Below are positions 1-64,000 of a stretch of DNA of 64,000 nucleotides, one piece after another (the stretch's first letter is position 1; each line of letters opens with the position of its first letter). Source of the stretch: Gonatopus flavifemur (taxonomy: Eukaryota; Arthropoda; Insecta; Hymenoptera; Dryinidae). The translations under genes were made by a program, and so were the position numbers. Under the pieces are notes generated by a model. It saw only the letters and a program-made list of their open reading frames with translations. It searched no databases and was not told where the DNA came from. The DNA lies in NCBI GenBank assembly GCA_018340375.1, contig JAFFJZ010000001.1, forward strand, positions 33,720,001 through 33,784,000, given 5' to 3'.

Positions 1-840
1 AAAAATCAACAATTTTTATCGGTTCGAAAATGAACACCGAGGTAGAGTGAAGTAGAAATGTTTCTGAAAAGTGTGCCACGCGTCAGATTCCCAACTTACG
101 ATATGAAATACGTACCATTCTCTCTTTTTCTTCCCCTTCCTTTCTCCCTTTTTCTCGTCAGATTGATATAAAAGATGAATCGAAACATTCTATTAAAAGC
201 AGCAAAAATACTTCCATGTTATTATTAAATCTTGCTCCTCAAGATTTTATACAATCTTTTCTCGTACTCTTTTTCTCTGTTCATAGTTATATTCGATACA
301 AAGTGAGAAATAACACGAGAAACATTGAGTATATCCATCCAAGTCCATTTATTATTTTCCCAAATTCTAAATCGTATATAATCGATGCTGCTCTTCATTG
401 GGTCAACAAATGTGGATAAAAGAAAATATATTTCGTTTCTTACTTTTTCTTCTCTGAACAAATAATATTACGTACGGTGCTGTTGCGTATACTGTATATA
501 CATCGATTGATTGCATGAACGGCTGAAGCCCAGTTTCCAAGTTCAATTGTAACTTTAGTCACGACTGTACCGTTGCCTCGACACAGCTGCCACACACTTC
601 TTACACTTTGTTATTTGACGTATCCAGTAAAGTTCACGTTTATATTTCTTCTGTTTCTAAGGAAAACATGAGAAAATCCACGGTCTACATTCATTTGACG
701 GTACATACGCACGGATGAAAATATATCTTGAAAACGGGACGTGATTGTTCAAGTTCATTTGACGAGTACGGGATACAGTAGTTCATGTTTATGCCTTGAG
801 ACAAGTGCATTTCGAAGGTTCGGTGAATCTAAAGATTCTG
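1..840. other. non-coding, no feature recognised
   Basis: AT-rich sequence with short open frames of up to 78 codons on both strands. None shows a recognisable domain, a splice context or coding-like composition. A pyrimidine-rich tract lies near 118-160. It could be intron or intergenic sequence upstream of coracle. Confidence 0.5.
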
Positions 841-1045
841 AACACATTGGTAAAATTTTACTTCATTGAGGTTAATCGATGTTCTTCAACTGTTATTATA
901 CAATATTGATCATCAAATTCGCTATGCGTCATTCAATTACTACACTGTTCAAGAATCAAGTGACACATATTGTATAATATAATAACAATTGAAGAACACT
1001 GAGTAACTTGAAGCAGAATTTCAGAAATGTGCATCGATGTTTATT
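841..1045. repeat. palindromic MITE, family M6 copy a
   Basis: Inverted-repeat element. GTTCTTCAACTGTTATTATA near 879 is mirrored by TATAATAACAATTGAAGAAC near 975-1000. A second, better preserved copy lies at 13398-13652 and shares the inner palindrome and the 'AATTCGCTATGCGTCATTCA'-type centre. Outer ends are degraded here, so the boundaries are approximate. Confidence 0.6.
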
Positions 1046-1352
1046 GCAAAATTCGAATCGAATAAATCGTTAAAATGTTTATCACAATTTCGAAAGTTTT
1101 TCTCAAAAGGTATTTTATTGAAGAAAGAAAACAAAACTCAATTTGCTTATTTTTCAACATTCACATTCTTTTAACGGACAGTCAAAGCATGAATCTTATC
1201 AAATCGCCATTTTATTTATATAATTAAGAGTCTGGAATCTTTCCTCGCGTTGTATGTTTTTACAACGAAGAGCCCTAGGTTGTGGATAGAACAGTTCTTA
1301 AATTCTTTTTCAATAATTCGAATGGAATGAGATTGTTAGAAACAAGATTTAA

Positions 1353-1761
1353 AGGGAGGTTCTCATCAAGCGACCCCAGAATAAGGTGATTTTCTCGAAT
1401 TTTTTTTCCATAGAAGGAAGTGAACAAAGAATTCGGGGGTTTTCACACTTGTTGATTGAGTCTTTTCATACATAAAAGAATTTTTGTCAGTGAAAAATAA
1501 TGCCATGGGAATTGTTGACACGTGTCGGAACATAACCACCTGAAAAAAACAGTGATCAATCGGCGCGCCACTATAACACTTACAAAAATGATCAGAAATC
1601 AAAAATCTAAAATTTTTTAACTTGAGAACATTTTTTTCATTTACTTTTAGACTCATTTAATGAGTTTCAAACAACTCGAGTTCCTAATTCACTTCCTTCT
1701 TAAAGAAAACAAATTCGAGAAAATCACCTCATTTCGGAATTCGCTTGATGAGAACCTCCCC
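1353..1761. repeat. TTAA-flanked MITE, family M2 copy a
   Basis: A 409-bp inverted-repeat element. Its left end GGGAGGTTCTCATCAAGCGA is mirrored by TCGCTTGATGAGAACCTCCC at the right. The inner arms TGATTTTCTCGAATTT and AAATTCGAGAAAATCA also pair. The left flank is TTAA (1349-1352) and the right flank TTGA (1762-1765), read as a TTAA target duplication with one mutation. Copy b at 19974-20697 has TTAA on both sides. TTAA targets are typical of piggyBac-like elements, but no transposase is present to prove it. The open frame on - inside it (1366-1656) is a by-product of the repeat. Confidence 0.85.
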
Positions 1762-1765
1762 TTGA

Positions 1766-2047
1766 GAATAATGATACAGAAGGTTCCCCTTTTTCGGGCA
1801 AACGTTGAGAATATCATTCATTGAATCAATAAATTTTGCCAAGGCAACGAATATTGAGACAAAGTAGGAAAGTTTCGGTATCCTTTCTCACGACTAAGTC
1901 ATTTTTTCAATTGTATTTGAGAAATACAAAGGAAATCATATTATAGAGAGCATATCGAATTTTTATCGATATTTTTTCGAAGTGTATGAAAAATAGGTAG
2001 TTTTGCGGTGAAAAAGGATTGATCTTGATTCAAAATCGACATCATTA
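1766..2047. other. non-coding spacer between MITEs
   Basis: AT-rich sequence with no open frame worth calling and no recognised repeat copy elsewhere in the window. Confidence 0.4.
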
Positions 2048-2277
2048 TACAGAGAAAAGTTTATATTGAAGATTACTATATTTTTATGGTACTCGTGGGA
2101 TATACTTTATTATGAGGCTCAGAATTATATTTATTTTAAATTATAACATATTTATCTTCATCCTCACGAGAGAGTATGGTGAATGCTTGTATACTTGTGG
2201 TTCATAGCGACATAATCAAATATATCCCAAAAGTACAATATGAATATGCTAATATCTAATATAAAATTTTTACTGTG
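2048..2277. repeat. MITE family M3 copy a (CACAGAGAAAA ends)
   Basis: A 230-bp element that is nearly identical, over its whole length, to 34731-34960. The left end reads tACAGAGAAAAGTTTATATT and the right end AATTTTTACTGTG. TA flanks both sides (2046-2047 and 2278-2279). The interior carries the shared phrase GTATACTTGTGGTTCATAGC. Two copies of the same length with the same ends make this a clear mobile non-autonomous family. Confidence 0.9.
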
Positions 2278-2895
2278 TAGAAAGAATTCCACTCGACAGA
2301 AAAGATGGGTTTCCTTCTGGCTACCTAAGAAGTACAATTTCACTCTGTTGGAATGATCAACCATTCTTCGGTCAGTTGGAAGGGAACCTATTCTTTCGTT
2401 CAAGTAGAAATCTCGTTGGCCCAAATTTAGAAAATTTCTAAAATCATAAATATGACACGAACTAGTTTCTTAAACGTAAGATATTCTTCAATTATATTCA
2501 AAAGTCTAAGTTCTGGCGCTGTGACAATTAAATATACTTTATATATAAGTTATATATAAATTATATATAATTAAATTCCTCTATCACAGGTTTAGATCAT
2601 TTTTCAAAGTAATAAATTTTCATATCTGTCTAGCAAATATTGAGAACAGAGATTGTGTCACTGTGATCCACGTTAATTCCATGCTATTTGTTTATTCTTA
2701 TTCTCCAATGAATCATATTTCGGGTATGAATAATTACGGAATTCGTGAGTGAGTGATTTTTCAACTACAGCGCATGAAAACTACCATTTTTCGGCAAAAG
2801 TAGGGTGCCAATTGAGAATTCAATTTCCCAAAAATACACTTCACTCGATAAACATTATTTTCTTTTAATAATAAAATTGAGAGCCCTTTAGAACA

Positions 2896-3363
2896 CACAG
2901 AGAAAAATGCAGGTCGAAAATATAGTAATCTTTGATAACAATTGGAGAATATTTCTTGAAATCGGAGAGTTTCTTTTAAATGCATAGTAAAGATAAAACG
3001 GTTCACATTCTTGTGGAGTTGTATTTGAAGAACAATGAAAAAATTATCAATACTTGATATAAAATAGAGAAACATATGGACTTTCCAAAAGTTGCGTATG
3101 AAATTTCACAAAGTGAATAGTATGATATTGAAATTTTGTTATTGTCTCTGTAAAATTTCCCGCACGGCTTATGGAAATTTCATATGTTTCTCTATGTTTT
3201 ATCAAGTATTGATAATTTTCCATTGTTTTTCGAATACAATTCCACAAAAAAGCGGACCGTTTTATCTTCACTATGCATTTAAAAGAAACTCTCCGATTTC
3301 AAGAAATATTCTCAAATTGTTTATTAAAGATTACTATATTTTCGACCTGCATTTTTCCCCGTG
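2896..3363. repeat. 468-bp foldback MITE, family M4 copy a
   Basis: A long hairpin. The left arm runs from CACAGAGAAAAATGCAGGTC through ATTTCTTGAAATCGGAGAG and AAGATAAAACGG. The right arm mirrors it (CCGTTTTATCTTCACTATGC, CTCTCCGATTTCAAGAAAT, GACCTGCATTTTTCCCCGTG). A diverged copy lies at 15579-15968. The overlapping open frames on both strands here (2761-3394) are mirror images of the arms and not genes. Confidence 0.85.
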
Positions 3364-3424
3364 CGGGGGATTTTTAAGATTTCTAAGATTTTGAAGATAT
3401 TTAAGATTTTATATTGAATTTTAA

Positions 3425-4313
3425 GGGGCTATACCACTGTGACACTTTGAGAAAATCGATTTTTTTCACCTTTTTCAACAATTTGTACCCTTAAGAATAT
3501 CCCGTCAAAATTCCAAGGCCGTATCTCAAATATTATCCGAATGCCAGCCTGCTAAAGAGCGAATGGTTGCCTCTCAAATTTACACGCAAAAAAATTACTT
3601 GTAGTTACCACAGTTTGGAATGAAATTTGTGACAGAGACAATTTTGGACTGTAATTTACTGCAATTGACATTAAATGTACTCTAATTCAGTTGAAATCAC
3701 CACATTTTGTTTGAAGTATTAATAGGAAGTGTCTCGAAGTGTGAATCGATACTCAAATCTTTAAACGAGTTTTTCTCGAAATGGGATTTTTCAAATTTGC
3801 TGCCATCATAACTCGAAGAGCAATCAACCGATTGCGTTGAAATTTCAACTGAGTGTTCTCGGGTGTATTTCATCTACGGTGAACCACGATCTTTTTGATT
3901 GGATAATAATTGTCGATTTGACATCGCACAAACGACCATTTTTTAGGCAAAAAAACATAGTTTTTTTTTCAAAACACTGCCATTTTGTCAGATTTCGATA
4001 TTTTTCAAAAATCCTGGTTCACCGTACGGAGTATACCTTCTAGTTTAACGTCATTTTTGTGTTTTTTTTTTCATTTCAGCCACTTAAGCGACCGGTATGG
4101 TGGCAGCAGTTGGGGAACTTTTTTTTTTTACGCCTCCGAAGGCAGCGCATAAGTCGCTCGTATGTCGATATTTTTGTACCAAAAAATTATGTAATATAGT
4201 TGAGTTATGAGTAAATATATCCTCAAAGTTTCAGAACATTCGATGGAATACTTTCTTTTCAAAAAATTCCGAGTAATCACCTAAGTTTTAAGCGTTCACA
4301 GTGGTATAGCCCC
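3425..4313. repeat. 889-bp non-autonomous element with TTAA target site
   Basis: Ends are GGGGCTATACCACTGTGA and, mirrored, TCACAGTGGTATAGCCCC, an 18-bp perfect terminal inverted repeat. The left flank is TTAA (3421-3424). The right flank is TT, then the 2.8-kb foldback element (4316-7124), then TT-AA at 7125-7128, so the second TTAA copy has been split by the later insertion. The interior carries a fragment of repeat family M5 (3585-3745). No transposase frame is present. Confidence 0.85.
3585..3745. repeat. MITE family M5, partial copy
   Basis: TTACACGCAAAAAAATTACT through 'GTAATTTACTGCAATTGACA' to CTCTAATTCAGTTGAAAT matches 29087-29265, which has the fuller ends. It is nested in the 3425-4313 element. 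The right end is unclear. Confidence 0.5.
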
Positions 4314-4315
4314 TT

Positions 4316-7124
4316 CCCGACTAGAAATTTACCCCATGGACCAGATCAGGTAAACCTTGATCCAGATCAGGTTCTGATAAGGCAACCTCATCAGGACCTA
4401 ACAAGTCATGTCACGCTGCACTATTATGAGGACCCCATCAGGAAAGACTAATTAGGATTTTGTGAGGAATTCCTTACTAAAACCTCAAAAATAAATCAAA
4501 ACTAATCTATGAGCCTGTGTGAAAATTGCAGTTCGGTTGACAGATGTGAGGTTAAATTTATGTGATCAACAAATGGATGAATTATTTTTGTGAAATGTGT
4601 GGTGGTTATTTCTTGAATAATGTGTATCAAAAAGTCTGTTAGTAAGTGCAAAATGATTAAGTGAATCAGTGATTTGTTGATGCAATGAAAATGAATTTTC
4701 TTCAAATACTTACATCAGCACTTCTAGGCAAAAACTCAGAGATCATATTCCCAGAAAACAAAGTGGTTCAATGATTGTACAATCATGGACACTTTGAAGT
4801 CGTTCACGATTTTACAATTAACTATATGATAAGTTAACACATTATTGACCAATGATGCATGCATTGAAGACTACTGCAACTGTTGTGCATCAATGATTGT
4901 ATAATAATTGATAGTATTCACGCATTAGCCATTCTGATAGTACAATCATTGGTCAATTGTTCATGCATCATTATGTCCATGAGATTGGGCGATCGTGGAC
5001 TCGTTCGTTTTGTTTTCTGGGTTGATTTTGTCAGAAATATGAGTCATGAAGAACTCATTTGATCAAAAATATGTCAAAAGAATGTTCAAAATGAATAACA
5101 AAAAACTTGAATTATTCACTTGCAGCTCGTCGGATGGTTTTATTTTTCAAATTGAAGAGCACTCTTGGAGTTGAAATTTTCAAATTTGAGAAAAAAGCCT
5201 TATCTTCTGAGTTGAATTTGTTGTTAGAGTGATAATAAACTTGTAGGAAGAGTTTGAAAGTTGAGTGGAATCTATATTGATCAGGAAAGTCCAAATCGTG
5301 TGGCAAAAGTTAGAAAATCTGTCAACTTAGCTGACAGCGCATGGGTATTCTATCAGCTTTTCTTTACTGAACCAAATGCTGGTAGGAGAAATTCATCAAA
5401 ATATAGTGAATTCAACGTGATGTGAAGTAAGAGAGGACAGATACATGCATTGAATTTTATTAATTATTATAAAAATGTTGATAAATATGGTAAGGCTATG
5501 TATGACTCAATGTATCGTCTCTCAATATTTTTGTTTCAATGATTTGCATTTTTGAGTGTGCATTTTCGTATCTTTTCACCAGTAACTAGTGTTAGGTTGA
5601 GAAAACATGCGTATTGAACCTGTTTCATAAATATAATAACATTTATTTGTAGGAACATGACACAACATTATTGGAACAAAAATATGGGAAGACGACACTT
5701 TGGATCTTCTATAGTCTTTTCTTATTTTTTAGAACGTTTATAAGAACGAATAAAATCTAATGAATATTTCGGTCCTCTCTTACTTTACATCACTTTGAAT
5801 CCACTATATTTTGATGAATTTCTCCTGCCAGCATTTGGTTTAGTGAAGAAAAGCCCATGCGCCGTGAGCTAAGTTGACAGATTTTCTAACTTTTGCCACA
5901 CGATTTGGACTTTCCTGATCAATATAGATTCCACTCAACTTTCAAACTCTTCTTAAAAGTTTATCATCGCCCTAACAACAAATTCAACTCAGAAAATGAG
6001 GCTTTTCTCTGAAATTAACAAATTTCAACTTCAAGAGTACTCTTTAATTTGAAAAGTAAAACCATCCGTCGAGCTGAAAGTGAATAATTCAAGTTTTTTG
6101 CATTTCATTTTGAACATTCGCTTGAAATATTTTTGATCGAATGAGTTCCTCATGACCTTTATTATTACAAAATGATTGGGATTTCCGAGTTTTTTCCGAG
6201 AAATACTGATGTAAATTGATATTGATATAGATATTGTCGTTGTTGATATTATCGTATATTTGAATAGAATTAATTGTCACCACATCAGCAACTTATGATT
6301 TTTTACATATTACAGCAGTGATAACTGATTCAATAATTCATTTTGCACTCAATAACAGATTTTTTTATGCGTATTAATCAAGAAATAACGAAAGAAGAGT
6401 ACTTGTTCGAAACTTATATTTGATTATGACGAAACACATATTCATTCAGTTCATATATACTCTTTGAATAATACTCAGATGATGTGATGTGTAGGAAAGA
6501 AAAATGATGCTGAATAGTCAATAAATCAACCTTATGAGAATTGTGATAAGTTAAATGAAATACTTATTTCGCTGGTGATGGTTGAACGTTTGCTAAGTTT
6601 TTCTCACTGTATGCATAACGTGGAAAATCTTGTGAAATTTTCATAAGTTCCGCCTAATTAAAACCCAAATAGTTAGTTTTCAATTCACATTGAGAATAGA
6701 TTGAACAAATTGTTCAACAGTTTTCAGAAGTAGGTAATGTGTTCGGAATGAAGGGATTGAATTTAAAAACAGGCACAGTTGAAAATCGTTCAAACATGTT
6801 CTTCTTATTGAAGGAAAATTTGTTTAATCAAAGAGTGTACAATCTGAAATCAAGTCTGTACATTCTTGTATTCAGTTTATCAAACTATGTCCATGATCTT
6901 AGGATGACCGAACGAGGTCCTGATGCGGATACAGCGAGGAAAACCTACTTCGACCTTTTCAGGATAATTTGAGGAAATCCTGACTAGGACCAAATGAGGT
7001 CATCCATACGTGAGTCATCCACACCTAATCCCGATCAGGACCGTAACGGGTATTCCTTATTTCGGATGACCTTGTCAGGTCCTCATCATATGTTGGGTTA
7101 ACCTGATGACAATTTCCAGTCGGG
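4316..7124. repeat. 2.8-kb foldback transposable element with TT target site
   Basis: Ends are CCCGACTAGAAATT and, mirrored, AATTTCCAGTCGGG. Long arms pair internally. TTGAATTATTCACTTGCAGC near 5106 pairs with the mirror near 6080-6095. The 4600-4735 region pairs with 6170-6400. The arm near 5150-5345 pairs with 5870-6080. TT precedes (4314-4315) and follows (7125-7126) the element, and the following AA completes the split TTAA of the 3425-4313 element. The left arm carries a nested 272-bp insertion at 4750-5021. No transposase is seen. Open frames at 4502-4705, 5112-5306, 6089-6283 and 6739-6972 lie inside the arms or tail and are not supported as genes. Confidence 0.85.
4750..5021. repeat. 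272-bp MITE nested in the foldback left arm
   Basis: Ends are CCCAGAAAACAAAGTGG and TCGTTTTGTTTTCTGGG, flanked by TT on both sides (4748-4749, 5022-5023). The opposite, uninterrupted foldback arm (about 6150-6175) shows the empty site. Removing the insert and one TT makes the two arms the same length across the junction. The interior has several TGATTGTACAATCATTGGT-like motifs. Confidence 0.85.
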
Positions 7125-7134
7125 TTAAAGACTA

Positions 7135-7400
7135 CACGGAGAAAAAGGTATCTTAAAAAGTACCATAATTGATGGATTTTCTGCGCTGGTCTGACCGAGT
7201 CTAAATATTTACCTGAAAAAACCTCTAAAAGTACCATAATGTCTTGGACTTTTATACGGAAGGTATCATACTTATTTCAAAAAGTCCAAGAAATTATGGT
7301 ACTTTTAGAGATTCATGCAAGTGAATATTCCGACTCGGGTCAGACCAGCGCTGAAAATCCATAAATCATGGTATTTTTCAAGATATCTGTTTTCTCAGTG
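7135..7400. repeat. MITE family M1 copy a, TA target
   Basis: A 266-bp palindrome with ends CACGGAGAAAAAGGTATC and GATATCTGTTTTCTCAGTG, flanked by TA on both sides (7133-7134, 7401-7402). The arms carry GTCTGACC...GAGTC and mirrored GACTCGGGTCAGACCAGCGC, and the core repeats AAAGTACCATAAT in both orientations. It matches 10956-11222 closely and 20463-20680 more distantly. The short open frame on - (7025-7237) is part of the palindrome. Confidence 0.9.
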
Positions 7401-7402
7401 TA

Positions 7403-8996
7403 TTATCTTGCAATAGATCTTACGTGCAGGAATCTATTCTCTATGCTGGAGAAAAATCAAATATTTATAAGCTTGAAAAACAATGTTCTCTCAGACCAAT
7501 GTTAATAACTCAATTGTTTCCATAGAATTAAATATCATGACATATGGTACTTCATACTTGAATTGGTACATTCATCAATTCTATCAAACAATAGCTCATT
7601 AGGGCTCCATCCCTCGTAGAAAAATGAAAAGTTATGTTGGAATAAATTAACTGTGCATTCGATCATGCATCTCGAAAGTCCAATTTCTTGAAATGAGTTT
7701 GCACATAACTTTATTGTTCTTTATTGTTCTGACTGCATTGCAAATTTAAAATCCATTCAACGCGATTGATCGGATGAAAACGGAACTAATCACTAATTTA
7801 AGAAACTCAAATGAGGGGTTCTGTGGGAAACAAAGGTTATCGTGGAAACTTCGTGTTGATGAGATACTTTTTGTAACCATTTTATCATGGATCACAACAA
7901 TTCTCGAGTAATAACAAATGAAGTAGAGTCAGGAGTTTTTATGCAAAAAAATTAGTTACACAGCTTTCTCAAAAGAAGTCTCGAAGAGGAATATTCGTTA
8001 TTATCTGAATAGTAAAACGTAAACAGAATCAATAGCATTCCTCATTGACCTTGTTGGTATAATGAAATTTTTCATTTCCATCTATCCATAGCAAAAATTT
8101 CGGTTTCATTTTTTCTTTTTGGAAATTAAATTAAATCGTTTCCCAAAAATTTCTCTGTACACTGTAAAAATAATCGGAGTTTTCCTATATGCAGCAACCG
8201 GAAAATTCTGATCATGCGATAGGAAATTGAATTCTGATAAATGTTTATCAAACTTCCCATCAATTCAACTGAAAATTCCCAACTTTATGGGATTCTCACT
8301 ATCATTTTCCAGTAAATTCTTAACTCATGTATATGTTAATTACTTCCAAACATTCGTGTGAAGTTTTCCGTATGAATTTTTTACCGTTTACGTTTGTGGA
8401 GATGGAAAACATCATGCAAGACTCTCGTGATGTTTAACCTTATGCGTATAATGACGAATCTTCCGAATCAAATAACCTTCATTGGAATTGATATTAATAA
8501 GAAATGTAAACACCGTAGTGTGCATCATCTATCAACTGATTAACCTTATGGATGCCACCGATGACACCAATGCGACAACTGTACTCTTATTTTTTCTGCA
8601 CTTAAGAATTTTCTTTCGTATATCACTCAAGAATTAATCATTCGCTATGTTGGTGAGGTTTGGATCATTTATTGGAATGATCTTGGATTTCAGTAGTCTC
8701 TTTAATCAATGAGTAGGTTCTTTCCGGTTTCAATGAGTTTATTTTAGAAATTTCAAGAACATCCATTCGTGAATGTTTTTAGAGTAGGTAAAAGAAGATC
8801 TCTCAAGTTTCGAATCACTGTTTTAAATTTTGGATTCGTAATCTGTAACCTCGTAACAATACGCAGAACAATGCAGGGTGATTGACCTGAATGTTCGAGT
8901 CCGTTATGTTGACAATGTTGTGGAACCGCAAACTCCTGTAGATATCGAAATATAAAAATAAAAAATATTTCATTCCAATAGAAATTAAAGTGATAC
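7403..8996. other. non-coding, no gene recognised
   Basis: AT-rich sequence without a supported frame. A sequence at 8160-8340 with several GGAAAATTC/GAATTTTCC motifs looks repeat-derived, but no second copy is in the window. Confidence 0.4.
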
Positions 8997-8998
8997 TA

Positions 8999-9207
8999 CA
9001 CCGAGAAAAATTTATATTTGGATTTATTTGGATTAACTAAATTTTGTTTGGATCAAGTAAATTTCTATTTAAATATGAACCTACTAGAATTTTAGTTGGA
9101 TCAAATAGAAAGTTCATTTTATCCAAATAAACTTTTAGTCATTTCGAATAAAATTTACTTTACAATGGATGTAATGAAATGTCTAGTAGGTTCATATTTA
9201 AGTATTA
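8999..9207. repeat. left part of a CACCGAGAAAA-type palindromic element
   Basis: Begins CACCGAGAAAAATTTATA. It contains opposed AAATATGAACCTACTAG and CTAGTAGGTTCATATTT arms plus repeated TTTGGAT...CAAATAAA motifs. The mariner remnant follows directly, so the right end is lost or displaced. Confidence 0.5.
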
Positions 9208-10450
9208 GGTATGCAAGTTGAAACTCGGCTTTTTTTTGTCAAATTCAATTTTATTAAAAAAATACTTCTTTCAAGAATTATCAATTAAAATATTCGCCGT
9301 TATTATCTACAGTCTTCTGCCATTTATCGGGTAGTAGATAAATACCTTCACGATAGAAACTTGGTGGTTTTGAAACAAAATAGTTATCCAGCCATTTCCG
9401 GACATCTTCGATATTCATGAAGTGCTGCTTCTTCAAATATGACGACATTGATCTAACTAAGTGATAATCAAAAGGAGCTAAGTCTGATGAATATGCCACA
9501 TGAGGTACAACTTCCCAGCCTAAATTGAAGATGAGTTCTTGGGTTGGTTTTGCTGTATGTGGACGTGCATTATCATGCAGCAGCATCATTTCTCACCTTC
9601 CTTGCCCCGTAAATGGTCTCTTTTCCTCCAGAGCATCACTTACTTTGATCAGCTGGGCCCGGTAACGCTCAGCTGTAATAGTTTGGCCAGGTTCGAGAAG
9701 CTTGTAGTAAATGATTCCTTTCGAATCCCACCAGACACAGGGTAAAACTTTTTTCGCATGAATATTCGGTTTTTCAACTAATGTAGATGGCTGGCCCGGA
9801 TCAACCCATGCTTTTCTACGTTTAGGATTGTCGTACAAAATCCATTTTTCATCACTCGTAATGATTTCATGCAGAAAATTCTTCTTCTTGAACCGAGAAA
9901 GCCAATTCATGCAAACGGCAACTTTTTGTCTTTTATTTTCTTCCGTCAGCTTATGAGGAACCCATTTTCCTTTCTCCTGTATTTTTCCCAATGCATGCAA
10001 TCGAAGTGAAATTGCTTGACGAGTAACTTCTAACTGTTCTGCGAGCTTTTCTTGAGTTTGACATGAATTTTCTTTCAGTAAAACTTCTTTTCGATTGCAC
10101 CTGGACGTGGATCGTCCTCAAGACTGAAATTTCCATTATGAAATCTTGTAAACCACTTTCGCACTGTTGAATGGCTCACAGAATGGTGACCCAATGTCGT
10201 ATTAATCAATTCCATAGCTTGAGCAGCATTTTTATTCATTTGAAAACAGAATAGAATACAATGGCGTAAATGTTGCTTATCGAAATCCATCTCATAAAAT
10301 TGATACACATGAAATTACTACTTGAAAATGACTGATATGACAACTGCAATGTCCACGCTACATATATCCAAAATGGCGGACGAATTGGATGCGTTCAAAT
10401 ATTTTGTTTCATGCAAGCAACTTAAAGCCAAGTTTTAACTCATTTTTCTG
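9208..10450 (-). mobile_element. mariner-family transposon, degraded
   Basis: A transposase remnant on - (9281-10290) is bracketed by imperfect terminal inverted repeats. The left end has AAGTTGAAACTCGGCTTTT near 9215-9233. The right end, read on -, has GAGTTAAAACTTGGCTTTA near 10424-10442. Total length near 1.24 kb fits a mariner. Exact ends and the TA duplication cannot be fixed because both ends have mutated. Confidence 0.8.
9281..10290 (-). pseudogene. mariner transposase, broken by frameshift and nonsense
   Basis: The product would be the DDD transposase that cuts and pastes a mariner element at TA. The N-terminal part (start at 10290) has the helix-turn-helix region with VSHSTVRKWFTRFHNGNFS and DDPRPG. 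The catalytic part has TSDEKWILYDN (first D), LLHDNARPH (second D) and YSSDLAPFDYHL (third D, 34-residue spacing type). The length of about 336 codons is close to the family's usual 345. The reading frame changes between the DDPRPG motif (near 10080) and the KENSCQ-like segment. An in-frame TGA at 9593-9595 lies just before the second catalytic block. The copy is therefore inactive. The + strand frame at 9539-9745 is its shadow. Confidence 0.92.
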
Positions 10451-10522
10451 GATGTAGCTGCGTGGTAGCAGCCGAATCGTTTATAACAAACTACGGGCAA
10501 ACACTGCATATCAATTAAACTA

Positions 10523-10807
10523 TCGCTCTGTACAGGTGTTGATGAAGTTTGAATCGTTTATTGAAACAAATTCATAATCGAATGACGAACTACTCAACTG
10601 TTGACGATTCCAATTCTTGCGCACATTTTTTCAACCATGTTCCCCGTTCTAAGGCATTGATTCAAGAACATAGATACCGTTAATTTGTCAGATGTTTTAA
10701 GACTTTTTAATATTTCAATTTTCGTCTCGTTTTTAGAAACGATTCCAACTTCAAGAACATTCTGTGCAGCACTTCTACTTGAATCAGAGAAGGGCTGTAC
10801 AGAGCGA
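10523..10807. repeat. MITE family M18 with TA target
   Basis: A 285-bp element with ends TCGCTCTGTACAG and CTGTACAGAGCGA, flanked by TA (10521-10522, 10808-10809). The sub-terminal arms GAAGTTTGAATCGTTTATTG and, mirrored, AGAAACGATTCCAACTTCAA recur near 17738, 18380, 21862, 23166, 59708 and 59880, so it belongs to a multicopy family. Confidence 0.85.
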
Positions 10808-10955
10808 TATTTTTATTAAAAAACTAAAAGCGTTGAGCCGTGGTTTTTATCCCCTCAAATATTGCACCGGATACAATGATTTATTTGACCGAATGAACTG
10901 AAGCTAGTTGTGAAAAAATTAGTTCCGAGTAATGAAAGAATAGAAGCCGGTAATA

Positions 10956-11222
10956 CACTGAGAAAACAGATATCCTGAAAATTACCATAATTTATGGATT
11001 TTCAGCGCTGGTCTGACCCGAGTCGGAATATTTACTTGCACGAATATCTAAAAGTACCATAATTTCTTGGACTTTTCAGAATAAGTATGGTACCTTCCTT
11101 ATAAAAGTCCCAGATATTATGGTACTTTTAGAGGTTTGTTCAGGTAAATATTGAGACTCGGGTCAGACCAGCGCTAAAAATCCATAAATTATGGTACTTT
11201 TTAAGATACCTTTTTCTCAGTG
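10956..11222. repeat. MITE family M1 copy b, TA target
   Basis: A 267-bp palindrome with ends CACTGAGAAAACAGATATC and GATACCTTTTTCTCAGTG. TA lies on both sides (10954-10955, 11223-11224). It shares arms and core with 7135-7400. It sits inside other repeat-like sequence: 10905-10950 and 11225-11378, the latter ending TTTTTTTCGGTG. Confidence 0.9.
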
Positions 11223-11224
11223 TA

Positions 11225-13397
11225 GAAGCTGTAGTAAAGGCAACTTCAAATTAGTAACAGCAACTAAAGTCAGAGAAATTAAATTTGAATTCAGTTGAGC
11301 CAACGCCCGTTTTAGTTATCCAACTGTATCTAGTTGCTGGAACTAATTTGGAGTAAGTAACTAATTATTTTTTTCGGTGTGATAGCGATTATTCCATTGT
11401 AGACATAGCAATTTTGATACCCGCTATGATGATCATTATTACCATGTTGAACACATTTTGACATCTCCGTGCAACCACGTACACTGCATAATTCCGTCCG
11501 TAATTATCGTAAAACAATATGTATACCACAACATTCCCATCCTTCCTGTTTACTCTCTTCAGATTTTGTTTCAGTTTCAATCACTTGCAATATCAATTGT
11601 CAATTTCAAGTAGACCCAAATTGTTTCGAGCCAAAAGTTTTTTTTATATTCATAGAAACACTAGGATCCTTTTCTCTCATTCAGATTCAGTTGAAAAATC
11701 TTACCTTTCTATATATAAACTATACAGGAAGTCAATACCATGAGGAACAAAATAGTTCTGTCGTACCACAACCCATGATAGATGTTTTGTTCTAAAACGA
11801 TGTCAATGTCGGCATCATTTTCATTCTTGTAAATTCAAATTAACCACGAAAAAGGAATGTATTTTTACCCAGGTAAAACTCGTCGGAACAATGCTCGACC
11901 ATCCGCGTCACGCCCTCGGAATTATTATAAAGTACGTTACGTTCATGAATCGCACTTCTGAGTCACACACTGTTACGTGTATCGTTCGATTCAACGATAC
12001 GCATTCTTTCTATCCCATGGGTTTAATGTATATTATTTTACTCGAAATTTTCTATATACACGCGAGCGTAAATGATTCAAGTTATATATACATTTTCGCT
12101 TTCAACCAATTGATTTGCGTGCAATTTTTCTTTGAATTACTATTTTTCTCAAATTAGGTGAAACGTCGTCGTATCGATTTCGTATGAAATTAGTCGATCG
12201 AATTGTATTGTAGATTCGAAGGATACAGATATATATATACGTATTCGTAATAGAAAAATAGAATACGTTTCCCATCCGTTCCTGGTTTCCGTAAATAATT
12301 TGCGTGCTCGAATACAGTTATAGGAAATAACAATTTCGTATGTATGTCCGTGCACGAGTGTGTCTCGTGCAACAATTTCCACACGACCTACTGAACGTTT
12401 ATTGTACGATCACACGAAGAAATAAATCAAAAAACTGCTTCCAGGAATACATTATTGTTCTCTTTATAACTCTCCTATATCGAGCTCGATACATAAGTCT
12501 ACTCTATTGGTTGTGCCTGAATTCCAACTGACGCTAACGAACAATACCTCACGGTTAGCGATAATAAACAAGTATGAAAAATTATCAACGCGATAATCAT
12601 TGACAGTTTTTTTTGCCTTTATCTTTCTTCCTCCTCAACGTTCCGTGTCCTGAGTTTTTCTCTTCATCCGTTCGTTCGCTACAATGTTTCGCAATCTGCC
12701 AGTTGAAATCTCCACCTTGAATTTTGTTTTCAAACTCGACTTGAATACACAGTACACGCCCTGCGAATGATGAAAGGAATACGGCTGGATGAAACAAAAA
12801 TCTGTCTGGGACATTTTCCATTATGAATATTCCACCGGCAGACGGTAAAATCTCTGAATTTATGTTTCTCACTCTGAATGTGTAGAGTATCTTTTCTCCT
12901 CTTTTGCGATCAACATTTGTCGTTGCATTCTTTACATTACTTTTATGAACTACATGCCAAACTTGTTTTCTTCTGAATCATTGTGTATGTGCGTGTGTGC
13001 GTACGTGCGTGTATATAGATGTATATATGAAAAGGATTCGTTCCGCAGAAACGTCGATGATCATTCACGTATCGGATTAAATTAAATAAATTTCAAAATA
13101 CAATCCTTTGAATATGCATCGAAGTTTTCAGAATTTGAATTACGTGCCAACTTTGGTATCATCTCAGTAAAATATTCAATCGAATGCAAAAATCGATTAT
13201 GTGTGGTAAAAAAATCATACTGATTCATTTGGAACAACCCTTTCGTTATTTGTTTCCATCATTACATGTTTCATTAATCTGAAGAAATATTTGCTGGAGA
13301 GAGAATGAATACATGGTTTGCTCGGAATCAAGATTTTTTTTAGTTTTGATTTATCATACTGAGAAATCATCATTCATCTGACGATAAATCTAAATAG
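11225..13397. other. mostly unique non-coding sequence; possible 5' UTR exon region
   Basis: Less repetitive than its surroundings and richer in CG dinucleotides from about 11870 to 12880. Overlapping short frames (11469-11795, 12190-12384, 12597-12872) have no recognisable domains. Because the coracle start codon follows a splice acceptor, at least one upstream non-coding exon must exist, and this is a plausible place. That is inference only; no promoter motif was identified. A GT/TA-rich microsatellite lies near 12987-13030. Confidence 0.3.
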
Positions 13398-13652
13398 TAC
13401 TGAACTTCCAGCGATGTTTCATGAAATTTCAAAAAGAATTACTGGAATTTTGCTTCGCATTGCTCAGTGTTCTTCAATCGTTATTATATAATACAATATT
13501 CATGATTAAATTCGCTGTGTGTCACTCAATTACTAAGCCTTTAGGTCCTGAATATTGTATTATGTAATGGCGATTCATGAATATTGAGTAACGTAAAGCA
13601 AAATTTCAGTAATGGTCTTTGAAATTTCATGAAACATCGCTGAAAGTTCAGT
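13398..13652. repeat. palindromic MITE, family M6 copy b
   Basis: A 255-bp palindrome. ACTGAACTTCCAGCGATG and GTTTCATGAAATTTC at the left are mirrored by GAAATTTCATGAAAC and CATCGCTGAAAGTTCAG at the right. The interior has GTGTTCTTCAATCGTTATTA, as in the 841-1045 copy. Confidence 0.8.
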
Positions 13653-14093
13653 GATATGTAGCTTTATCGATCAAATATAATACTATTTACCGAACTATCG
13701 AATTGCTCTTCTTTCAGTGCAACTTCACATTGTGGAAATTTATCAGTTGCAAGAACGGAGAACGTCATTAAATGTAAAAGTCCAGTTGCCTGAATTGACA
13801 TACTGAAATTCCCAGGAGTTATTATGTACAGAATAACAAATCTTGTTGCTGACCTAGCTGAAAATTTGCTATCACAGCTAACTAGATTGCTGACAAAGTA
13901 ACATGATTAATTGAAACAGCACAGTTTTTGCTGAATTAGCAGAATTTGTAGTATTATATTCACTGGGGGAGCAAACATTTACTGTTGCCACAGGTAAAAA
14001 ATTGCTATCGTAGCTAACAAGATCGCTGCACCGAGAGAAATTTCTATAGTCACTGCAACTAAAACATCTCAACTAAACATTCCTAATGATACC
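13653..14093. other. non-coding with internal TTGCT...AGCT repeats
   Basis: Imperfect direct repeats such as AATTTGCTATCACAGCTAAC and AATTGCTATCGTAGCTAACA (13863-14015). Related phrases recur at 15357-15425. This suggests a degraded repeat pair, with no gene. Confidence 0.4.
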
Positions 14094-14310
14094 AGGGTGT
14101 CTACTGATACTGGAAATGTACTGGAATTTTTTTTGCATACTTGAAATACTGGAAAAATACTGGGATTTGAAATTTTGTTCTGAGATTTCTCCAGTGATAT
14201 CCGTAACAGGAAAAATAGTTTGCAAAAAGTTTCAAAATTTTATATTATTACAGTTTTTTTTTTTTTAGAAAAATCAAAAATGGAACGCGTGAGTGTAACA
14301 AAGTCTTTTT
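14094..14310. repeat. interspersed repeat M17 copy a
   Basis: Begins near GGTGTCTACTGATACTGG and ends near GAGTGTAACAAAGTC. About 210 bp matches 35634-35866 with few differences, including GATATCCGTAACAGGAAAAA. No inverted ends were recognised. The short frames in both copies are repeat-derived. Confidence 0.75.
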
Positions 14311-14630
14311 GCAGCTACTCAAATCTATAATGAAATTTGCTTATCAAGAGCTAATGTCAACTTTATTTTTCAATTCCACTATTGAATTGAAATGAAACTC
14401 CTGATAATTTTTACGAATGTAGAAAAGGGACTAAAATTGCAAACATTAATTATTTCATATTGATCTGAGAATATTTTCACGAATGGAAAACACTTAAATT
14501 GAGTTTTTCTTTTTAACTCCAAATACATCATCTCCTCAGCTTGAGTGGGAGTTTATTCAGTTGCAACAAACATATCTTGATCTCAAAAGGTTTGAGTTGA
14601 ATAAATATCGATAATATTCAAGTAAGCGCG

Positions 14631-14828
14631 ATGCGTGGAGCATTTCTCTTATCGTGCATTGAAGTCATATCGTATGTATGGGATGTTGAAAATGTATCAC
14701 ATGCGAGCTTAAAAATCGATGAAAAAGAAAGTTGTCAGGGTGCCAGTGTTGATTTAGATGACACCAATGAAATTTCTACTGCAGTATCGGACGAAACGGG
14801 AAATCAAACTCTTCTTCAATTTTTTAAG
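14631..14828 (+). CDS. possible orphan first coding exon (low confidence)
   Basis: ATG-initiated frame of 66 codons. A hydrophobic N-terminus (MRGAFLLSCIEVISYVW) could be a signal peptide, and a polar acidic stretch follows (VDLDDTNEISTAVSDETG). It runs into TTTAAG then GTATAA at about 14829, a possible splice donor. Composition looks more protein-like than neighbouring frames. No family is recognised and no partner exon was found. It may equally be a chance frame. Confidence 0.15.
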
Positions 14829-14834
14829 GTATAA

Positions 14835-15578
14835 TAAATATAGCTCTCAACGTTGATTTCATACGATTGTTGAAACTAATTACAGTTTTCCCTTTGTAGT
14901 TCAATAATCGGATGTTGAAAAGAAAATGAATATGAACGGCATTGGGAGAAAATTATTACAAGCATCGCGTTGATAAATTATTACGATTACTTTTTCTATT
15001 TCAAGTACCTTTAACAGCTAGGTTTTTTTGTAGATGATTTATAAAAGAGAATAAAAATGGAAATACCCTTGAAAATGTTTATCTTTGATATTAATGGAAC
15101 AGTTCAGTCGTGGGTTCGAAAAGCCTTGACATTTGTACTTTTCGAAGCAAGAGATGTGTATCGCGTACATCAAATTTGAAATGATACTACTCCGTTATGC
15201 AAATCTGTTTTCATGGGATAAGATATGTCGTCAATATTCTTTGATCCCAGAATAATCAGTCGTTTCTCAAAATTGTTGTATGAATTTGAATAAGAATTAC
15301 AACATTGAATTGTTGTCAATGCACTCACAGAAAATAAGTGGCTGGAACAGTGACCCTTGACAATTTGCTCTGCTGATATGGCAAAATATGTTGCTGAATT
15401 GACAAATAATTTGCTATTACAGGAAAAATTTTGCTCTTTTAATAAGCGCCTGCCATTCAGCAATCCGGGATTGTGGATAATACACAGACGGCTAGAAAAT
15501 TTTGCTGATTTCGCAAAGCAGATTTTTCGGAATCACTTCTTCAGCAAGAATTTTTCTCTGTGTGTGAAAATTGTTGTA
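14835..15578. other. non-coding; repeat-like segments
   Basis: Short overlapping frames on both strands (15170-15463, 15357-15608) mirror each other. They come from AATTTGCT repeats related to 13853-14015. No gene is supported. Confidence 0.4.
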
Positions 15579-15968
15579 CACGGAAAAAAGTGCAGGTCCA
15601 AAATATAATATTGATCTTTCATTGAAATGTGAGATTATTTCTCGAAATCTAAGAATATTTCTTAAATTTTCAAAGAGGAGGGTAAGGCGGTTCACATTTT
15701 TGTTGAATTTCATTTGAAAAACAATTAAAAAATCATCAATACTCAGCAAACAATAGAAAAAAATATGAACTATTTCAAAAGTCACGCATAAAAAGTTCAT
15801 ACTTGTTGAACGTTAATGATTTTTTATTGTTTTTCAGATAAAATTCAACAGGAATGTGAACCGTTCCACTTTGATCTTCGTAAATTGAAGAAATAACTCT
15901 TAGATATTGAGAAATATTATGAAATCTCTGTCGAAGATTACCATATTTTCGACCTCCATCTTTTTTTG
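15579..15968. repeat. foldback MITE, family M4 copy b (diverged)
   Basis: The left end CACGGAAAAAAGTGCAGGTC is flanked by TA (15577-15578). Mirrored arms include GGTTCACATTTTTGTTGAAT near 15680 and ATTCAACAGGAATGTGAACC near 15845, and the right part ends TATTTTCGACCTCCATCTTT. It has the same architecture as 2896-3363. Confidence 0.75.
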
Positions 15969-16001
15969 TACATACAAATCCATTTTGTTTGTTACAGTAT
16001 T

Positions 16002-16255
16002 CACTGTAAAAGATGTGGGGAGTTTTTCTTCACACTGTTGGTGAATTTCGTCCCCTCATCGTAGGGGAGTTGTTTTTCCATCTGAAATCAAGGATGTTTC
16101 CACCACTTCGAGGAATTGTTATGTTTTTTTGGGTGTTGAATCCTCTACAAATGAAGGAAAAGTCCACCAAATGATGGTGAAAAATTTCACATCTATGGAG
16201 GAACTTTGCTGCCACCATTTTTTGGGGGAAAATTCAACAATTATTTCTTACAGTG
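16002..16255. repeat. MITE family M8 copy a
   Basis: A 254-bp element with ends CACTGTAAAAGATGTGG and CAATTATTTCTTACAGTG, flanked by TT on both sides. The interior GTTGAATCCTCTACAAATGA and GGAAAAGTCCACCAAATGAT matches, in opposite orientation, 27302-27539. The + and - frames inside it are repeat-derived. Confidence 0.85.
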
Positions 16256-16349
16256 TTGTAATAAATTGCATACAACACCGGAAGATAATTAACAGCAAAA
16301 GTTATCGAAAATAGCACATTTGGGTTTAGAAAAATGCATTACATGCGTA

Positions 16350-16539
16350 TTTTTCCGCGGATTATAAAATATCATAGTAACTTGAGGTTTTTATAAAGGA
16401 GTATAGTATCTTTTTTATGAAAGTCCAAGCCATCATAGTATTCCCAGAGGTTTTCTCGCGTAAATAATTTGACTCCGGCAAGACCAACGCTGAATCTCTA
16501 TGGAATATGTTATTTTTTAGTACACCTATTTTCTTCGTG
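16350..16539. repeat. degraded family M1 copy
   Basis: AAAGTCCAAGCCATCATAGT, a GACTCCGGCAAGACCAACGC relative of the M1 arm GACTCGGGTCAGACCAGCGC, and the end TTTTCTTCGTG followed by TA. The left end is poorly preserved. Confidence 0.55.
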
Positions 16540-17735
16540 TATCATTAAAAATATTGTATCTCGTGAATGCATAACCAGAGTACCGTATGCCTCATTTCGT
16601 CTACAATGATTACGATAAAACAGAGTTATTCAAGTAATGTTTGTTATGATATTAAAATACTACCAATAAAACGTTCATTCGAGTGACTCGAGTCATCGTT
16701 TGAATTTTCTCTTTTCGTATATAGGTCTTTCATTACGATGAAGATAAATTCATTTGTTCGTTCAATTGCAATTCAAGACTATGACAGGAATAAATAAATC
16801 GAATTTTATATGAAATTTATATAACACTCAATTCTTCGTCTGGACAAAATTTCTAAAAATCATTAAAATCCCATAATGCATTCATTGCTAGTCGAAAACA
16901 ATGAAAATAATGGTTGAAATCGCGTAGGACAGTAAGTCGTTCATTGTTACAAGTGCACTTGCCATTGTGGGAAAGAATAAAAAAGATTCAACTCTACAAT
17001 CGTGACTCGAGTGGAGAAAACTAGGAGTTCGATGTAACAGCGGAGGACGGAGTACAGCTTTCTTCGCTTAACGTATAGTTGAATCTTGGTACATGGACGT
17101 ATGTACATATATATATATATATACATATCATAGTCATTATCTCTCATATCTTTTAATACTGTACCTACGAGCATTCGACTGCATGGATTCTGTGCGTGAA
17201 ATACAAGAATTGCTCTGAAAATTCAAATGTCAGCTACAGGAAATACTCTCTCCCCTCTGATTATAAAAGTGCTTCGCGTATGCTTAATTCACGTCTGCAG
17301 GAAGGATTAATGTGATAATGGTTACGATTGTAAGGTTGATAAACTCTTTAGCCAGGCAATAAACTTCCTCGATATACATTCCATCCAATAGATAAGTGTT
17401 TTCTTTTTACCTTTATCGACCCTTTCACCATGTCATACGGGTTTCTTGATGCTGTGAATTTCTGGATTATGGTATAAACGTATATTTTAATCAATGTAAT
17501 GAATATCTTTCAGATAGAAAATTGAGAAAGAGATGATATTACATGGTTCAAACATGATCCTTGTTTTTTCATTATTAAAGAAAATTGCCCCGGGGCGTTT
17601 CGGGCCTTTAATTCGAAAATTTCATAATACATAATGTAATATTGTTCATAAGACGAATTTGTGTTTGGAAACTGCAATTTTTCTCATCCACTTCCGTTCT
17701 AATGTAATTTATAGGCTATAAAAAATGTTCCTGAG
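16540..17735. other. non-coding, no gene recognised
   Basis: AT-rich and mostly single-copy within the window. A short TA microsatellite lies at 17106-17124. No supported coding frame. Confidence 0.4.
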
Positions 17736-17737
17736 GT

Positions 17738-18400
17738 TTGAATCGTTTATTGAAACGAATTACAGAAATTATGATTGGGAATTAGATGGGCCCCAGCTAG
17801 TTTTCCCAGATGTTAGGTTGGTCTCTAGCTAGTTTTGTAACGCATTTTGTAGCCTGTGCCTATCCAGATATCCCAGGGACTTGCTAGAATGTTGTTCAAA
17901 TTGGTAATTAGAAATGTGAAATCATGTGTGTTTTGTAAAATCACACCTATGAGTAAGTTAACAATGTATTTTGACATGTAATCTCCAGTCAAGAACGTTG
18001 CTTTTGAATTTATTTCCATAAAATAATCCCGAGTGACAAATTGAAACGTTTGGGATTCCTGTTTTATTCCTCTGACTATCAATGTTGCTGTACGATCAGC
18101 TGGCGGATGAAAAATCTACATAAACCAACTACATGTTTGGGCACGGAAGTCAAATTCATTGAAATGTGTTATTTAGTTGCCCCCACGTGGGTCCCATCTA
18201 GTACGTAGATGGTAAATGGGACGCCCAGACAAATTTCTACCAGGGTAGTAATCAAATAACGGAATATTCAGCTGTTTGAGATTCAAAATCTTGCAATTAA
18301 TTCTGCGAATGATGTTTTCAGTCCCAAGGAGTCAATCGAGAAGATGAATCATCAGATTGTGTGAATTTGAATTCTCATTTCGTTTCTATAAACTTTTCAA
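17738..18400. repeat. M18-related arms around a distinct insert
   Basis: GGTTTGAATCGTTTATTGAA at the left and TTTCGTTTCTATAAACTTTT with CAAACTTCAACA at the right are arms of the M18 family. Between them lies different DNA containing ATTAGATGGGCCCCAGCTAG and GGGTCCCATCTAGTACGTAG, possibly the ends of another element inserted in the M18 copy. Boundaries are uncertain. Confidence 0.45.
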
Positions 18401-19969
18401 ACTTCAACAATATTATGAAAAATACAATGAACTTGTGGAATTTAGAATTTAAACCTCCAAGCGTATCGTTTTTTTACCTTTTCCTGAGAAGATAAGCGGA
18501 GTTTCAAGATTGGGAGTCGATCGATACGCACATTATTCTCTTGTCCTGGATATCAAAATTGCAATCGGAAAAGGATTTATCCTTGAAATAAACTTGAGTT
18601 CTCGAACAAATGATTACAGTATCAAGCAGAAGGGTTAGGGAGATGATCGTTTTTGCATACACACAAATCAAAATAATGTCTATCTCGTTACAATGTATTC
18701 CCGTCACCTCAAGAGAAATCATTTCTTTCACTGGTCATGGCAAAGAATAGAGTTAAAAATGTGACACTTTAATAGGACTACAATGTATACGTGTGTACGT
18801 ACTTGATGCACGTTCGTATTCACGCATACGTGCATAATTTTCATTATAAAGTGTATGCCCACGTGCAGGCGTGTGTATCGTGAAAGATCGAGTGACCCTC
18901 GTTTACAATCAGCCTTTGACATACGGCTACTACGACCAAGACGATACAAACACACAAATGCCTTGTGAATGGAACCCACGCGCCATTGAAAGGATCTCTT
19001 GCGATGCTTTAAAAGATTCATACAGGGCAAGGGGCGAGAAAAAGAAAAAGAAGAAGAAGATGTAGCCCTTTTAGAAGAATCTTTCAAACATTAATGTATC
19101 TCGCGAGCGAAAGAAATTTGAATCGACAAGACAGTACGAGTAATAAATTTCTTATTTATTATCTCTTCCTTCTTCCTTACATAAATGCAAGTTGTTAATT
19201 TCATCCATACTCGTGCACAAGGCTTTTCTTCTTTTTGTTGTAAAATATATTTATTGATTGGATGTTGGATTGCAAAGCAGGGATTTGGGCAGCCTCAATT
19301 ACTTTTTATACTTCAAATAGATTTTCTGTAAAGTACAGAAATTGAGACTGCCCATCCATGGAGTAGAGAAAAAAAATTTGATGAAAAAGATATATTGATG
19401 AATTTTTATGAATGAAGATCAGTTTGAAAGCGTATAAAATTTTTATCGATATAGGGTATTAGGAAGGTCATCGTAAAATGACGAGTCGAATATAAATCAT
19501 CAATTTTACGCAGTCTCATAGAAGATTCATAGATCTAAATGTGTCTTTCAATTCATCAAAGCGTTGGATATACAAGAATTTATTGACCTATTGTAGATGG
19601 GGCAAAAAAATTACAATCTGTGTAGTAAAGTGATAATTACTGTGATTAATCTGATTAGAAAATTATTCATAAGGTATACGAGATTTACCAGTAATGAGGA
19701 GGAATTATCAAGATCGTGACGTTTCATCTTTTACCCATAAAATACCAGGAGGCAGAAGCGGCACGATATCATTAATTGCTTTATCGGAAATTACACGAGT
19801 TTTCTTCGTACATCAATTGGATTTGCATTCAAATTGTATACAATTCCATTATCATTTGATTATTGAACTCATCTAAAGTTCTCACACGCAATACATGGAA
19901 TAATTGTAGTTAGCTATTTATCATCTGCCACAAAATCCAATTTCTTTGCCTTCTTCTCGAAAAAATTCC
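18401..19969. other. non-coding, no gene recognised
   Basis: A 119-codon frame on - (18728-19087) is Ser/Arg-rich with no domain and mirrors a purine tract. It is not supported as a gene. Nothing else was identified. Confidence 0.35.
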
Positions 19970-19973
19970 TTAA

Positions 19974-20697
19974 GAGGAGGTTCTCATCAAGCGAATTCCG
20001 GAATAAGGTGATTTTCTCGAATTTTTTTTTTTTTGAGAAGGAAGTAAATTAAGAACTCGAGTTATTTGGAACTCATTAAATGGGTCTTCAAGTACACGAA
20101 TAAAATTTTTTCAATTCAAAGGATTCGTATCCCGAAACTTCAAAGGTGTTTTTCTCGAAACCATGTTTTTCAAGTTTGGCTCCACGATATCTCAAAAACT
20201 ACTGAACGAATCACTCCTTTTTTTTTTATTTTGAAGCTGATTGAATTTTTTGCAGGAGGAACCTAAATGGAGATGACATTTGCCTTTCTTTTTTCTTTTT
20301 ATAGCACTTTGAAGAGCGAAAAAAAAGTGAAGAAAAAACGCTACGAAAATATTTTTATGTACTCAAATACTCAATTAACAAGTGTGAAAACCTCTGAGGT
20401 CTTTAATCACTTCCTTCCATGAAAAAAAAATTCGAGAAAATCACCTTATTTTGGGATCGCTACACGCAGAGACATATATTTTCAAAAATTTATTGATTAG
20501 CACCAGTCTGTGATGAATGAAATTATTTACCTGAATATAGCTTCAAAAGTACCATAATTTCTTGTAGAAATACATCTAATTATGGGAGTTTTTAAAAGTA
20601 AATTCAAGTCAAAACTCTATTTGTCACGGACTGGTCCTCAATAAATTATGAGACTTTTCAACACATCTGTTTTCTGCGTGCAGATGAGAATCTCCCC
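19974..20697. repeat. TTAA-flanked MITE M2 copy b, interrupted by an M1 element
   Basis: The left end GAGGAGGTTCTCATCAAGCG follows TTAA (19970-19973). The right end GATGAGAATCTCCCC precedes TTAA (20698-20701). The right arm is split by the M1 element at 20463-20680. Without that insert and one TA copy the element is about 504 bp. It confirms the TTAA target inferred for copy a at 1353-1761. Confidence 0.88.
20463..20680. repeat. MITE family M1 copy c, nested in M2
   Basis: A 218-bp palindrome with ends CACGCAGAGACATATATT and ACACATCTGTTTTCTGCGTG. It carries AAAGTACCATAATTTCTTG like other M1 copies. The left flank is TA and the right CA. Removing the insert plus 2 bp restores CGC-TA-GATGAG, the same length as CGCTTGATGAG in M2 copy a. 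This supports a 2-bp target duplication. Confidence 0.85.
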
Positions 20698-20701
20698 TTA
20701 A

Positions 20702-21850
20702 AGTAAGTATTTCTTAAAGAATGAGGGCAAAGAAATTGGGATGACATTTCTCTTATGAAAGTTATATTCCTCGCTATTATAGCATTTAATGAGTAATTAT
20801 GATAGTTGAAAAGTAGCTTTTATAACAAATTTCGAGCTATCCAAATACGTTCTTTTTCCGTGGAAATTGAAGTTTTGCATCATTTATAATAAAATTAGTT
20901 TCAATAAAGATTAATTTCTCACGCATTCGCGTGAGTAACTCACAGTCACGAAAAAATATATCATTTATAACGTGCGATTGTGTTGAATAAAATTGAATCC
21001 GATGAATCTCCACGGTCAGGGATATTCGAATGCACTCGATGAAGGTGTATCTGAGCATTCACTGGCAGTGACTTGGCATCCCACATCACCGTAATCGACG
21101 TTATTACCTCATCACGAGAGTACACAGCGAGTATGTACAAAGGACACCCAGTTCTAGCGATGACGACATCCTCCCATTGAAAGTACTTTATCTGCGATGA
21201 ATTTTATCTTTCACAAAAATAATTACTCACGAATATTTGTCCAGTGAAATTTCTGGATATTTATACTTTTTCAACCCTGAGGGAAAAATTTTTTTTTGGA
21301 ACAGTAAAATACTCGTATATTGAATCAACTAAATATTTAATATTCTATAAAATATTTCGTGAATGAGAATGGATATTAAATTTTTCCCTCCCTATGCGGT
21401 TCTCTCTATGTTTTTTTGAATTTATAATAAGGAATTCTGAAATACGCTGTGAACAATGTATTTGACGATGTTACAATATTCTGATCCGAGAAAATCAAAT
21501 ATTCCCATGTCTATTCACGTAACTTCACAGAGTGAAAGAATATTGCGGTTTCATCGGAGGGAAATGGATCTTACTGGGTATTAGAAATTCAATACTCTGT
21601 AGTATATGTTTTACTAAATATAGAACCAACTGCAAAGAGAAATAAAAATATTCATGCAATTCTTTCTTCGTTTTGAAGTCTACCTTCCAAAGCAAAAAGA
21701 CCGTAAGTCGCATTTTCGACAAAAATGAGTTTTTCATATCATTTTAATCGTGAAAAAGTTCCGCATCCCACAGTGTTTTTCATTCTGAAAAAAAAACTGA
21801 TTACTTTTTTAATAACAGCGGTTCGAAGTGCGAAGAAATCAATCAAATTT
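20702..21850. other. non-coding, no gene recognised
   Basis: Short frames at 20837-21058 and 21525-21737 on - have no recognisable domain. No repeat copies were noted. Confidence 0.35.
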
Positions 21851-21854
21851 GACG

Positions 21855-23210
21855 ATCTTGAAGTTTGAATCGTTTATAGAAACCAAACGGAAATCCAAAC
21901 TCATAAAATTTGATAAATCACACAGTGCTACAAAAAAGGAAAAATTAAAGACACTTCTCAAATAACCTAGTGTAGGTTGTTGGTCTGGTCGAATACAACA
22001 CAAAACCATGTTTGAAAAATTTTCAAGTTATGGTCAAAAAACTGATTTTTGGGGGTTTAGTACATTTGAAAATTTCTAACTCGGCCATTTTTTGACCACT
22101 TTCAAAATTCCGAACGGGTGCTGAAAGGGCAATGTTGGTACTTTCGGGACATTTATATGGTTTTGAGTATTAAATAGAACTCAGTGGAAATTTGTTCTCA
22201 AGAATTTGAAATTTGCACCTGTTTTTTTCATTTTTTCTAATTCAAAAGCATTTTTTCCGACTATACTTCAAGAAACAATGGTTTATCATATGTGGTATGG
22301 AAGTGGGTCCAATTCTGTGTGAAATAAGTCATTGTTCATTGAAATCGATCGAGAATTGTCGGAGTTATACAATTTTTTCCAAAAAAAGAAATTTCGGTCT
22401 CATACGAAAATTGATGTGGAGTTCAATTAATAATATTCTATGCATCATATGACGTATTATGGTATCGAACATGATGTTGACTTGCTCTATCATTACGCTG
22501 AGAAAAGAATATAGGCCAAATAGGTAGAACTCAGGCTAATATAATTATATTTTCGTATGAGACCGAAATTTCCTTTTTTGGGAAAAATTGTACAACTCCG
22601 ACAATTCTTGATCGGTTTCAATGAACAACGACTTATTTCTCACAGAATTGAACACACTTCAATACCATTTATGATAAACCATTGGTTCTTGGAGTATAGT
22701 CGCAAAATAATGCTTTTGAAATAGAAAAAATGAAAAAAACAGGTGAAAATTTCAAATACTTGAGGAAAAATTTCCACTAAGTTCTATAGATTACTCAAAA
22801 CCATATATATGTATCGAAAGTGCCAACATTGCCCTCTCAGAACCCGTTTGGAATTTTGAAATTGGTCAAAAAATGGCTGAGTTAGAAATTTTCAAATGTA
22901 CAAAATCCCCAAAAATCAGTTTTTTGACCATAATTTGAAAATTTGAGGGTGTGAAAAATTTTTCAAACATGGTTTTGTGTTGTATTCGACCAGACCAACA
23001 ACCTACACTAGGTCATTCGAAAAGTGCTTGATCAGTGTAGCACTGTGTCATTGGTGTTCATGTTCCTGAATTACCTCCTTGGAACTGGATACATTGTTTG
23101 AAGAATGTTCTGCAACATTTTTGAGCTTTAACAGCTTAGTATTTCGTTATTCGATTACCAATTCGTTCTAATAAACGATTTAAACTCCAGCAACATGAAA
23201 TTTGGAACGT
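21855..23210. repeat. M18 family copy split by a foldback element
   Basis: The left arm CTTGAAGTTTGAATCGTTTA (21858-21877) and the right arm AATAAACGATTTAAACTCCA (23170-23189) are the M18 arms. The 21921-23047 foldback lies between them. Boundaries are approximate. Confidence 0.6.
21921..23047. repeat. 1.13-kb foldback element, CACAGTG ends, TCA target
   Basis: Terminal inverted repeat CACAGTGCTACA / TGTAGCACTGTG. Arms of nearly 500 bp match each other at roughly 85-90% by eye, for example CTAGTGTAGGTTGTTGGTCT, then GGTTTTGAGTA, then AAATTTCGGTCTCATACGAA. The loop is about 140 bp (22416-22552). TCA lies on both sides (21918-21920, 23048-23050). CACAGTG-type ends with a 3-bp duplication resemble the CMC/Chapaev group, but without a transposase this is a suggestion. 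The + frame at 22213-22452 lies in an arm. Confidence 0.88.
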
Positions 23211-23290
23211 TTATAGGAAGAAAAACCCGTAACTAACACAAACATGGGAAGTCCATAATACTTCAATAGTCTATAGACTTCGATGGTATA

Positions 23291-23917
23291 TTAGAATGCT
23301 TCAGAAAACACTGTTTTTCTTAAATCAATTGTCTCACCCCCAAAAAGTTTTCTTCTGGCATGAAATGAAAGGCCCTAAAAGTTTTCTACCTTTTCTGATG
23401 GTTCAGTATAATAAAAAACATAAGGAGGCTTCAGAGCTATCTGTGAACGAACGGGATGAATGCTGTTTATGCACGAATAGTTGGTATTATTTTGAACCAC
23501 TGGAAGCGGTCAAAATGTGGCTATCATGGACAACGAAAAACTAGGGAATAATGATTTGTCACAGTGGTGATTTTTACGTTCTTTTTCTCTGAATTATGAA
23601 AATTTCTGTTCAGCCATTCCCCTAAAATTGGCAACAGTATGTCGTCGCTTTCATTTGCAACAATGCATATAATGAAATATTGAACAAAAACATCAATAAC
23701 ATCACATTTTATGCCCATACAATTTTCATTAATCCACCGAGTTCCAGATAGAGAAGTATATAGATGAGACATGAAAATTGAAATTTCGAAGTGGATGCGC
23801 GGCCTCTGAACTTGATTGCATCGGACCCGCAGCTTTTGGGGACTTTCATTTCATGCCAGCAGGAAACTTGGGGGGGGCAATCGATTTGAGAAGAAAGTGT
23901 TTTTTGAAACACCCTAA
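23291..23917. repeat. 627-bp element with ~110-bp terminal inverted repeats
   Basis: The left arm begins TTAGAATGCTTCAG and contains GGCATGAAATGAAAGGCC. The right arm, read on -, begins TTAGGGTGTTTC and contains GGCATGAAATGAAAGTCC. Both carry a C-rich run. The matching N-termini of the open frames on the two strands (23296-23544 and 23709-23912) come from this inverted repeat, not from genes. Target duplication is not clear. Confidence 0.75.
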
Positions 23918-25129
23918 CGGTTTATTATACCCTAGAAATGGTTTGCTATTGAGAAGTGATTTGTTCCTTTGATATTAAAAGAAAAAACAAAAGAAAAGAT
24001 TTTTCTTGATTTTTTCAAATTCAAGTCGAATGCACGTACGGTTTTCTTGCTTTGGACGGCAGAAGTTATGAGCGAAGATAAGAAATAATTTTGGGTTGCT
24101 ACTTGCATTACGAATCTTTATTACTTGCCAGATATTCATCGCACGCTTTCAAAGTTCATCAAGATTCTAAGAACAATAGAGATGGAAATAAGAGATATGA
24201 ATATATTTTTCAATTTACCGTACGCGATAGGTATCTGCATCTTCATTAAAAAATTATCTTATACAAGTATGAGCTGTATAAATTTCATTGATATATAAAT
24301 TTTAGTATACCTAATATATATCGCATATATAATGTTTTGTAACAGTTATTATAACATTCCGAAATGAAACTCGTAGCATTGATTTTCATCCGTATCACTT
24401 TGTTTTGTAGATGAAAGAAATTATTATGGTTGTATTTTTTATTCTTATCATTCAAAATTGAAAACAAAATGATCACTTCATCTGAAAAGATTGAAAAGAA
24501 TGAAGTTAACTACCGTACCAGCGATACCGTTATCTCAAATTGTTGGAAAAAATAAATAAATACAGTCATAAATTTATGAAGTTTTTTTTTTATACATTAA
24601 CATGATCAATGGCGCGCTTCGCGTGCACGCGGTGCTGTTTGTTGTAGTTGCCTCTTTTTTCGATCCTATTGTTCATTCAACGGTTCTTGTGACCTACATC
24701 CGATAGAGCAGATGAGGGTTTATTGCCAATTTTTCAAACGAGGAGAGATATATTGTGCTTCTTTTTCTCTTGTACATATTATCATTTACTTGAAGTTATG
24801 AATACATCCAGATTCAATACGTCAGGATTATCACGTAACCTGCAAGGGAATGAACAGAATTATCCTGGATTTGCGAGACTAGGTTGTGCGCGGATAATTG
24901 GAAAACGGTTTAAGAGGAATTATACCTATTATTTAAGAGTAATCGCGAAAGCATATCGAAGAAATTTTATTGTTATTGCGCATACACTGTTCTTCAATTG
25001 AAAATATATTTGCATACTAAAAATCTTGAATCACATTACTGTAAAAAGTATGGGGACTCTTTTGTGGTTTTCTCCGTGCGTACGTGATTCATTGATGTGA
25101 TAGTGCGTTTTACAATTTGTACAGAAATT
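23918..25129. other. non-coding, no gene recognised
   Basis: Includes a 92-codon + frame (24723-25001) with no signal of a known family. Otherwise AT-rich sequence. Confidence 0.35.
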
Positions 25130-25375
25130 CACTGAAAACACAGTTTGTTCCAGCCAAACAAAATTTTTGTTGAAATGAACGCAAAAAAACTTTTTGGTTG
25201 GCTGAAATAAAATTTATTTGGGGTGAACAAAATTTGGTTCATAATAATTAAAGATTTCATACAGACAAATAAATTTTGTTTGTCCTAAATAAATTTTATT
25301 TCATCCAACCAAAAGGTTTCTTTGCGTTCATTTCAACCAAGATTTTGTTTCGCCGAAACAAACGTTTTCTCAGTG
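25130..25375. repeat. 246-bp palindromic MITE, family M7
   Basis: Ends are CACTGAAAACACAGTTTGTT and AACAAACGTTTTCTCAGTG, flanked by TT on both sides. The arms carry GAACGCAAAAAAACTTTTTG and mirrored AAAAGGTTTCTTTGCGTTC, plus AAATAAAATTTATTTGG and mirrored AAATAAATTTTATTTCA. Confidence 0.85.
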
Positions 25376-25789
25376 TTGTAGAAATATTTTATACGTCCTG
25401 AGGTTCTAGATCGATTGACAATACAAAATGAGAAATTAGCGTCTCAGCACCCAAAAAAGTAATCTGGAAATTAGAGGAAAAATTCCTCTCAATCAGAAGA
25501 AATATTTCACTTTTGTTTTCTTCTTCAATTGAGAATATCCCACTACGATTTTAAACAAATGAAAATTCTTCCACGCAAAGACTAATCCTCTCAAATGGAG
25601 AGGAATACTTTTGATACCATATATTAGAAAAGTTGCATCGAAATAAGAGAGATACACTTATTTTGATATTAATTTTTTTTGGGTGAACATTGATATCTCT
25701 CCAAGATCTCAACAATGATGAGTCTCTCGCATGCCCTTGAGGAGTATTCTTGAAAAGAATAAACGTATTTTCACTTAGCAGCAGAATTC

Positions 25790-25917
25790 ATCTCTCGATT
25801 GTAGGGGAATTGTTTTTCCATCAAAAGTAGAAACTATTCTGCCTTTTAAGAGTTGAATTCTCTGAAAAGCTGTCATCATTTCCTGGAGGCAAATTTCACA
25901 ATTATTTCTTAGAGTGT
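25790..25917. repeat. partial copy of MITE family M8
   Basis: GTAGGGGAATTGTTTTTCCA, then GAGTTGAATTCTCTGAAAAG, then ACAATTATTTCTTAGAGTG parallel the 16002-16255 copy. The left end is missing or diverged. Confidence 0.55.
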
Positions 25918-26249
25918 GCGGTATCGTGTTCAAGTCCCTTTGGAACCTAGAATACAAAAAATTTTGTGAAACTCTCTCTTACGTTGTCATTATTATCATC
26001 TTTTATATACCATGTAGTATATGCTAATTACTTTTTTAAGAAAAAATTCAAAAAGTCTGCTAGTAGCGACGAGGAAATTATTTTTCAGTCAGTCCTGTTT
26101 CCAAACTCAACTTACAGTTTACGTTATTTTAGCATCGTAATTTAGAGCAGTTGTATTAATTGATCATTCGTCAAATTCCTGACGAATTTTGTTACATTCA
26201 AGGTAGTTACGATTAGAATAAAAAAATGAAAGATAACGGAATTGATGCA

Positions 26250-26640
26250 CGGAAAAAATAATCTGTTCATTTAACCTTAATAGTCTTTATTTTTACCAGA
26301 AGTCGGAATGAAGTTCAGGACGGGTACAAAGCTTAGTAACGTATACTAAAAACTTTACAAATGAAGCTAAAATTGGCAGCCTTAAAGCTAGCAGCCGATT
26401 GTCATAATTTTTTATATTAAACGTTTATTCAAGATTTAAGGGTCGGAAACGTTCAATGGGATGCTACTTGATCGATTTCTGGTATGAACAAAGCTTAAAT
26501 AACGTTAAATTAAATGTTACAAAAACTGGCTGGTAGCTCTACGGCTGCTAGTTCCAGCTTCATACTTCACATACAATATAAAGCAAAACGATATGTTAGT
26601 AACCAGATCACCAGTAACACTCTAAACAAATTGTGGTGAA
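26250..26640. repeat. interspersed repeat family M19 copy a
   Basis: AAATTGGCAGCCTTAAAGCT with GCAGCCG at the left and GTAGCTCTACGGCTGCTAGT at the right. The same arrangement occurs at 30830-31240. The two copies share GAACAAAGCTT-like and GAAACGTTC-like landmarks. Ends are not fixed. Confidence 0.6.
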
Positions 26641-26710
26641 GTATACCACAAAGATTGAGTTGAATGTTTCCAGACATTATCACAAATTCCTGAAGAAGTA
26701 AGGGTTATTA

Positions 26711-26937
26711 CACTGGGAAAAGGATCTGGTTACAGTTACCAGCACTTGGTAATAGTTACTAAATCTCATAGTTGAATACGGTGAAATAAATATTTAGTTA
26801 TAATTCCTGACATACAGATTCACAACTAAGGCCTTTGGTTATAGTTACCAAACTTGAGTTATCATTACTGAATCCTGGTGATAGTGACCAAATCTTGTTA
26901 ATAATAAACCAATCACATATTTGAGTAACTATAACTA
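26711..26937. repeat. left part of a CACTGGGAAAA-type element with internal repeats
   Basis: Begins CACTGGGAAAAGG after TA. The interior repeats degenerate GGTNAYAGTTACCAAA-like motifs, for example TTGGTAATAGTTACTAAATC, TTTGGTTATAGTTACCAAAC and GGTGATAGTGACCAAATC. It is truncated by, or abuts, the palindrome at 26938. Confidence 0.5.
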
Positions 26938-27229
26938 CACTGAGAACCCGATTTCTTAGATTTGAAGAAAATTTCTTTGGCCTCATTCTGATAAATCTTG
27001 TTTTCAATGGAAAAGATAGTTCATTTCAATGAGAAAATTTTTCATTGAATTGAAATCATATTCTTCGAATTCAAGAAGGAATATATTTCTGTTTCAATTT
27101 GAAAATTTTTTGTTCAAATCTGATGAAAAATTTCCTCATTGAACTGAATTTTCTTCCATTGAAAAAAATATTTATAAGAATGAGGAAAAAGAAAATTTTC
27201 TTCTAATCTAAGAAATAGGGTTCTCAGTG
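26938..27229. repeat. 292-bp palindromic MITE, family M9
   Basis: A near-perfect terminal inverted repeat CACTGAGAACCCGATTTCTT / AAGAAATAGGGTTCTCAGTG, continuing inward as AGATTTGAAGAAAATT and mirrored AATTTTCTTCTAATCT. The left flank is TA, the right CA. Confidence 0.88.
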
Positions 27230-27301
27230 CAGGTTTGTTTTCAGTATAGAATACATCCAATCGTGATGAATTTATTGAAAAGTTATTGTAGCAGAAATCT
27301 G

Positions 27302-27539
27302 CACTGTAAAAAATAATTGTGGTATTTTCCCCCCAAAAATGGTGGTAGCGAAGTTCCTCCATGTATGGGGAAATTTTCACCATAATTTGGTGGACTTTTC
27401 CTTCATTTGTAGAGGATTCAACACCCAAAAAACAAAATAATTCCTCAACGTGTTGGAAAAACAATTCCGTCAGAGGGGAATCGACGAGGGGACAAAATCC
27501 ACCAAAAATATGAAGGAAAACTGCACATTTTTCACATTG
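27302..27539. repeat. MITE family M8 copy b (inverted relative to copy a)
   Basis: Begins CACTGTAAAAAATAATTGTG. Contains TGGTGGACTTTTCCTTCATT and TGTAGAGGATTCAACACCCA, the reverse complement of the interior of 16002-16255. The 157-codon frame on - (27114-27587) spans this MITE and part of M9 and is not a gene. Confidence 0.82.
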
Positions 27540-28390
27540 TAGTATTTTTTCTCCGAGCGCAAACAAAATCTGAAATTCAATTTGCACTAGTTGCGGTTTC
27601 TTCGCTATCGACTTCTCGGTACAAAAATTCTAATAAGTTGATGTTGAATTCTTATCATCAATTTGCATGTCAAATAAAACAACTATAGACACATAATTCA
27701 AATTACCGTGTGTAATTTTCGCATATTGCAATTGGTTGCATTCAATTTACGTATCTCATTAAACACGAGGGAATAGATAAATTCACTTCCAAGTTTGAAA
27801 GACGCAGCTTATCTTCCTATATTTAATATATTCCTTGTCTTTTCAAGTGCTATTCACTTCACGAACATTCTTTTGGAGTTGATAATTGCTATTATTAAAT
27901 GGAACTGCACAAATCTGTCCATCTATTGTATCCGATAGAAACGGAACGACACAAAACGGGAATAATTTTTCCGCATTTTATCCTATGGATTCACTACAAA
28001 CAATTATTCGAGAATTATATAGATTAAAAAAGTTTCTGAATAAAGTTTATGGTTTGAAAATAATGTAAAATATTCACTGTTTTGAAAACAGTTTTTTTTT
28101 CCCTCGTATATATGTGAATTATATCTCCGAGACATACTTTTTTACAAAAAACATATCGTAGGAGTGAAATATACCCTTAATTGTAGCAATTGTATTTCAT
28201 CAGAGCGAATACGTATTACTCAGCAGACTATTGTATTATTATATTGTAAATTACTGCACTGGACTGAGTGTTCTCTTTTCAGAAGTGCAATAGTCTCAGT
28301 TGTCATTGAAACGAATACGGTAATAACAAATAATGTAGAAATTTCGAAAATACTGGCAATGCAATCGTGTGAATGAGTTGAAATTAAAGA
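27540..28390. other. non-coding, no gene recognised
   Basis: AT-rich, with short frames only. No repeat copies were noted. Confidence 0.35.
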
Positions 28391-28977
28391 CAGGGTATGA
28401 TTTATGCACGTAAGAATCATACACGTATTAATTGTACACGGAAATTAAAACCCAAAAGTATTTACATTAATAATTTTTGTCTGACACATAATATTTTATG
28501 CAATGATTATTTGTGTATGTTTCATTGATTGACATAGAAATTGTACCCGAAATATTCTACAAGCTTTAAAAATGCAAGCAACAAAAATTGTACACATATT
28601 GTTTATGCACGATCAGAAAATAAAATGAATCAGTGTATAATTATTGTACTCCTAATTTAATTCATAGTAATTATTCAATAAAACGAAAAAAATTTCTCAT
28701 ATGAATTTCATTAGGTGTAAAATCATTATACACCAATTAATTACATTTTTTGTCCGTGCATAAAAACATGTGTACGATTTTTGTGAATCACTTTTTTTTT
28801 CAAGCATGAAAAATATTTAGTGTACAATTTTCTTATCGAATAATTTTACGTGCACCAAAGGTTATGTGTTAAATATGAGGTATTGAAAAAAAAATTATTA
28901 GTGTGAATACTTTTGGGTTTTATTTTTCGTGTACAATCAATACGTGTATGATTCTTACGTGCATAAATCATATCCTG
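28391..28977. repeat. 587-bp foldback element, family M11
   Basis: About 45 bp of nearly perfect terminal inverted repeat. The left begins CAGGGTATGATTTATGCACG then TAAGAATCATACACGTATT. The right ends with the mirror, AATACGTGTATGATTCTTA then CGTGCATAAATCATATCCTG. Shorter mirrored motifs continue inward: AAACCCAAAAGTATT and AATACTTTTGGGTTT. No open frame. Target duplication is not evident. Confidence 0.85.
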
Positions 28978-29086
28978 CCAAATTAAAATTGTCATTTCAT
29001 TTTATTTGTTTTCTCTATCAAATCAAAAACGATATGAAATAAATTTGGTTTTCTGAAATATGAAAGGATACTTTGATTTTTGTACA

Positions 29087-29265
29087 CGTAAATAATTACT
29101 TGTCATATTCACCACAATTTGGAATAAAATTTTGGAGTATAATTTACTGCAACTGCCATTAAATTGATCTACTCTAATTTAGTTAGAATTACCATGATTT
29201 GTTTTGAATGGTAATAGAAATTGTACCTGTCCCAGAATTTATCGCAAATTTTTTTCTGTGTACGG
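29087..29265. repeat. MITE family M5, fuller copy
   Basis: ACACGTAAATAATTACTTGT at the left and AAATTTTTTTCTGTGTA at the right. The interior GTATAATTTACTGCAACTGC and CTCTAATTTAGTTAGAAT match 3585-3745. Confidence 0.6.
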
Positions 29266-29936
29266 TTTAGATTTTTAATTTTATAATAATTCTATAGAAA
29301 TTTTGTACAGAACTATTCTAAATTGTTTAAAGCACACTGAGAGAAAAAAAATTTCCAGGAACAATAAAATATTTAGTTGAATAGTCGCCATAAAATACTC
29401 AACTGATTTGGATAAATTTTCATTGACTCGATTGAATATTTATTCAATGCACATACATTTCATCATAATATTTTCAAAATTTTGATGAATCAAAAAAAAA
29501 ATTATTAGAATAAATTTCAAATATTATCAACATTCAAAAACAGAAATAATTAAAATTACTTGATGATATCTCCAGTTTTGATATAAATCATGGTTTTACA
29601 TTGTTCTTCGTGCACAACTAGGGAAAGTTGCAGAATAAATGATGTTTCAACTCCCTTGATTTTCTATCGGAATAATTATAATGAAATCATACCGTGGTTG
29701 CGTAAAATCAATATAACTCCTCCCGTCTAGCCTTTATACGACACATCAGAAATACGCCGCTAGAGTAATTAAGCTATTGACTTACGCTCATTGAATTATC
29801 AAGCCAGGAATATTATTTCTCACGGTAGTTATCGATTTAATGACTTTTTATGTGACTCGTTAATCGCCGAAGCTTATAAATTCACATTATTCCACGATTT
29901 GGATCTGATTGAATTCGTTTGATTCGAATATTTATA
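29266..29936. other. non-coding; one CACTGAGAG end without a partner
   Basis: CACTGAGAGAAAAAAAATTT near 29336 looks like the left end of another palindromic element, but I could not find its mirror. The rest is unremarkable AT-rich DNA. Confidence 0.35.
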
Positions 29937-30649
29937 CACGGAGAGAAATGTATGGTAATATTTACCATGCTAACATAGTATTCGTTCTTATTTTATTGAA
30001 AATCGTAAATGTTTCTATGTGAGAATAGAATCCTTCGCCATTTTTCTGGTAATGATTACTTTACTACATAGAAATCAGACAAATAGAGCTCAAAGTAATG
30101 TAAAATGGTACTGATTACCATGTTACAATAGCTGTCATTCCAGTTAATGAAAATATGCACGCTGTGGGCAATATCGACACGACGTGTATAGACATACATA
30201 TATTATACGTATTATTACGGTAGTCAGCCCACCATTAATAATCAAGTAAAAACACAGTTATTATTTAGAAGACTGATATAATTTGTTTCTGACTGTGTGC
30301 TCCCTTTTCTTTCTATTAACCATTTCATAACCTAATTTATTTATTTATAACCTCATTCACTGAAAAGCCTTGTGTGTATATACATGTCAATAGTTTAATT
30401 TAGGTTATAGTCAATGAAAAAATCATGGTCAATATTACTTTATAGCATTGGATTCATGTTTAGTTGCATAGTACTGTCTCCAATGTGACATGGTAATCAT
30501 TACTATGTTGACAGGGCTAATGTTACCACATAAAATCGGGAGCATCACTATGTCAAGTGACTCGCACCATCTAAAAATTGTCGTCACCATGTAACATAGT
30601 AATCATCCCCATGCTACATTGAGAATATAACTATTCTTTTCTCTCCGTG
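29937..30649. repeat. 713-bp MITE, family M12, TA target
   Basis: Ends are CACGGAGAGAAATG and TTTTCTCTCCGTG, with TA on both sides (29935-29936, 30650-30651). The arms have ACCATGCTAACATAG and mirrored CTATGTTACATGG-like motifs. The interior repeats TGGTAATCATTACTATG-like words in both orientations. Confidence 0.82.
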
Positions 30650-30829
30650 TATAGTGCTGGTCTAAAGTTTCTCATTATTCATTTCATTACTTTTCAAAAT
30701 ATTTCCTGCTCCGTAATTCTGAGGTTGAATGTTGTTCGTTATCATAATAATAATTTGAGTTCGGATTCCAATAATTTCACTGATTAAGAACCACTTGGTT
30801 TCCTCAGATTTAGAAATTGGTGCAGAGTG

Positions 30830-31240
30830 ATTTTGAGACGCACGAAGAAGAATAATCCGCTACGGTATAGCTAGGAAGTAGCTGTGGTAGCTACTTCGCG
30901 TGTTTGGTATTTGGATAACCAACAAAAATATTGCTGCGACAGCTGAATTTTAGCTACCTTAGCAATAACATTTGTTGCCGATGAAGTTGAAACTGGCAGC
31001 CGTAAAGCTAGCGGCTGATATTTTCAACTTTAAACGTGGTTGAAGCTTTGTTCACCTAAAAAACCGATTGATTAGCATTCCTGTAAACGTTCCAGATGCT
31101 TGAATCCTCAAAAAATTGTTGGTGTTGAATGTTATGACAATCAGTTGCTAGCTCTGCGGCTGTGAGTTTCAGCTTGATTTGTTGCCACAGCGAATTTTTA
31201 GTTACCCATATATGAACATCATTTTTTTCCGTGCGCTGCA
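30830..31240. repeat. interspersed repeat family M19 copy b
   Basis: AAACTGGCAGCCGTAAAGCT then AGCGGCTGATATTTTC at the left, and TTGCTAGCTCTGCGGCTGTG at the right. These are paired internal arms, as in 26250-26640. A TTTTTTTCCGTG end lies near 31236. Confidence 0.6.
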
Positions 31241-31249
31241 CAGTGAAAA

Positions 31250-31440
31250 ATTTTGTGTTAGAAACGGTCCACTCAAAATTCGTGTTGAAAATCAAAACAT
31301 GTAAGTGTTAAATTGACAGATTTTCAATGTAAATTGACAACTTTGGTGTTCATTTCTCACATCCTCCGTGTCAATATTTAACACAAATTTTGAATGGACC
31401 GTTTGGGACATGCACATGGTTGAAAAATACACAGAATTTT
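31250..31440. repeat. palindromic repeat M21
   Basis: GTGTTAGAAACGGTCCACTC and CAAAATTCGTGTTG mirror CAAATTTTGAATGGACCGTT. The segment 31280-31365 also occurs, reverse-complemented, at 63177-63262 (AAATTGACAGATTTTCAATG / CATTGAAAATCTGTCAATTT). Frames 31056-31295 on - and 31390-31629 on + have no recognised domain. Confidence 0.6.
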
Positions 31441-31804
31441 CTACTGTGTGGATGCGAAAAAAATGTCAGATTTGTTGGATTGGAGCAATTTTATAATTCT
31501 TCAAACATAAAATCCAAAAATTACATACAATCGTGTATGAAAAAGTATAAAAACTTGAATCAGCCCAAGAAATTTGATATGCATAGTTTTCAAACTCCAG
31601 AAAAAAGAGGAAAACATTGTTGTTGTTGAAGTTACAAAATGAATGTCACAATTTTAATCATGTACTTCGATGATAGAGCATAGTATGAATGATTTTCTAC
31701 AAGTGTCATTGAACTTTCATATGAAATCGATTACAACGTTCGTTATCAATTGTCACGAAGTAATGAAATGTTATTGAATGGTAAAGGCCGTAAGGTCATA
31801 TTTG

Positions 31805-32352
31805 TACGGAGAAAAAAGTATTGCTGGCATAACAAGCAGGTCTGTTACTATACCGCCTACAAAAAAATTAGCTGAAAGAGCAAGAAAAATGATTGACACA
31901 ACTATATTTTTTTGCTGACATGCACTGTTAGAAAAATCTGCCTGAAACTTCATAAGAATATTGTGAAGTTTTTTACATAATCATTTCATTAAATTTCACA
32001 ATAAAATATTGAATTCAATAATATAATTCTTGATGGTAAGAATTTTTTTTTCAATGTTCATAATTTTGTTCTTAATTGTAATAATATATTTGTGAAATTT
32101 AATAAACAATTGTTACATTTCAGAAAGAGATTTTGAAATTTCATCATCAATATTAAATTTAAGAACTATTATTCAACTCAATATGAAAATATGGTATTCC
32201 ATAAAGAATTTCGTATTAAATTCAAAAATTTTTCTAACAGTGTAAGCAAATTTGTTAACAGAACTAACGTCTTAACTGCTGGAGTGAATAGTTTTGCAAG
32301 GACAACAAATTTCTTTGTAAGCGCTATAGTAGCAAACCATTCTTTCTCCGTG
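31805..32352. repeat. outer MITE interrupted by a nested MITE
   Basis: The left end TACGGAGAAAAAAGTATTGC and the right end GCAAACCATTCTTTCTCCGTG belong to one CACGGAGAAAA-type element. Its middle is occupied by the 31923-32242 element. Mirrored words around the insertion (TTTTTTTGCTGACA and AGCAAATTTGTTAACA) show the split palindrome. Confidence 0.65.
31923..32242. repeat. 320-bp palindromic MITE nested in another
   Basis: Ends are CACTGTTAGAAAAATCTG and AAATTTTTCTAACAGTG. The left flank is TG and the right TA. The interior has mirrored TGTGAAGTTTT / AAATTTCACAATA-like words around a centre near 32090. Confidence 0.82.
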
Positions 32353-32946
32353 TGTTTATCATAGTTTCTAAATTGAACACGTTCAATTCGAAATTGGAAT
32401 CATATTATTGAATCGTACGTCACGGTGCATAGGCCTCTAAAGAATTAGGAAGTGTTCACCGGTTAACAATGAAATCGAAATTTCTTTCATACACGCGGTG
32501 AGGGCTCTCAAATATTGATTATTTCTTCATAGCACCCCCCAGTCTAGACGGGATCTATACTCATGATATACCGACTTGAGCACGCAATCTTTTTGCGACC
32601 TAGGCACGTTTGAAATTGTAAAAATACTTTCTTTTCTATACATATATGTATGACAGAGTTTTGTTCCTTTTGCTTCGATTATTATCATTCTTCACGTTTC
32701 AATCCTCCTCCTTCTTTCAACTGTACAATAAAACTGTATATACATTGTGTGTATCTTCTCATGTGTATACATACACTCACGGTTCGTACAGGTGAATTAT
32801 CTGTGTGTATAATTGTATTGTAATTGGACTGGAAAAAATTTATATATTCCTTACGAAGTTAAATTTTATATAGTCAAGATAATCCTTTATAATTATATTT
32901 TTATGTTATATATATATCAAAAGAATCTTCTTATTTCTCCTTTCAG
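32353..32946 (+). other. upstream flank of the coracle start exon
   Basis: Non-coding. A GC-richer stretch lies near 32540-32610. The segment ends in a clear polypyrimidine tract and acceptor (CTTATTTCTCCTTTCAG, ending at 32946). It is therefore the 3' end of an intron in the coracle 5' UTR. Confidence 0.6.
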
Positions 32947-33117
32947 ATATAAGACTGAAAAATGCCGGAAGAACAGAAGACTAGTAGTAGTCCACCGGAA
33001 GGGGCGACGGAAAATGGAACAACCAATTCATCAAACAAAAGCCCGATCGTGAAAGGAAAATTAGCACTCGCGAAAATCACTTTACTCGATGGCACCGTCA
33101 AAGATTTTCACGTCGAC
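32947..33117 (+). CDS. cora: coracle start exon
   Basis: Fifteen bases of 5' UTR precede the ATG at 32962. The 52 codons give a polar Ser/Thr/Asn-rich leader, then the first FERM strand [17 protein letters not shown]. The donor is GTGAGT at 33118, in phase 0. The acceptor at 32946 shows that transcription starts further upstream in at least one separate non-coding exon. Confidence 0.9.
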
Positions 33118-36100
33118 GTGAGTATTATTGAATTTTGATTTATTTTCCATTGATGGTTGTGGGTATGGGAAAATAAGGAGAATATTTTCAGGTGAAACGT
33201 GATCGGTGAGCTTCAAAGGAATTTTTATTTTTGTTTGTAATTGAATGGGAAATGAGCGCTTTGTTGAAATGTTACGGGATGTACTCGCGTCACCTGTAGG
33301 TCATTAACTGAAAATATCCATTCCTTGCTCCAGTGACCCAGGATCTAAGCGTGTGTTTGGTTCTGAGTAAATTTTTTCATGCTGGGCCGATTATCGAGGT
33401 TACTCCTTTAACCGTAATAATCAGATAGGGCTGATTGTTACAGCTGTACTCCAAGCTTGACAGATATACGTAATGCCTCAAGGACTTTATATAAAAATGC
33501 CTGTGAATGGATTGAAATGTTACTACGGTTACAGTATTTTCATGATATTTCATGAGATTAATTGTTGATAAAATTCAAGATTATCTGAAAACAATCGCTG
33601 CAACAATTAATGACTTAATTTAAGTGGATTGATTTCTCAACTACTCTGTATTTCATTTTTCACATCTAACGTTTGTTTAAACCAAGTGGTTTTTTGCTCA
33701 GAAAACCAGTAGTGATTTTTTGCTAAAAGAAAACAAATAAACGTAGTTTTTTCCACAATCCAATGCTTTCATATTATTTTTCTCGTCTTCTTTTTATGTG
33801 CTCTATTTTTCACAAATGAAGTTCCATGATCTATATTGGTGATAGTTTTAGGATCCCTTTGCACTGTGGAAAATGGAAATGCACGGGAAAAAATCATTAT
33901 TCTCATAATTATACTGTCGAGTTTCTGTAACAATCTAAAATATGGGCAGAAATCTAAAATATCTATAACAATTTAATATTGCCAGCTTGGCTCAAGAAAT
34001 ACACTTATATACCCAGATAGCGCCAAGGGTTCTGAAAGAATTCGGAAAGAATTTTCCCAGAATACCAAAAGTGATCAAAAGAACACTTATGGAGATTGTA
34101 TACAGCTCGCAGATGTCCGAAGAATCTAACTCTTTCCGGATTCCTCTTTCGATCGAATTTTATGCTTTTTTCAAGTCATTGTAGAATTCTGCAACAATGT
34201 TTTAAGATTGTCAAAAGAACTTTAAAAATATGATATGGGATTGTGTTTTATGGAGCAGAACAATTTGAAAAGAGTTCGAAATAATTGATGATCGTTCTTG
34301 CCCACAGAGCATAAAAGAAATTGGTTTTTCTTTACAAAATTTCCAATAAAAATGTTCAGCACTGACTTTTGAATAGTGAATAAATCAATTTTCCATTGTT
34401 TCACAGATGCGTTTTAGTTTTTCATGCTGAATTGAATATGCTGAATATTGAATCTGATTAAATGAAGTATCAATGTAATTAAATAAAGTTGAAGGTTGCT
34501 GCTTTTTTTACTGTTCCTCTTCAAAGAACTTGAAGTATTGTGATACCGATGTTTATAATGTCTGTCTTCCAAAGTAACATAAAACTAATTTATACCGCGT
34601 AAAGTTTTTAAAATACATATCCAAATACCTTCAGGTTTTCAGCTTTAGATCAGAAGTGAGATTTTTCACTCCAATAAGGCAGTGTCTGTTTTGTATGTGA
34701 ATGGCCTAATTTGTTCATTAGTGAGAATTGCACAGAGAAAAGTTTATATTAAAGTTCGCTATATTTTTATAATACTCGTGAGATATACTTTATTATGAGG
34801 CTGAGACCTATATTTATTTTGAATTATAATATATTTATCTTCATCCTGACGAGAGAGTATGGTGAATGTTCGTATACTTGTGGTTCATAGCGACATAATC
34901 AAATATATCCCAAAAGTACAATATAAATATGCTAATATCTGATATAAAATTTTTACTGTGTAAAACTTATAGTTGTAAAAAAATCCCTATAATTTCGAAA
35001 ATTGAAAATTTCTTGTTCAGATTGGAAAAACTAAATTTCATACCAAACAACCAAATTTAAACACAAACCCCCTGGTATTTTGTAAAAATTTCTGGTTTCT
35101 TGGAACCCTGGCTAGTAAGTTCGGGAATATGAGCATATATGAATTATTTCATTCCTACGCATCAAATGGTTCTTCATCGAATGAACAGGGAGTGGAACGA
35201 AGGGGCATCTCATCGTCCTTAAACGAATGATAAATTCCCGTAAGTGCATCGGTTGTGCCACTCGGGCCGGTGCAACCCTTCGTCTCGATAGTGGGTCCAC
35301 GTTCTTGCCGCCATACTTCCCACCCTCATCGCAACGACAGATTTTATGACGACTTTGACAACAGATTTTGTACCATAAATCACAGATTAATGTTTCTAAT
35401 GTATTATACTGAAAGAAATTCTCAGAAAATGTCATCAATCATATAGTTTTGTTACTATCATTGAAATATTATGGTATGATAACCAAATTCTTGTAGACTG
35501 AACAAAATTCTGGTTGTTTTGATTACATTTCAACAAAATGTTTTTTGTTGGAACGAATTTGTTTTCCTTTTTATTATATCAAACAATCAATGAAAAAAGT
35601 CCTTCCATTCAGTACCAGGCAGTTGTTTTTGCAGGATGTCTATACTGATACTGGGAATACTGGAAATGTGCTGGAATTGTTTTTGCATACTTGAAATAGT
35701 GGGAATACTGGAAAAATACTGGGATTTGAAATTTTGTTCTGAGATTTTTCCGGTGATATCCGTAACAGGAAAAATAGTTTGCAAAAAGTTTCAAACTTTT
35801 ATATTATTACAGTTTTTGTTTGAGAAAAATAAAAAAATGGAATGCGTGAGTGTAACAAAGTCGATTGGCAAAGCATAATTTTATGACGTTGAGAAAAAAA
35901 TGTCAAATTTGCTGAATTCCATCAGGAATTATCTAGCTTATGAGCTTTGATAAAAAACTGTGATGAATTGATGGAACATTCTTCACGAGGATATCAGAAC
36001 TATTTTGTTCTCTGGGTTCGTTTCGAACTTTTTGATTTTCGAACGTACCTAGAATACAAAAAACCTGAACGAGCTTGTTTTATAGTGCTCAATAAAATCG

Positions 36101-39100
36101 TCAAGAAGAATCAGAACGTTTGAGGAAATAGGCACGTTTTTTGAATTGATTAGGAAATCCATTTTTTGTGTTGGAAAACAACTATGAGAAGTGAATGTTA
36201 TCACAGTAATAGTAACATTTTGAACAATTATCCTGTATGTAGAATCAATTTGTGATCCCTGTTGAAAATATCTCATCGATTCTCATGAGGTCTAGTTTTT
36301 TCTAGGACAGAAACCGTATCAAATCTTGTAACCAATGATTCTTGATTCTAGAAGTTTATACGAGACTCTACAAATTAGTCTCAATAAATCTAATGACGTT
36401 CTTATTCTTGAATTCTGGAATTCATCAACACAGACCGAGTATTCAATTTTATATTCAATATCAATTGGATTGAATAAAAATTCAACTGATTTAGCGTATA
36501 TTTTTTCAACGCTGGAAGAAACATTTTTCAGTAAATTCCCAAGCAACTTTCATCAGTCGACAAACATTTTTTGGAAAGTCACTGAAATTGTTTAAAAATT
36601 TATCAAAAAAATTGGTGAATTCCCAGGTGATTTGAAAATTTACGAACCTGTAAGTTTTTCGGCATTGTATTTTTCTTGGAAATCTACAAATATTTTTTAC
36701 AATGAATATGAAAAGAACTTGAAGCGTGAGATTTGATGGGTTTCCCATTGATTGCAAAGGATGCTTCCTTAAATTTCACCGATATTACAGTAATGTTTTG
36801 AAAATTATCAACTCATTCCCTCATAATTGGAATCCCACGTTAACTTTTGAAGTAGACTCCTTTTTAGTGTTCTCATTGATTATCCTTCAAAGTTTTCATT
36901 TTCAAATTACGTTACACATTTCGGTTCTATCTTTGGTGTTAGTATTCTATTTAGTTCTTCAAAAATTCTCAGAAGATATATTTAAATTTGGATGCTTCGT
37001 TGAAATTTCGTTCGAGAATTTCTATCGAATCCAAATGTACACAATTTCAAATATTTGGATACATTAACAGTACATTCGTAATGAATTCACTGAACTCTCG
37101 TCAAATAAGAACTTTGGAATTTTACATAACATATTTCTTCTATATTGACATTCTAGAATGTTACAAAATATATAATAAGACTTTCAACTTCAGTATTATA
37201 CCAGAAAAATATAATAACATATTGATACATGTATATCTAATTAGTTACAAATGTAATTAATGTTCCTTTGATGATTTTTTCAATTGAACGCATAACATAT
37301 CTGAAAAAATTCACCCTTCTTCCCATTATAAAATCATCACAAATCTATTTCAAACACTAATGCTAAAAAATTGTGTGATTTATGTAATATACTGGAATTT
37401 CATCGAGTGGCCTCAGTAAGACACCCTGTTTTGTCTTCCTCATGTTCAATATTAAGTTTTTTGGAATTTTGATGATATGGTATCATTCAAAGAGCTCTAG
37501 GGGCAGTCAAGCTTGTTATCGGAAATAAAGAGAAGTGATTGTACATACAAAGTTTGGGAATAAAATATTCTATTATGCCTCAATTACCCGTCGTTGGTTT
37601 CACTTTCAGGTTCTTCGCGGATGATAATTAATTTCTCGTTAAAGCTGTGTATGTTTTACATAAGATCTGAAATTTATCATTTGCATTCCCCATCATTTCC
37701 TCTAATTAGAAACGTACAAAATTATCTGTACTAATTTACCACAATTTGATTATTTTTATTGGTTTATTCGATTCTTGAGTGAATGAGTACAAATATTGAA
37801 TTATAGTTTCTCCAACTGTTTTGAGTAGTCAATTGAATTATATGAATAGTTACTATGCCTATCAGTGCAATTGTGGCAAACATGAAGATGACGAAATTGT
37901 AGAATGAAACAATCTCCTGTGTTCCGAATATGTCCATTATTACGAATTTTCACTCCCGTGTTTCTGCTTAGGTGCATGTCGATAAAATGCCCGAGAGCGA
38001 ATATCGATACTATAACTCTAATCCAATACTCCAAGTTTTATGTAAATAACCTCAACCCAATAACTTGTTACAGAGAGTTTGTTTGACTCGTTATCTAATA
38101 TTATTTTCAGAATGAAATCAATGTGTTTATGAAAATCTTTTGTCGAGAAAGTTACATGTAAAGAAAAGACGAAAAGATGTACCGCAATATAGCAACAAAA
38201 AAGAAAATAAATAAGTTCAGTTGATTTATTCCTTTGGACGTCATAATAATAAAAACTCAATTGCTGTTCCAATAATTCCTTCCCTGCGTGCCCCAATGAT
38301 TTTGTGAACCATTTTTTCCAGATGAACTATCACTATCTCTTTTGACATTTCCATCGAATCGTACTGCATTTTACAAGTGGATTCACAAAGTATTCGTAAA
38401 AAAATAATCAAGCAAGTTGACGGAAGAGACAATTAATTGAACTTAGTATTCCTAAAAGATCAATAACAATATTGAGCATTTATTTTTCTCGTAGTCAAGA
38501 AATGATGGATGTTGTCAACGACCAAAAATATGTTCAGAATTGATGATAACAGTTTGATATCTCGACATCCAATGTTTTGAAATCTTGGATTCTTTTCTTT
38601 TGAAATTATAGGAGTCTTTGATGTCGCCGGAAGCATCTCTTCTGGATCAATACCATATCGGAACGTTCAAACTTGTATTGTTGAATTTCCACTTACACGA
38701 GGTAGCATATGTTCGTAAAAACTCTTTTGATGAGCACATCGATCCATCATGTGCTTAATTCTAAACAACGGAAACAGCACATATATCGTGTAATAAGTTT
38801 TCACCGTCATATTTTTTGTTACCTGATATTGGATATTGTGTCTCACATGCTTGGGACGCAGCATAGACATAGGCACACTTAATTCTATTTGAAGAGGATA
38901 AATTCAATTTATTTCTCGTTACTCTATAATGCCTTGCACCGTTCTGCAACGATCCGATGTCCGTAATTTCCTATTTAGTTTCAAGTTGACATTTTTGTTT
39001 CTCTTTCACATTTACATCCTTGCAAATTACCGAATAAAATTCTCACGAATGGAAATGATAAACTCGTTTATCAAATTTCTGTTTATAAACAGGAAAAATC

Positions 39101-42100
39101 ATTCCATCGCTTGCTCTCAAATCTTATTTTCTAGCCAATTAATCGATCCGAAACATTTGTTTTCATTTTATACATAGAACGTTGACTACTTAATATCAGG
39201 ATACGATGAATTCTGTGAATGGATTTCAATCGACACAGTGACTATTCGATTAGAGTCTGGAAAAGAGGAAGAAAAAGTATAGGCCCTGTACTTTCATTAC
39301 GTTACCGTTAATTTCTTTATTCACAAACCACGTTAGCATCAAAGAGTAAAGGAAAACACAAAAAATTCAATTTAGAATCCTTGTAGTTACCGTACTTCCT
39401 TTGATTTTACATGACCTTCTTCGATGTAGCCACTATAGCAACCTATTCACGTCACGCGTTCTAATTACAATTCATAGCACTGAATATAGTTCAACAGGAA
39501 ATGTTTATTCTGGGTACAACAAATTGATTTTATTCTCATTTCGTGTGTTACAGAGAAAAGCAAAGGGTCAGGAACTTCTCGATATGATATGTCAAAGTAT
39601 GAATTTACTCGAGAAAGACTACTTTGGCCTAATATACGAAGACAAGCACGATCCGAGGAATTGGTTGGATCTCGACAAGAGGATTGTCAAGTTCGTTAAA
39701 AGTAAAAACTTTGTTTCATAAATTTGGTATTTTGTTATTTGCTCCGAGAGAACATTGATCGAGCAGTGTTCTCTTGGGATATGAGGTTTCATTTAATGAT
39801 CGTGTGAAATTTTTGTTTTGACATTACAGATGAACCATGGACGTTCAACTTTGAAGTAAAATTTTATCCGCCAGATCCAGCTCAATTGCAAGAGGATATA
39901 ACGCGTTATCAATTGTGTCTACAAATTAGAAACGACATCATTAGTGGTCGTTTACCATGTTCTTTTGTGACACATGCTCTTTTAGGCTCTTACTTGGTAC
40001 AGTCGGAAGTTGGAGATTATGATCCTGAAGAGCATGGCAGAACTTATCTTAAGGATTTTAAATTTGCACCTAATCAAACTCCAGAGTTGGTAGAGAAAGT
40101 CATGGATTTACATAAAACACACAAGTTAGTGTTTTCGATTTTGTTTACAATTAAACGATAACGCTTAAGGAAGTTTTTTTAAGATGAAGGTGGAACTATT
40201 ATAGAATAATGAATCTACCAGAATCTACTGTTTGCTATTCTGTAACTGAACAAAAAAACAATTTGTAAAATGATGTATTTGTTGCAGAGGTCAAACACCC
40301 GCCGAAGCGGAACTTCATTATCTCGAAAATGCAAAAAAGTTGGCGATGTACGGAGTTGATCTTCATCCCGCCAAAGATTCAGAGGGAGTCGATATTATGC
40401 TAGGTGTATGCTCGTCGGGTCTTCTTGTATATAGGGATCGATTACGAATCAATAGATTCGCATGGCCTAAAATATTAAAAATTTCATACAAAAGGCACAA
40501 TTTTTATATTAAAATTAGACCTGGGGAATTCGAGCAGTTTGAATCTACTATTGGGTTCAAATTGGCGAATCATAGAGCTGCTAAGAAGTTATGGAAGGTG
40601 TGCGTGGAACATCATACTTTCTTCAGGTAATGCATCGTCAATTCACAATAAAGTAAAGGAATCGTCGAACATTGATTTATGGAATTGTTATTTTCAGACT
40701 AATGAGTCCAGAGCCTGTGAAAAAAGTCGGATTTATACCACATTTGGGGTCTCGTTTCCGATACTCCGGTAGAACTCATTACGAGACCAAGAAAACACCT
40801 ATCGATAGACAACCTCCTCAGTTCGAACGATCTCTGAGTGGTCGTAGATTAACATCTCGAAGTATGGATGGTGAGAATTTCGGTCTATCATTTGTAACGT
40901 GATTTCAATAGTTATTTTTTATGTTAGATTATTCGAGCCTAGAAATGGGACAACACTGATGAATTCCACAGTGAAATCTTGAGACATAGATAGCTAAATT
41001 TTAGCCGATTCAGTTGAAAATTTTTTTCCCGTGTGTGATTTGATTGATAACTAAAATATACCATTTACAGTCCGTATGAATATCAATTGCAATTTGTGTA
41101 TTAAAATCTATAAAGAGGTGCCGAAGAACTCACATAAATGGGAGTAACCATGAGCACGATCTGCTTATTTTTAACCCTAGAAGTACAAACCCATTTTTCT
41201 TTACCTGTAAACTACAAATCGGGGTAAAATCGTTCTAGGAGCAGTAATTTGACTCTCAAGTACATGAATTTCTTTGTTTTTTCATGTCAAAGGGATTGGC
41301 GAAGAGCAAATTCAATTTGACTGAAGTTTGGTTTGTAAAAAATCGATTTCAATAGCTAAAAGTGCCGAAAAACGGTCAAACCGTCATTTAACCAATAAAA
41401 ATTCATCACTATATTTCTAACCAATTGATTTTCAAATTTCCAACGGGATTTTGAAGAGGTCACATAAAGTTTTGAGAGAAAAAAATAGCACCATGAGATT
41501 CTGCCAAAAAAGTCTATTTATTTGGGGTTCCGAAAATTAAAAAAAAATGGGAATCCGATGTATGGAAGAGTCAAATGAAAATCCATGAAATATTGGTTTT
41601 CAAGACTATATTTCTGTTTTTGCCATGTAAAATGTAAAAAGAAAGAAAAATTTGATACATATATAAAATATTCAAAAGTAGAGTTACAATTTCACTTATT
41701 CAAAGGCGCCACAATCGCTGCAGTAGAGTATTATGTGATTCTCACACTCTCGAAATTCAAATCAATAAAATCTCACTATTTATGCAGTTGAGAGTCGACC
41801 ATTGTATGAAATCAGTGAGATGGCAGTGAATAGTCGCTGGTTATGCAGTTGAAGTTCCTCTTCGCGGATTAAATCAATGACATTCTACTGTAGGGATTAG
41901 TGAATATTCACTGATTTTGCACCGCATATGAACTGATTCGCAGTGGTCGAATATTCACTGCAATCAGTGAGATTTCACTGTTTTTAATTTAGAGAGCAGG
42001 TCGGTCACTTGGACTTCGTGCAATATATTCGCGTTTTGGGATCCCCCGATGAGGAACACAAATCGCATTGCGCGTGCTTTTTTGATGACTCAGAATAAAA

Positions 42101-45100
42101 TGAATAATGTTTCATTGTAAAATGAGGTCTTAATATATCAATTATATTTATTTTAGTGAAAAAGAGAAATTTGACTCACCTACTAACTCAAAATACTAAC
42201 GGAAACCACAAACTGGGGTAGATATCCACCCCACAAAAGCTTCACGTCTTCACCCCGTCACAGTAAATCAGAAATTGAAGGGTCTATTAACCTCGCCCCA
42301 TGTTTGTAACTTTGCACGAAATTATGGTATAGCTAGGTCTCCAGTGGATTATGTCACTGGCTAACTTAGAAACGTAGTTCAAAGTTTACCTGGGGTAGAT
42401 ATCTACCCCGGTTTGAAGTTCTAGGGTTAAAAAATAGGATAGTGCGATTCATTGAAAGTATTTCAAATGTCCCAGCAAAGCAAATAAACAGTCCTTATGC
42501 GATACGAAAGGTATCTTGAATGTATCTCACGCAAGCACTGAGAGAAAAGTCCATTGTAAATTGTACTATTTTGATCAGTAAAACGTATATTAGTTAGATT
42601 AACTAATGCATTAGTATATTCGCATGATAATATAGCGAAAGTAACTAATTGAAAATCGTTGGAGAAACTACAAAAATTTGTGAAGAAAATAAAGGTAGTT
42701 GGAACTTATTTATTAGTCACACTTTCTACTATCCTTGAATAGTAAAATCAACTCCAAGAATATATTCCTATTTACAGTTCAGATTACTTATTTTTGATTA
42801 GCACACAAAAATTCGCTTAGTCAACATGACTGCTTTCCAAAGTATAAGATTTGGTATAATATCTACCATTTATTTATAGGTTAATTTACGAATGTTTATA
42901 GTAAGCTTTACAATTTCGATTAGTAAAAAATATATTGAGCGGAACAACTAACTTTATATTAGTAAACTTGAGTAAGTTGATACAGAAAGTTCAATTACGT
43001 AGGAAAAATCCGAAACTATTGAAATTATTGATGGAATCAAGCTATACGTGTATCTTAGGCAGCTGTGCTTTGGCTTTTATCCTAGTGTGGCTCAGTTTTC
43101 GAGATATTCAAGTTTGAAGAATGAACGCGAGTTGATATACCCAAAAAAGATCCACCTACTCAACCGACCGGCGGTGTCTTGAGTGATAGAATTTCGGCGC
43201 TCAGCCCCAACTTCCCTGTGTTCAATTCTCGTGGAAGCGATTCTTTTTTCCCATTTATCCTGATATTTTTTTCAATTACACTGAATAGTAAAAAAAATTG
43301 GTAATCTGACTAATGTTTAATAGCAAGGATCTTTTGTGCTCTTACTATTCGTAGTATGGAAGCAGTAGTTAATTTTACTACCAAAAAATAGTGAAAAAAT
43401 TTTCCCTTCTCGATGGGTAATATTAAATAGTTCATTTTACAATCAATACTTGGTGGAAAAATATGGTATTCTTTACGAACATTCATGATCTATTGAACTA
43501 ACAACTTCTACTATTCTTCATAGTTGAGTCCTTTCGCAACTCAGAAAAATAGTATATTCCACTACTTTTCTTCTCTCAGTGAGCGAGATACATTTGAGAA
43601 TACTAAAAGATGCAAGTCTCAAGTTAGTATTTTTGTACGATTGAATTTCTGATATATGAAAATTTTAAAATAGTTCGACTGTCTGATGCAGCATTAGGTG
43701 GACCAAAGTTAGTTGAAACTTACGGATCAGAACCAAGTAAACGGCACACTATGAGTTACGAACCAGACATGATTCCCGACATGGAACACATAGATCAACG
43801 TCCTAGTCCAATAAAAAAACAAAAAGATAAGGTGAGTACTCTTTTTCTGTACCACGGCAATTCAAAATGATAGAAAACATGGTTGATGAAATTTGCACGA
43901 ATAAAATTCTTCTCGTTTTACGAATCTTAGATGATTCAACGTGAACATATATATTCAGATAAACGTCTTCTACACGTAATTCAAAATTTGCGGTCTTCGC
44001 TTTCAAACCACAAAACATTTAGCGCCTCTTGAGGGGGATTCGAAACCTCACGATACGAGTATATAATTACGTAAATTACACCACTTGGTTCATTGTTGGA
44101 AAGAAAAATAGTTGATTGAATATTCATTCATTTGATTCGCGTGTAACGATTATAATGTATAGTATTGGCATGGTAGTATCGTACCGTATTTGTTAGTTAT
44201 AAATTTTCATTTTATACACATCAAACCCTAGATGTACACGTTCGATTCCAATTTAGTATCGAAATGATGTTTAGTTTTTGCTATTTATTTGTGATTAGAG
44301 TAAATAATTCACCGTATTTGAAAAAAAAACCTCCCAAGGATTTTATTATTGTTGGAATATCAATTTAAATTATTTGTATTTGAATTCGTAAATTCCTTTC
44401 CACGATAAATTGATTTATGAATTTGAAGTCAGGAAATTGGGTGAAATGAAATAAAACAATGATTTTTTTCACATCCTATGAAACATTTGTGAAATTTTTC
44501 AGTAATTCAGGTTTCTTTCTTACACTGTAAAGATTAGTCTGAAATTTCCTAGATTAGATGAATATGAAAATTCGGAAACTTGTAATTGAAATTAAGTTTA
44601 AATTTTATATGAAAATTCAGAAAAGTTTTGAAAATCAATACAAAATTTATATGTTAATTGGTTCGCATAAATTTATATGGAATTCAGGAAGCAATTTTTT
44701 ATTACAGCGTCGCGCATTTTATACGATAGAACTTTTTTTTATCCTGGAAAATGAATAAATATCAACTCATTTACATCGAATAAGCTTTACAGTAATTGAA
44801 TGATATTTGATTTACTTCGTTCTCCCTTAAACTGTGAAGAAATTCCTTCTGAAAATTCAGAAAAAAAATGTGTAAAAAATTACAGTCACATTTTCTGAAT
44901 ATTCAAAAGTAATTCTTTGACAGTGTAATCCAGTGTTTGAATTTTATAAAACATTTGTTGTAGAAAACATGCTTGGATTAGTAAAAATAACACAATAGTG
45001 ACAGTTAGTTGCATTCATTAGATTTTGATTTAGTTGAAAATGGAACACTTCTTTAGAATAATGCACTTCAATAGTTGTTGAACATGTCTGAAAAAAAGAT

Positions 45101-46083
45101 TCAAAAACACGATCATTCAATTTTTCAGCTGTGAATTTTTCTTCTCATGAAAACAAAGAACAAAAATTTCTAACATCTTGGTACAAATTGTGTGTGATGT
45201 TAGTTTTACTTTCTTAGATTTCATATTCAAAATATAAATCCTACGCACAACGCTATTCTTCACGGTGTAGATTTTCCTCAACTCTACATAATAAAAATTA
45301 CTATTCATCTGAAAGTTCCGATAGAATAATTGCATATTTAATCATAAATCTTTAGTTCGGTATATTATTTCAAAGACAATGTACAGAGGAATATAAATTA
45401 AAAGAACAGCGTCGGATTAAATAGGTATTTTATGAAGTGGTACGTATTTGTAATTTATATCTGCTTACGGCATCAATTTGAAATTGAATCTGCAAATGGT
45501 ATAGCGTAGGCGAAATAAGAGATAGAAGAAAACGTGCACGTCTAGGGTTAACGTTCCATTTCTTTTTCAATTAAAATACTTTTCACAATCAACGATTCAT
45601 CACATAAATCAAACATCCATTTGAATTTTGATTTCATTGCCAAAATATCCATTCAAATGTAATTTATTTATGTATCATATCTAAGTCACGAAGCTTCAAC
45701 CATGATTAACCAACACCTCATAACTAACATCACTATAGCTCACACGAAAAACAAGTGCTGGAACAACGTCGGCGAGCAGTACCAGTAGCCTGGAAGGAGA
45801 ATACGATGCTGATCGTGGCAGAAAGGTACAGACATATCACACAAAGTATTAAAAACAAAAAATCATCGTCAGTGGAAAAAAAAAAGGAACAAGAGTAATG
45901 GAACTGTATTTTATTTTTATATATATGGCCATTTGTGGTATCTTCTTGATTTCTCGATGCACGTTTATTTTATATATCCATGCATATTACTATTATTATT
46001 CTATATATGATAAAATTGATATGGCCATCGCTTCTTCGTGTATCATAAATAGAAAAATGAAATGTGTTGGATGTGTGAGATGT

Positions 46084-46118
<35 letters not shown>

Positions 46119-47578
46119 AGTTGTGAGGATTAATGAAAAAGAAGAAGCAGTAATAGAAGCAGTCCGTTTTATTTTATATATCGCTTAATGTTGCACGATT
46201 AGATCAATTATTTCATATGGGAGAGAAAGATCTTTATTTTGAGAGCGCAGACCGTAATTATAATGCGAACAATATTCAATATTTTCTGTGGATTTCTTTT
46301 GGTTTTCTCACCGCATGCGACATATAAGAATTGAGCATATAGTTTTCTCTTCTACAGGGAATATTTATACATAATATGCGTATATATATGATACATATAA
46401 ATTCATGGCGTAGTTGCTTTTTTAGCTTTTTGCATGAAGCGATGTGTTATTGTGTGAATTTAAAATTGTAGAAACCGGTCGGAGGAATTGCGGTTCTACC
46501 GCCCGGTGGTCTTTCTAAGAAGAAAAAGGACAAGCAGAATGAAAACGAGAAGGAAAATTACAATGAACTCTACAATTCTGATCTGATTAATGAAAACGCG
46601 ATTCTCGATAAAATTGATGAAAAATCGCCGAATAAAAAGGATACCACAAAAAAGAAAGACAAAGAATCCCCAGAGAAGAAGGATAAGGAAAAGAAGGAAA
46701 AAATCAAGGTAAGTTCGATGTTGAGCAATGTACGTTGCGTAGTTTTGAATATATCCATTTGAAGAAGAGTATCGATAATTAGTAGAATAATTTTGGCGAT
46801 ATTAGAGATTTATTTTTAGCTTGAATCTAGATTGGACCAATAATGAGAATTGATTTATCAATTTGAATCATGTATGCACATTATTGTTCATCGTGAATTT
46901 GAATATTAGAGGCATGATCGTGAATTTGTGTTGATTATTATGTATCCAATCGATTTGTCGAATACTCGAAAAATCTTCATTTTTCAATCATACTATGAAT
47001 ATAGATTTCAAAAGCATGTATATTTTGCGTTGCATGTTGTTTTTTTTGTTCAACATCAAGAGTCCCGTCGGTGGTTTTCTATTTGGCAAGAAAGACAAGG
47101 ATCAGAAACAAAAGAAGCAAAAGAAGAATAAAGATCTAGTGGAATCGACTGATAAGAGCGATATCGAATCGAATCTTTCTGCATCGGAGAAATCAGTAAA
47201 CGACAAACAGCAGCATCAACAACCACAACAATTGCCACAACAACAGCAACAGCCACAGCAACAACAACAAGAACAACAGCAACCCGTCGAAGGTGAAAAG
47301 AAAAAAGAATCTCCAAAACTTCCCGGATACACGAGACCTTACGATTACGTGGAAACCGAAACTTCTCCTACGAAAAAACCTTTCACCCCGTTTGGATTTT
47401 CGTACGAGGATAAGCCGAAGTCTCCAGGAGGTATTCACGATCAAGCTTCGCCTACGTCTTCTGGTCGCAAGGCGACAGGTTTGGCATTCAATTATGCTCC
47501 CGGGGAAGAGAAGAAAGTAGCAGAATCAGCGGAAAAACGTAAAACCAAAGACGCGGATGTATCCGACAAGCAGTCAGT

Positions 47579-47610
<32 letters not shown>

Positions 47611-50600
47611 CGGGTCTCAGAACCCCGGGTCTCAATTACGTAGAATCGGCGGGTTTGAAAGAACAACAAAAGAGTAGTGGCGGAGTGGCAGAACCGGCCG
47701 ACGAGAAAAATTTAACCAAGGCTTTCATCGCGGGTGAAAAATCGGCATCCACTTCTCCTCCGGTTGCAGCATCGAGTCAAGCAGAATCCAAAGTAGAGTA
47801 TCACGTTTTACCTCTTCCCGATGGATCAAAAATCATTGGTGGGGCAATTTATACCAAAGATGGAAAACTGTTGGATCAAAGTAGTCTCGGCCCAGAGGGC
47901 AGCAAAATCGAGGAAGGCAAGATTTATGGAAAGGACGGTAAACTTCTAAAGAAAGGAGATTTCGGTCCTCATGGGATTCATATTCATAATGGCACAATCG
48001 TTGGGAAAGATAGTAAACCATTGAATCAAGAAAATTTAGGTATAAGCGGGAATTCCATAAGAAATGGTCTTATTCACGGATCCGGGGGACGACCTGCGAA
48101 TCATTTTCTCTTGGGACCGGAACATTCCCAAGTCAAAGATGGAAAAATTGTCAATAAGAGTGGCAAACCAATCCCATTTTGTGCATTGAATGCGTACGGT
48201 ATGCACGTCAAAGAAGGTCTTATATTCACTAAAGATTCCAAACCCCTCAGCCAAGGATCGTTCGGAACTGACGATAATTATATTCTTGGGGGAATCGTTT
48301 GTAACAATAGTGGAAATCCATTGAATCAAATTGCTATCATACCGGATCAAACGTACGTGTGCGAAGGCTTGATATATGGAAAGGATGGCAAACCACTGGC
48401 AACTGGAAAATTAGGCCAAGACGCTTTGATAGCGGAAGGGAAAATTCATTCAAAAACTGGCACTCCGGTGAAGAATGAACCTTTCAGTTCTGATGGGTCT
48501 GTGATAAAAGATGGCATCGTTTATGCCAAGGATGGAAAATTCTTGTATCAAGGATCGCTTCTTCCTCAAGGAGCTCATCTGAAGGATGGTAAGGTGGTTG
48601 GAAAAGATGGGAAAGTTATAAAACACGCGTTCTTCAAACCAGATGGAAGTTTCATCAAAGATGGAATTATTCACGGTAAAGATGGTAGACCTCTCAGTCA
48701 AATTCCTTTAATCGCTGACGGAACTTTCATCGATGAAGGTGTGATTTATGATCAGAATGGCAAACCTTTGAATCAAAGTCTTTTCAAACCTGACAATCTC
48801 GTGATCAAGGATGGTATTATTTATAACGATAACGAAACTTTGTTGTTCAACGCGTTCCTCGGATCGAGCGGATTGACGGTGAAAGATGGACTGGTGCTTG
48901 GAAAAGATGGAAAACCCGTGAAACAAGAATCTTTCGGATCGAACGGGAGTTATATAAAAAAAGGTGTGATTTATGGAAAAAATGGCAAACCATTGAATCA
49001 AGATTCTCTGTTACCGGAAGGGGCGTCCATCAAAGATGGTAAAGTGTGTGGCAAAGATGGCAAACCGATTAAATTTTCATTCTTTAAGTCAGACGGAAGT
49101 TACATCAAAGATGGATTGGTTTATGGAAAAGATGGTAAACTTTTGAAATTGAATCCTACCCTTCCGGATGATAGTTACATCGCGAATGGAGTGATATTCG
49201 ATTGTTTGGGTAAACCTCTTAATAAAGATAAATTTGGATCCGATGGTTCGTACGTTTCCGGAGGATTGGTGTATAATAAGGATGGTAGAATCGTGGATAA
49301 AGGATCATTCGGACCTGACGGGAATATCATCATAGATGGATTGATTCTCGGAATCGACGGTAAATTCTTGACTCAAGACGACAAAGGACCAGATAATATA
49401 GCCGTCAAAGAAGGATTCGTCGTCGATAGTCAAGGAAATCCGAAAAACCAAGAATCTCTACTTCCCGACGGTTGTTACATTCGAGATGGAATAATTTATG
49501 ATAAAAATGGAAGTCCTTTGAAACAAGGAGCCTTCAAACTCAATGGTACGTACGTCAAAGATGGTTTAGTTTACAGTTGGGGGGGACAACTTTTGAATAC
49601 TGGTTCTCAATTGCCGAACGGTAGTTACATCGAAGATGGAAAAATATACGGTAAAGATGGACAACCATTGAATCATAGTTGTTTCGGAAGCGAAGGTGGA
49701 TTCGTTCAAAATGGTGTTATTTTTGGGAAAGATGGAAAACCTCTCGCACACGGCACGTTCGGTGGCGAAAGGAATTATATTCGAAATGGTTTAGTTTTCG
49801 ACTCCGATGGAAAGCCTTTGAATAGAAAACATACCGTCATCACCGTCTCTCTCGTTCGTTACGGTTTAGTTTACGGACAAGATGGAAAACCATTGAAATC
49901 TGGTAACTTTGACAACAATGGTAGTGTTATAAAGAATGGAAGAATATACGATTACAGCGGACAACCGCTGAATCAGAATAATTATGGAGACGGTGGGAAT
50001 TACATTAAAGATGGTTTGATATACGGAACCGACAGCAAACCTCTCACGAAAGGTCCATTGAGCCCAGAAACGAGTTATATAAAGAATGGAAAAGTATACG
50101 ACGCGAACAATCAATTGCTGACTCAAGAAGCTTTTGGTCCAGAGGGTCTGAAAGTGACGCAAGGCGTCATTGTGGACAAAAATGGCAAACCATTGAAAAA
50201 CGCAGCTTTCGACACCGAAGGCAGTATCGTCAAAGATGGAATCGTATGTAGTTCGAACGGCAAACCGTTGAGTAAAAGATTCACGGTGATAACCATCACT
50301 TTAGTTCGAAGAGGATTGATTTGCGATAAGGATGGGAAACCAGTCGTTCAAGCACCTTTCGGTACCGATGGCAGCGTAATCAGGAACGGCAAGATATACG
50401 ACAAAACGGGCAAACCTTTGAATCAAGAGATCTTCGGAGAGGAAGGAGCGTACGTGAAAGATGGCGTTATCTTTGGAAACGGTAATCAACCTCTAGACAG
50501 CGATTCTATTCTAGAGGATCTTAAAGTATTGGAACAAAGTGTATCAACATCCACGGCTGCTTCTGTTCCCGCTGCTGCCACCACCGCTACCAAAACGAAA

Positions 50601-52913
50601 AAAGCTACTTTAACCCCAACATCCATTCCAACGATCGTCAAAACCACCACCAAACAATCCGTAGTGAAGGATCAAGAAGGAGTGACTGAAAATATCGAAG
50701 AAAAAGTCGAAGATTTGACGCCTGGGGGCACCGGACAAGTAACTGTATCAACGCACGTTAATAAGGTGAAAAGAAAATGAAATTTGAAAAATAAATTTTA
50801 TAAAATGTAAAGTAATCGGTAATTTTTCAGATTCATGCATGTGTGTTTTGTTTTTTCATTCTTTGACGAATTGAGAATTAAGAATTTGTAAATGAATTAT
50901 TGAATTATGCTTGATTGATTATTTGAGACCTTAGTTACATTGTAGTCGTATTTAGGCAGAAGCGCCAGACGATGGTAGAACTCCGTATATGACAGCAACC
51001 GCTGTCACTACTCGAACAGCAACGATGCATGAGGATCTTGAAAAAAATCAAAAAACGAGCCAGGTTTGTATTATAATGTTGCTCTAAAGACTGAAGCTTC
51101 TTGCATCTTGCGATTTGAAAGTTTATTTGCTCATCGAAGCATTGTATTTTCATTTGCAAATACAAACGATATGAAGTTATTATCATTTTAGCTCTCATGC
51201 GCGTGCTATTAGTTTTTTTTATAATTTAATTCATTTGCATATTAGGTAGAGGAAAAGACCGTAGCGCATACAACCGCGACTAGTGCAACGAAACAAGAAC
51301 AACGTGTGGTAACGCAAGAAGTTAGGACGACCAGTCACGTACGTTCTGGCGAACAGGTAATGACATTGTTTCTATTCCTCAACATCTTGGATAACGCTTC
51401 GAATTGTTCGTCCAAGCATGGCTGTTGTTATCATTTATATCTGTACATAATTGTGAGAACATTCGTATTTCGTTTTATTATTATTATTATTATTATTTTT
51501 ACATGTGTAACGCCTTGGAATTTTACATTCACGCTTTGAGGTGTTTTTAATTTATCAAACATACATACAATCACGATACTTCGACTAATTTTTGAAGGAA
51601 CTTTTTTTTTCGCTCATTCACACTTTCTAATAAATCATTTATATCGAGTCATAATTCAATTCATCAGCCATGAAATCGATTCACATATCTTTTTTTGGTT
51701 CTCAAAACAAAACAAATATCATTAATTTTGGCGGCTTGGCTAACACGTTGCATGGCGTAGCTGTTTTCAAGAAGACTCAGTACGTCCAGTTCGAGCAGCG
51801 GTGATTCAGGTACACCCATCGACCTTGAAGACGATCAACAAGCTTTTTACAATCCATATAATGAGGTAAGATGCGAATGAGATGTGAATTGGTCTAGATT
51901 CTACAGTAATTTTTATCTTTATCATTCGATGAGTTATTATTTGAAATCAGTTAAATTCAATTCAGAAATGATTTTGGATTCATGATTTGATCGATTTTTC
52001 TCAAAACAAATTATAATGTTGAAACGTGTGTGAAATTGTCAATCAATTTTATGATAATCAACTAGAAGACGATCTTCCATAAGGTAAATATCGAGAAGAA
52101 TGAATTAATATATTCCGGTGGTTTCATTGTTCAACCCTCATTGTGTATATACGTGTTTCTAATAAGTACATTTGGCATAAATTAACAGTATCATAACTCA
52201 ACGTATGCACAGTTTTTTTTTTTATTTGAAAAAAAGAAACAATGCATGTCATGTGTTGTTGAAACAATTAATAAATAGCCTCGTTCCTGAAAAAATTCAT
52301 AAAATAGCAGAAGAAGAAGAAAGTTTATCGAATTGATTGATCAATTATGATTGCATGTTATTTAGGGTGATGTCGCAGCTATCTCTCCTACCGAAACGGT
52401 AACGGAAAAATCCGATCACAGTACCATACCCCCAGCGACAACGGTACCGTTAGTTGCGAAAAGTACTGAAACTAGAAAAGTAGCTCTGGAAAGCGAAGAT
52501 GGAAACTACAGTGCTACCGGAGAAATTGTTAGTTCTCAAACTATATCTAGTAAAACGCGTACCGTGGAAACTATTACGGTGAGTTATCCCCTTCTTTTTT
52601 TTATTTCCCAGATGAATGTGAGAAAATTGACTCTCCTCAGAAAATATTTTCTTCGTCCGAAGAGAGTTCTTTTGAATTTTGAATGAATTGTATTATCGCA
52701 TCAGAAATAGATTTGATTTGATTTTTCCTGCAGTATAAAACGGAAAGAGACGGTGTAGTAGAGACCCGCGTGGAGCAGAAGATTACCATTCAATCCGACG
52801 GCGATCCTATCGACCATGACAAAGCCTTAGCAGAAGCAATTCAGGAAGCAACAGCGATGAATCCTGACATGACTGTCGAAAAAATAGAAATTCAACAGCA
52901 AACAGCTCAGTAA
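32962..52913 (+). CDS. cora: coracle / protein 4.1 homologue, whole gene
   Basis: A membrane-cytoskeleton adaptor. In Drosophila the family member Coracle links septate-junction proteins such as neurexin IV to the cortex. Coding exons read from splice sites: 32962-33117, 39554-39701, 39830-40124, 40288-40626, 40698-40870, 43692-43831, 45739-45825, 46472-46708, optional 47061-50765, 50956-51063, 51246-51356, 51761-51865, 52366-52578, 52734-52913. All junctions have AG/GT and keep frame. The short form is 763 aa. The FERM domain covers about residues 34-310, then the FERM-adjacent segment ([20 protein letters not shown]), a Lys-rich linker and the 4.1 C-terminal domain ending QQTAQ. The ATG at 32962 is chosen because it follows the acceptor at 32946 and opens the frame into the FERM fold. 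The spectrin-actin-binding segment of vertebrate 4.1R is not seen. Confidence 0.93.
34731..34960. repeat. MITE family M3 copy b
   Basis: A 230-bp element with ends CACAGAGAAAAGTTTATATT and AATTTTTACTGTG. It has the same length as, and is nearly identical to, 2048-2277. TA follows the right end; the left flank is TG. It lies in the first coding intron of coracle. Confidence 0.9.
35634..35866. repeat. interspersed repeat M17 copy b
   Basis: GATGTCTATACTGATACTGG through GATATCCGTAACAGGAAAAA to GAGTGTAACAAAGTC. It is closely similar to 14094-14310, with a short extra segment repeating the TACTGGAAA motif. Confidence 0.75.
39554..40870 (+). CDS. cora: coracle exons 2-5: FERM domain and FERM-adjacent region
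   Basis: Exons 39554-39701, 39830-40124, 40288-40626 and 40698-40870, with introns of only 70-165 bp. They encode the F1 lobe ([37 protein letters not shown]), the F2 lobe ([51 protein letters not shown]) and the F3 lobe ([59 protein letters not shown]). The FERM-adjacent [20 protein letters not shown] and [14 protein letters not shown] follow. The phases (1, 2, 2, 1) are consistent across all junctions. These residues make the 4.1 family assignment secure. Confidence 0.95.
41175..42426. mobile_element. non-autonomous piggyBac-like element with TTAA duplications
   Basis: A 1252-bp element. TTAA (41171-41174) precedes CCCTAGAAGTACAAACC, and GGTTTGAAGTTCTAGGG precedes TTAA (42427-42430). CCCTAG ends at TTAA are the hallmark of piggyBac. 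Just inside the ends, GGGGTA-rich mirrored motifs recur (CGGGGTAAAATC near 41220, GGGGTAGATATCTACCCC near 42390). No transposase frame survives. The middle (about 41730-41985) has TGCAGTTGA, CAGTGA and GAATATTCACTG repeats that may be a further nested insertion. Confidence 0.85.
42536..43581. repeat. 1-kb CACTGAGAG-ended element in a coracle intron
   Basis: Ends are CACTGAGAGAAAAGT and ACTTTTCTTCTCTCAGTG, with AG on both sides. The flanks (TGTATCTCACGCA at the left, CGAGATACATTTGAGA at the right) mirror each other, so the element lies in the centre of another palindrome. A tRNA-like segment lies inside (43150-43238). The 60-codon + frame at 42935-43117 is not supported as a gene. Confidence 0.75.
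43150..43238 (+). tRNA. tRNA-derived relic (pseudo-tRNA or SINE head)
   Basis: GTGTCTTGAGTGATAGAATT resembles the pol III A box and D arm of a tRNA (the usual form is GGTCTAGTGGTTAGAATT). GTGTTCAATTCTCG about 50 bp later resembles the B box and T arm. A run of T follows near 43246. Stem pairing is poor, so this is not a functional tRNA. It could be a decayed tRNA or the head of a SINE. Confidence 0.35.
43692..46708 (+). CDS. cora: coracle exons 6-8: linker region
   Basis: Exon 43692-43831 encodes [20 protein letters not shown] and a Pro/Met-rich acidic tail ending KKQKDK. Exon 45739-45825 encodes a 29-residue Ser/Thr-rich segment ([20 protein letters not shown]). Exon 46472-46708 encodes [20 protein letters not shown], then a Lys/Glu/Asp-rich, probably disordered stretch ending KKEKIK. 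All have GT donors (GTGAGT, GTACAG, GTAAGT), and the last two exons are phase 0 at both ends. A 26-bp AG microsatellite (about 46089-46114) lies in the intron before the last of them. Confidence 0.85.
43832..45738 (+). other. coracle intron with one TA-flanked MITE
   Basis: A 1.9-kb AT-rich intron. The MITE at 44523-44925 is its only recognised content. Confidence 0.6.
44523..44925. repeat. 403-bp MITE, family M22, TA target
   Basis: Ends are CACTGTAAAGATTA and TAATTCTTTGACAGTG, with TA on both sides (44521-44522, 44926-44927). Mirrored AAAATTCGGAAA / TTTTCTGAATATTC words lie inside. The + frame 44558-44758 is inside it and not a gene. Confidence 0.75.
46089..46114. repeat. AG dinucleotide microsatellite
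   Basis: About 13 uninterrupted AG units in a coracle intron. It creates an Arg-Glu run in the 96-codon + frame at 45898-46188, which is not a gene. Confidence 0.9.
47061..50765 (+). CDS. cora: coracle giant repeat exon (36 x 25-residue repeats)
   Basis: The acceptor TTCAACATCAAG ends at 47060. Upstream in-frame codons belong to the intron. It opens with [20 protein letters not shown], a Lys-rich head, then a Gln-rich run (about 47205-47285), a [19 protein letters not shown] segment and an Ala run (47578-47610). From 47823 to 50519 there are 36 contiguous units of 25 residues, one of 24. The consensus is G-S-x-I-x-D-G-x-I-Y-x-K-D-G-K-P-L-x-x-x-x-F-G-x-D. A Thr/Ala-rich tail ends VSTHVNK. An in-phase donor AAG/GTGAAA at 50766 would splice to 50956 (cassette, isoform about 1998 aa). 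If unused, the frame stops at 50778-50780 and AATAAA follows (alternative last exon, 1764 aa). The donor lacks the +5 G, so regulated use is plausible. The repeat spacing suggests a beta-solenoid (inference). Confidence 0.88.
50790..50795 (+). terminator. candidate alternative polyadenylation signal
   Basis: AATAAA lies 10 bases after the TGA that closes the giant exon frame. It would give a very short 3' UTR if the exon is used as a terminal exon. In an AT-rich intron such a hexamer can also occur by chance. Confidence 0.35.
50956..52913 (+). CDS. cora: coracle last five exons: 4.1 C-terminal domain
   Basis: Exons 50956-51063, 51246-51356, 51761-51865, 52366-52578 and 52734-52913, all phase 0. 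They encode [59 protein letters not shown], the segment around [20 protein letters not shown] with [16 protein letters not shown], and the conserved end [20 protein letters not shown] through [20 protein letters not shown] to the stop. For the third exon, the acceptor GGCGTAG ending at 51760 is chosen because it alone gives phase 0; AG choices at 51771 or 51774 break the frame. As the phases all match, any of the middle exons could be skipped without a frameshift. Confidence 0.9.
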
Positions 52914-55900
52914 CTAATTGTTTAAACTAATTAATTAAGTTGACGGTAGGGCACTCTCCGATGAAAGAGAAGAAAATATTTAAATCATCAGTTTTCAAAA
53001 CTTTGAAGGATGAAATGTATTCCTAAAGGGTTGGAGCGTTTGGAAAATGCGCGACAAATCCATGGACTGATTATTATCGATAATCAATTCACAATATTGT
53101 TCCATAAACAAATGTTCTTCTATATCCTCACTCTTTTTCTTTTTTGCAATTTTCATTTTATCTAAATAAATTAGTATCTTGCCAAAATATTCGAGCTTAA
53201 TATTGATCGAAAATTCATACCCACTAAACAAATTGTGTGGCATGAAATTGGCCCATCGTGTTCACATTGAATTTATTGAAAAAATCGTTTATCAATTGAC
53301 ATACGTAGTATGTTATAAAAATCTATATTCAAAAAATATATATTTACATGTGGACGAGTAATACTTGAAGAAATAAAAGTTGAAAATCAGTAAATGTTTG
53401 TTACATAAATCTGAAGTTGAAATTGAGTGTCCTACAATTGAAAATATTTGGGAAAAAAATATACAATAATTTTCATGCAATTGAAATTTGAATATACGTT
53501 TCAATGTGAGAATTATCTTTTGCATGGAAAGAAAAAAAACAATTGCTGTGACTTCAAATCGAAAAGTTTATAATATATAATGTACACAGTTTGATAATTA
53601 TAAATACCAGGAGCATTTTGTTTATCAAGATCATAGTCATCGTTTTTTATATTTACAATGAAACTTATTTTCTTTAATTTGAGATAAAGTTCGAGAGTAG
53701 GGATTGAGGGAGGGTGTCATAAAAAATTGTATTTAACGGGCCTCGAATCAAGTATCGTCTGTCTTTCCAATGTGGCACGTTGTCTCTTCAAAAAAAGACG
53801 TACGATGCAATGCTCAAAGATAATTCCAACTTTTATTGTTCTGTTTTTTTTTTCTCATTATTTCAATCAATTATCGCTCAAGAACAAATGATTAAAGAGA
53901 AAAAGGTTTAAACGATTTTGAAAGGAATACCAATGCGGAATGCATAAATCATATTTGAGTTTCGTTAGTTTCGATACGTGAGTTTTTATCAAAACCTTGA
54001 AAGAAAGAAATCATTCACATTTCAATTCCATAGACTCCAAATGTACCGTTATCCAACCAAAAGGGCTAAGGAAGATCCATGCATTTTGAAACAATCTGTA
54101 CACATTTCGTTGTAATGCTTAATTGCAATGAGGTTAGCTTTCTTGCAAGAATATTTGTATAGTTCGATTAATTTGTATGTTATACCCCTTTTAGTATTAT
54201 AAGAAAACATGTAAGATTTATCGTGCGGCGAAGTCAGAGGTGTCTAAATATAAAAGATATAAATAAAATTAATGGAAATCATCAAAGTTTCCTAAAATTA
54301 AATGAACAAAAATGACAAAAAAATAAAGAATGCATTTAATGATTAACATTATCTGTTGCTTAAAGAAAAAAAATTTATATATATATATATATAAATATAT
54401 ATGAATAATCTTTCTCTTATTCTGGAAACTATGTAGATTTCCTTCAATTGTATACTTGAGAATAATTATAATATAATTGATATTCATTGATGATTCATAG
54501 AATATATAAATTATCTATAATCAATACCAACAGCAATGAAGCATTGGTCAGCGTATATGTCTAAATTTAGCTATAGCTTGGGTAGTTATAGAACTACAAT
54601 TTTTATATAAAGTTTTCATAAGTTTAATATAAAATCTTTCAACATTTGTTTATTTAATTTTCTATTTATATGACAAATCTCTCATCCGGTGTATAAATTC
54701 ATTTGTTCTATTACAAACTACAGTTCTAAAATATAAGTTCATTTTATATTGTCAGAATGCTGAAGTTCAATGGACGAAAAAGCTTCAACGAGAAATTGAA
54801 ATTATAAATGTGCTTACGCTCATGAAAATTATGAAAGTAATTTTAGTTAATAAATGAAATGTTTTCTCAACATATTTTATTGTTTATAAAGAATATTTTT
54901 TTATTTATTTTTAGATTTATGTGAGAATCGATCCTGCATATAGTTTAATTTTAATACGTTTTTGTTACATGAAAGAATATTTGAATATTATATACATATT
55001 ATTTTTCTTCTTTTTCATCGTCATCGTATAAGATTGTTGAAACAGTGAATTAACATTCGTACTTTGACTTGTTCGAAGGAGAATTTAGTTTTTCAATTGG
55101 TCCTTTCATTCAAATCACGTAACGCTTTGTTTCAAACGTATGTCTCATTTTGACTGCATTCATTTTCAACGACGTAACGTATCGGAAGTTTTATTTAAAT
55201 TTGAATTTCTTTATATATTTTTCAAAATTGAATCTTCTAGAAACGAATATTATTGAATGAAATTCTATACTTTATATATTGTATCTAACATTCCACGCTT
55301 TTGATAGTTATTAACATTTGTGTATCATAAAATTATTTTTCACATTTTTGAATATTGTTTATATTTATAATTCAGCTTCTTGTAGAATTATAATCTTCAA
55401 TTACCATAGTTTAAAGCGAAAAGATATTCCTTTGTATGGGAGTATGAAAAGAGAAAAATCATTTTTTATCGAAAAATTTCACTACCATACGAAGTGATAT
55501 GGTGTCTTTTCGAAAACAATTTTTGTAAGGATCTTCAAGCAGCGTACAAATGTAGTTTGTAAGTTTGTATTTTCGTACATTATCTTCTTTTCTTTATGCA
55601 CTAATAATATTGAAATGTTGAATAACAGTATATACTTAACGAAGTATAATAATAATCACCATATTAATAACGATAATAATAAGAGTGTACTAAAAAAAGA
55701 AAAAAAAATCTTGCCCCTCGATCGCCTACTTTTGTACGAGAGTTTGAAAGTCCATAATTTCGCGGCAATATAATTTTTGGTAACGCATTATATTTCGAAT
55801 TATTGAAAAACTTATTTTTTGTGCTATTAATTTCGATCGCATGAGATGTCTCATATTTTAGAAAATTTCATTTAAGTCATATATGAAATAGAGAACACTA

Positions 55901-56257
55901 TTAATATTACCTTGTATACACCACGCATCATCGATTATTATACTTCAATGTAGCACCTCGTAGTGCTCGAACAAAAGTTGTATAAAAGCAAGTACTGTAA
56001 TTAAAACCTCAAATATTTTTTTTACATAGCTTTATTTCAATCAAACCATTTTATGCAAAATTCAGTCAGCTCACAATATTTTATAATAGTTGAATGATGG
56101 AATATGATTTTTGGAAATGATTTTTCTTTTACAATTTAATAATCATGTGATTGGTTCGCTCGATGATTTATCTTTATAAGATGTTTCGGCATGCGAGTCT
56201 GATCGTACGTTATATGTTATCAATAACATCAATAATATGATTGTTGAGCAATTTGAA
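52914..56257. other. coracle 3' UTR and convergent intergenic region
   Basis: AT-rich, without a supported gene. Several AATAAA hexamers follow the coracle stop on + (for example near 53164 and 53371), so the 3' UTR end cannot be fixed. An AT microsatellite lies at about 54376-54405. PPP1R42 on - ends at 56258, so the two genes converge. Confidence 0.5.
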
Positions 56258-57750
56258 TTAGATTTGTGGCAAAGATATTTGTTTGCTGCTTTCAGAAATT
56301 TTATGTTTCTTTACATTCTTCCAAAACGGTCTTGGCGTAATATGATTATTTTTCAAACATTCTATAGCAGGAACTAAAAGAGTGAAATCGGTTTCAATAA
56401 GAATGTGTATAAATATTTTGTTTAAGTTCTAGAATTCCAGTAATTTCAAGGCCTTTGTCAACGAAGTAACGATATCAGTGGACTAACATTATATACTTAA
56501 CGAAGTGTTGTATCTGAATACCTGATTTCCAAGGTGGGAATGCCTGTGGTTTTGATTCTCCTGGCGTTGACAAAACTGTGACAGAGAATTTAGGAGCAGA
56601 ATTTTGAAATATCGCTTTAGAGATAGATCGTCGAATGGCAGGGGGTAAGTTCAAAGAATCTGTAATTTAAATAAAACATCCTAGTTCTATCTGAATATTC
56701 AATTGTGTATATGAAATGATATATAAAGTGATACTTGTTATGTCGTCGTTCAATCGTAGTTCATGCTTTTCCTTCGTTCGATGAAGATATTTTTCCATTT
56801 GAAATCTTTTCATGAAAATACGGCACACTTCGTTGATAGGTTTTCCATCTAAATTCTCTGGAACATAATTTTTGTTTTTGTTTCATTATCCCGAGGACAT
56901 CATCATCGAGGCAGCACAATTAACGTACCTAAAGTATCGGTATTTGCAATCAGATTTTCCCTATATCTGTAACATTGCGTAACAGGATTGCCTTGCAAAA
57001 ATAAATCTTTCAATCGTATCAACGAATTAACAGTCTCTGTCAATTCTTCTATATCGTTAATCGAATTATTTCTGGCATCCAAAGTGTGTAACCTCTGAAA
57101 ATTACTTAGATCTTTCAAAGATGTCATCTTATTATTCGATACGTTTAATGTCTCCAAACACTCCTGAGGGAAAAATGATGAGCGTTAGGGGAGAAGCATG
57201 AAGATACACTCGGTTTAATGAGAAGATTATAATTACGGATAACGCATTGGCACTTCGTGGTTCAAAATACAACATTTCGCCAGGAGAAATGTTTTGATTT
57301 TCTATGTGCAGCTCGGTTAGATTTTCCAACTTTTCTAAACCCTCGATGACGTTGATATTATTATGACCTAAATACAATTTTTTCAAATTCCTAAGAGAGC
57401 TCAGACCTTCGATTTTCCTAATTGCATTGTGTTGTAAATATAGATGCGTTACGTGTATCGCGAATTGCAAATTTTCTATCTTGGATATTTCATTATTTTG
57501 CAGATACACGACTTTTAAATTTTTACAAGCATCAATATTATCCTAGAAATGAAAAAAAAACACACACATGAAAATTAAAGAGTTTTGAAATAGAAGTGTA
57601 TTTTTGACTTACAATCTTTGTTATACCCAAATCATTCATATATAGATGAGTCAACTTCCATAATTGACAATCCACGTTTTTTCCATGAGAAGATTTCTTC
57701 ATTTTCAATTCAGACTTTTTTTTAATATATTTCTCATTCAAAACAACCAT
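56258..57750 (-). CDS. PPP1R42: PPP1R42-like leucine-rich-repeat protein
   Basis: Six exons on -: 57750-57613, 57542-57237, 57163-56929, 56857-56735, 56659-56522 and 56373-56258, all with AG/GT and continuous frame, giving 351 aa. Residues 30-235 hold SDS22-like leucine-rich repeats (LWKLTHLYMNDLGIT, LKVVYLQNNEISKIENL, VTHLYLQHNAIRKIEGL, LKKLYLGHNNINVIEGL, LTELHIENQ), then FEPRSANALSECLETLNVSN, a further repeat and a cap region with LQGNPV and ENLDGKPI. The C-terminus is Lys-rich with PRPFWKNVKKHK. In vertebrates PPP1R42 (LRRC67, TLLR) binds protein phosphatase 1 and sits at the microtubule-organising centre, mainly in testis and ciliated cells. The start at 57750 (MVVLNEKY) aligns in position with the family start; two upstream in-frame Met codons, the furthest at 57792, could extend it. 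Confidence 0.88.
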
Positions 57751-58557
57751 GATTTTATGAATGAAAAACATTGGTTTTCCCATGAAGTTCATTGATCAAA
57801 CTTGTCGCGGCATAATCGAACGTGATATCACGTGACATGTTTCCAGGGCAACCAACTTGAGTTTTTCCATTTTTTACCCCAGGCTTCTGTCCCGTGGACC
57901 GAAATTTTTTGGGGGATTCTGGTGAATTCACTCTCCACGAACCAATGTGATCTTCGGTTTCCATTCCAGTTCAGCCTTAAAGTTCACGTAAACAGTAACT
58001 TACGAATTGTAAAGTCTCAGTGTCCCGAATAGCCGTTGTCCTTGAAGTGCGAAGTGAAATAGACCGAAATTCGGGACAATGACTATTCACCCAATTAGCC
58101 TATAAGAATTTTAAATGAATTCTGGAAAAAGGAACTCTCTGAGAACTCTTTTAGAATACAAAGAGTTTTTAAGGGTGTCTCCTGGTCGGTCGATTTTTTC
58201 TCTAGAAAAATACTCGATTGTTTCAACCGTTTCACGTCATTAATATCCAATTAATTAATATTCATTGTTCTTTGAATCAAAATTCAGAATAAATCAGAGA
58301 AGCCGGCTCTGATCTGAAAATAATTGTATATGGGTTATATTTGTTATATCAAAGAAACAGAATAGAAGTTCCATTAGTATTGCCCGATAACGAAATTTCG
58401 TTTTAATTTTTCATGAGGATTTAGTTCAACAACAAACAGACCAGACCCAGATTGTTTGAATGGTTCTGAACCTTTTGATAGAGCTTTTAGTAGGAAACTG
58501 ACCAATGTCCAATCAAAAGATACCTTTAAGCGTGCTTTTGTCTCAAAGTGGTCTTTT
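57751..58557. other. intergenic / 5' flank of PPP1R42
   Basis: Opposed short frames at 57755-57964 (-) and 57832-58032 (+). The first lies just upstream of PPP1R42 in a different frame, with no splice site joining it convincingly. It may be 5' UTR. Confidence 0.4.
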
Positions 58558-58849
58558 CCCAGTGAACAATATGTTATCATCCGGGACTCTTAAAGATCTC
58601 CTAAATATGTGTAAGAGGTCAGATAGACCTTTTAGAAGGTTAACATAAAGATATCAGAATGTTATCAGATGCGTCGATTTTTGAGGCAAATAAGAGATTG
58701 CCAGAATGTTATCCAAACGAACTCTTAAAGAGTATTTTTTTCTGAGATCCCAGAAAAGTGATACCATTCAGATATCAATATGATAACATTGACAGAGCTC
58801 TTTCAAAAGACCTTTTAAAGAGCTCTTCCTCTCATAAGTATTCACTGGG
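58558..58849. repeat. 292-bp palindromic MITE, family M15
   Basis: Ends are CCCAGTGAACAATATG and AAGTATTCACTGGG. The interior has mirrored ATGTTATC / GATAACAT and CTCTTAAAGA / TCTTTAAGAG-like words, repeated several times. Confidence 0.7.
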
Positions 58850-58994
58850 ACGACAAGAAACCTGAAATCAAATTAGATGAACGGAAGCACCCAGGTAATA
58901 ACTTTGAGGAATTCTTCCAGAGAATTTTAAAAGATATCTTGAAGAATTCTGAAACATATTTTTTGAAACTTCTGAAGATATCTCACAGACTATG

Positions 58995-59277
58995 CCCAGA
59001 TAACACACGGAGAATTCTTTTTCAAGAGCGAGAATAGAACTCTTCAAGAATTCTTTTCGAACTAATGAATTCATATAGAGCTCTGGAGGAGTTCAATCTG
59101 TCGGACATTAACAAGCTCTTTGAGAATATCAGAAGTATTTTTTGAGTACTCTCAAAGAACTTGTTGTCCGACAGATTGAACTCCTCCAGAGCTCTATGTG
59201 AATTCATTAGTTCGAAAAGAGTTCTTGAAGAGTTCTATTCTTGCTTTTGAAAAAGAATTCTTCGTGTGTTATCCTTT
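58995..59277. repeat. near-perfect hairpin MITE, family M16 copy a
   Basis: CCCAGATAACACACGGAG, then AATTCTTTTTCAAGAGCGAG at the left, mirrored by CTTGCTTTTGAAAAAGAATT then CTTCGTGTGTTAT at the right. The arms are about 125 bp and almost fully complementary, through CTCTGGAGGAGTTCAATCTG and CAGATTGAACTCCTCCAGAG. The overlapping + and - frames (58868-59074, 59198-59467) share identical starts because of the hairpin. A second copy lies at 62640-62895. Confidence 0.92.
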
Positions 59278-59689
59278 CTCGTACAGCACCGGATATTTCT
59301 ACGTTGCCTCTACGTTGCCTCCACGTGGAATCTTCGTTTATCCACGTTCTTCCACTTGGAGTCCACGGAGATGCGACGTAGAAATCGGTGGATGTGCTGT
59401 TAGGGTTGGGGGGACAGGAGGGTTCAAGTATTTTACATATATTACCTACGTGCAAGGCGTATTCTAAGGAAATTTAAGAACTAACCGAAACGACGGACAC
59501 TCTGTTTGTGAAAAGACAAAAAAAACATCTGTGTCGCAAGTATTTTTTGAATCATTTGATCCCACACATCACTACAGTCCCAGAAGAATTCATGAAGAAT
59601 TGCATTTCATGAAGTGCTGTGAGGAATACTCCCTTAATTTTACTTTTGGCATAAAGTCTTATTTTTTCAGAATGAATATCACTACTCAA

Positions 59690-59930
59690 CTAACTATGTC
59701 ACGGACGTTTGAACCGTTTACTGAAACGAATTATCAATCGAATGACAAAATACTCTACTGTTAAAGACCCAAAATCTTGTAGTACATTCTTTGAATTATG
59801 TTCCAATTCTGAGGAGTTCACTTGAGAAGATGAACATCGATAATTCAACAGATTTTATGAATTTTAATGTTTGTTTCGTTTCCATAAATGATTCAAATTT
59901 CAAGAACATGAACTCACCATACCCCCTTGA
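59690..59930. repeat. M18 family copy (degraded ends)
   Basis: GTTTGAACCGTTTACTGAAA with ACGAATTATCAATCGAATGA at the left and TTTGTTTCGTTTCCATAAAT with CAAATTTCAAGAACATGAAC at the right. This is the same arm pair as in 10523-10807. The TCGCTCTGTACAG ends are not recognisable. Confidence 0.6.
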
Positions 59931-61000
59931 TATGAGGCGAGAAGCTCATTCTGTAACAAGGATTGCAATATTGGATACTCGATTCAAAAAAAGAACAAAG
60001 AGGAAAAACATTACACCAAAAATTGAGTAAGTTTTGAAGAATTAACCGTTTTTACGTTTTAGAACTGATCGTTTTCTTTTGGAACTAACTTTTTGGTAAG
60101 AATATGCCCTGATTACGCGTCAGGAACCAAGTATGATACGTAAAAAATTGAAAAATCGCGTAATAACGCCAACTCTGGTAGAGGTAGATATTCCCCAATG
60201 AACGTGCTTTCCAATGAACGAATCCCTCTTTCGTATCACTCTGAAAGATATTCTAAGATAACTTCGAGCAGCACTTCAAATGCGCGTCCAATACACATTG
60301 CCCTGAGCGCCTCAAGAATGTACTACTGACGTAGTGCTGTTCCATGCACTTGTATTGAAAAATAAAGCGCATAAACGTGCACTGCTTCAGCGTATTCCTC
60401 AGGCGATTATGGCAATGTACAATGAACGCGCACTCAAAAGATCTCAAATTGCTTTTAATCCTTTGCCGGTGGAACAGCACGAAACAGCACCTCCCTAGTT
60501 TCCCCTAGTTTCAGAAACCCATTGATTCTCGCCAGATTTCAATTAAATTGAACAAAGATCTGATCGTTCAATCAGACCTTCATCCAATTCCAATGAGATT
60601 TGTCGAACATCAATAGGCTCCTTCAACCAAGTGGTTCTCCCATATAAAAAGTAAATGGTGGGAAAGATTGCAGCAAAGGATTAGTTGGATTTATTAAGCA
60701 GGAAATATAATAATTATACAATCGAGTAAGAATTATCTTATACTTTATTGGCAATCAATAAAACGGTCACAAAAAATCATACAGAGATATCGACGTTTGG
60801 TTTCTCCTAGTTTCTTCAGCAAAGAATTCCATCTATGAAAATGAATTGTATCTTAGAAGTTCAGTTATTTAATGGTTTGGTTTCTCAATCAACCTTCTTT
60901 CTTGCTTTGATAATTTTCAATAAACTTTTCTTGCTCGACAAGTGAAGGTTTTAAAAATTTTATAAAATTTATTCCATCTTTTATCCGAATAATTTCGTTC
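59931..61000. other. intergenic, 3' flank of the FERM-RING gene
   Basis: No gene supported. TTTATT at 60968-60973 reads AATAAA on -, about 30 bases past the stop of the MYLIP-like gene, and is its likely polyadenylation signal. Confidence 0.5.
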
Positions 61001-62461
61001 TCAAATATTATCATTCATCGATGTTCCCGAGCCTACGATGCTCTCTTTCACAACATCCATCGAAGGCTTAAAACTGTTATTGGGTTCAATTGTGTCATGT
61101 GATAATTTTGGGTTGTGTTTATCGATGTGAGTTAGTTCTATCGGCAAGTATATTGTTCGACAATGATCGATGTCTGCCCGACAGAGAGGACAGCGTTCGC
61201 AACGTCGAGCACATTGCAAGCAGGCTACCGCGTGTCCGCAAGGGAATAAGGCAGTATCCAAACTGCGATCCATACAAATTCGACACAGCATAGCGTCCAG
61301 CAGTCTTGCAAGGCATTCTCGAGATTCCTGAAAGTGCATATTCAATTTTTTAATCATTCTAATCAGATCGGAACTACTTTCAATGACATCAACTCAGATT
61401 TCATGATCCAAGTAGTGAAAAATACCATTTCAGAATAGGGCTTCGCACGAGACTCGCGTCAAAGAAACATAAAACAGTGACCAATAATTTCTCAAAACTC
61501 TCGTAATATCCGAATGATCAAGATAATTTGAGAGTATAGATGGAATCAACGGAATGGGGTGCAACCTTGATTATTCAAATAAAATCAACAAATATGTATG
61601 TCAAAATATGCACCGAGACTGAATTTAGTTCATACGTGTATTTCAAAACAACTCCCTATAGGGAGTTGTTATACAAAAGAAATGAAAATTCACGCGGAAA
61701 TTTGCCACAATTGAGAAAATATCTAGAAAACTCAAGTTTTTGATTCGTTTCTCTTTGGAAAATATAGAACAAACTTGAATCCATGAATTAATTTCAATAT
61801 AAGTTTCTTGAGGAGCTCATTAAGCTCCCAGGGATTGAACGATTCAATGGAACAAGGTACAACGATAATTCTGAGATAGTATCCCTATTAGAATATATTT
61901 TATTCACCTTGCATTTTGGATTTTGACAGTCCCCGCAATCGGATTGTTCCACCATTTCCTTCTCTTCGGGGGAAGTGATGTTCACAGCTTCGCAGTATAA
62001 CGCGCGCCTCGCATTGTCGTAAACCTCCCGACAAGTTCTCCGAATGTCGAAAACGTATTTTTTCCCCAACGTCGAGTCTTCGTTGAAGATTGAAATAATG
62101 GTACCCTAAAGATGAGAAAATTATACAACATTAATATATCGAGAAAAGAGATTTCTCCCTTCGCATCCCTGTCTCTGGGTGCTTATATGAACACGAGGGC
62201 TTCTACAAATATATCTTCACATGATCAAATTATCTGAAGAATACCTTCAAATCACGTATGAATTGGGCGGTAACTGCACTTCTGACTGTTTCACAGCTGT
62301 AAAAGGCATGCTTTTCGGTGATTGCTCTGTACAATCCGCTAGCAGATTGGCTGGAATCCAGTTTAAAATCCAACGATGTTTCTTCGCCATCAAGCGAAAG
62401 ATAAACCAGATGAAACATCCGCCGCTGAGTTGTTGCGCTTTGTATGGCCGTATATGGGATG
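61001..62461 (-). CDS. FERM-RING E3 ubiquitin ligase, MYLIP/Dnr1 family (3' part)
   Basis: Three exons on -: 62461-62245 (enters in phase 2), 62105-61908 and 61327-61001, ending at TGA 61001-61003. The first encodes the FERM F3 lobe (IPYTAIQSATTQRRMFHLVY, LYRAITEKHAFYSCETVR, FIRDLK). The second begins GTIISIFNEDSTLGKKYVFD and continues with a family-typical helix (TCREVYDNARRALY). It also carries a Cys-rich CGDCQNPKCK. The third carries a C3HC4 RING: CRIC, then CGHAVACLQC, then CERCPLC. Known relatives are MYLIP/IDOL (degrades LDL receptors, acts on myosin light chain) and Drosophila Dnr1 (restrains the caspase Dredd in Imd signalling). Which role applies here is inference. The N-terminal FERM exons are absent from 62462-64000, so they lie further upstream outside the window. 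Confidence 0.88.
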
Positions 62462-62639
62462 CTGTGAAGCAAAACGAAACCAAGATCGTGAGAATACTTG
62501 CATCGAAGAGTACTTTAGATTGGAGAATTTCATTAACTATTTACATATTGAAATGGATTCATTGTCCACTCAATTTGACACGAATCCCGACCAGAAAAGA
62601 ATCTTGGTTGGTCAAAGAGTTCTTTGAAATCTCTTCCTA

Positions 62640-62895
62640 ACCATGATAACACACGGAGAATTCTTTTTCAAAAACAAGAATAGAATTCTTCAAGAACTCT
62701 TTTCGAAATAATGTTTGGGACATTGACGAGTCCTTTGAGAGTGCTAAAACAATACTTTCAGCATTCTCAAAGAAATCGTTAATGTCCCAAACATTGAACT
62801 CCTCCAAAACTCTTTATGGATTCATTAGTTCGGAAAGAGTTCTTGAAGAATTCTATTCTTGTTTTTGAAGAAGAATTCTTCGTGTGTTATCTGGG
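62640..62895. repeat. hairpin MITE, family M16 copy b
   Basis: GATAACACACGGAGAATTCT at the left and AGAATTCTTCGTGTGTTAT then CTGGG at the right. Shares long stretches with 58995-59277, such as CATTAGTTCGGAAAGAGTTC. The left outer end has lost its CCCAG; copy a keeps it. Confidence 0.88.
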
Positions 62896-63176
62896 AAATG
62901 TTTGACGTCTCACACGGAAAAAAATGAAGTTTAATACCATTGATTACTGGATTCACATAAATCAATCATATTTTTTCAGTACAGTACACGGAAAAAAGTG
63001 TTTCGTAAGTTTTACCAACGCGTTCAGTAAAATACGGCACTATTAAGATTTCTCGTAATATTTATAAGAGTTCTAGTACAATCTACAATGGTCGCAGTTA
63101 GAATTACTACCGTAGTAGTAGATTTGATTCAATTTCTAGTAAATATTACTACAAATTTCAATAATGCCAAAGGATG

Positions 63177-63262
63177 TGAGAAATTAACACAAAAGTGTGA
63201 AATTTACATTGAAAATCTGTCAATTTGGCACTTACGTGTTTTGATTTTCAACACGAATTTTA
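63177..63262. repeat. reverse copy of repeat M21 segment
   Basis: AAATTTACATTGAAAATCTG through CACTTACGTGTTTTGATTTT to CAACACGAATTTTAAG is the reverse complement of 31280-31365. Confidence 0.7.
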
Positions 63263-63729
63263 AGTAACGAGTAACGAGATTGAAAAGTGATGACGACAAG
63301 TTTTGTTTCCCGTGTAAGGAGTGTTTAATTAATTTGTTGATAAACTTTCCTCCCCGGAATACTATGCGATAACAATACATTCATTGTTGAGCACAGATTT
63401 CGAATAATGAATAGCTTGTATACACTGTAACACTCAATGAGCTTGAAGATTCCAGCCGAAATTTATCGGCCGACAGTTTTCACTTTTTGTTATACTTTGT
63501 TAAAGTATTTTTCGTTACAGAAATCAATCAAGTAGCTTGCAAATGTTCATTTTATTATCTCAATCCTCTCATACAAAACTTCTCACCGATAACCTACCAG
63601 TAAAACGTTTCTCTGAGACGTTTCCTGAACGTTCAGAAAACTACCCAGTCATGGAACACATTGTGTTGTTTAGGGAGATTTCAGCCTGATCTGTTCACCT
63701 TTATTAACAAGTATGGGTAGTTTTCTTTT

Positions 63730-63870
63730 GTTTCCATAGTGAATTATTTCATCCTCCAATCGGAGGGGAATTAGGGAACCTGTCCTCTATTCTAAGGAAA
63801 CATATTCTGTCTTTTGCGTATTGAATCCTACAAAATGAGGAAACACTTCACCGTGAAGATAACTTGAAAT
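63730..63870. repeat. fragment related to MITE family M8
   Basis: ATTTCATCCTCCAATCGGAG then GGGAATTAGGGAAC, and ATTGAATCCTACAAAATGAG, parallel the 16030-16160 part of M8. Strongly diverged. Confidence 0.4.
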
Positions 63871-64000
63871 TACATGTGGAGACAACTTCTACGTCCAAGG
63901 AGAGACTTTTTTGAGACCTCTATTTGGGGTGATACCAGCGACCCCTGAGAATGCAACCAGACTCATTGGTTAGAAAAAGAGACAGCCAAAAATATTCTGA

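What the first reader, a model, noticed from the sequence alone, without database searches (positions are those of the whole stretch)
47823..50519. Coracle carries 36 tandem 25-residue repeats in one exon
From 47823 to 50519 the frame divides exactly into 36 units of 25 residues (unit 8 has 24): 899 residues, 2697 bp. The pattern is G-x-x-I-x-D-G-x-I-Y-x-K-D-G-K-P-L. Short hydrophobic strands alternate with Gly/Asn/Asp turns, which suggests an elongated beta-solenoid of up to 36 turns attached to a FERM protein of the septate junction. I do not recognise this repeat as a named domain. Repeat count, exact register and in-frame maintenance are seen directly; fold and role are inferred.
Basis: partly seen in the sequence, partly recalled or inferred. 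Interest (0 to 1): 0.93.

Follow-up and report, generated by a model that had tools for sequence, protein, structure and literature searches.

The report
Coracle exon with 36 fixed repeats
One large exon of the insect cell-junction gene coracle encodes 36 copies of a 25-residue, probably beta-folded repeat, and the ants and wasps compared here keep the same 36 copies in the same order, as if the length and order of this protein stretch mattered.

Summary
Window 47823-50519 is an open frame of exactly 36 units (35 of 25 residues, unit 8 of 24) with an invariant Gly7. The gene is coracle; the exon, 47061-50765, is phase 0-0. All 15 hymenopteran coracles retrieved with a full array, Orussus to ants, have 36 units, orthologous by position (498 of 586 units best in place, about 16 expected), with no whole-unit gain or loss. 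Four further hymenopteran models have 25, 21, 10 and 10 units, one none. The unit HMM finds none in 202 other proteins retrieved; there flies (Drosophila included), beetles, moths and caddisflies have another repeat. No family or PDB sequence match is convincing. AlphaFold2 predicts regular short strands at moderate confidence (mean pLDDT 68); Foldseek shows only local likeness to CROP, choline-binding and Rhs/teneurin hairpins, VIA-align nothing. Beta structure is supported; a beta-solenoid is not established. Best reading: a skippable exon adding a fixed-length beta-hairpin rod between FERM and C-terminal domains. Function is inferred.

The parts
47823..50519 (+). 36-unit array of a 25-residue repeat (unit 8 has 24); most frequent residues [25 protein letters not shown]
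47061..50765 (+). coracle array exon, 3705 bp, phase 0-0 (skipping would keep the frame)
   Evidence: splice sites and length; alignment to relatives
48348..48419 (+). unit 8, 24 residues, the only irregular unit
   Evidence: relatives' consensus has one more residue near the 8/9 boundary
48495..48719 (+). units 10-12, similar to units 16-18 (six-unit lag)
48945..49169 (+). units 16-18, partner of units 10-12
49770..49994 (+). units 27-29, with the variant stretch [12 protein letters not shown], partner of units 33-35
50220..50444 (+). units 33-35, with the variant stretch [12 protein letters not shown]
32962..33117 (+). coracle first coding exon (extent of the tblastn match)
39548..39703 (+). 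coracle exon, first part of FERM (tblastn match)
39823..40125 (+). coracle exon, FERM (tblastn match)
40286..40627 (+). coracle exon, FERM_C (Pfam match above cut-off at 40376-40630)
40693..40872 (+). coracle exon, FERM-adjacent region (tblastn match)
43691..43837 (+). coracle exon (tblastn match)
46472..46708 (+). coracle exon [14 protein letters not shown], 237 bp
50956..51063 (+). coracle exon [16 protein letters not shown], 108 bp
51246..51359 (+). coracle exon [19 protein letters not shown] (tblastn match; donor not fixed)
52366..52578 (+). coracle exon, start of the 4.1 C-terminal domain (tblastn match)
52728..52913 (+). last coracle coding exon, 4.1 C-terminal domain with stop

Best explanation
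The array is a skippable exon of coracle that inserts a long, regular chain of short beta hairpins, 36 units, between the FERM domain (membrane and receptor end) and the 4.1 C-terminal domain. It most likely acts as a rod of fixed length and fixed unit order, a ruler or scaffold that sets the distance between the FERM and CTD ends of the long isoform at septate junctions or postsynapses, and it may carry unit-specific binding sites (basic residues at position 8 in 10 particular units). Shown: gene, frame, phase, unit count, positional orthology, near absence of indels. Predicted: short beta strands in register. Inferred: hairpin stacking, rod, ruler and binding roles, and alternative inclusion in Hymenoptera.
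For: 36 units in 15 of 15 full hymenopteran arrays aligned (P0002-P0016); 498 of 586 ortholog units match their own position best, counting these 15 and 2 truncated proteins, ties as in place, about 16 expected. Array 890-915 residues up to query position 891 and no indel over 7 residues relative to the window in the 15; mean gapped fraction over 105 pairs of the 15 is 0.013 against 0.206 in the preceding linker at similar identity, 0.61 against 0.58, so length is held more than sequence. Gly7 in 100% (rounded; Ser also occurs) of 566 ungapped units from 18 sequences. Lys/Arg at position 8 in 10 of 36 units in at least 88% of 16 sequences and in at most 6% for every other unit. AlphaFold2: 491 of 899 residues at pLDDT 70 or more; a strand at positions 8-10 in 36 of 36 units, at 3-4 in 34, at 18-22 in 18. 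Exon 3705 bp, phase 0-0. Fly exon 9 is included or excluded (PMC3315501, passages). Cora PC of 703 aa, FERM plus C-terminal domain, is said to suffice for rescue (PMC7329144, passages), so what the long form adds is an optional extra. Large isoforms concentrate at the fly NMJ (PMC2323113, passages).
Against: The model is of moderate confidence and packing between units is unresolved (pTM 0.39; residues 518-594, units 21-24, under 50). VIA-align found no match. No transcript was examined. Five hymenopteran models depart from 36 units for reasons unknown: Prorops P0017 25, partial Cotesia congregata P0018 21, Halictus P0019 and P0020 10 each, Polistes P0023 none. The unit HMM also scores an unnamed bacterial-type protein, P0021, at E 2.6e-19 by 16 pieces of 8-20 residues scattered irregularly, so its turn motif is not specific. 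The fly findings concern a different repeat. Only hymenopterans held in the database with proteins of about 705-2242 aa or 1105-3517 aa could be seen.
Confidence: 0.5

Rival explanations
1. A modular binding platform: units or groups of units bind partners (cytoskeleton, lipid, scaffold), and unit order is kept because individual units have specialised; length itself is secondary.
For: Units keep their own identity (mean in-place identity 0.53-0.67 per protein against 0.31-0.35 to other units); basic position 8 is fixed per unit; the variant stretches of units 27 and 33 persist in the relatives' consensus.
Against: All indels relative to the window are of 7 residues or fewer and no unit was lost or gained in the 15 full arrays, which a loose platform should tolerate. 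No partner is known to me.
Confidence: 0.27
2. A flexible or elastic spacer, largely disordered or only locally folded.
For: pLDDT under 70 for 408 of 899 residues, pTM 0.39; 15.9% Gly and a Gly/Lys/Asp/Asn-rich make-up.
Against: Near-invariant Gly7 and conserved hydrophobic positions 4, 9 and 17; indels nearly absent, unlike the flanking linkers; strands predicted in register in nearly every unit.
Confidence: 0.13
3. A beta-hairpin solenoid of the choline-binding/CROP kind, working as an intracellular ligand-binding module by convergence.
For: Foldseek's best hit for both models is a CROP-bearing chain (E 2.9e-10 for the whole array; 1.3e-3 for the 275-residue piece, which has no hit at 0.001 or better), with choline-binding modules and Rhs/teneurin also listed; the motif I-x-D-G-x-I-Y-x-x-D-G recalls such repeats (recalled, from no call).
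Confidence: 0.1

Closest known systems
Coracle / protein 4.1 homolog (long isoforms of insects)
   Same: Same gene, FERM-FA-CTD order and same place between conserved flanks; Drosophila has an exon 9 that is included or excluded (PMC3315501, passages)
   Different: Fly, beetle, moth, caddis and lacewing long forms carry a 14-residue DPxTG pattern with a super-period of about 105-121 residues, not the 25-residue unit
Choline-binding / CROP hairpin repeats
   Same: Short beta hairpins; top local Foldseek likeness
   Different: No sequence-profile match for the array, no superposition by VIA-align; here in an intracellular animal protein
Rhs / teneurin YD repeats
   Same: Long chains of beta hairpins in one protein; listed by Foldseek
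   Different: YD repeats wind into a closed shell (recalled); no superposition by VIA-align and no Pfam Rhs match
Cricket (Gryllus P0027) coracle central region
   Same: Same gene position and DGKP turns; hhalign probability 98.6, E 1.3e-15, reversed controls negative
   Different: Irregular spacing (24/50/102/115), and the bacterial-type control P0021 scores as well (E 5.6e-15), so descent cannot be claimed

Membership tests
Coracle / protein 4.1 | FERM domain | tested here: met
   FERM_C above cut-off at window 40376-40630; FERM exons 74-97% identical to P0002
Coracle / protein 4.1 | FERM-adjacent region and 4.1 CTD after it | tested here: met
   Exons 40693-40872 and 52366-52913 align to the FA and CTD parts of P0002; Pfam FA and 4_1_CTD in 17 of 17 relatives scanned. 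The window's own CTD exons were not scanned with Pfam
Coracle / protein 4.1 | Location at septate junctions | not testable with these tools
   Reported for the fly protein (PMC8006247, passages)
DPxTG repeat of other holometabolan coracles | DPxTG pattern and profile similarity | tested here: not met
   0 DPxTG-like matches in P0001 against 15 in D. melanogaster P0191; hhalign against beetle, fly, caddis and lacewing regions no better than reversed controls
Choline-binding / CROP repeats | Sequence profile match | tested here: not met
   Array: none at E up to 1. Of 18 alignment members one weak ChW match, E 0.0047
Choline-binding / CROP repeats | Superhelix of stacked hairpins | tested here: inconclusive
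   Local Foldseek hits, low TM, VIA-align none
Beta-solenoid | One coil per repeat with stacked parallel strands | tested here: inconclusive

The most novel reading that the evidence does not exclude
Insect coracle carries, in one skippable exon, a molecular ruler made of beta hairpins: its copy number (36) and the identity of each unit were fixed before Orussus parted from the other wasps and ants sampled, while other insect lineages hold their own type of turn-rich repeat at the same place, so that this position is a hot spot for lineage-specific intracellular beta-rods of set length.
Probability: 0.3. Interest if true: 0.8.

Novelty: new variant of a known kind. Interest (0 to 1): 0.6.

Why it matters
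Tandem arrays usually gain and lose units (general knowledge); this one kept all 36 in order in each of the 15 full arrays compared, which makes it a natural test of length-setting by a repeat rod at a cell junction. The long fly isoforms have known places (NMJ), yet I found no stated job for their central region in the passages I saw, and removing or shortening one in-frame exon is a clean experiment. No Pfam family covers the repeat at its cut-off, so it would merit one.

Tried and rejected
Known-family reading: Pfam and NCBIfam matches to the array are all under their cut-offs (the lowest E is NCBIfam NirD, 5e-6, 26.6 bits against a cut-off of 74.65), and PDB sequence matches are weak or about a dozen residues long. 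Homology to the cricket array: an attractive hhalign score was equalled by a bacterial-type control, so it is not claimed; a first run with the conserved flanks left in had given inflated scores. Strict 6 x 6 higher order: the six-unit lag is real (mean 1.89; best lag in 5000 unit-order shuffles 1.60 +/- 0.04, none reaching it) but is clearest for units 10-12/16-18 and 27-29/33-35 only. Two-unit alternation: position 8 odd/even p 0.04 and 0.014 with 24 positions tested, not claimed. Stick insect period 25: a Gly-rich region with no profile match. Antisense ORFs over the array reach 144 aa and were not pursued. Rfam and tRNA scans of the window found nothing. One search gave no result, and only one row, because of my own faulty search pattern; one search is the corrected run.

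Print: ten searches of the held library (on folds, the others on coracle, protein 4.1 or repeats at junctions) listed no paper whose title or abstract start describes the repeat; most listed papers were not opened. Passages only were seen of PMC3315501, PMC2323113, PMC7329144, PMC8006247, PMC4617343, PMC12125057 and PMC4111903; the last three gave nothing on the repeat or on long isoforms. Three older Coracle papers are not held and may describe the fly region.

Full report
WHAT IS THERE. The frame 47823-50519 encodes 899 residues with no stop and splits into 36 units. Column counts over the 35 full-length units: Gly7 35, Ile/Val9 35, Ile/Val4 34, Gly14 29, Leu17 26, Pro16 25, Gly1 25; mean identity between units 34%. 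The periodicity is far outside chance (best shuffled lag in 1000 at most 0.125; observed 0.29-0.35 at the multiples of 25 up to 150). In the DNA the repeat is nearly erased (TRF silent; third codon positions 0.36 identical, second 0.60): old duplications under protein-level constraint. In the 636 Mb genome the search with the array found one place, this one; the tool calls such counts lower bounds.

THE GENE. tblastn of hymenopteran coracle/protein 4.1 proteins (P0002, P0020, P0023, P0005) places their exons in order from 32962 to 52910, with the array exon between linker exon 46472-46708 and exon 50956-51063. FERM_C scores above the Pfam cut-off at 40376-40630. The array exon is 3705 bp, phase 0-0, so it can be skipped in frame. 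The linker exon is 85% identical to those of the bee Halictus and the wasp Polistes and 65% to Leptopilina, so the genome is a hymenopteran, probably aculeate; the species was not identified.

RELATIVES. The first search returned 20 proteins: 19 hymenopteran coracles (P0002-P0020) and one bacterial-type protein, P0021. They come from the best 120 of 5190 and best 120 of 323 hits of the later searches, so the absence is of these proteins, not of all insects. With the pair HMM the cricket P0027 reaches E 0.001 on a set of 122. P0021 scores E 2.6e-19 by 16 irregular pieces of 8-20 residues, the DGKP turn: the motif alone is not specific, the regular array is. P0002-P0016 (15) have 36 aligned units each; the HMM alone reports 31-36. 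Prorops P0017 has 25, the partial Cotesia congregata P0018 21, Halictus P0019 and P0020 10 each, Polistes P0023 none. Whether those are truncated models, isoforms or real losses is not known.

FIXED ORDER AND LENGTH. Comparing each ortholog unit with all 36 query units by identity, 498 of 586 fit best in their own place (ties counted as in place), against about 16 by chance. Unit conservation runs from 0.39 (unit 14) to 0.78 (unit 11). In the 15 full arrays no indel relative to the window exceeds 7 residues. Mean pairwise identity and gapped fraction among the 15 (105 pairs, window not included): FERM 0.88 and 0.007; array 0.61 and 0.013; linker before it 0.58 and 0.206; linker after it 0.46 and 0.136; CTD 0.89 and 0.002. 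So the array drifts in sequence like a linker and holds its length like a folded domain. Position 8 is Lys/Arg in at least 88% of 16 sequences for units 2, 5, 9, 11, 17, 22, 25, 29, 31 and 35 and in at most 6% for the rest (unit 22 is Phe in the window). A six-unit lag suggests that part of the array grew by block duplication.

OTHER INSECTS. Between the same conserved flanks, beetles, flies, caddis and lacewing show a period of 14, mostly with a super-period near 105-121; Schistocerca 41/82; the cricket 24/50/102/115; thrips 15 (Lys 16%). Hemipterans, damselfly and cockroach have short regions (154-301 residues), mostly without clear repeats, the exception Adelges with a Lys-rich 10/20 pattern. 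Some proteins lacked a recognised flank and were left out of this count, 14 hymenopterans and others among them. Bombyx and Trichoplusia have 14/114, and D. melanogaster isoform G (P0191, 1696 aa) has an 825-residue central region of the 14/107 type. hhalign of the hymenopteran array against beetle, fly, caddis and lacewing regions is no better than reversed controls; cricket (E 1.3e-15) and Schistocerca (E 9.9e-9) score well, but so does P0021 (E 5.6e-15). A common origin of the DGKP-type arrays is open; it rests on gene position alone.

FUNCTION. In flies exon 9 is included or excluded (PMC3315501, passages); Cora PC of 703 aa is said to suffice for rescue (PMC7329144, passages); the FERM domain alone rescues dorsal closure (PMC8006247, passages); an antibody to large isoforms marks the postsynapse (PMC2323113, passages). 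I infer that exon 9 is the fly counterpart of the array exon; its numbering was not checked against sequence. The long form is then an optional elaboration, and the hymenopteran array a rod whose length is guarded. Ruler, platform and spring cannot be told apart by sequence; I put about 0.5 on rod/ruler.

VERDICT. Observation confirmed; solenoid reading partly supported; a conserved hymenopteran repeat that no Pfam family covers at its cut-off, in a known gene. Interest 0.6.

Noticed in passing
P0023 (Polistes coracle), residues about 690-990: The Polistes model lacks the array and instead shows about eight tandem, diverged copies of the following 36-residue exon, which is single in the window at 50956-51063.
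   Followed up: partly
P0019, P0020 (Halictus coracle): Two Halictus models run from unit 1 almost directly into about unit 28, as if some 26 units were spliced out inside the exon (exitron-like), lost, or dropped by annotation.
   Followed up: partly
window 48348-48419: Unit 8 is one residue short; the relatives' consensus carries one more near the 8/9 boundary, so this looks like a deletion in this lineage.
   Followed up: partly
window 9593-10117 (-): Piece of a mariner-type transposase (Pfam Transposase_1, E 4.4e-29).
   Followed up: no
window 61001-61393 (-): RING-finger ORF (zf-C3HC4_3, E 3.4e-12); resembles the RING end of MYLIP/Dnr1, itself a FERM-RING protein (recalled).
   Followed up: no
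window 57132-57542 (-): Leucine-rich-repeat ORF (LRR_4, E 4.9e-16), probably of a neighbouring gene.
   Followed up: no
P0025, P0027, P0090, P0022: Coracle central regions of locust, cricket, thrips and centipede have repeats of their own periods (41; 24/115; 15, Lys 16%; 24, Lys 21%), so this stretch of the gene seems prone to new repeats.
   Followed up: partly
P0021, residues 490-1159: An unnamed bacterial-type protein matches the unit HMM (E 2.6e-19) through scattered DGKP turns; a useful warning against reading this motif as homology.
   Followed up: partly
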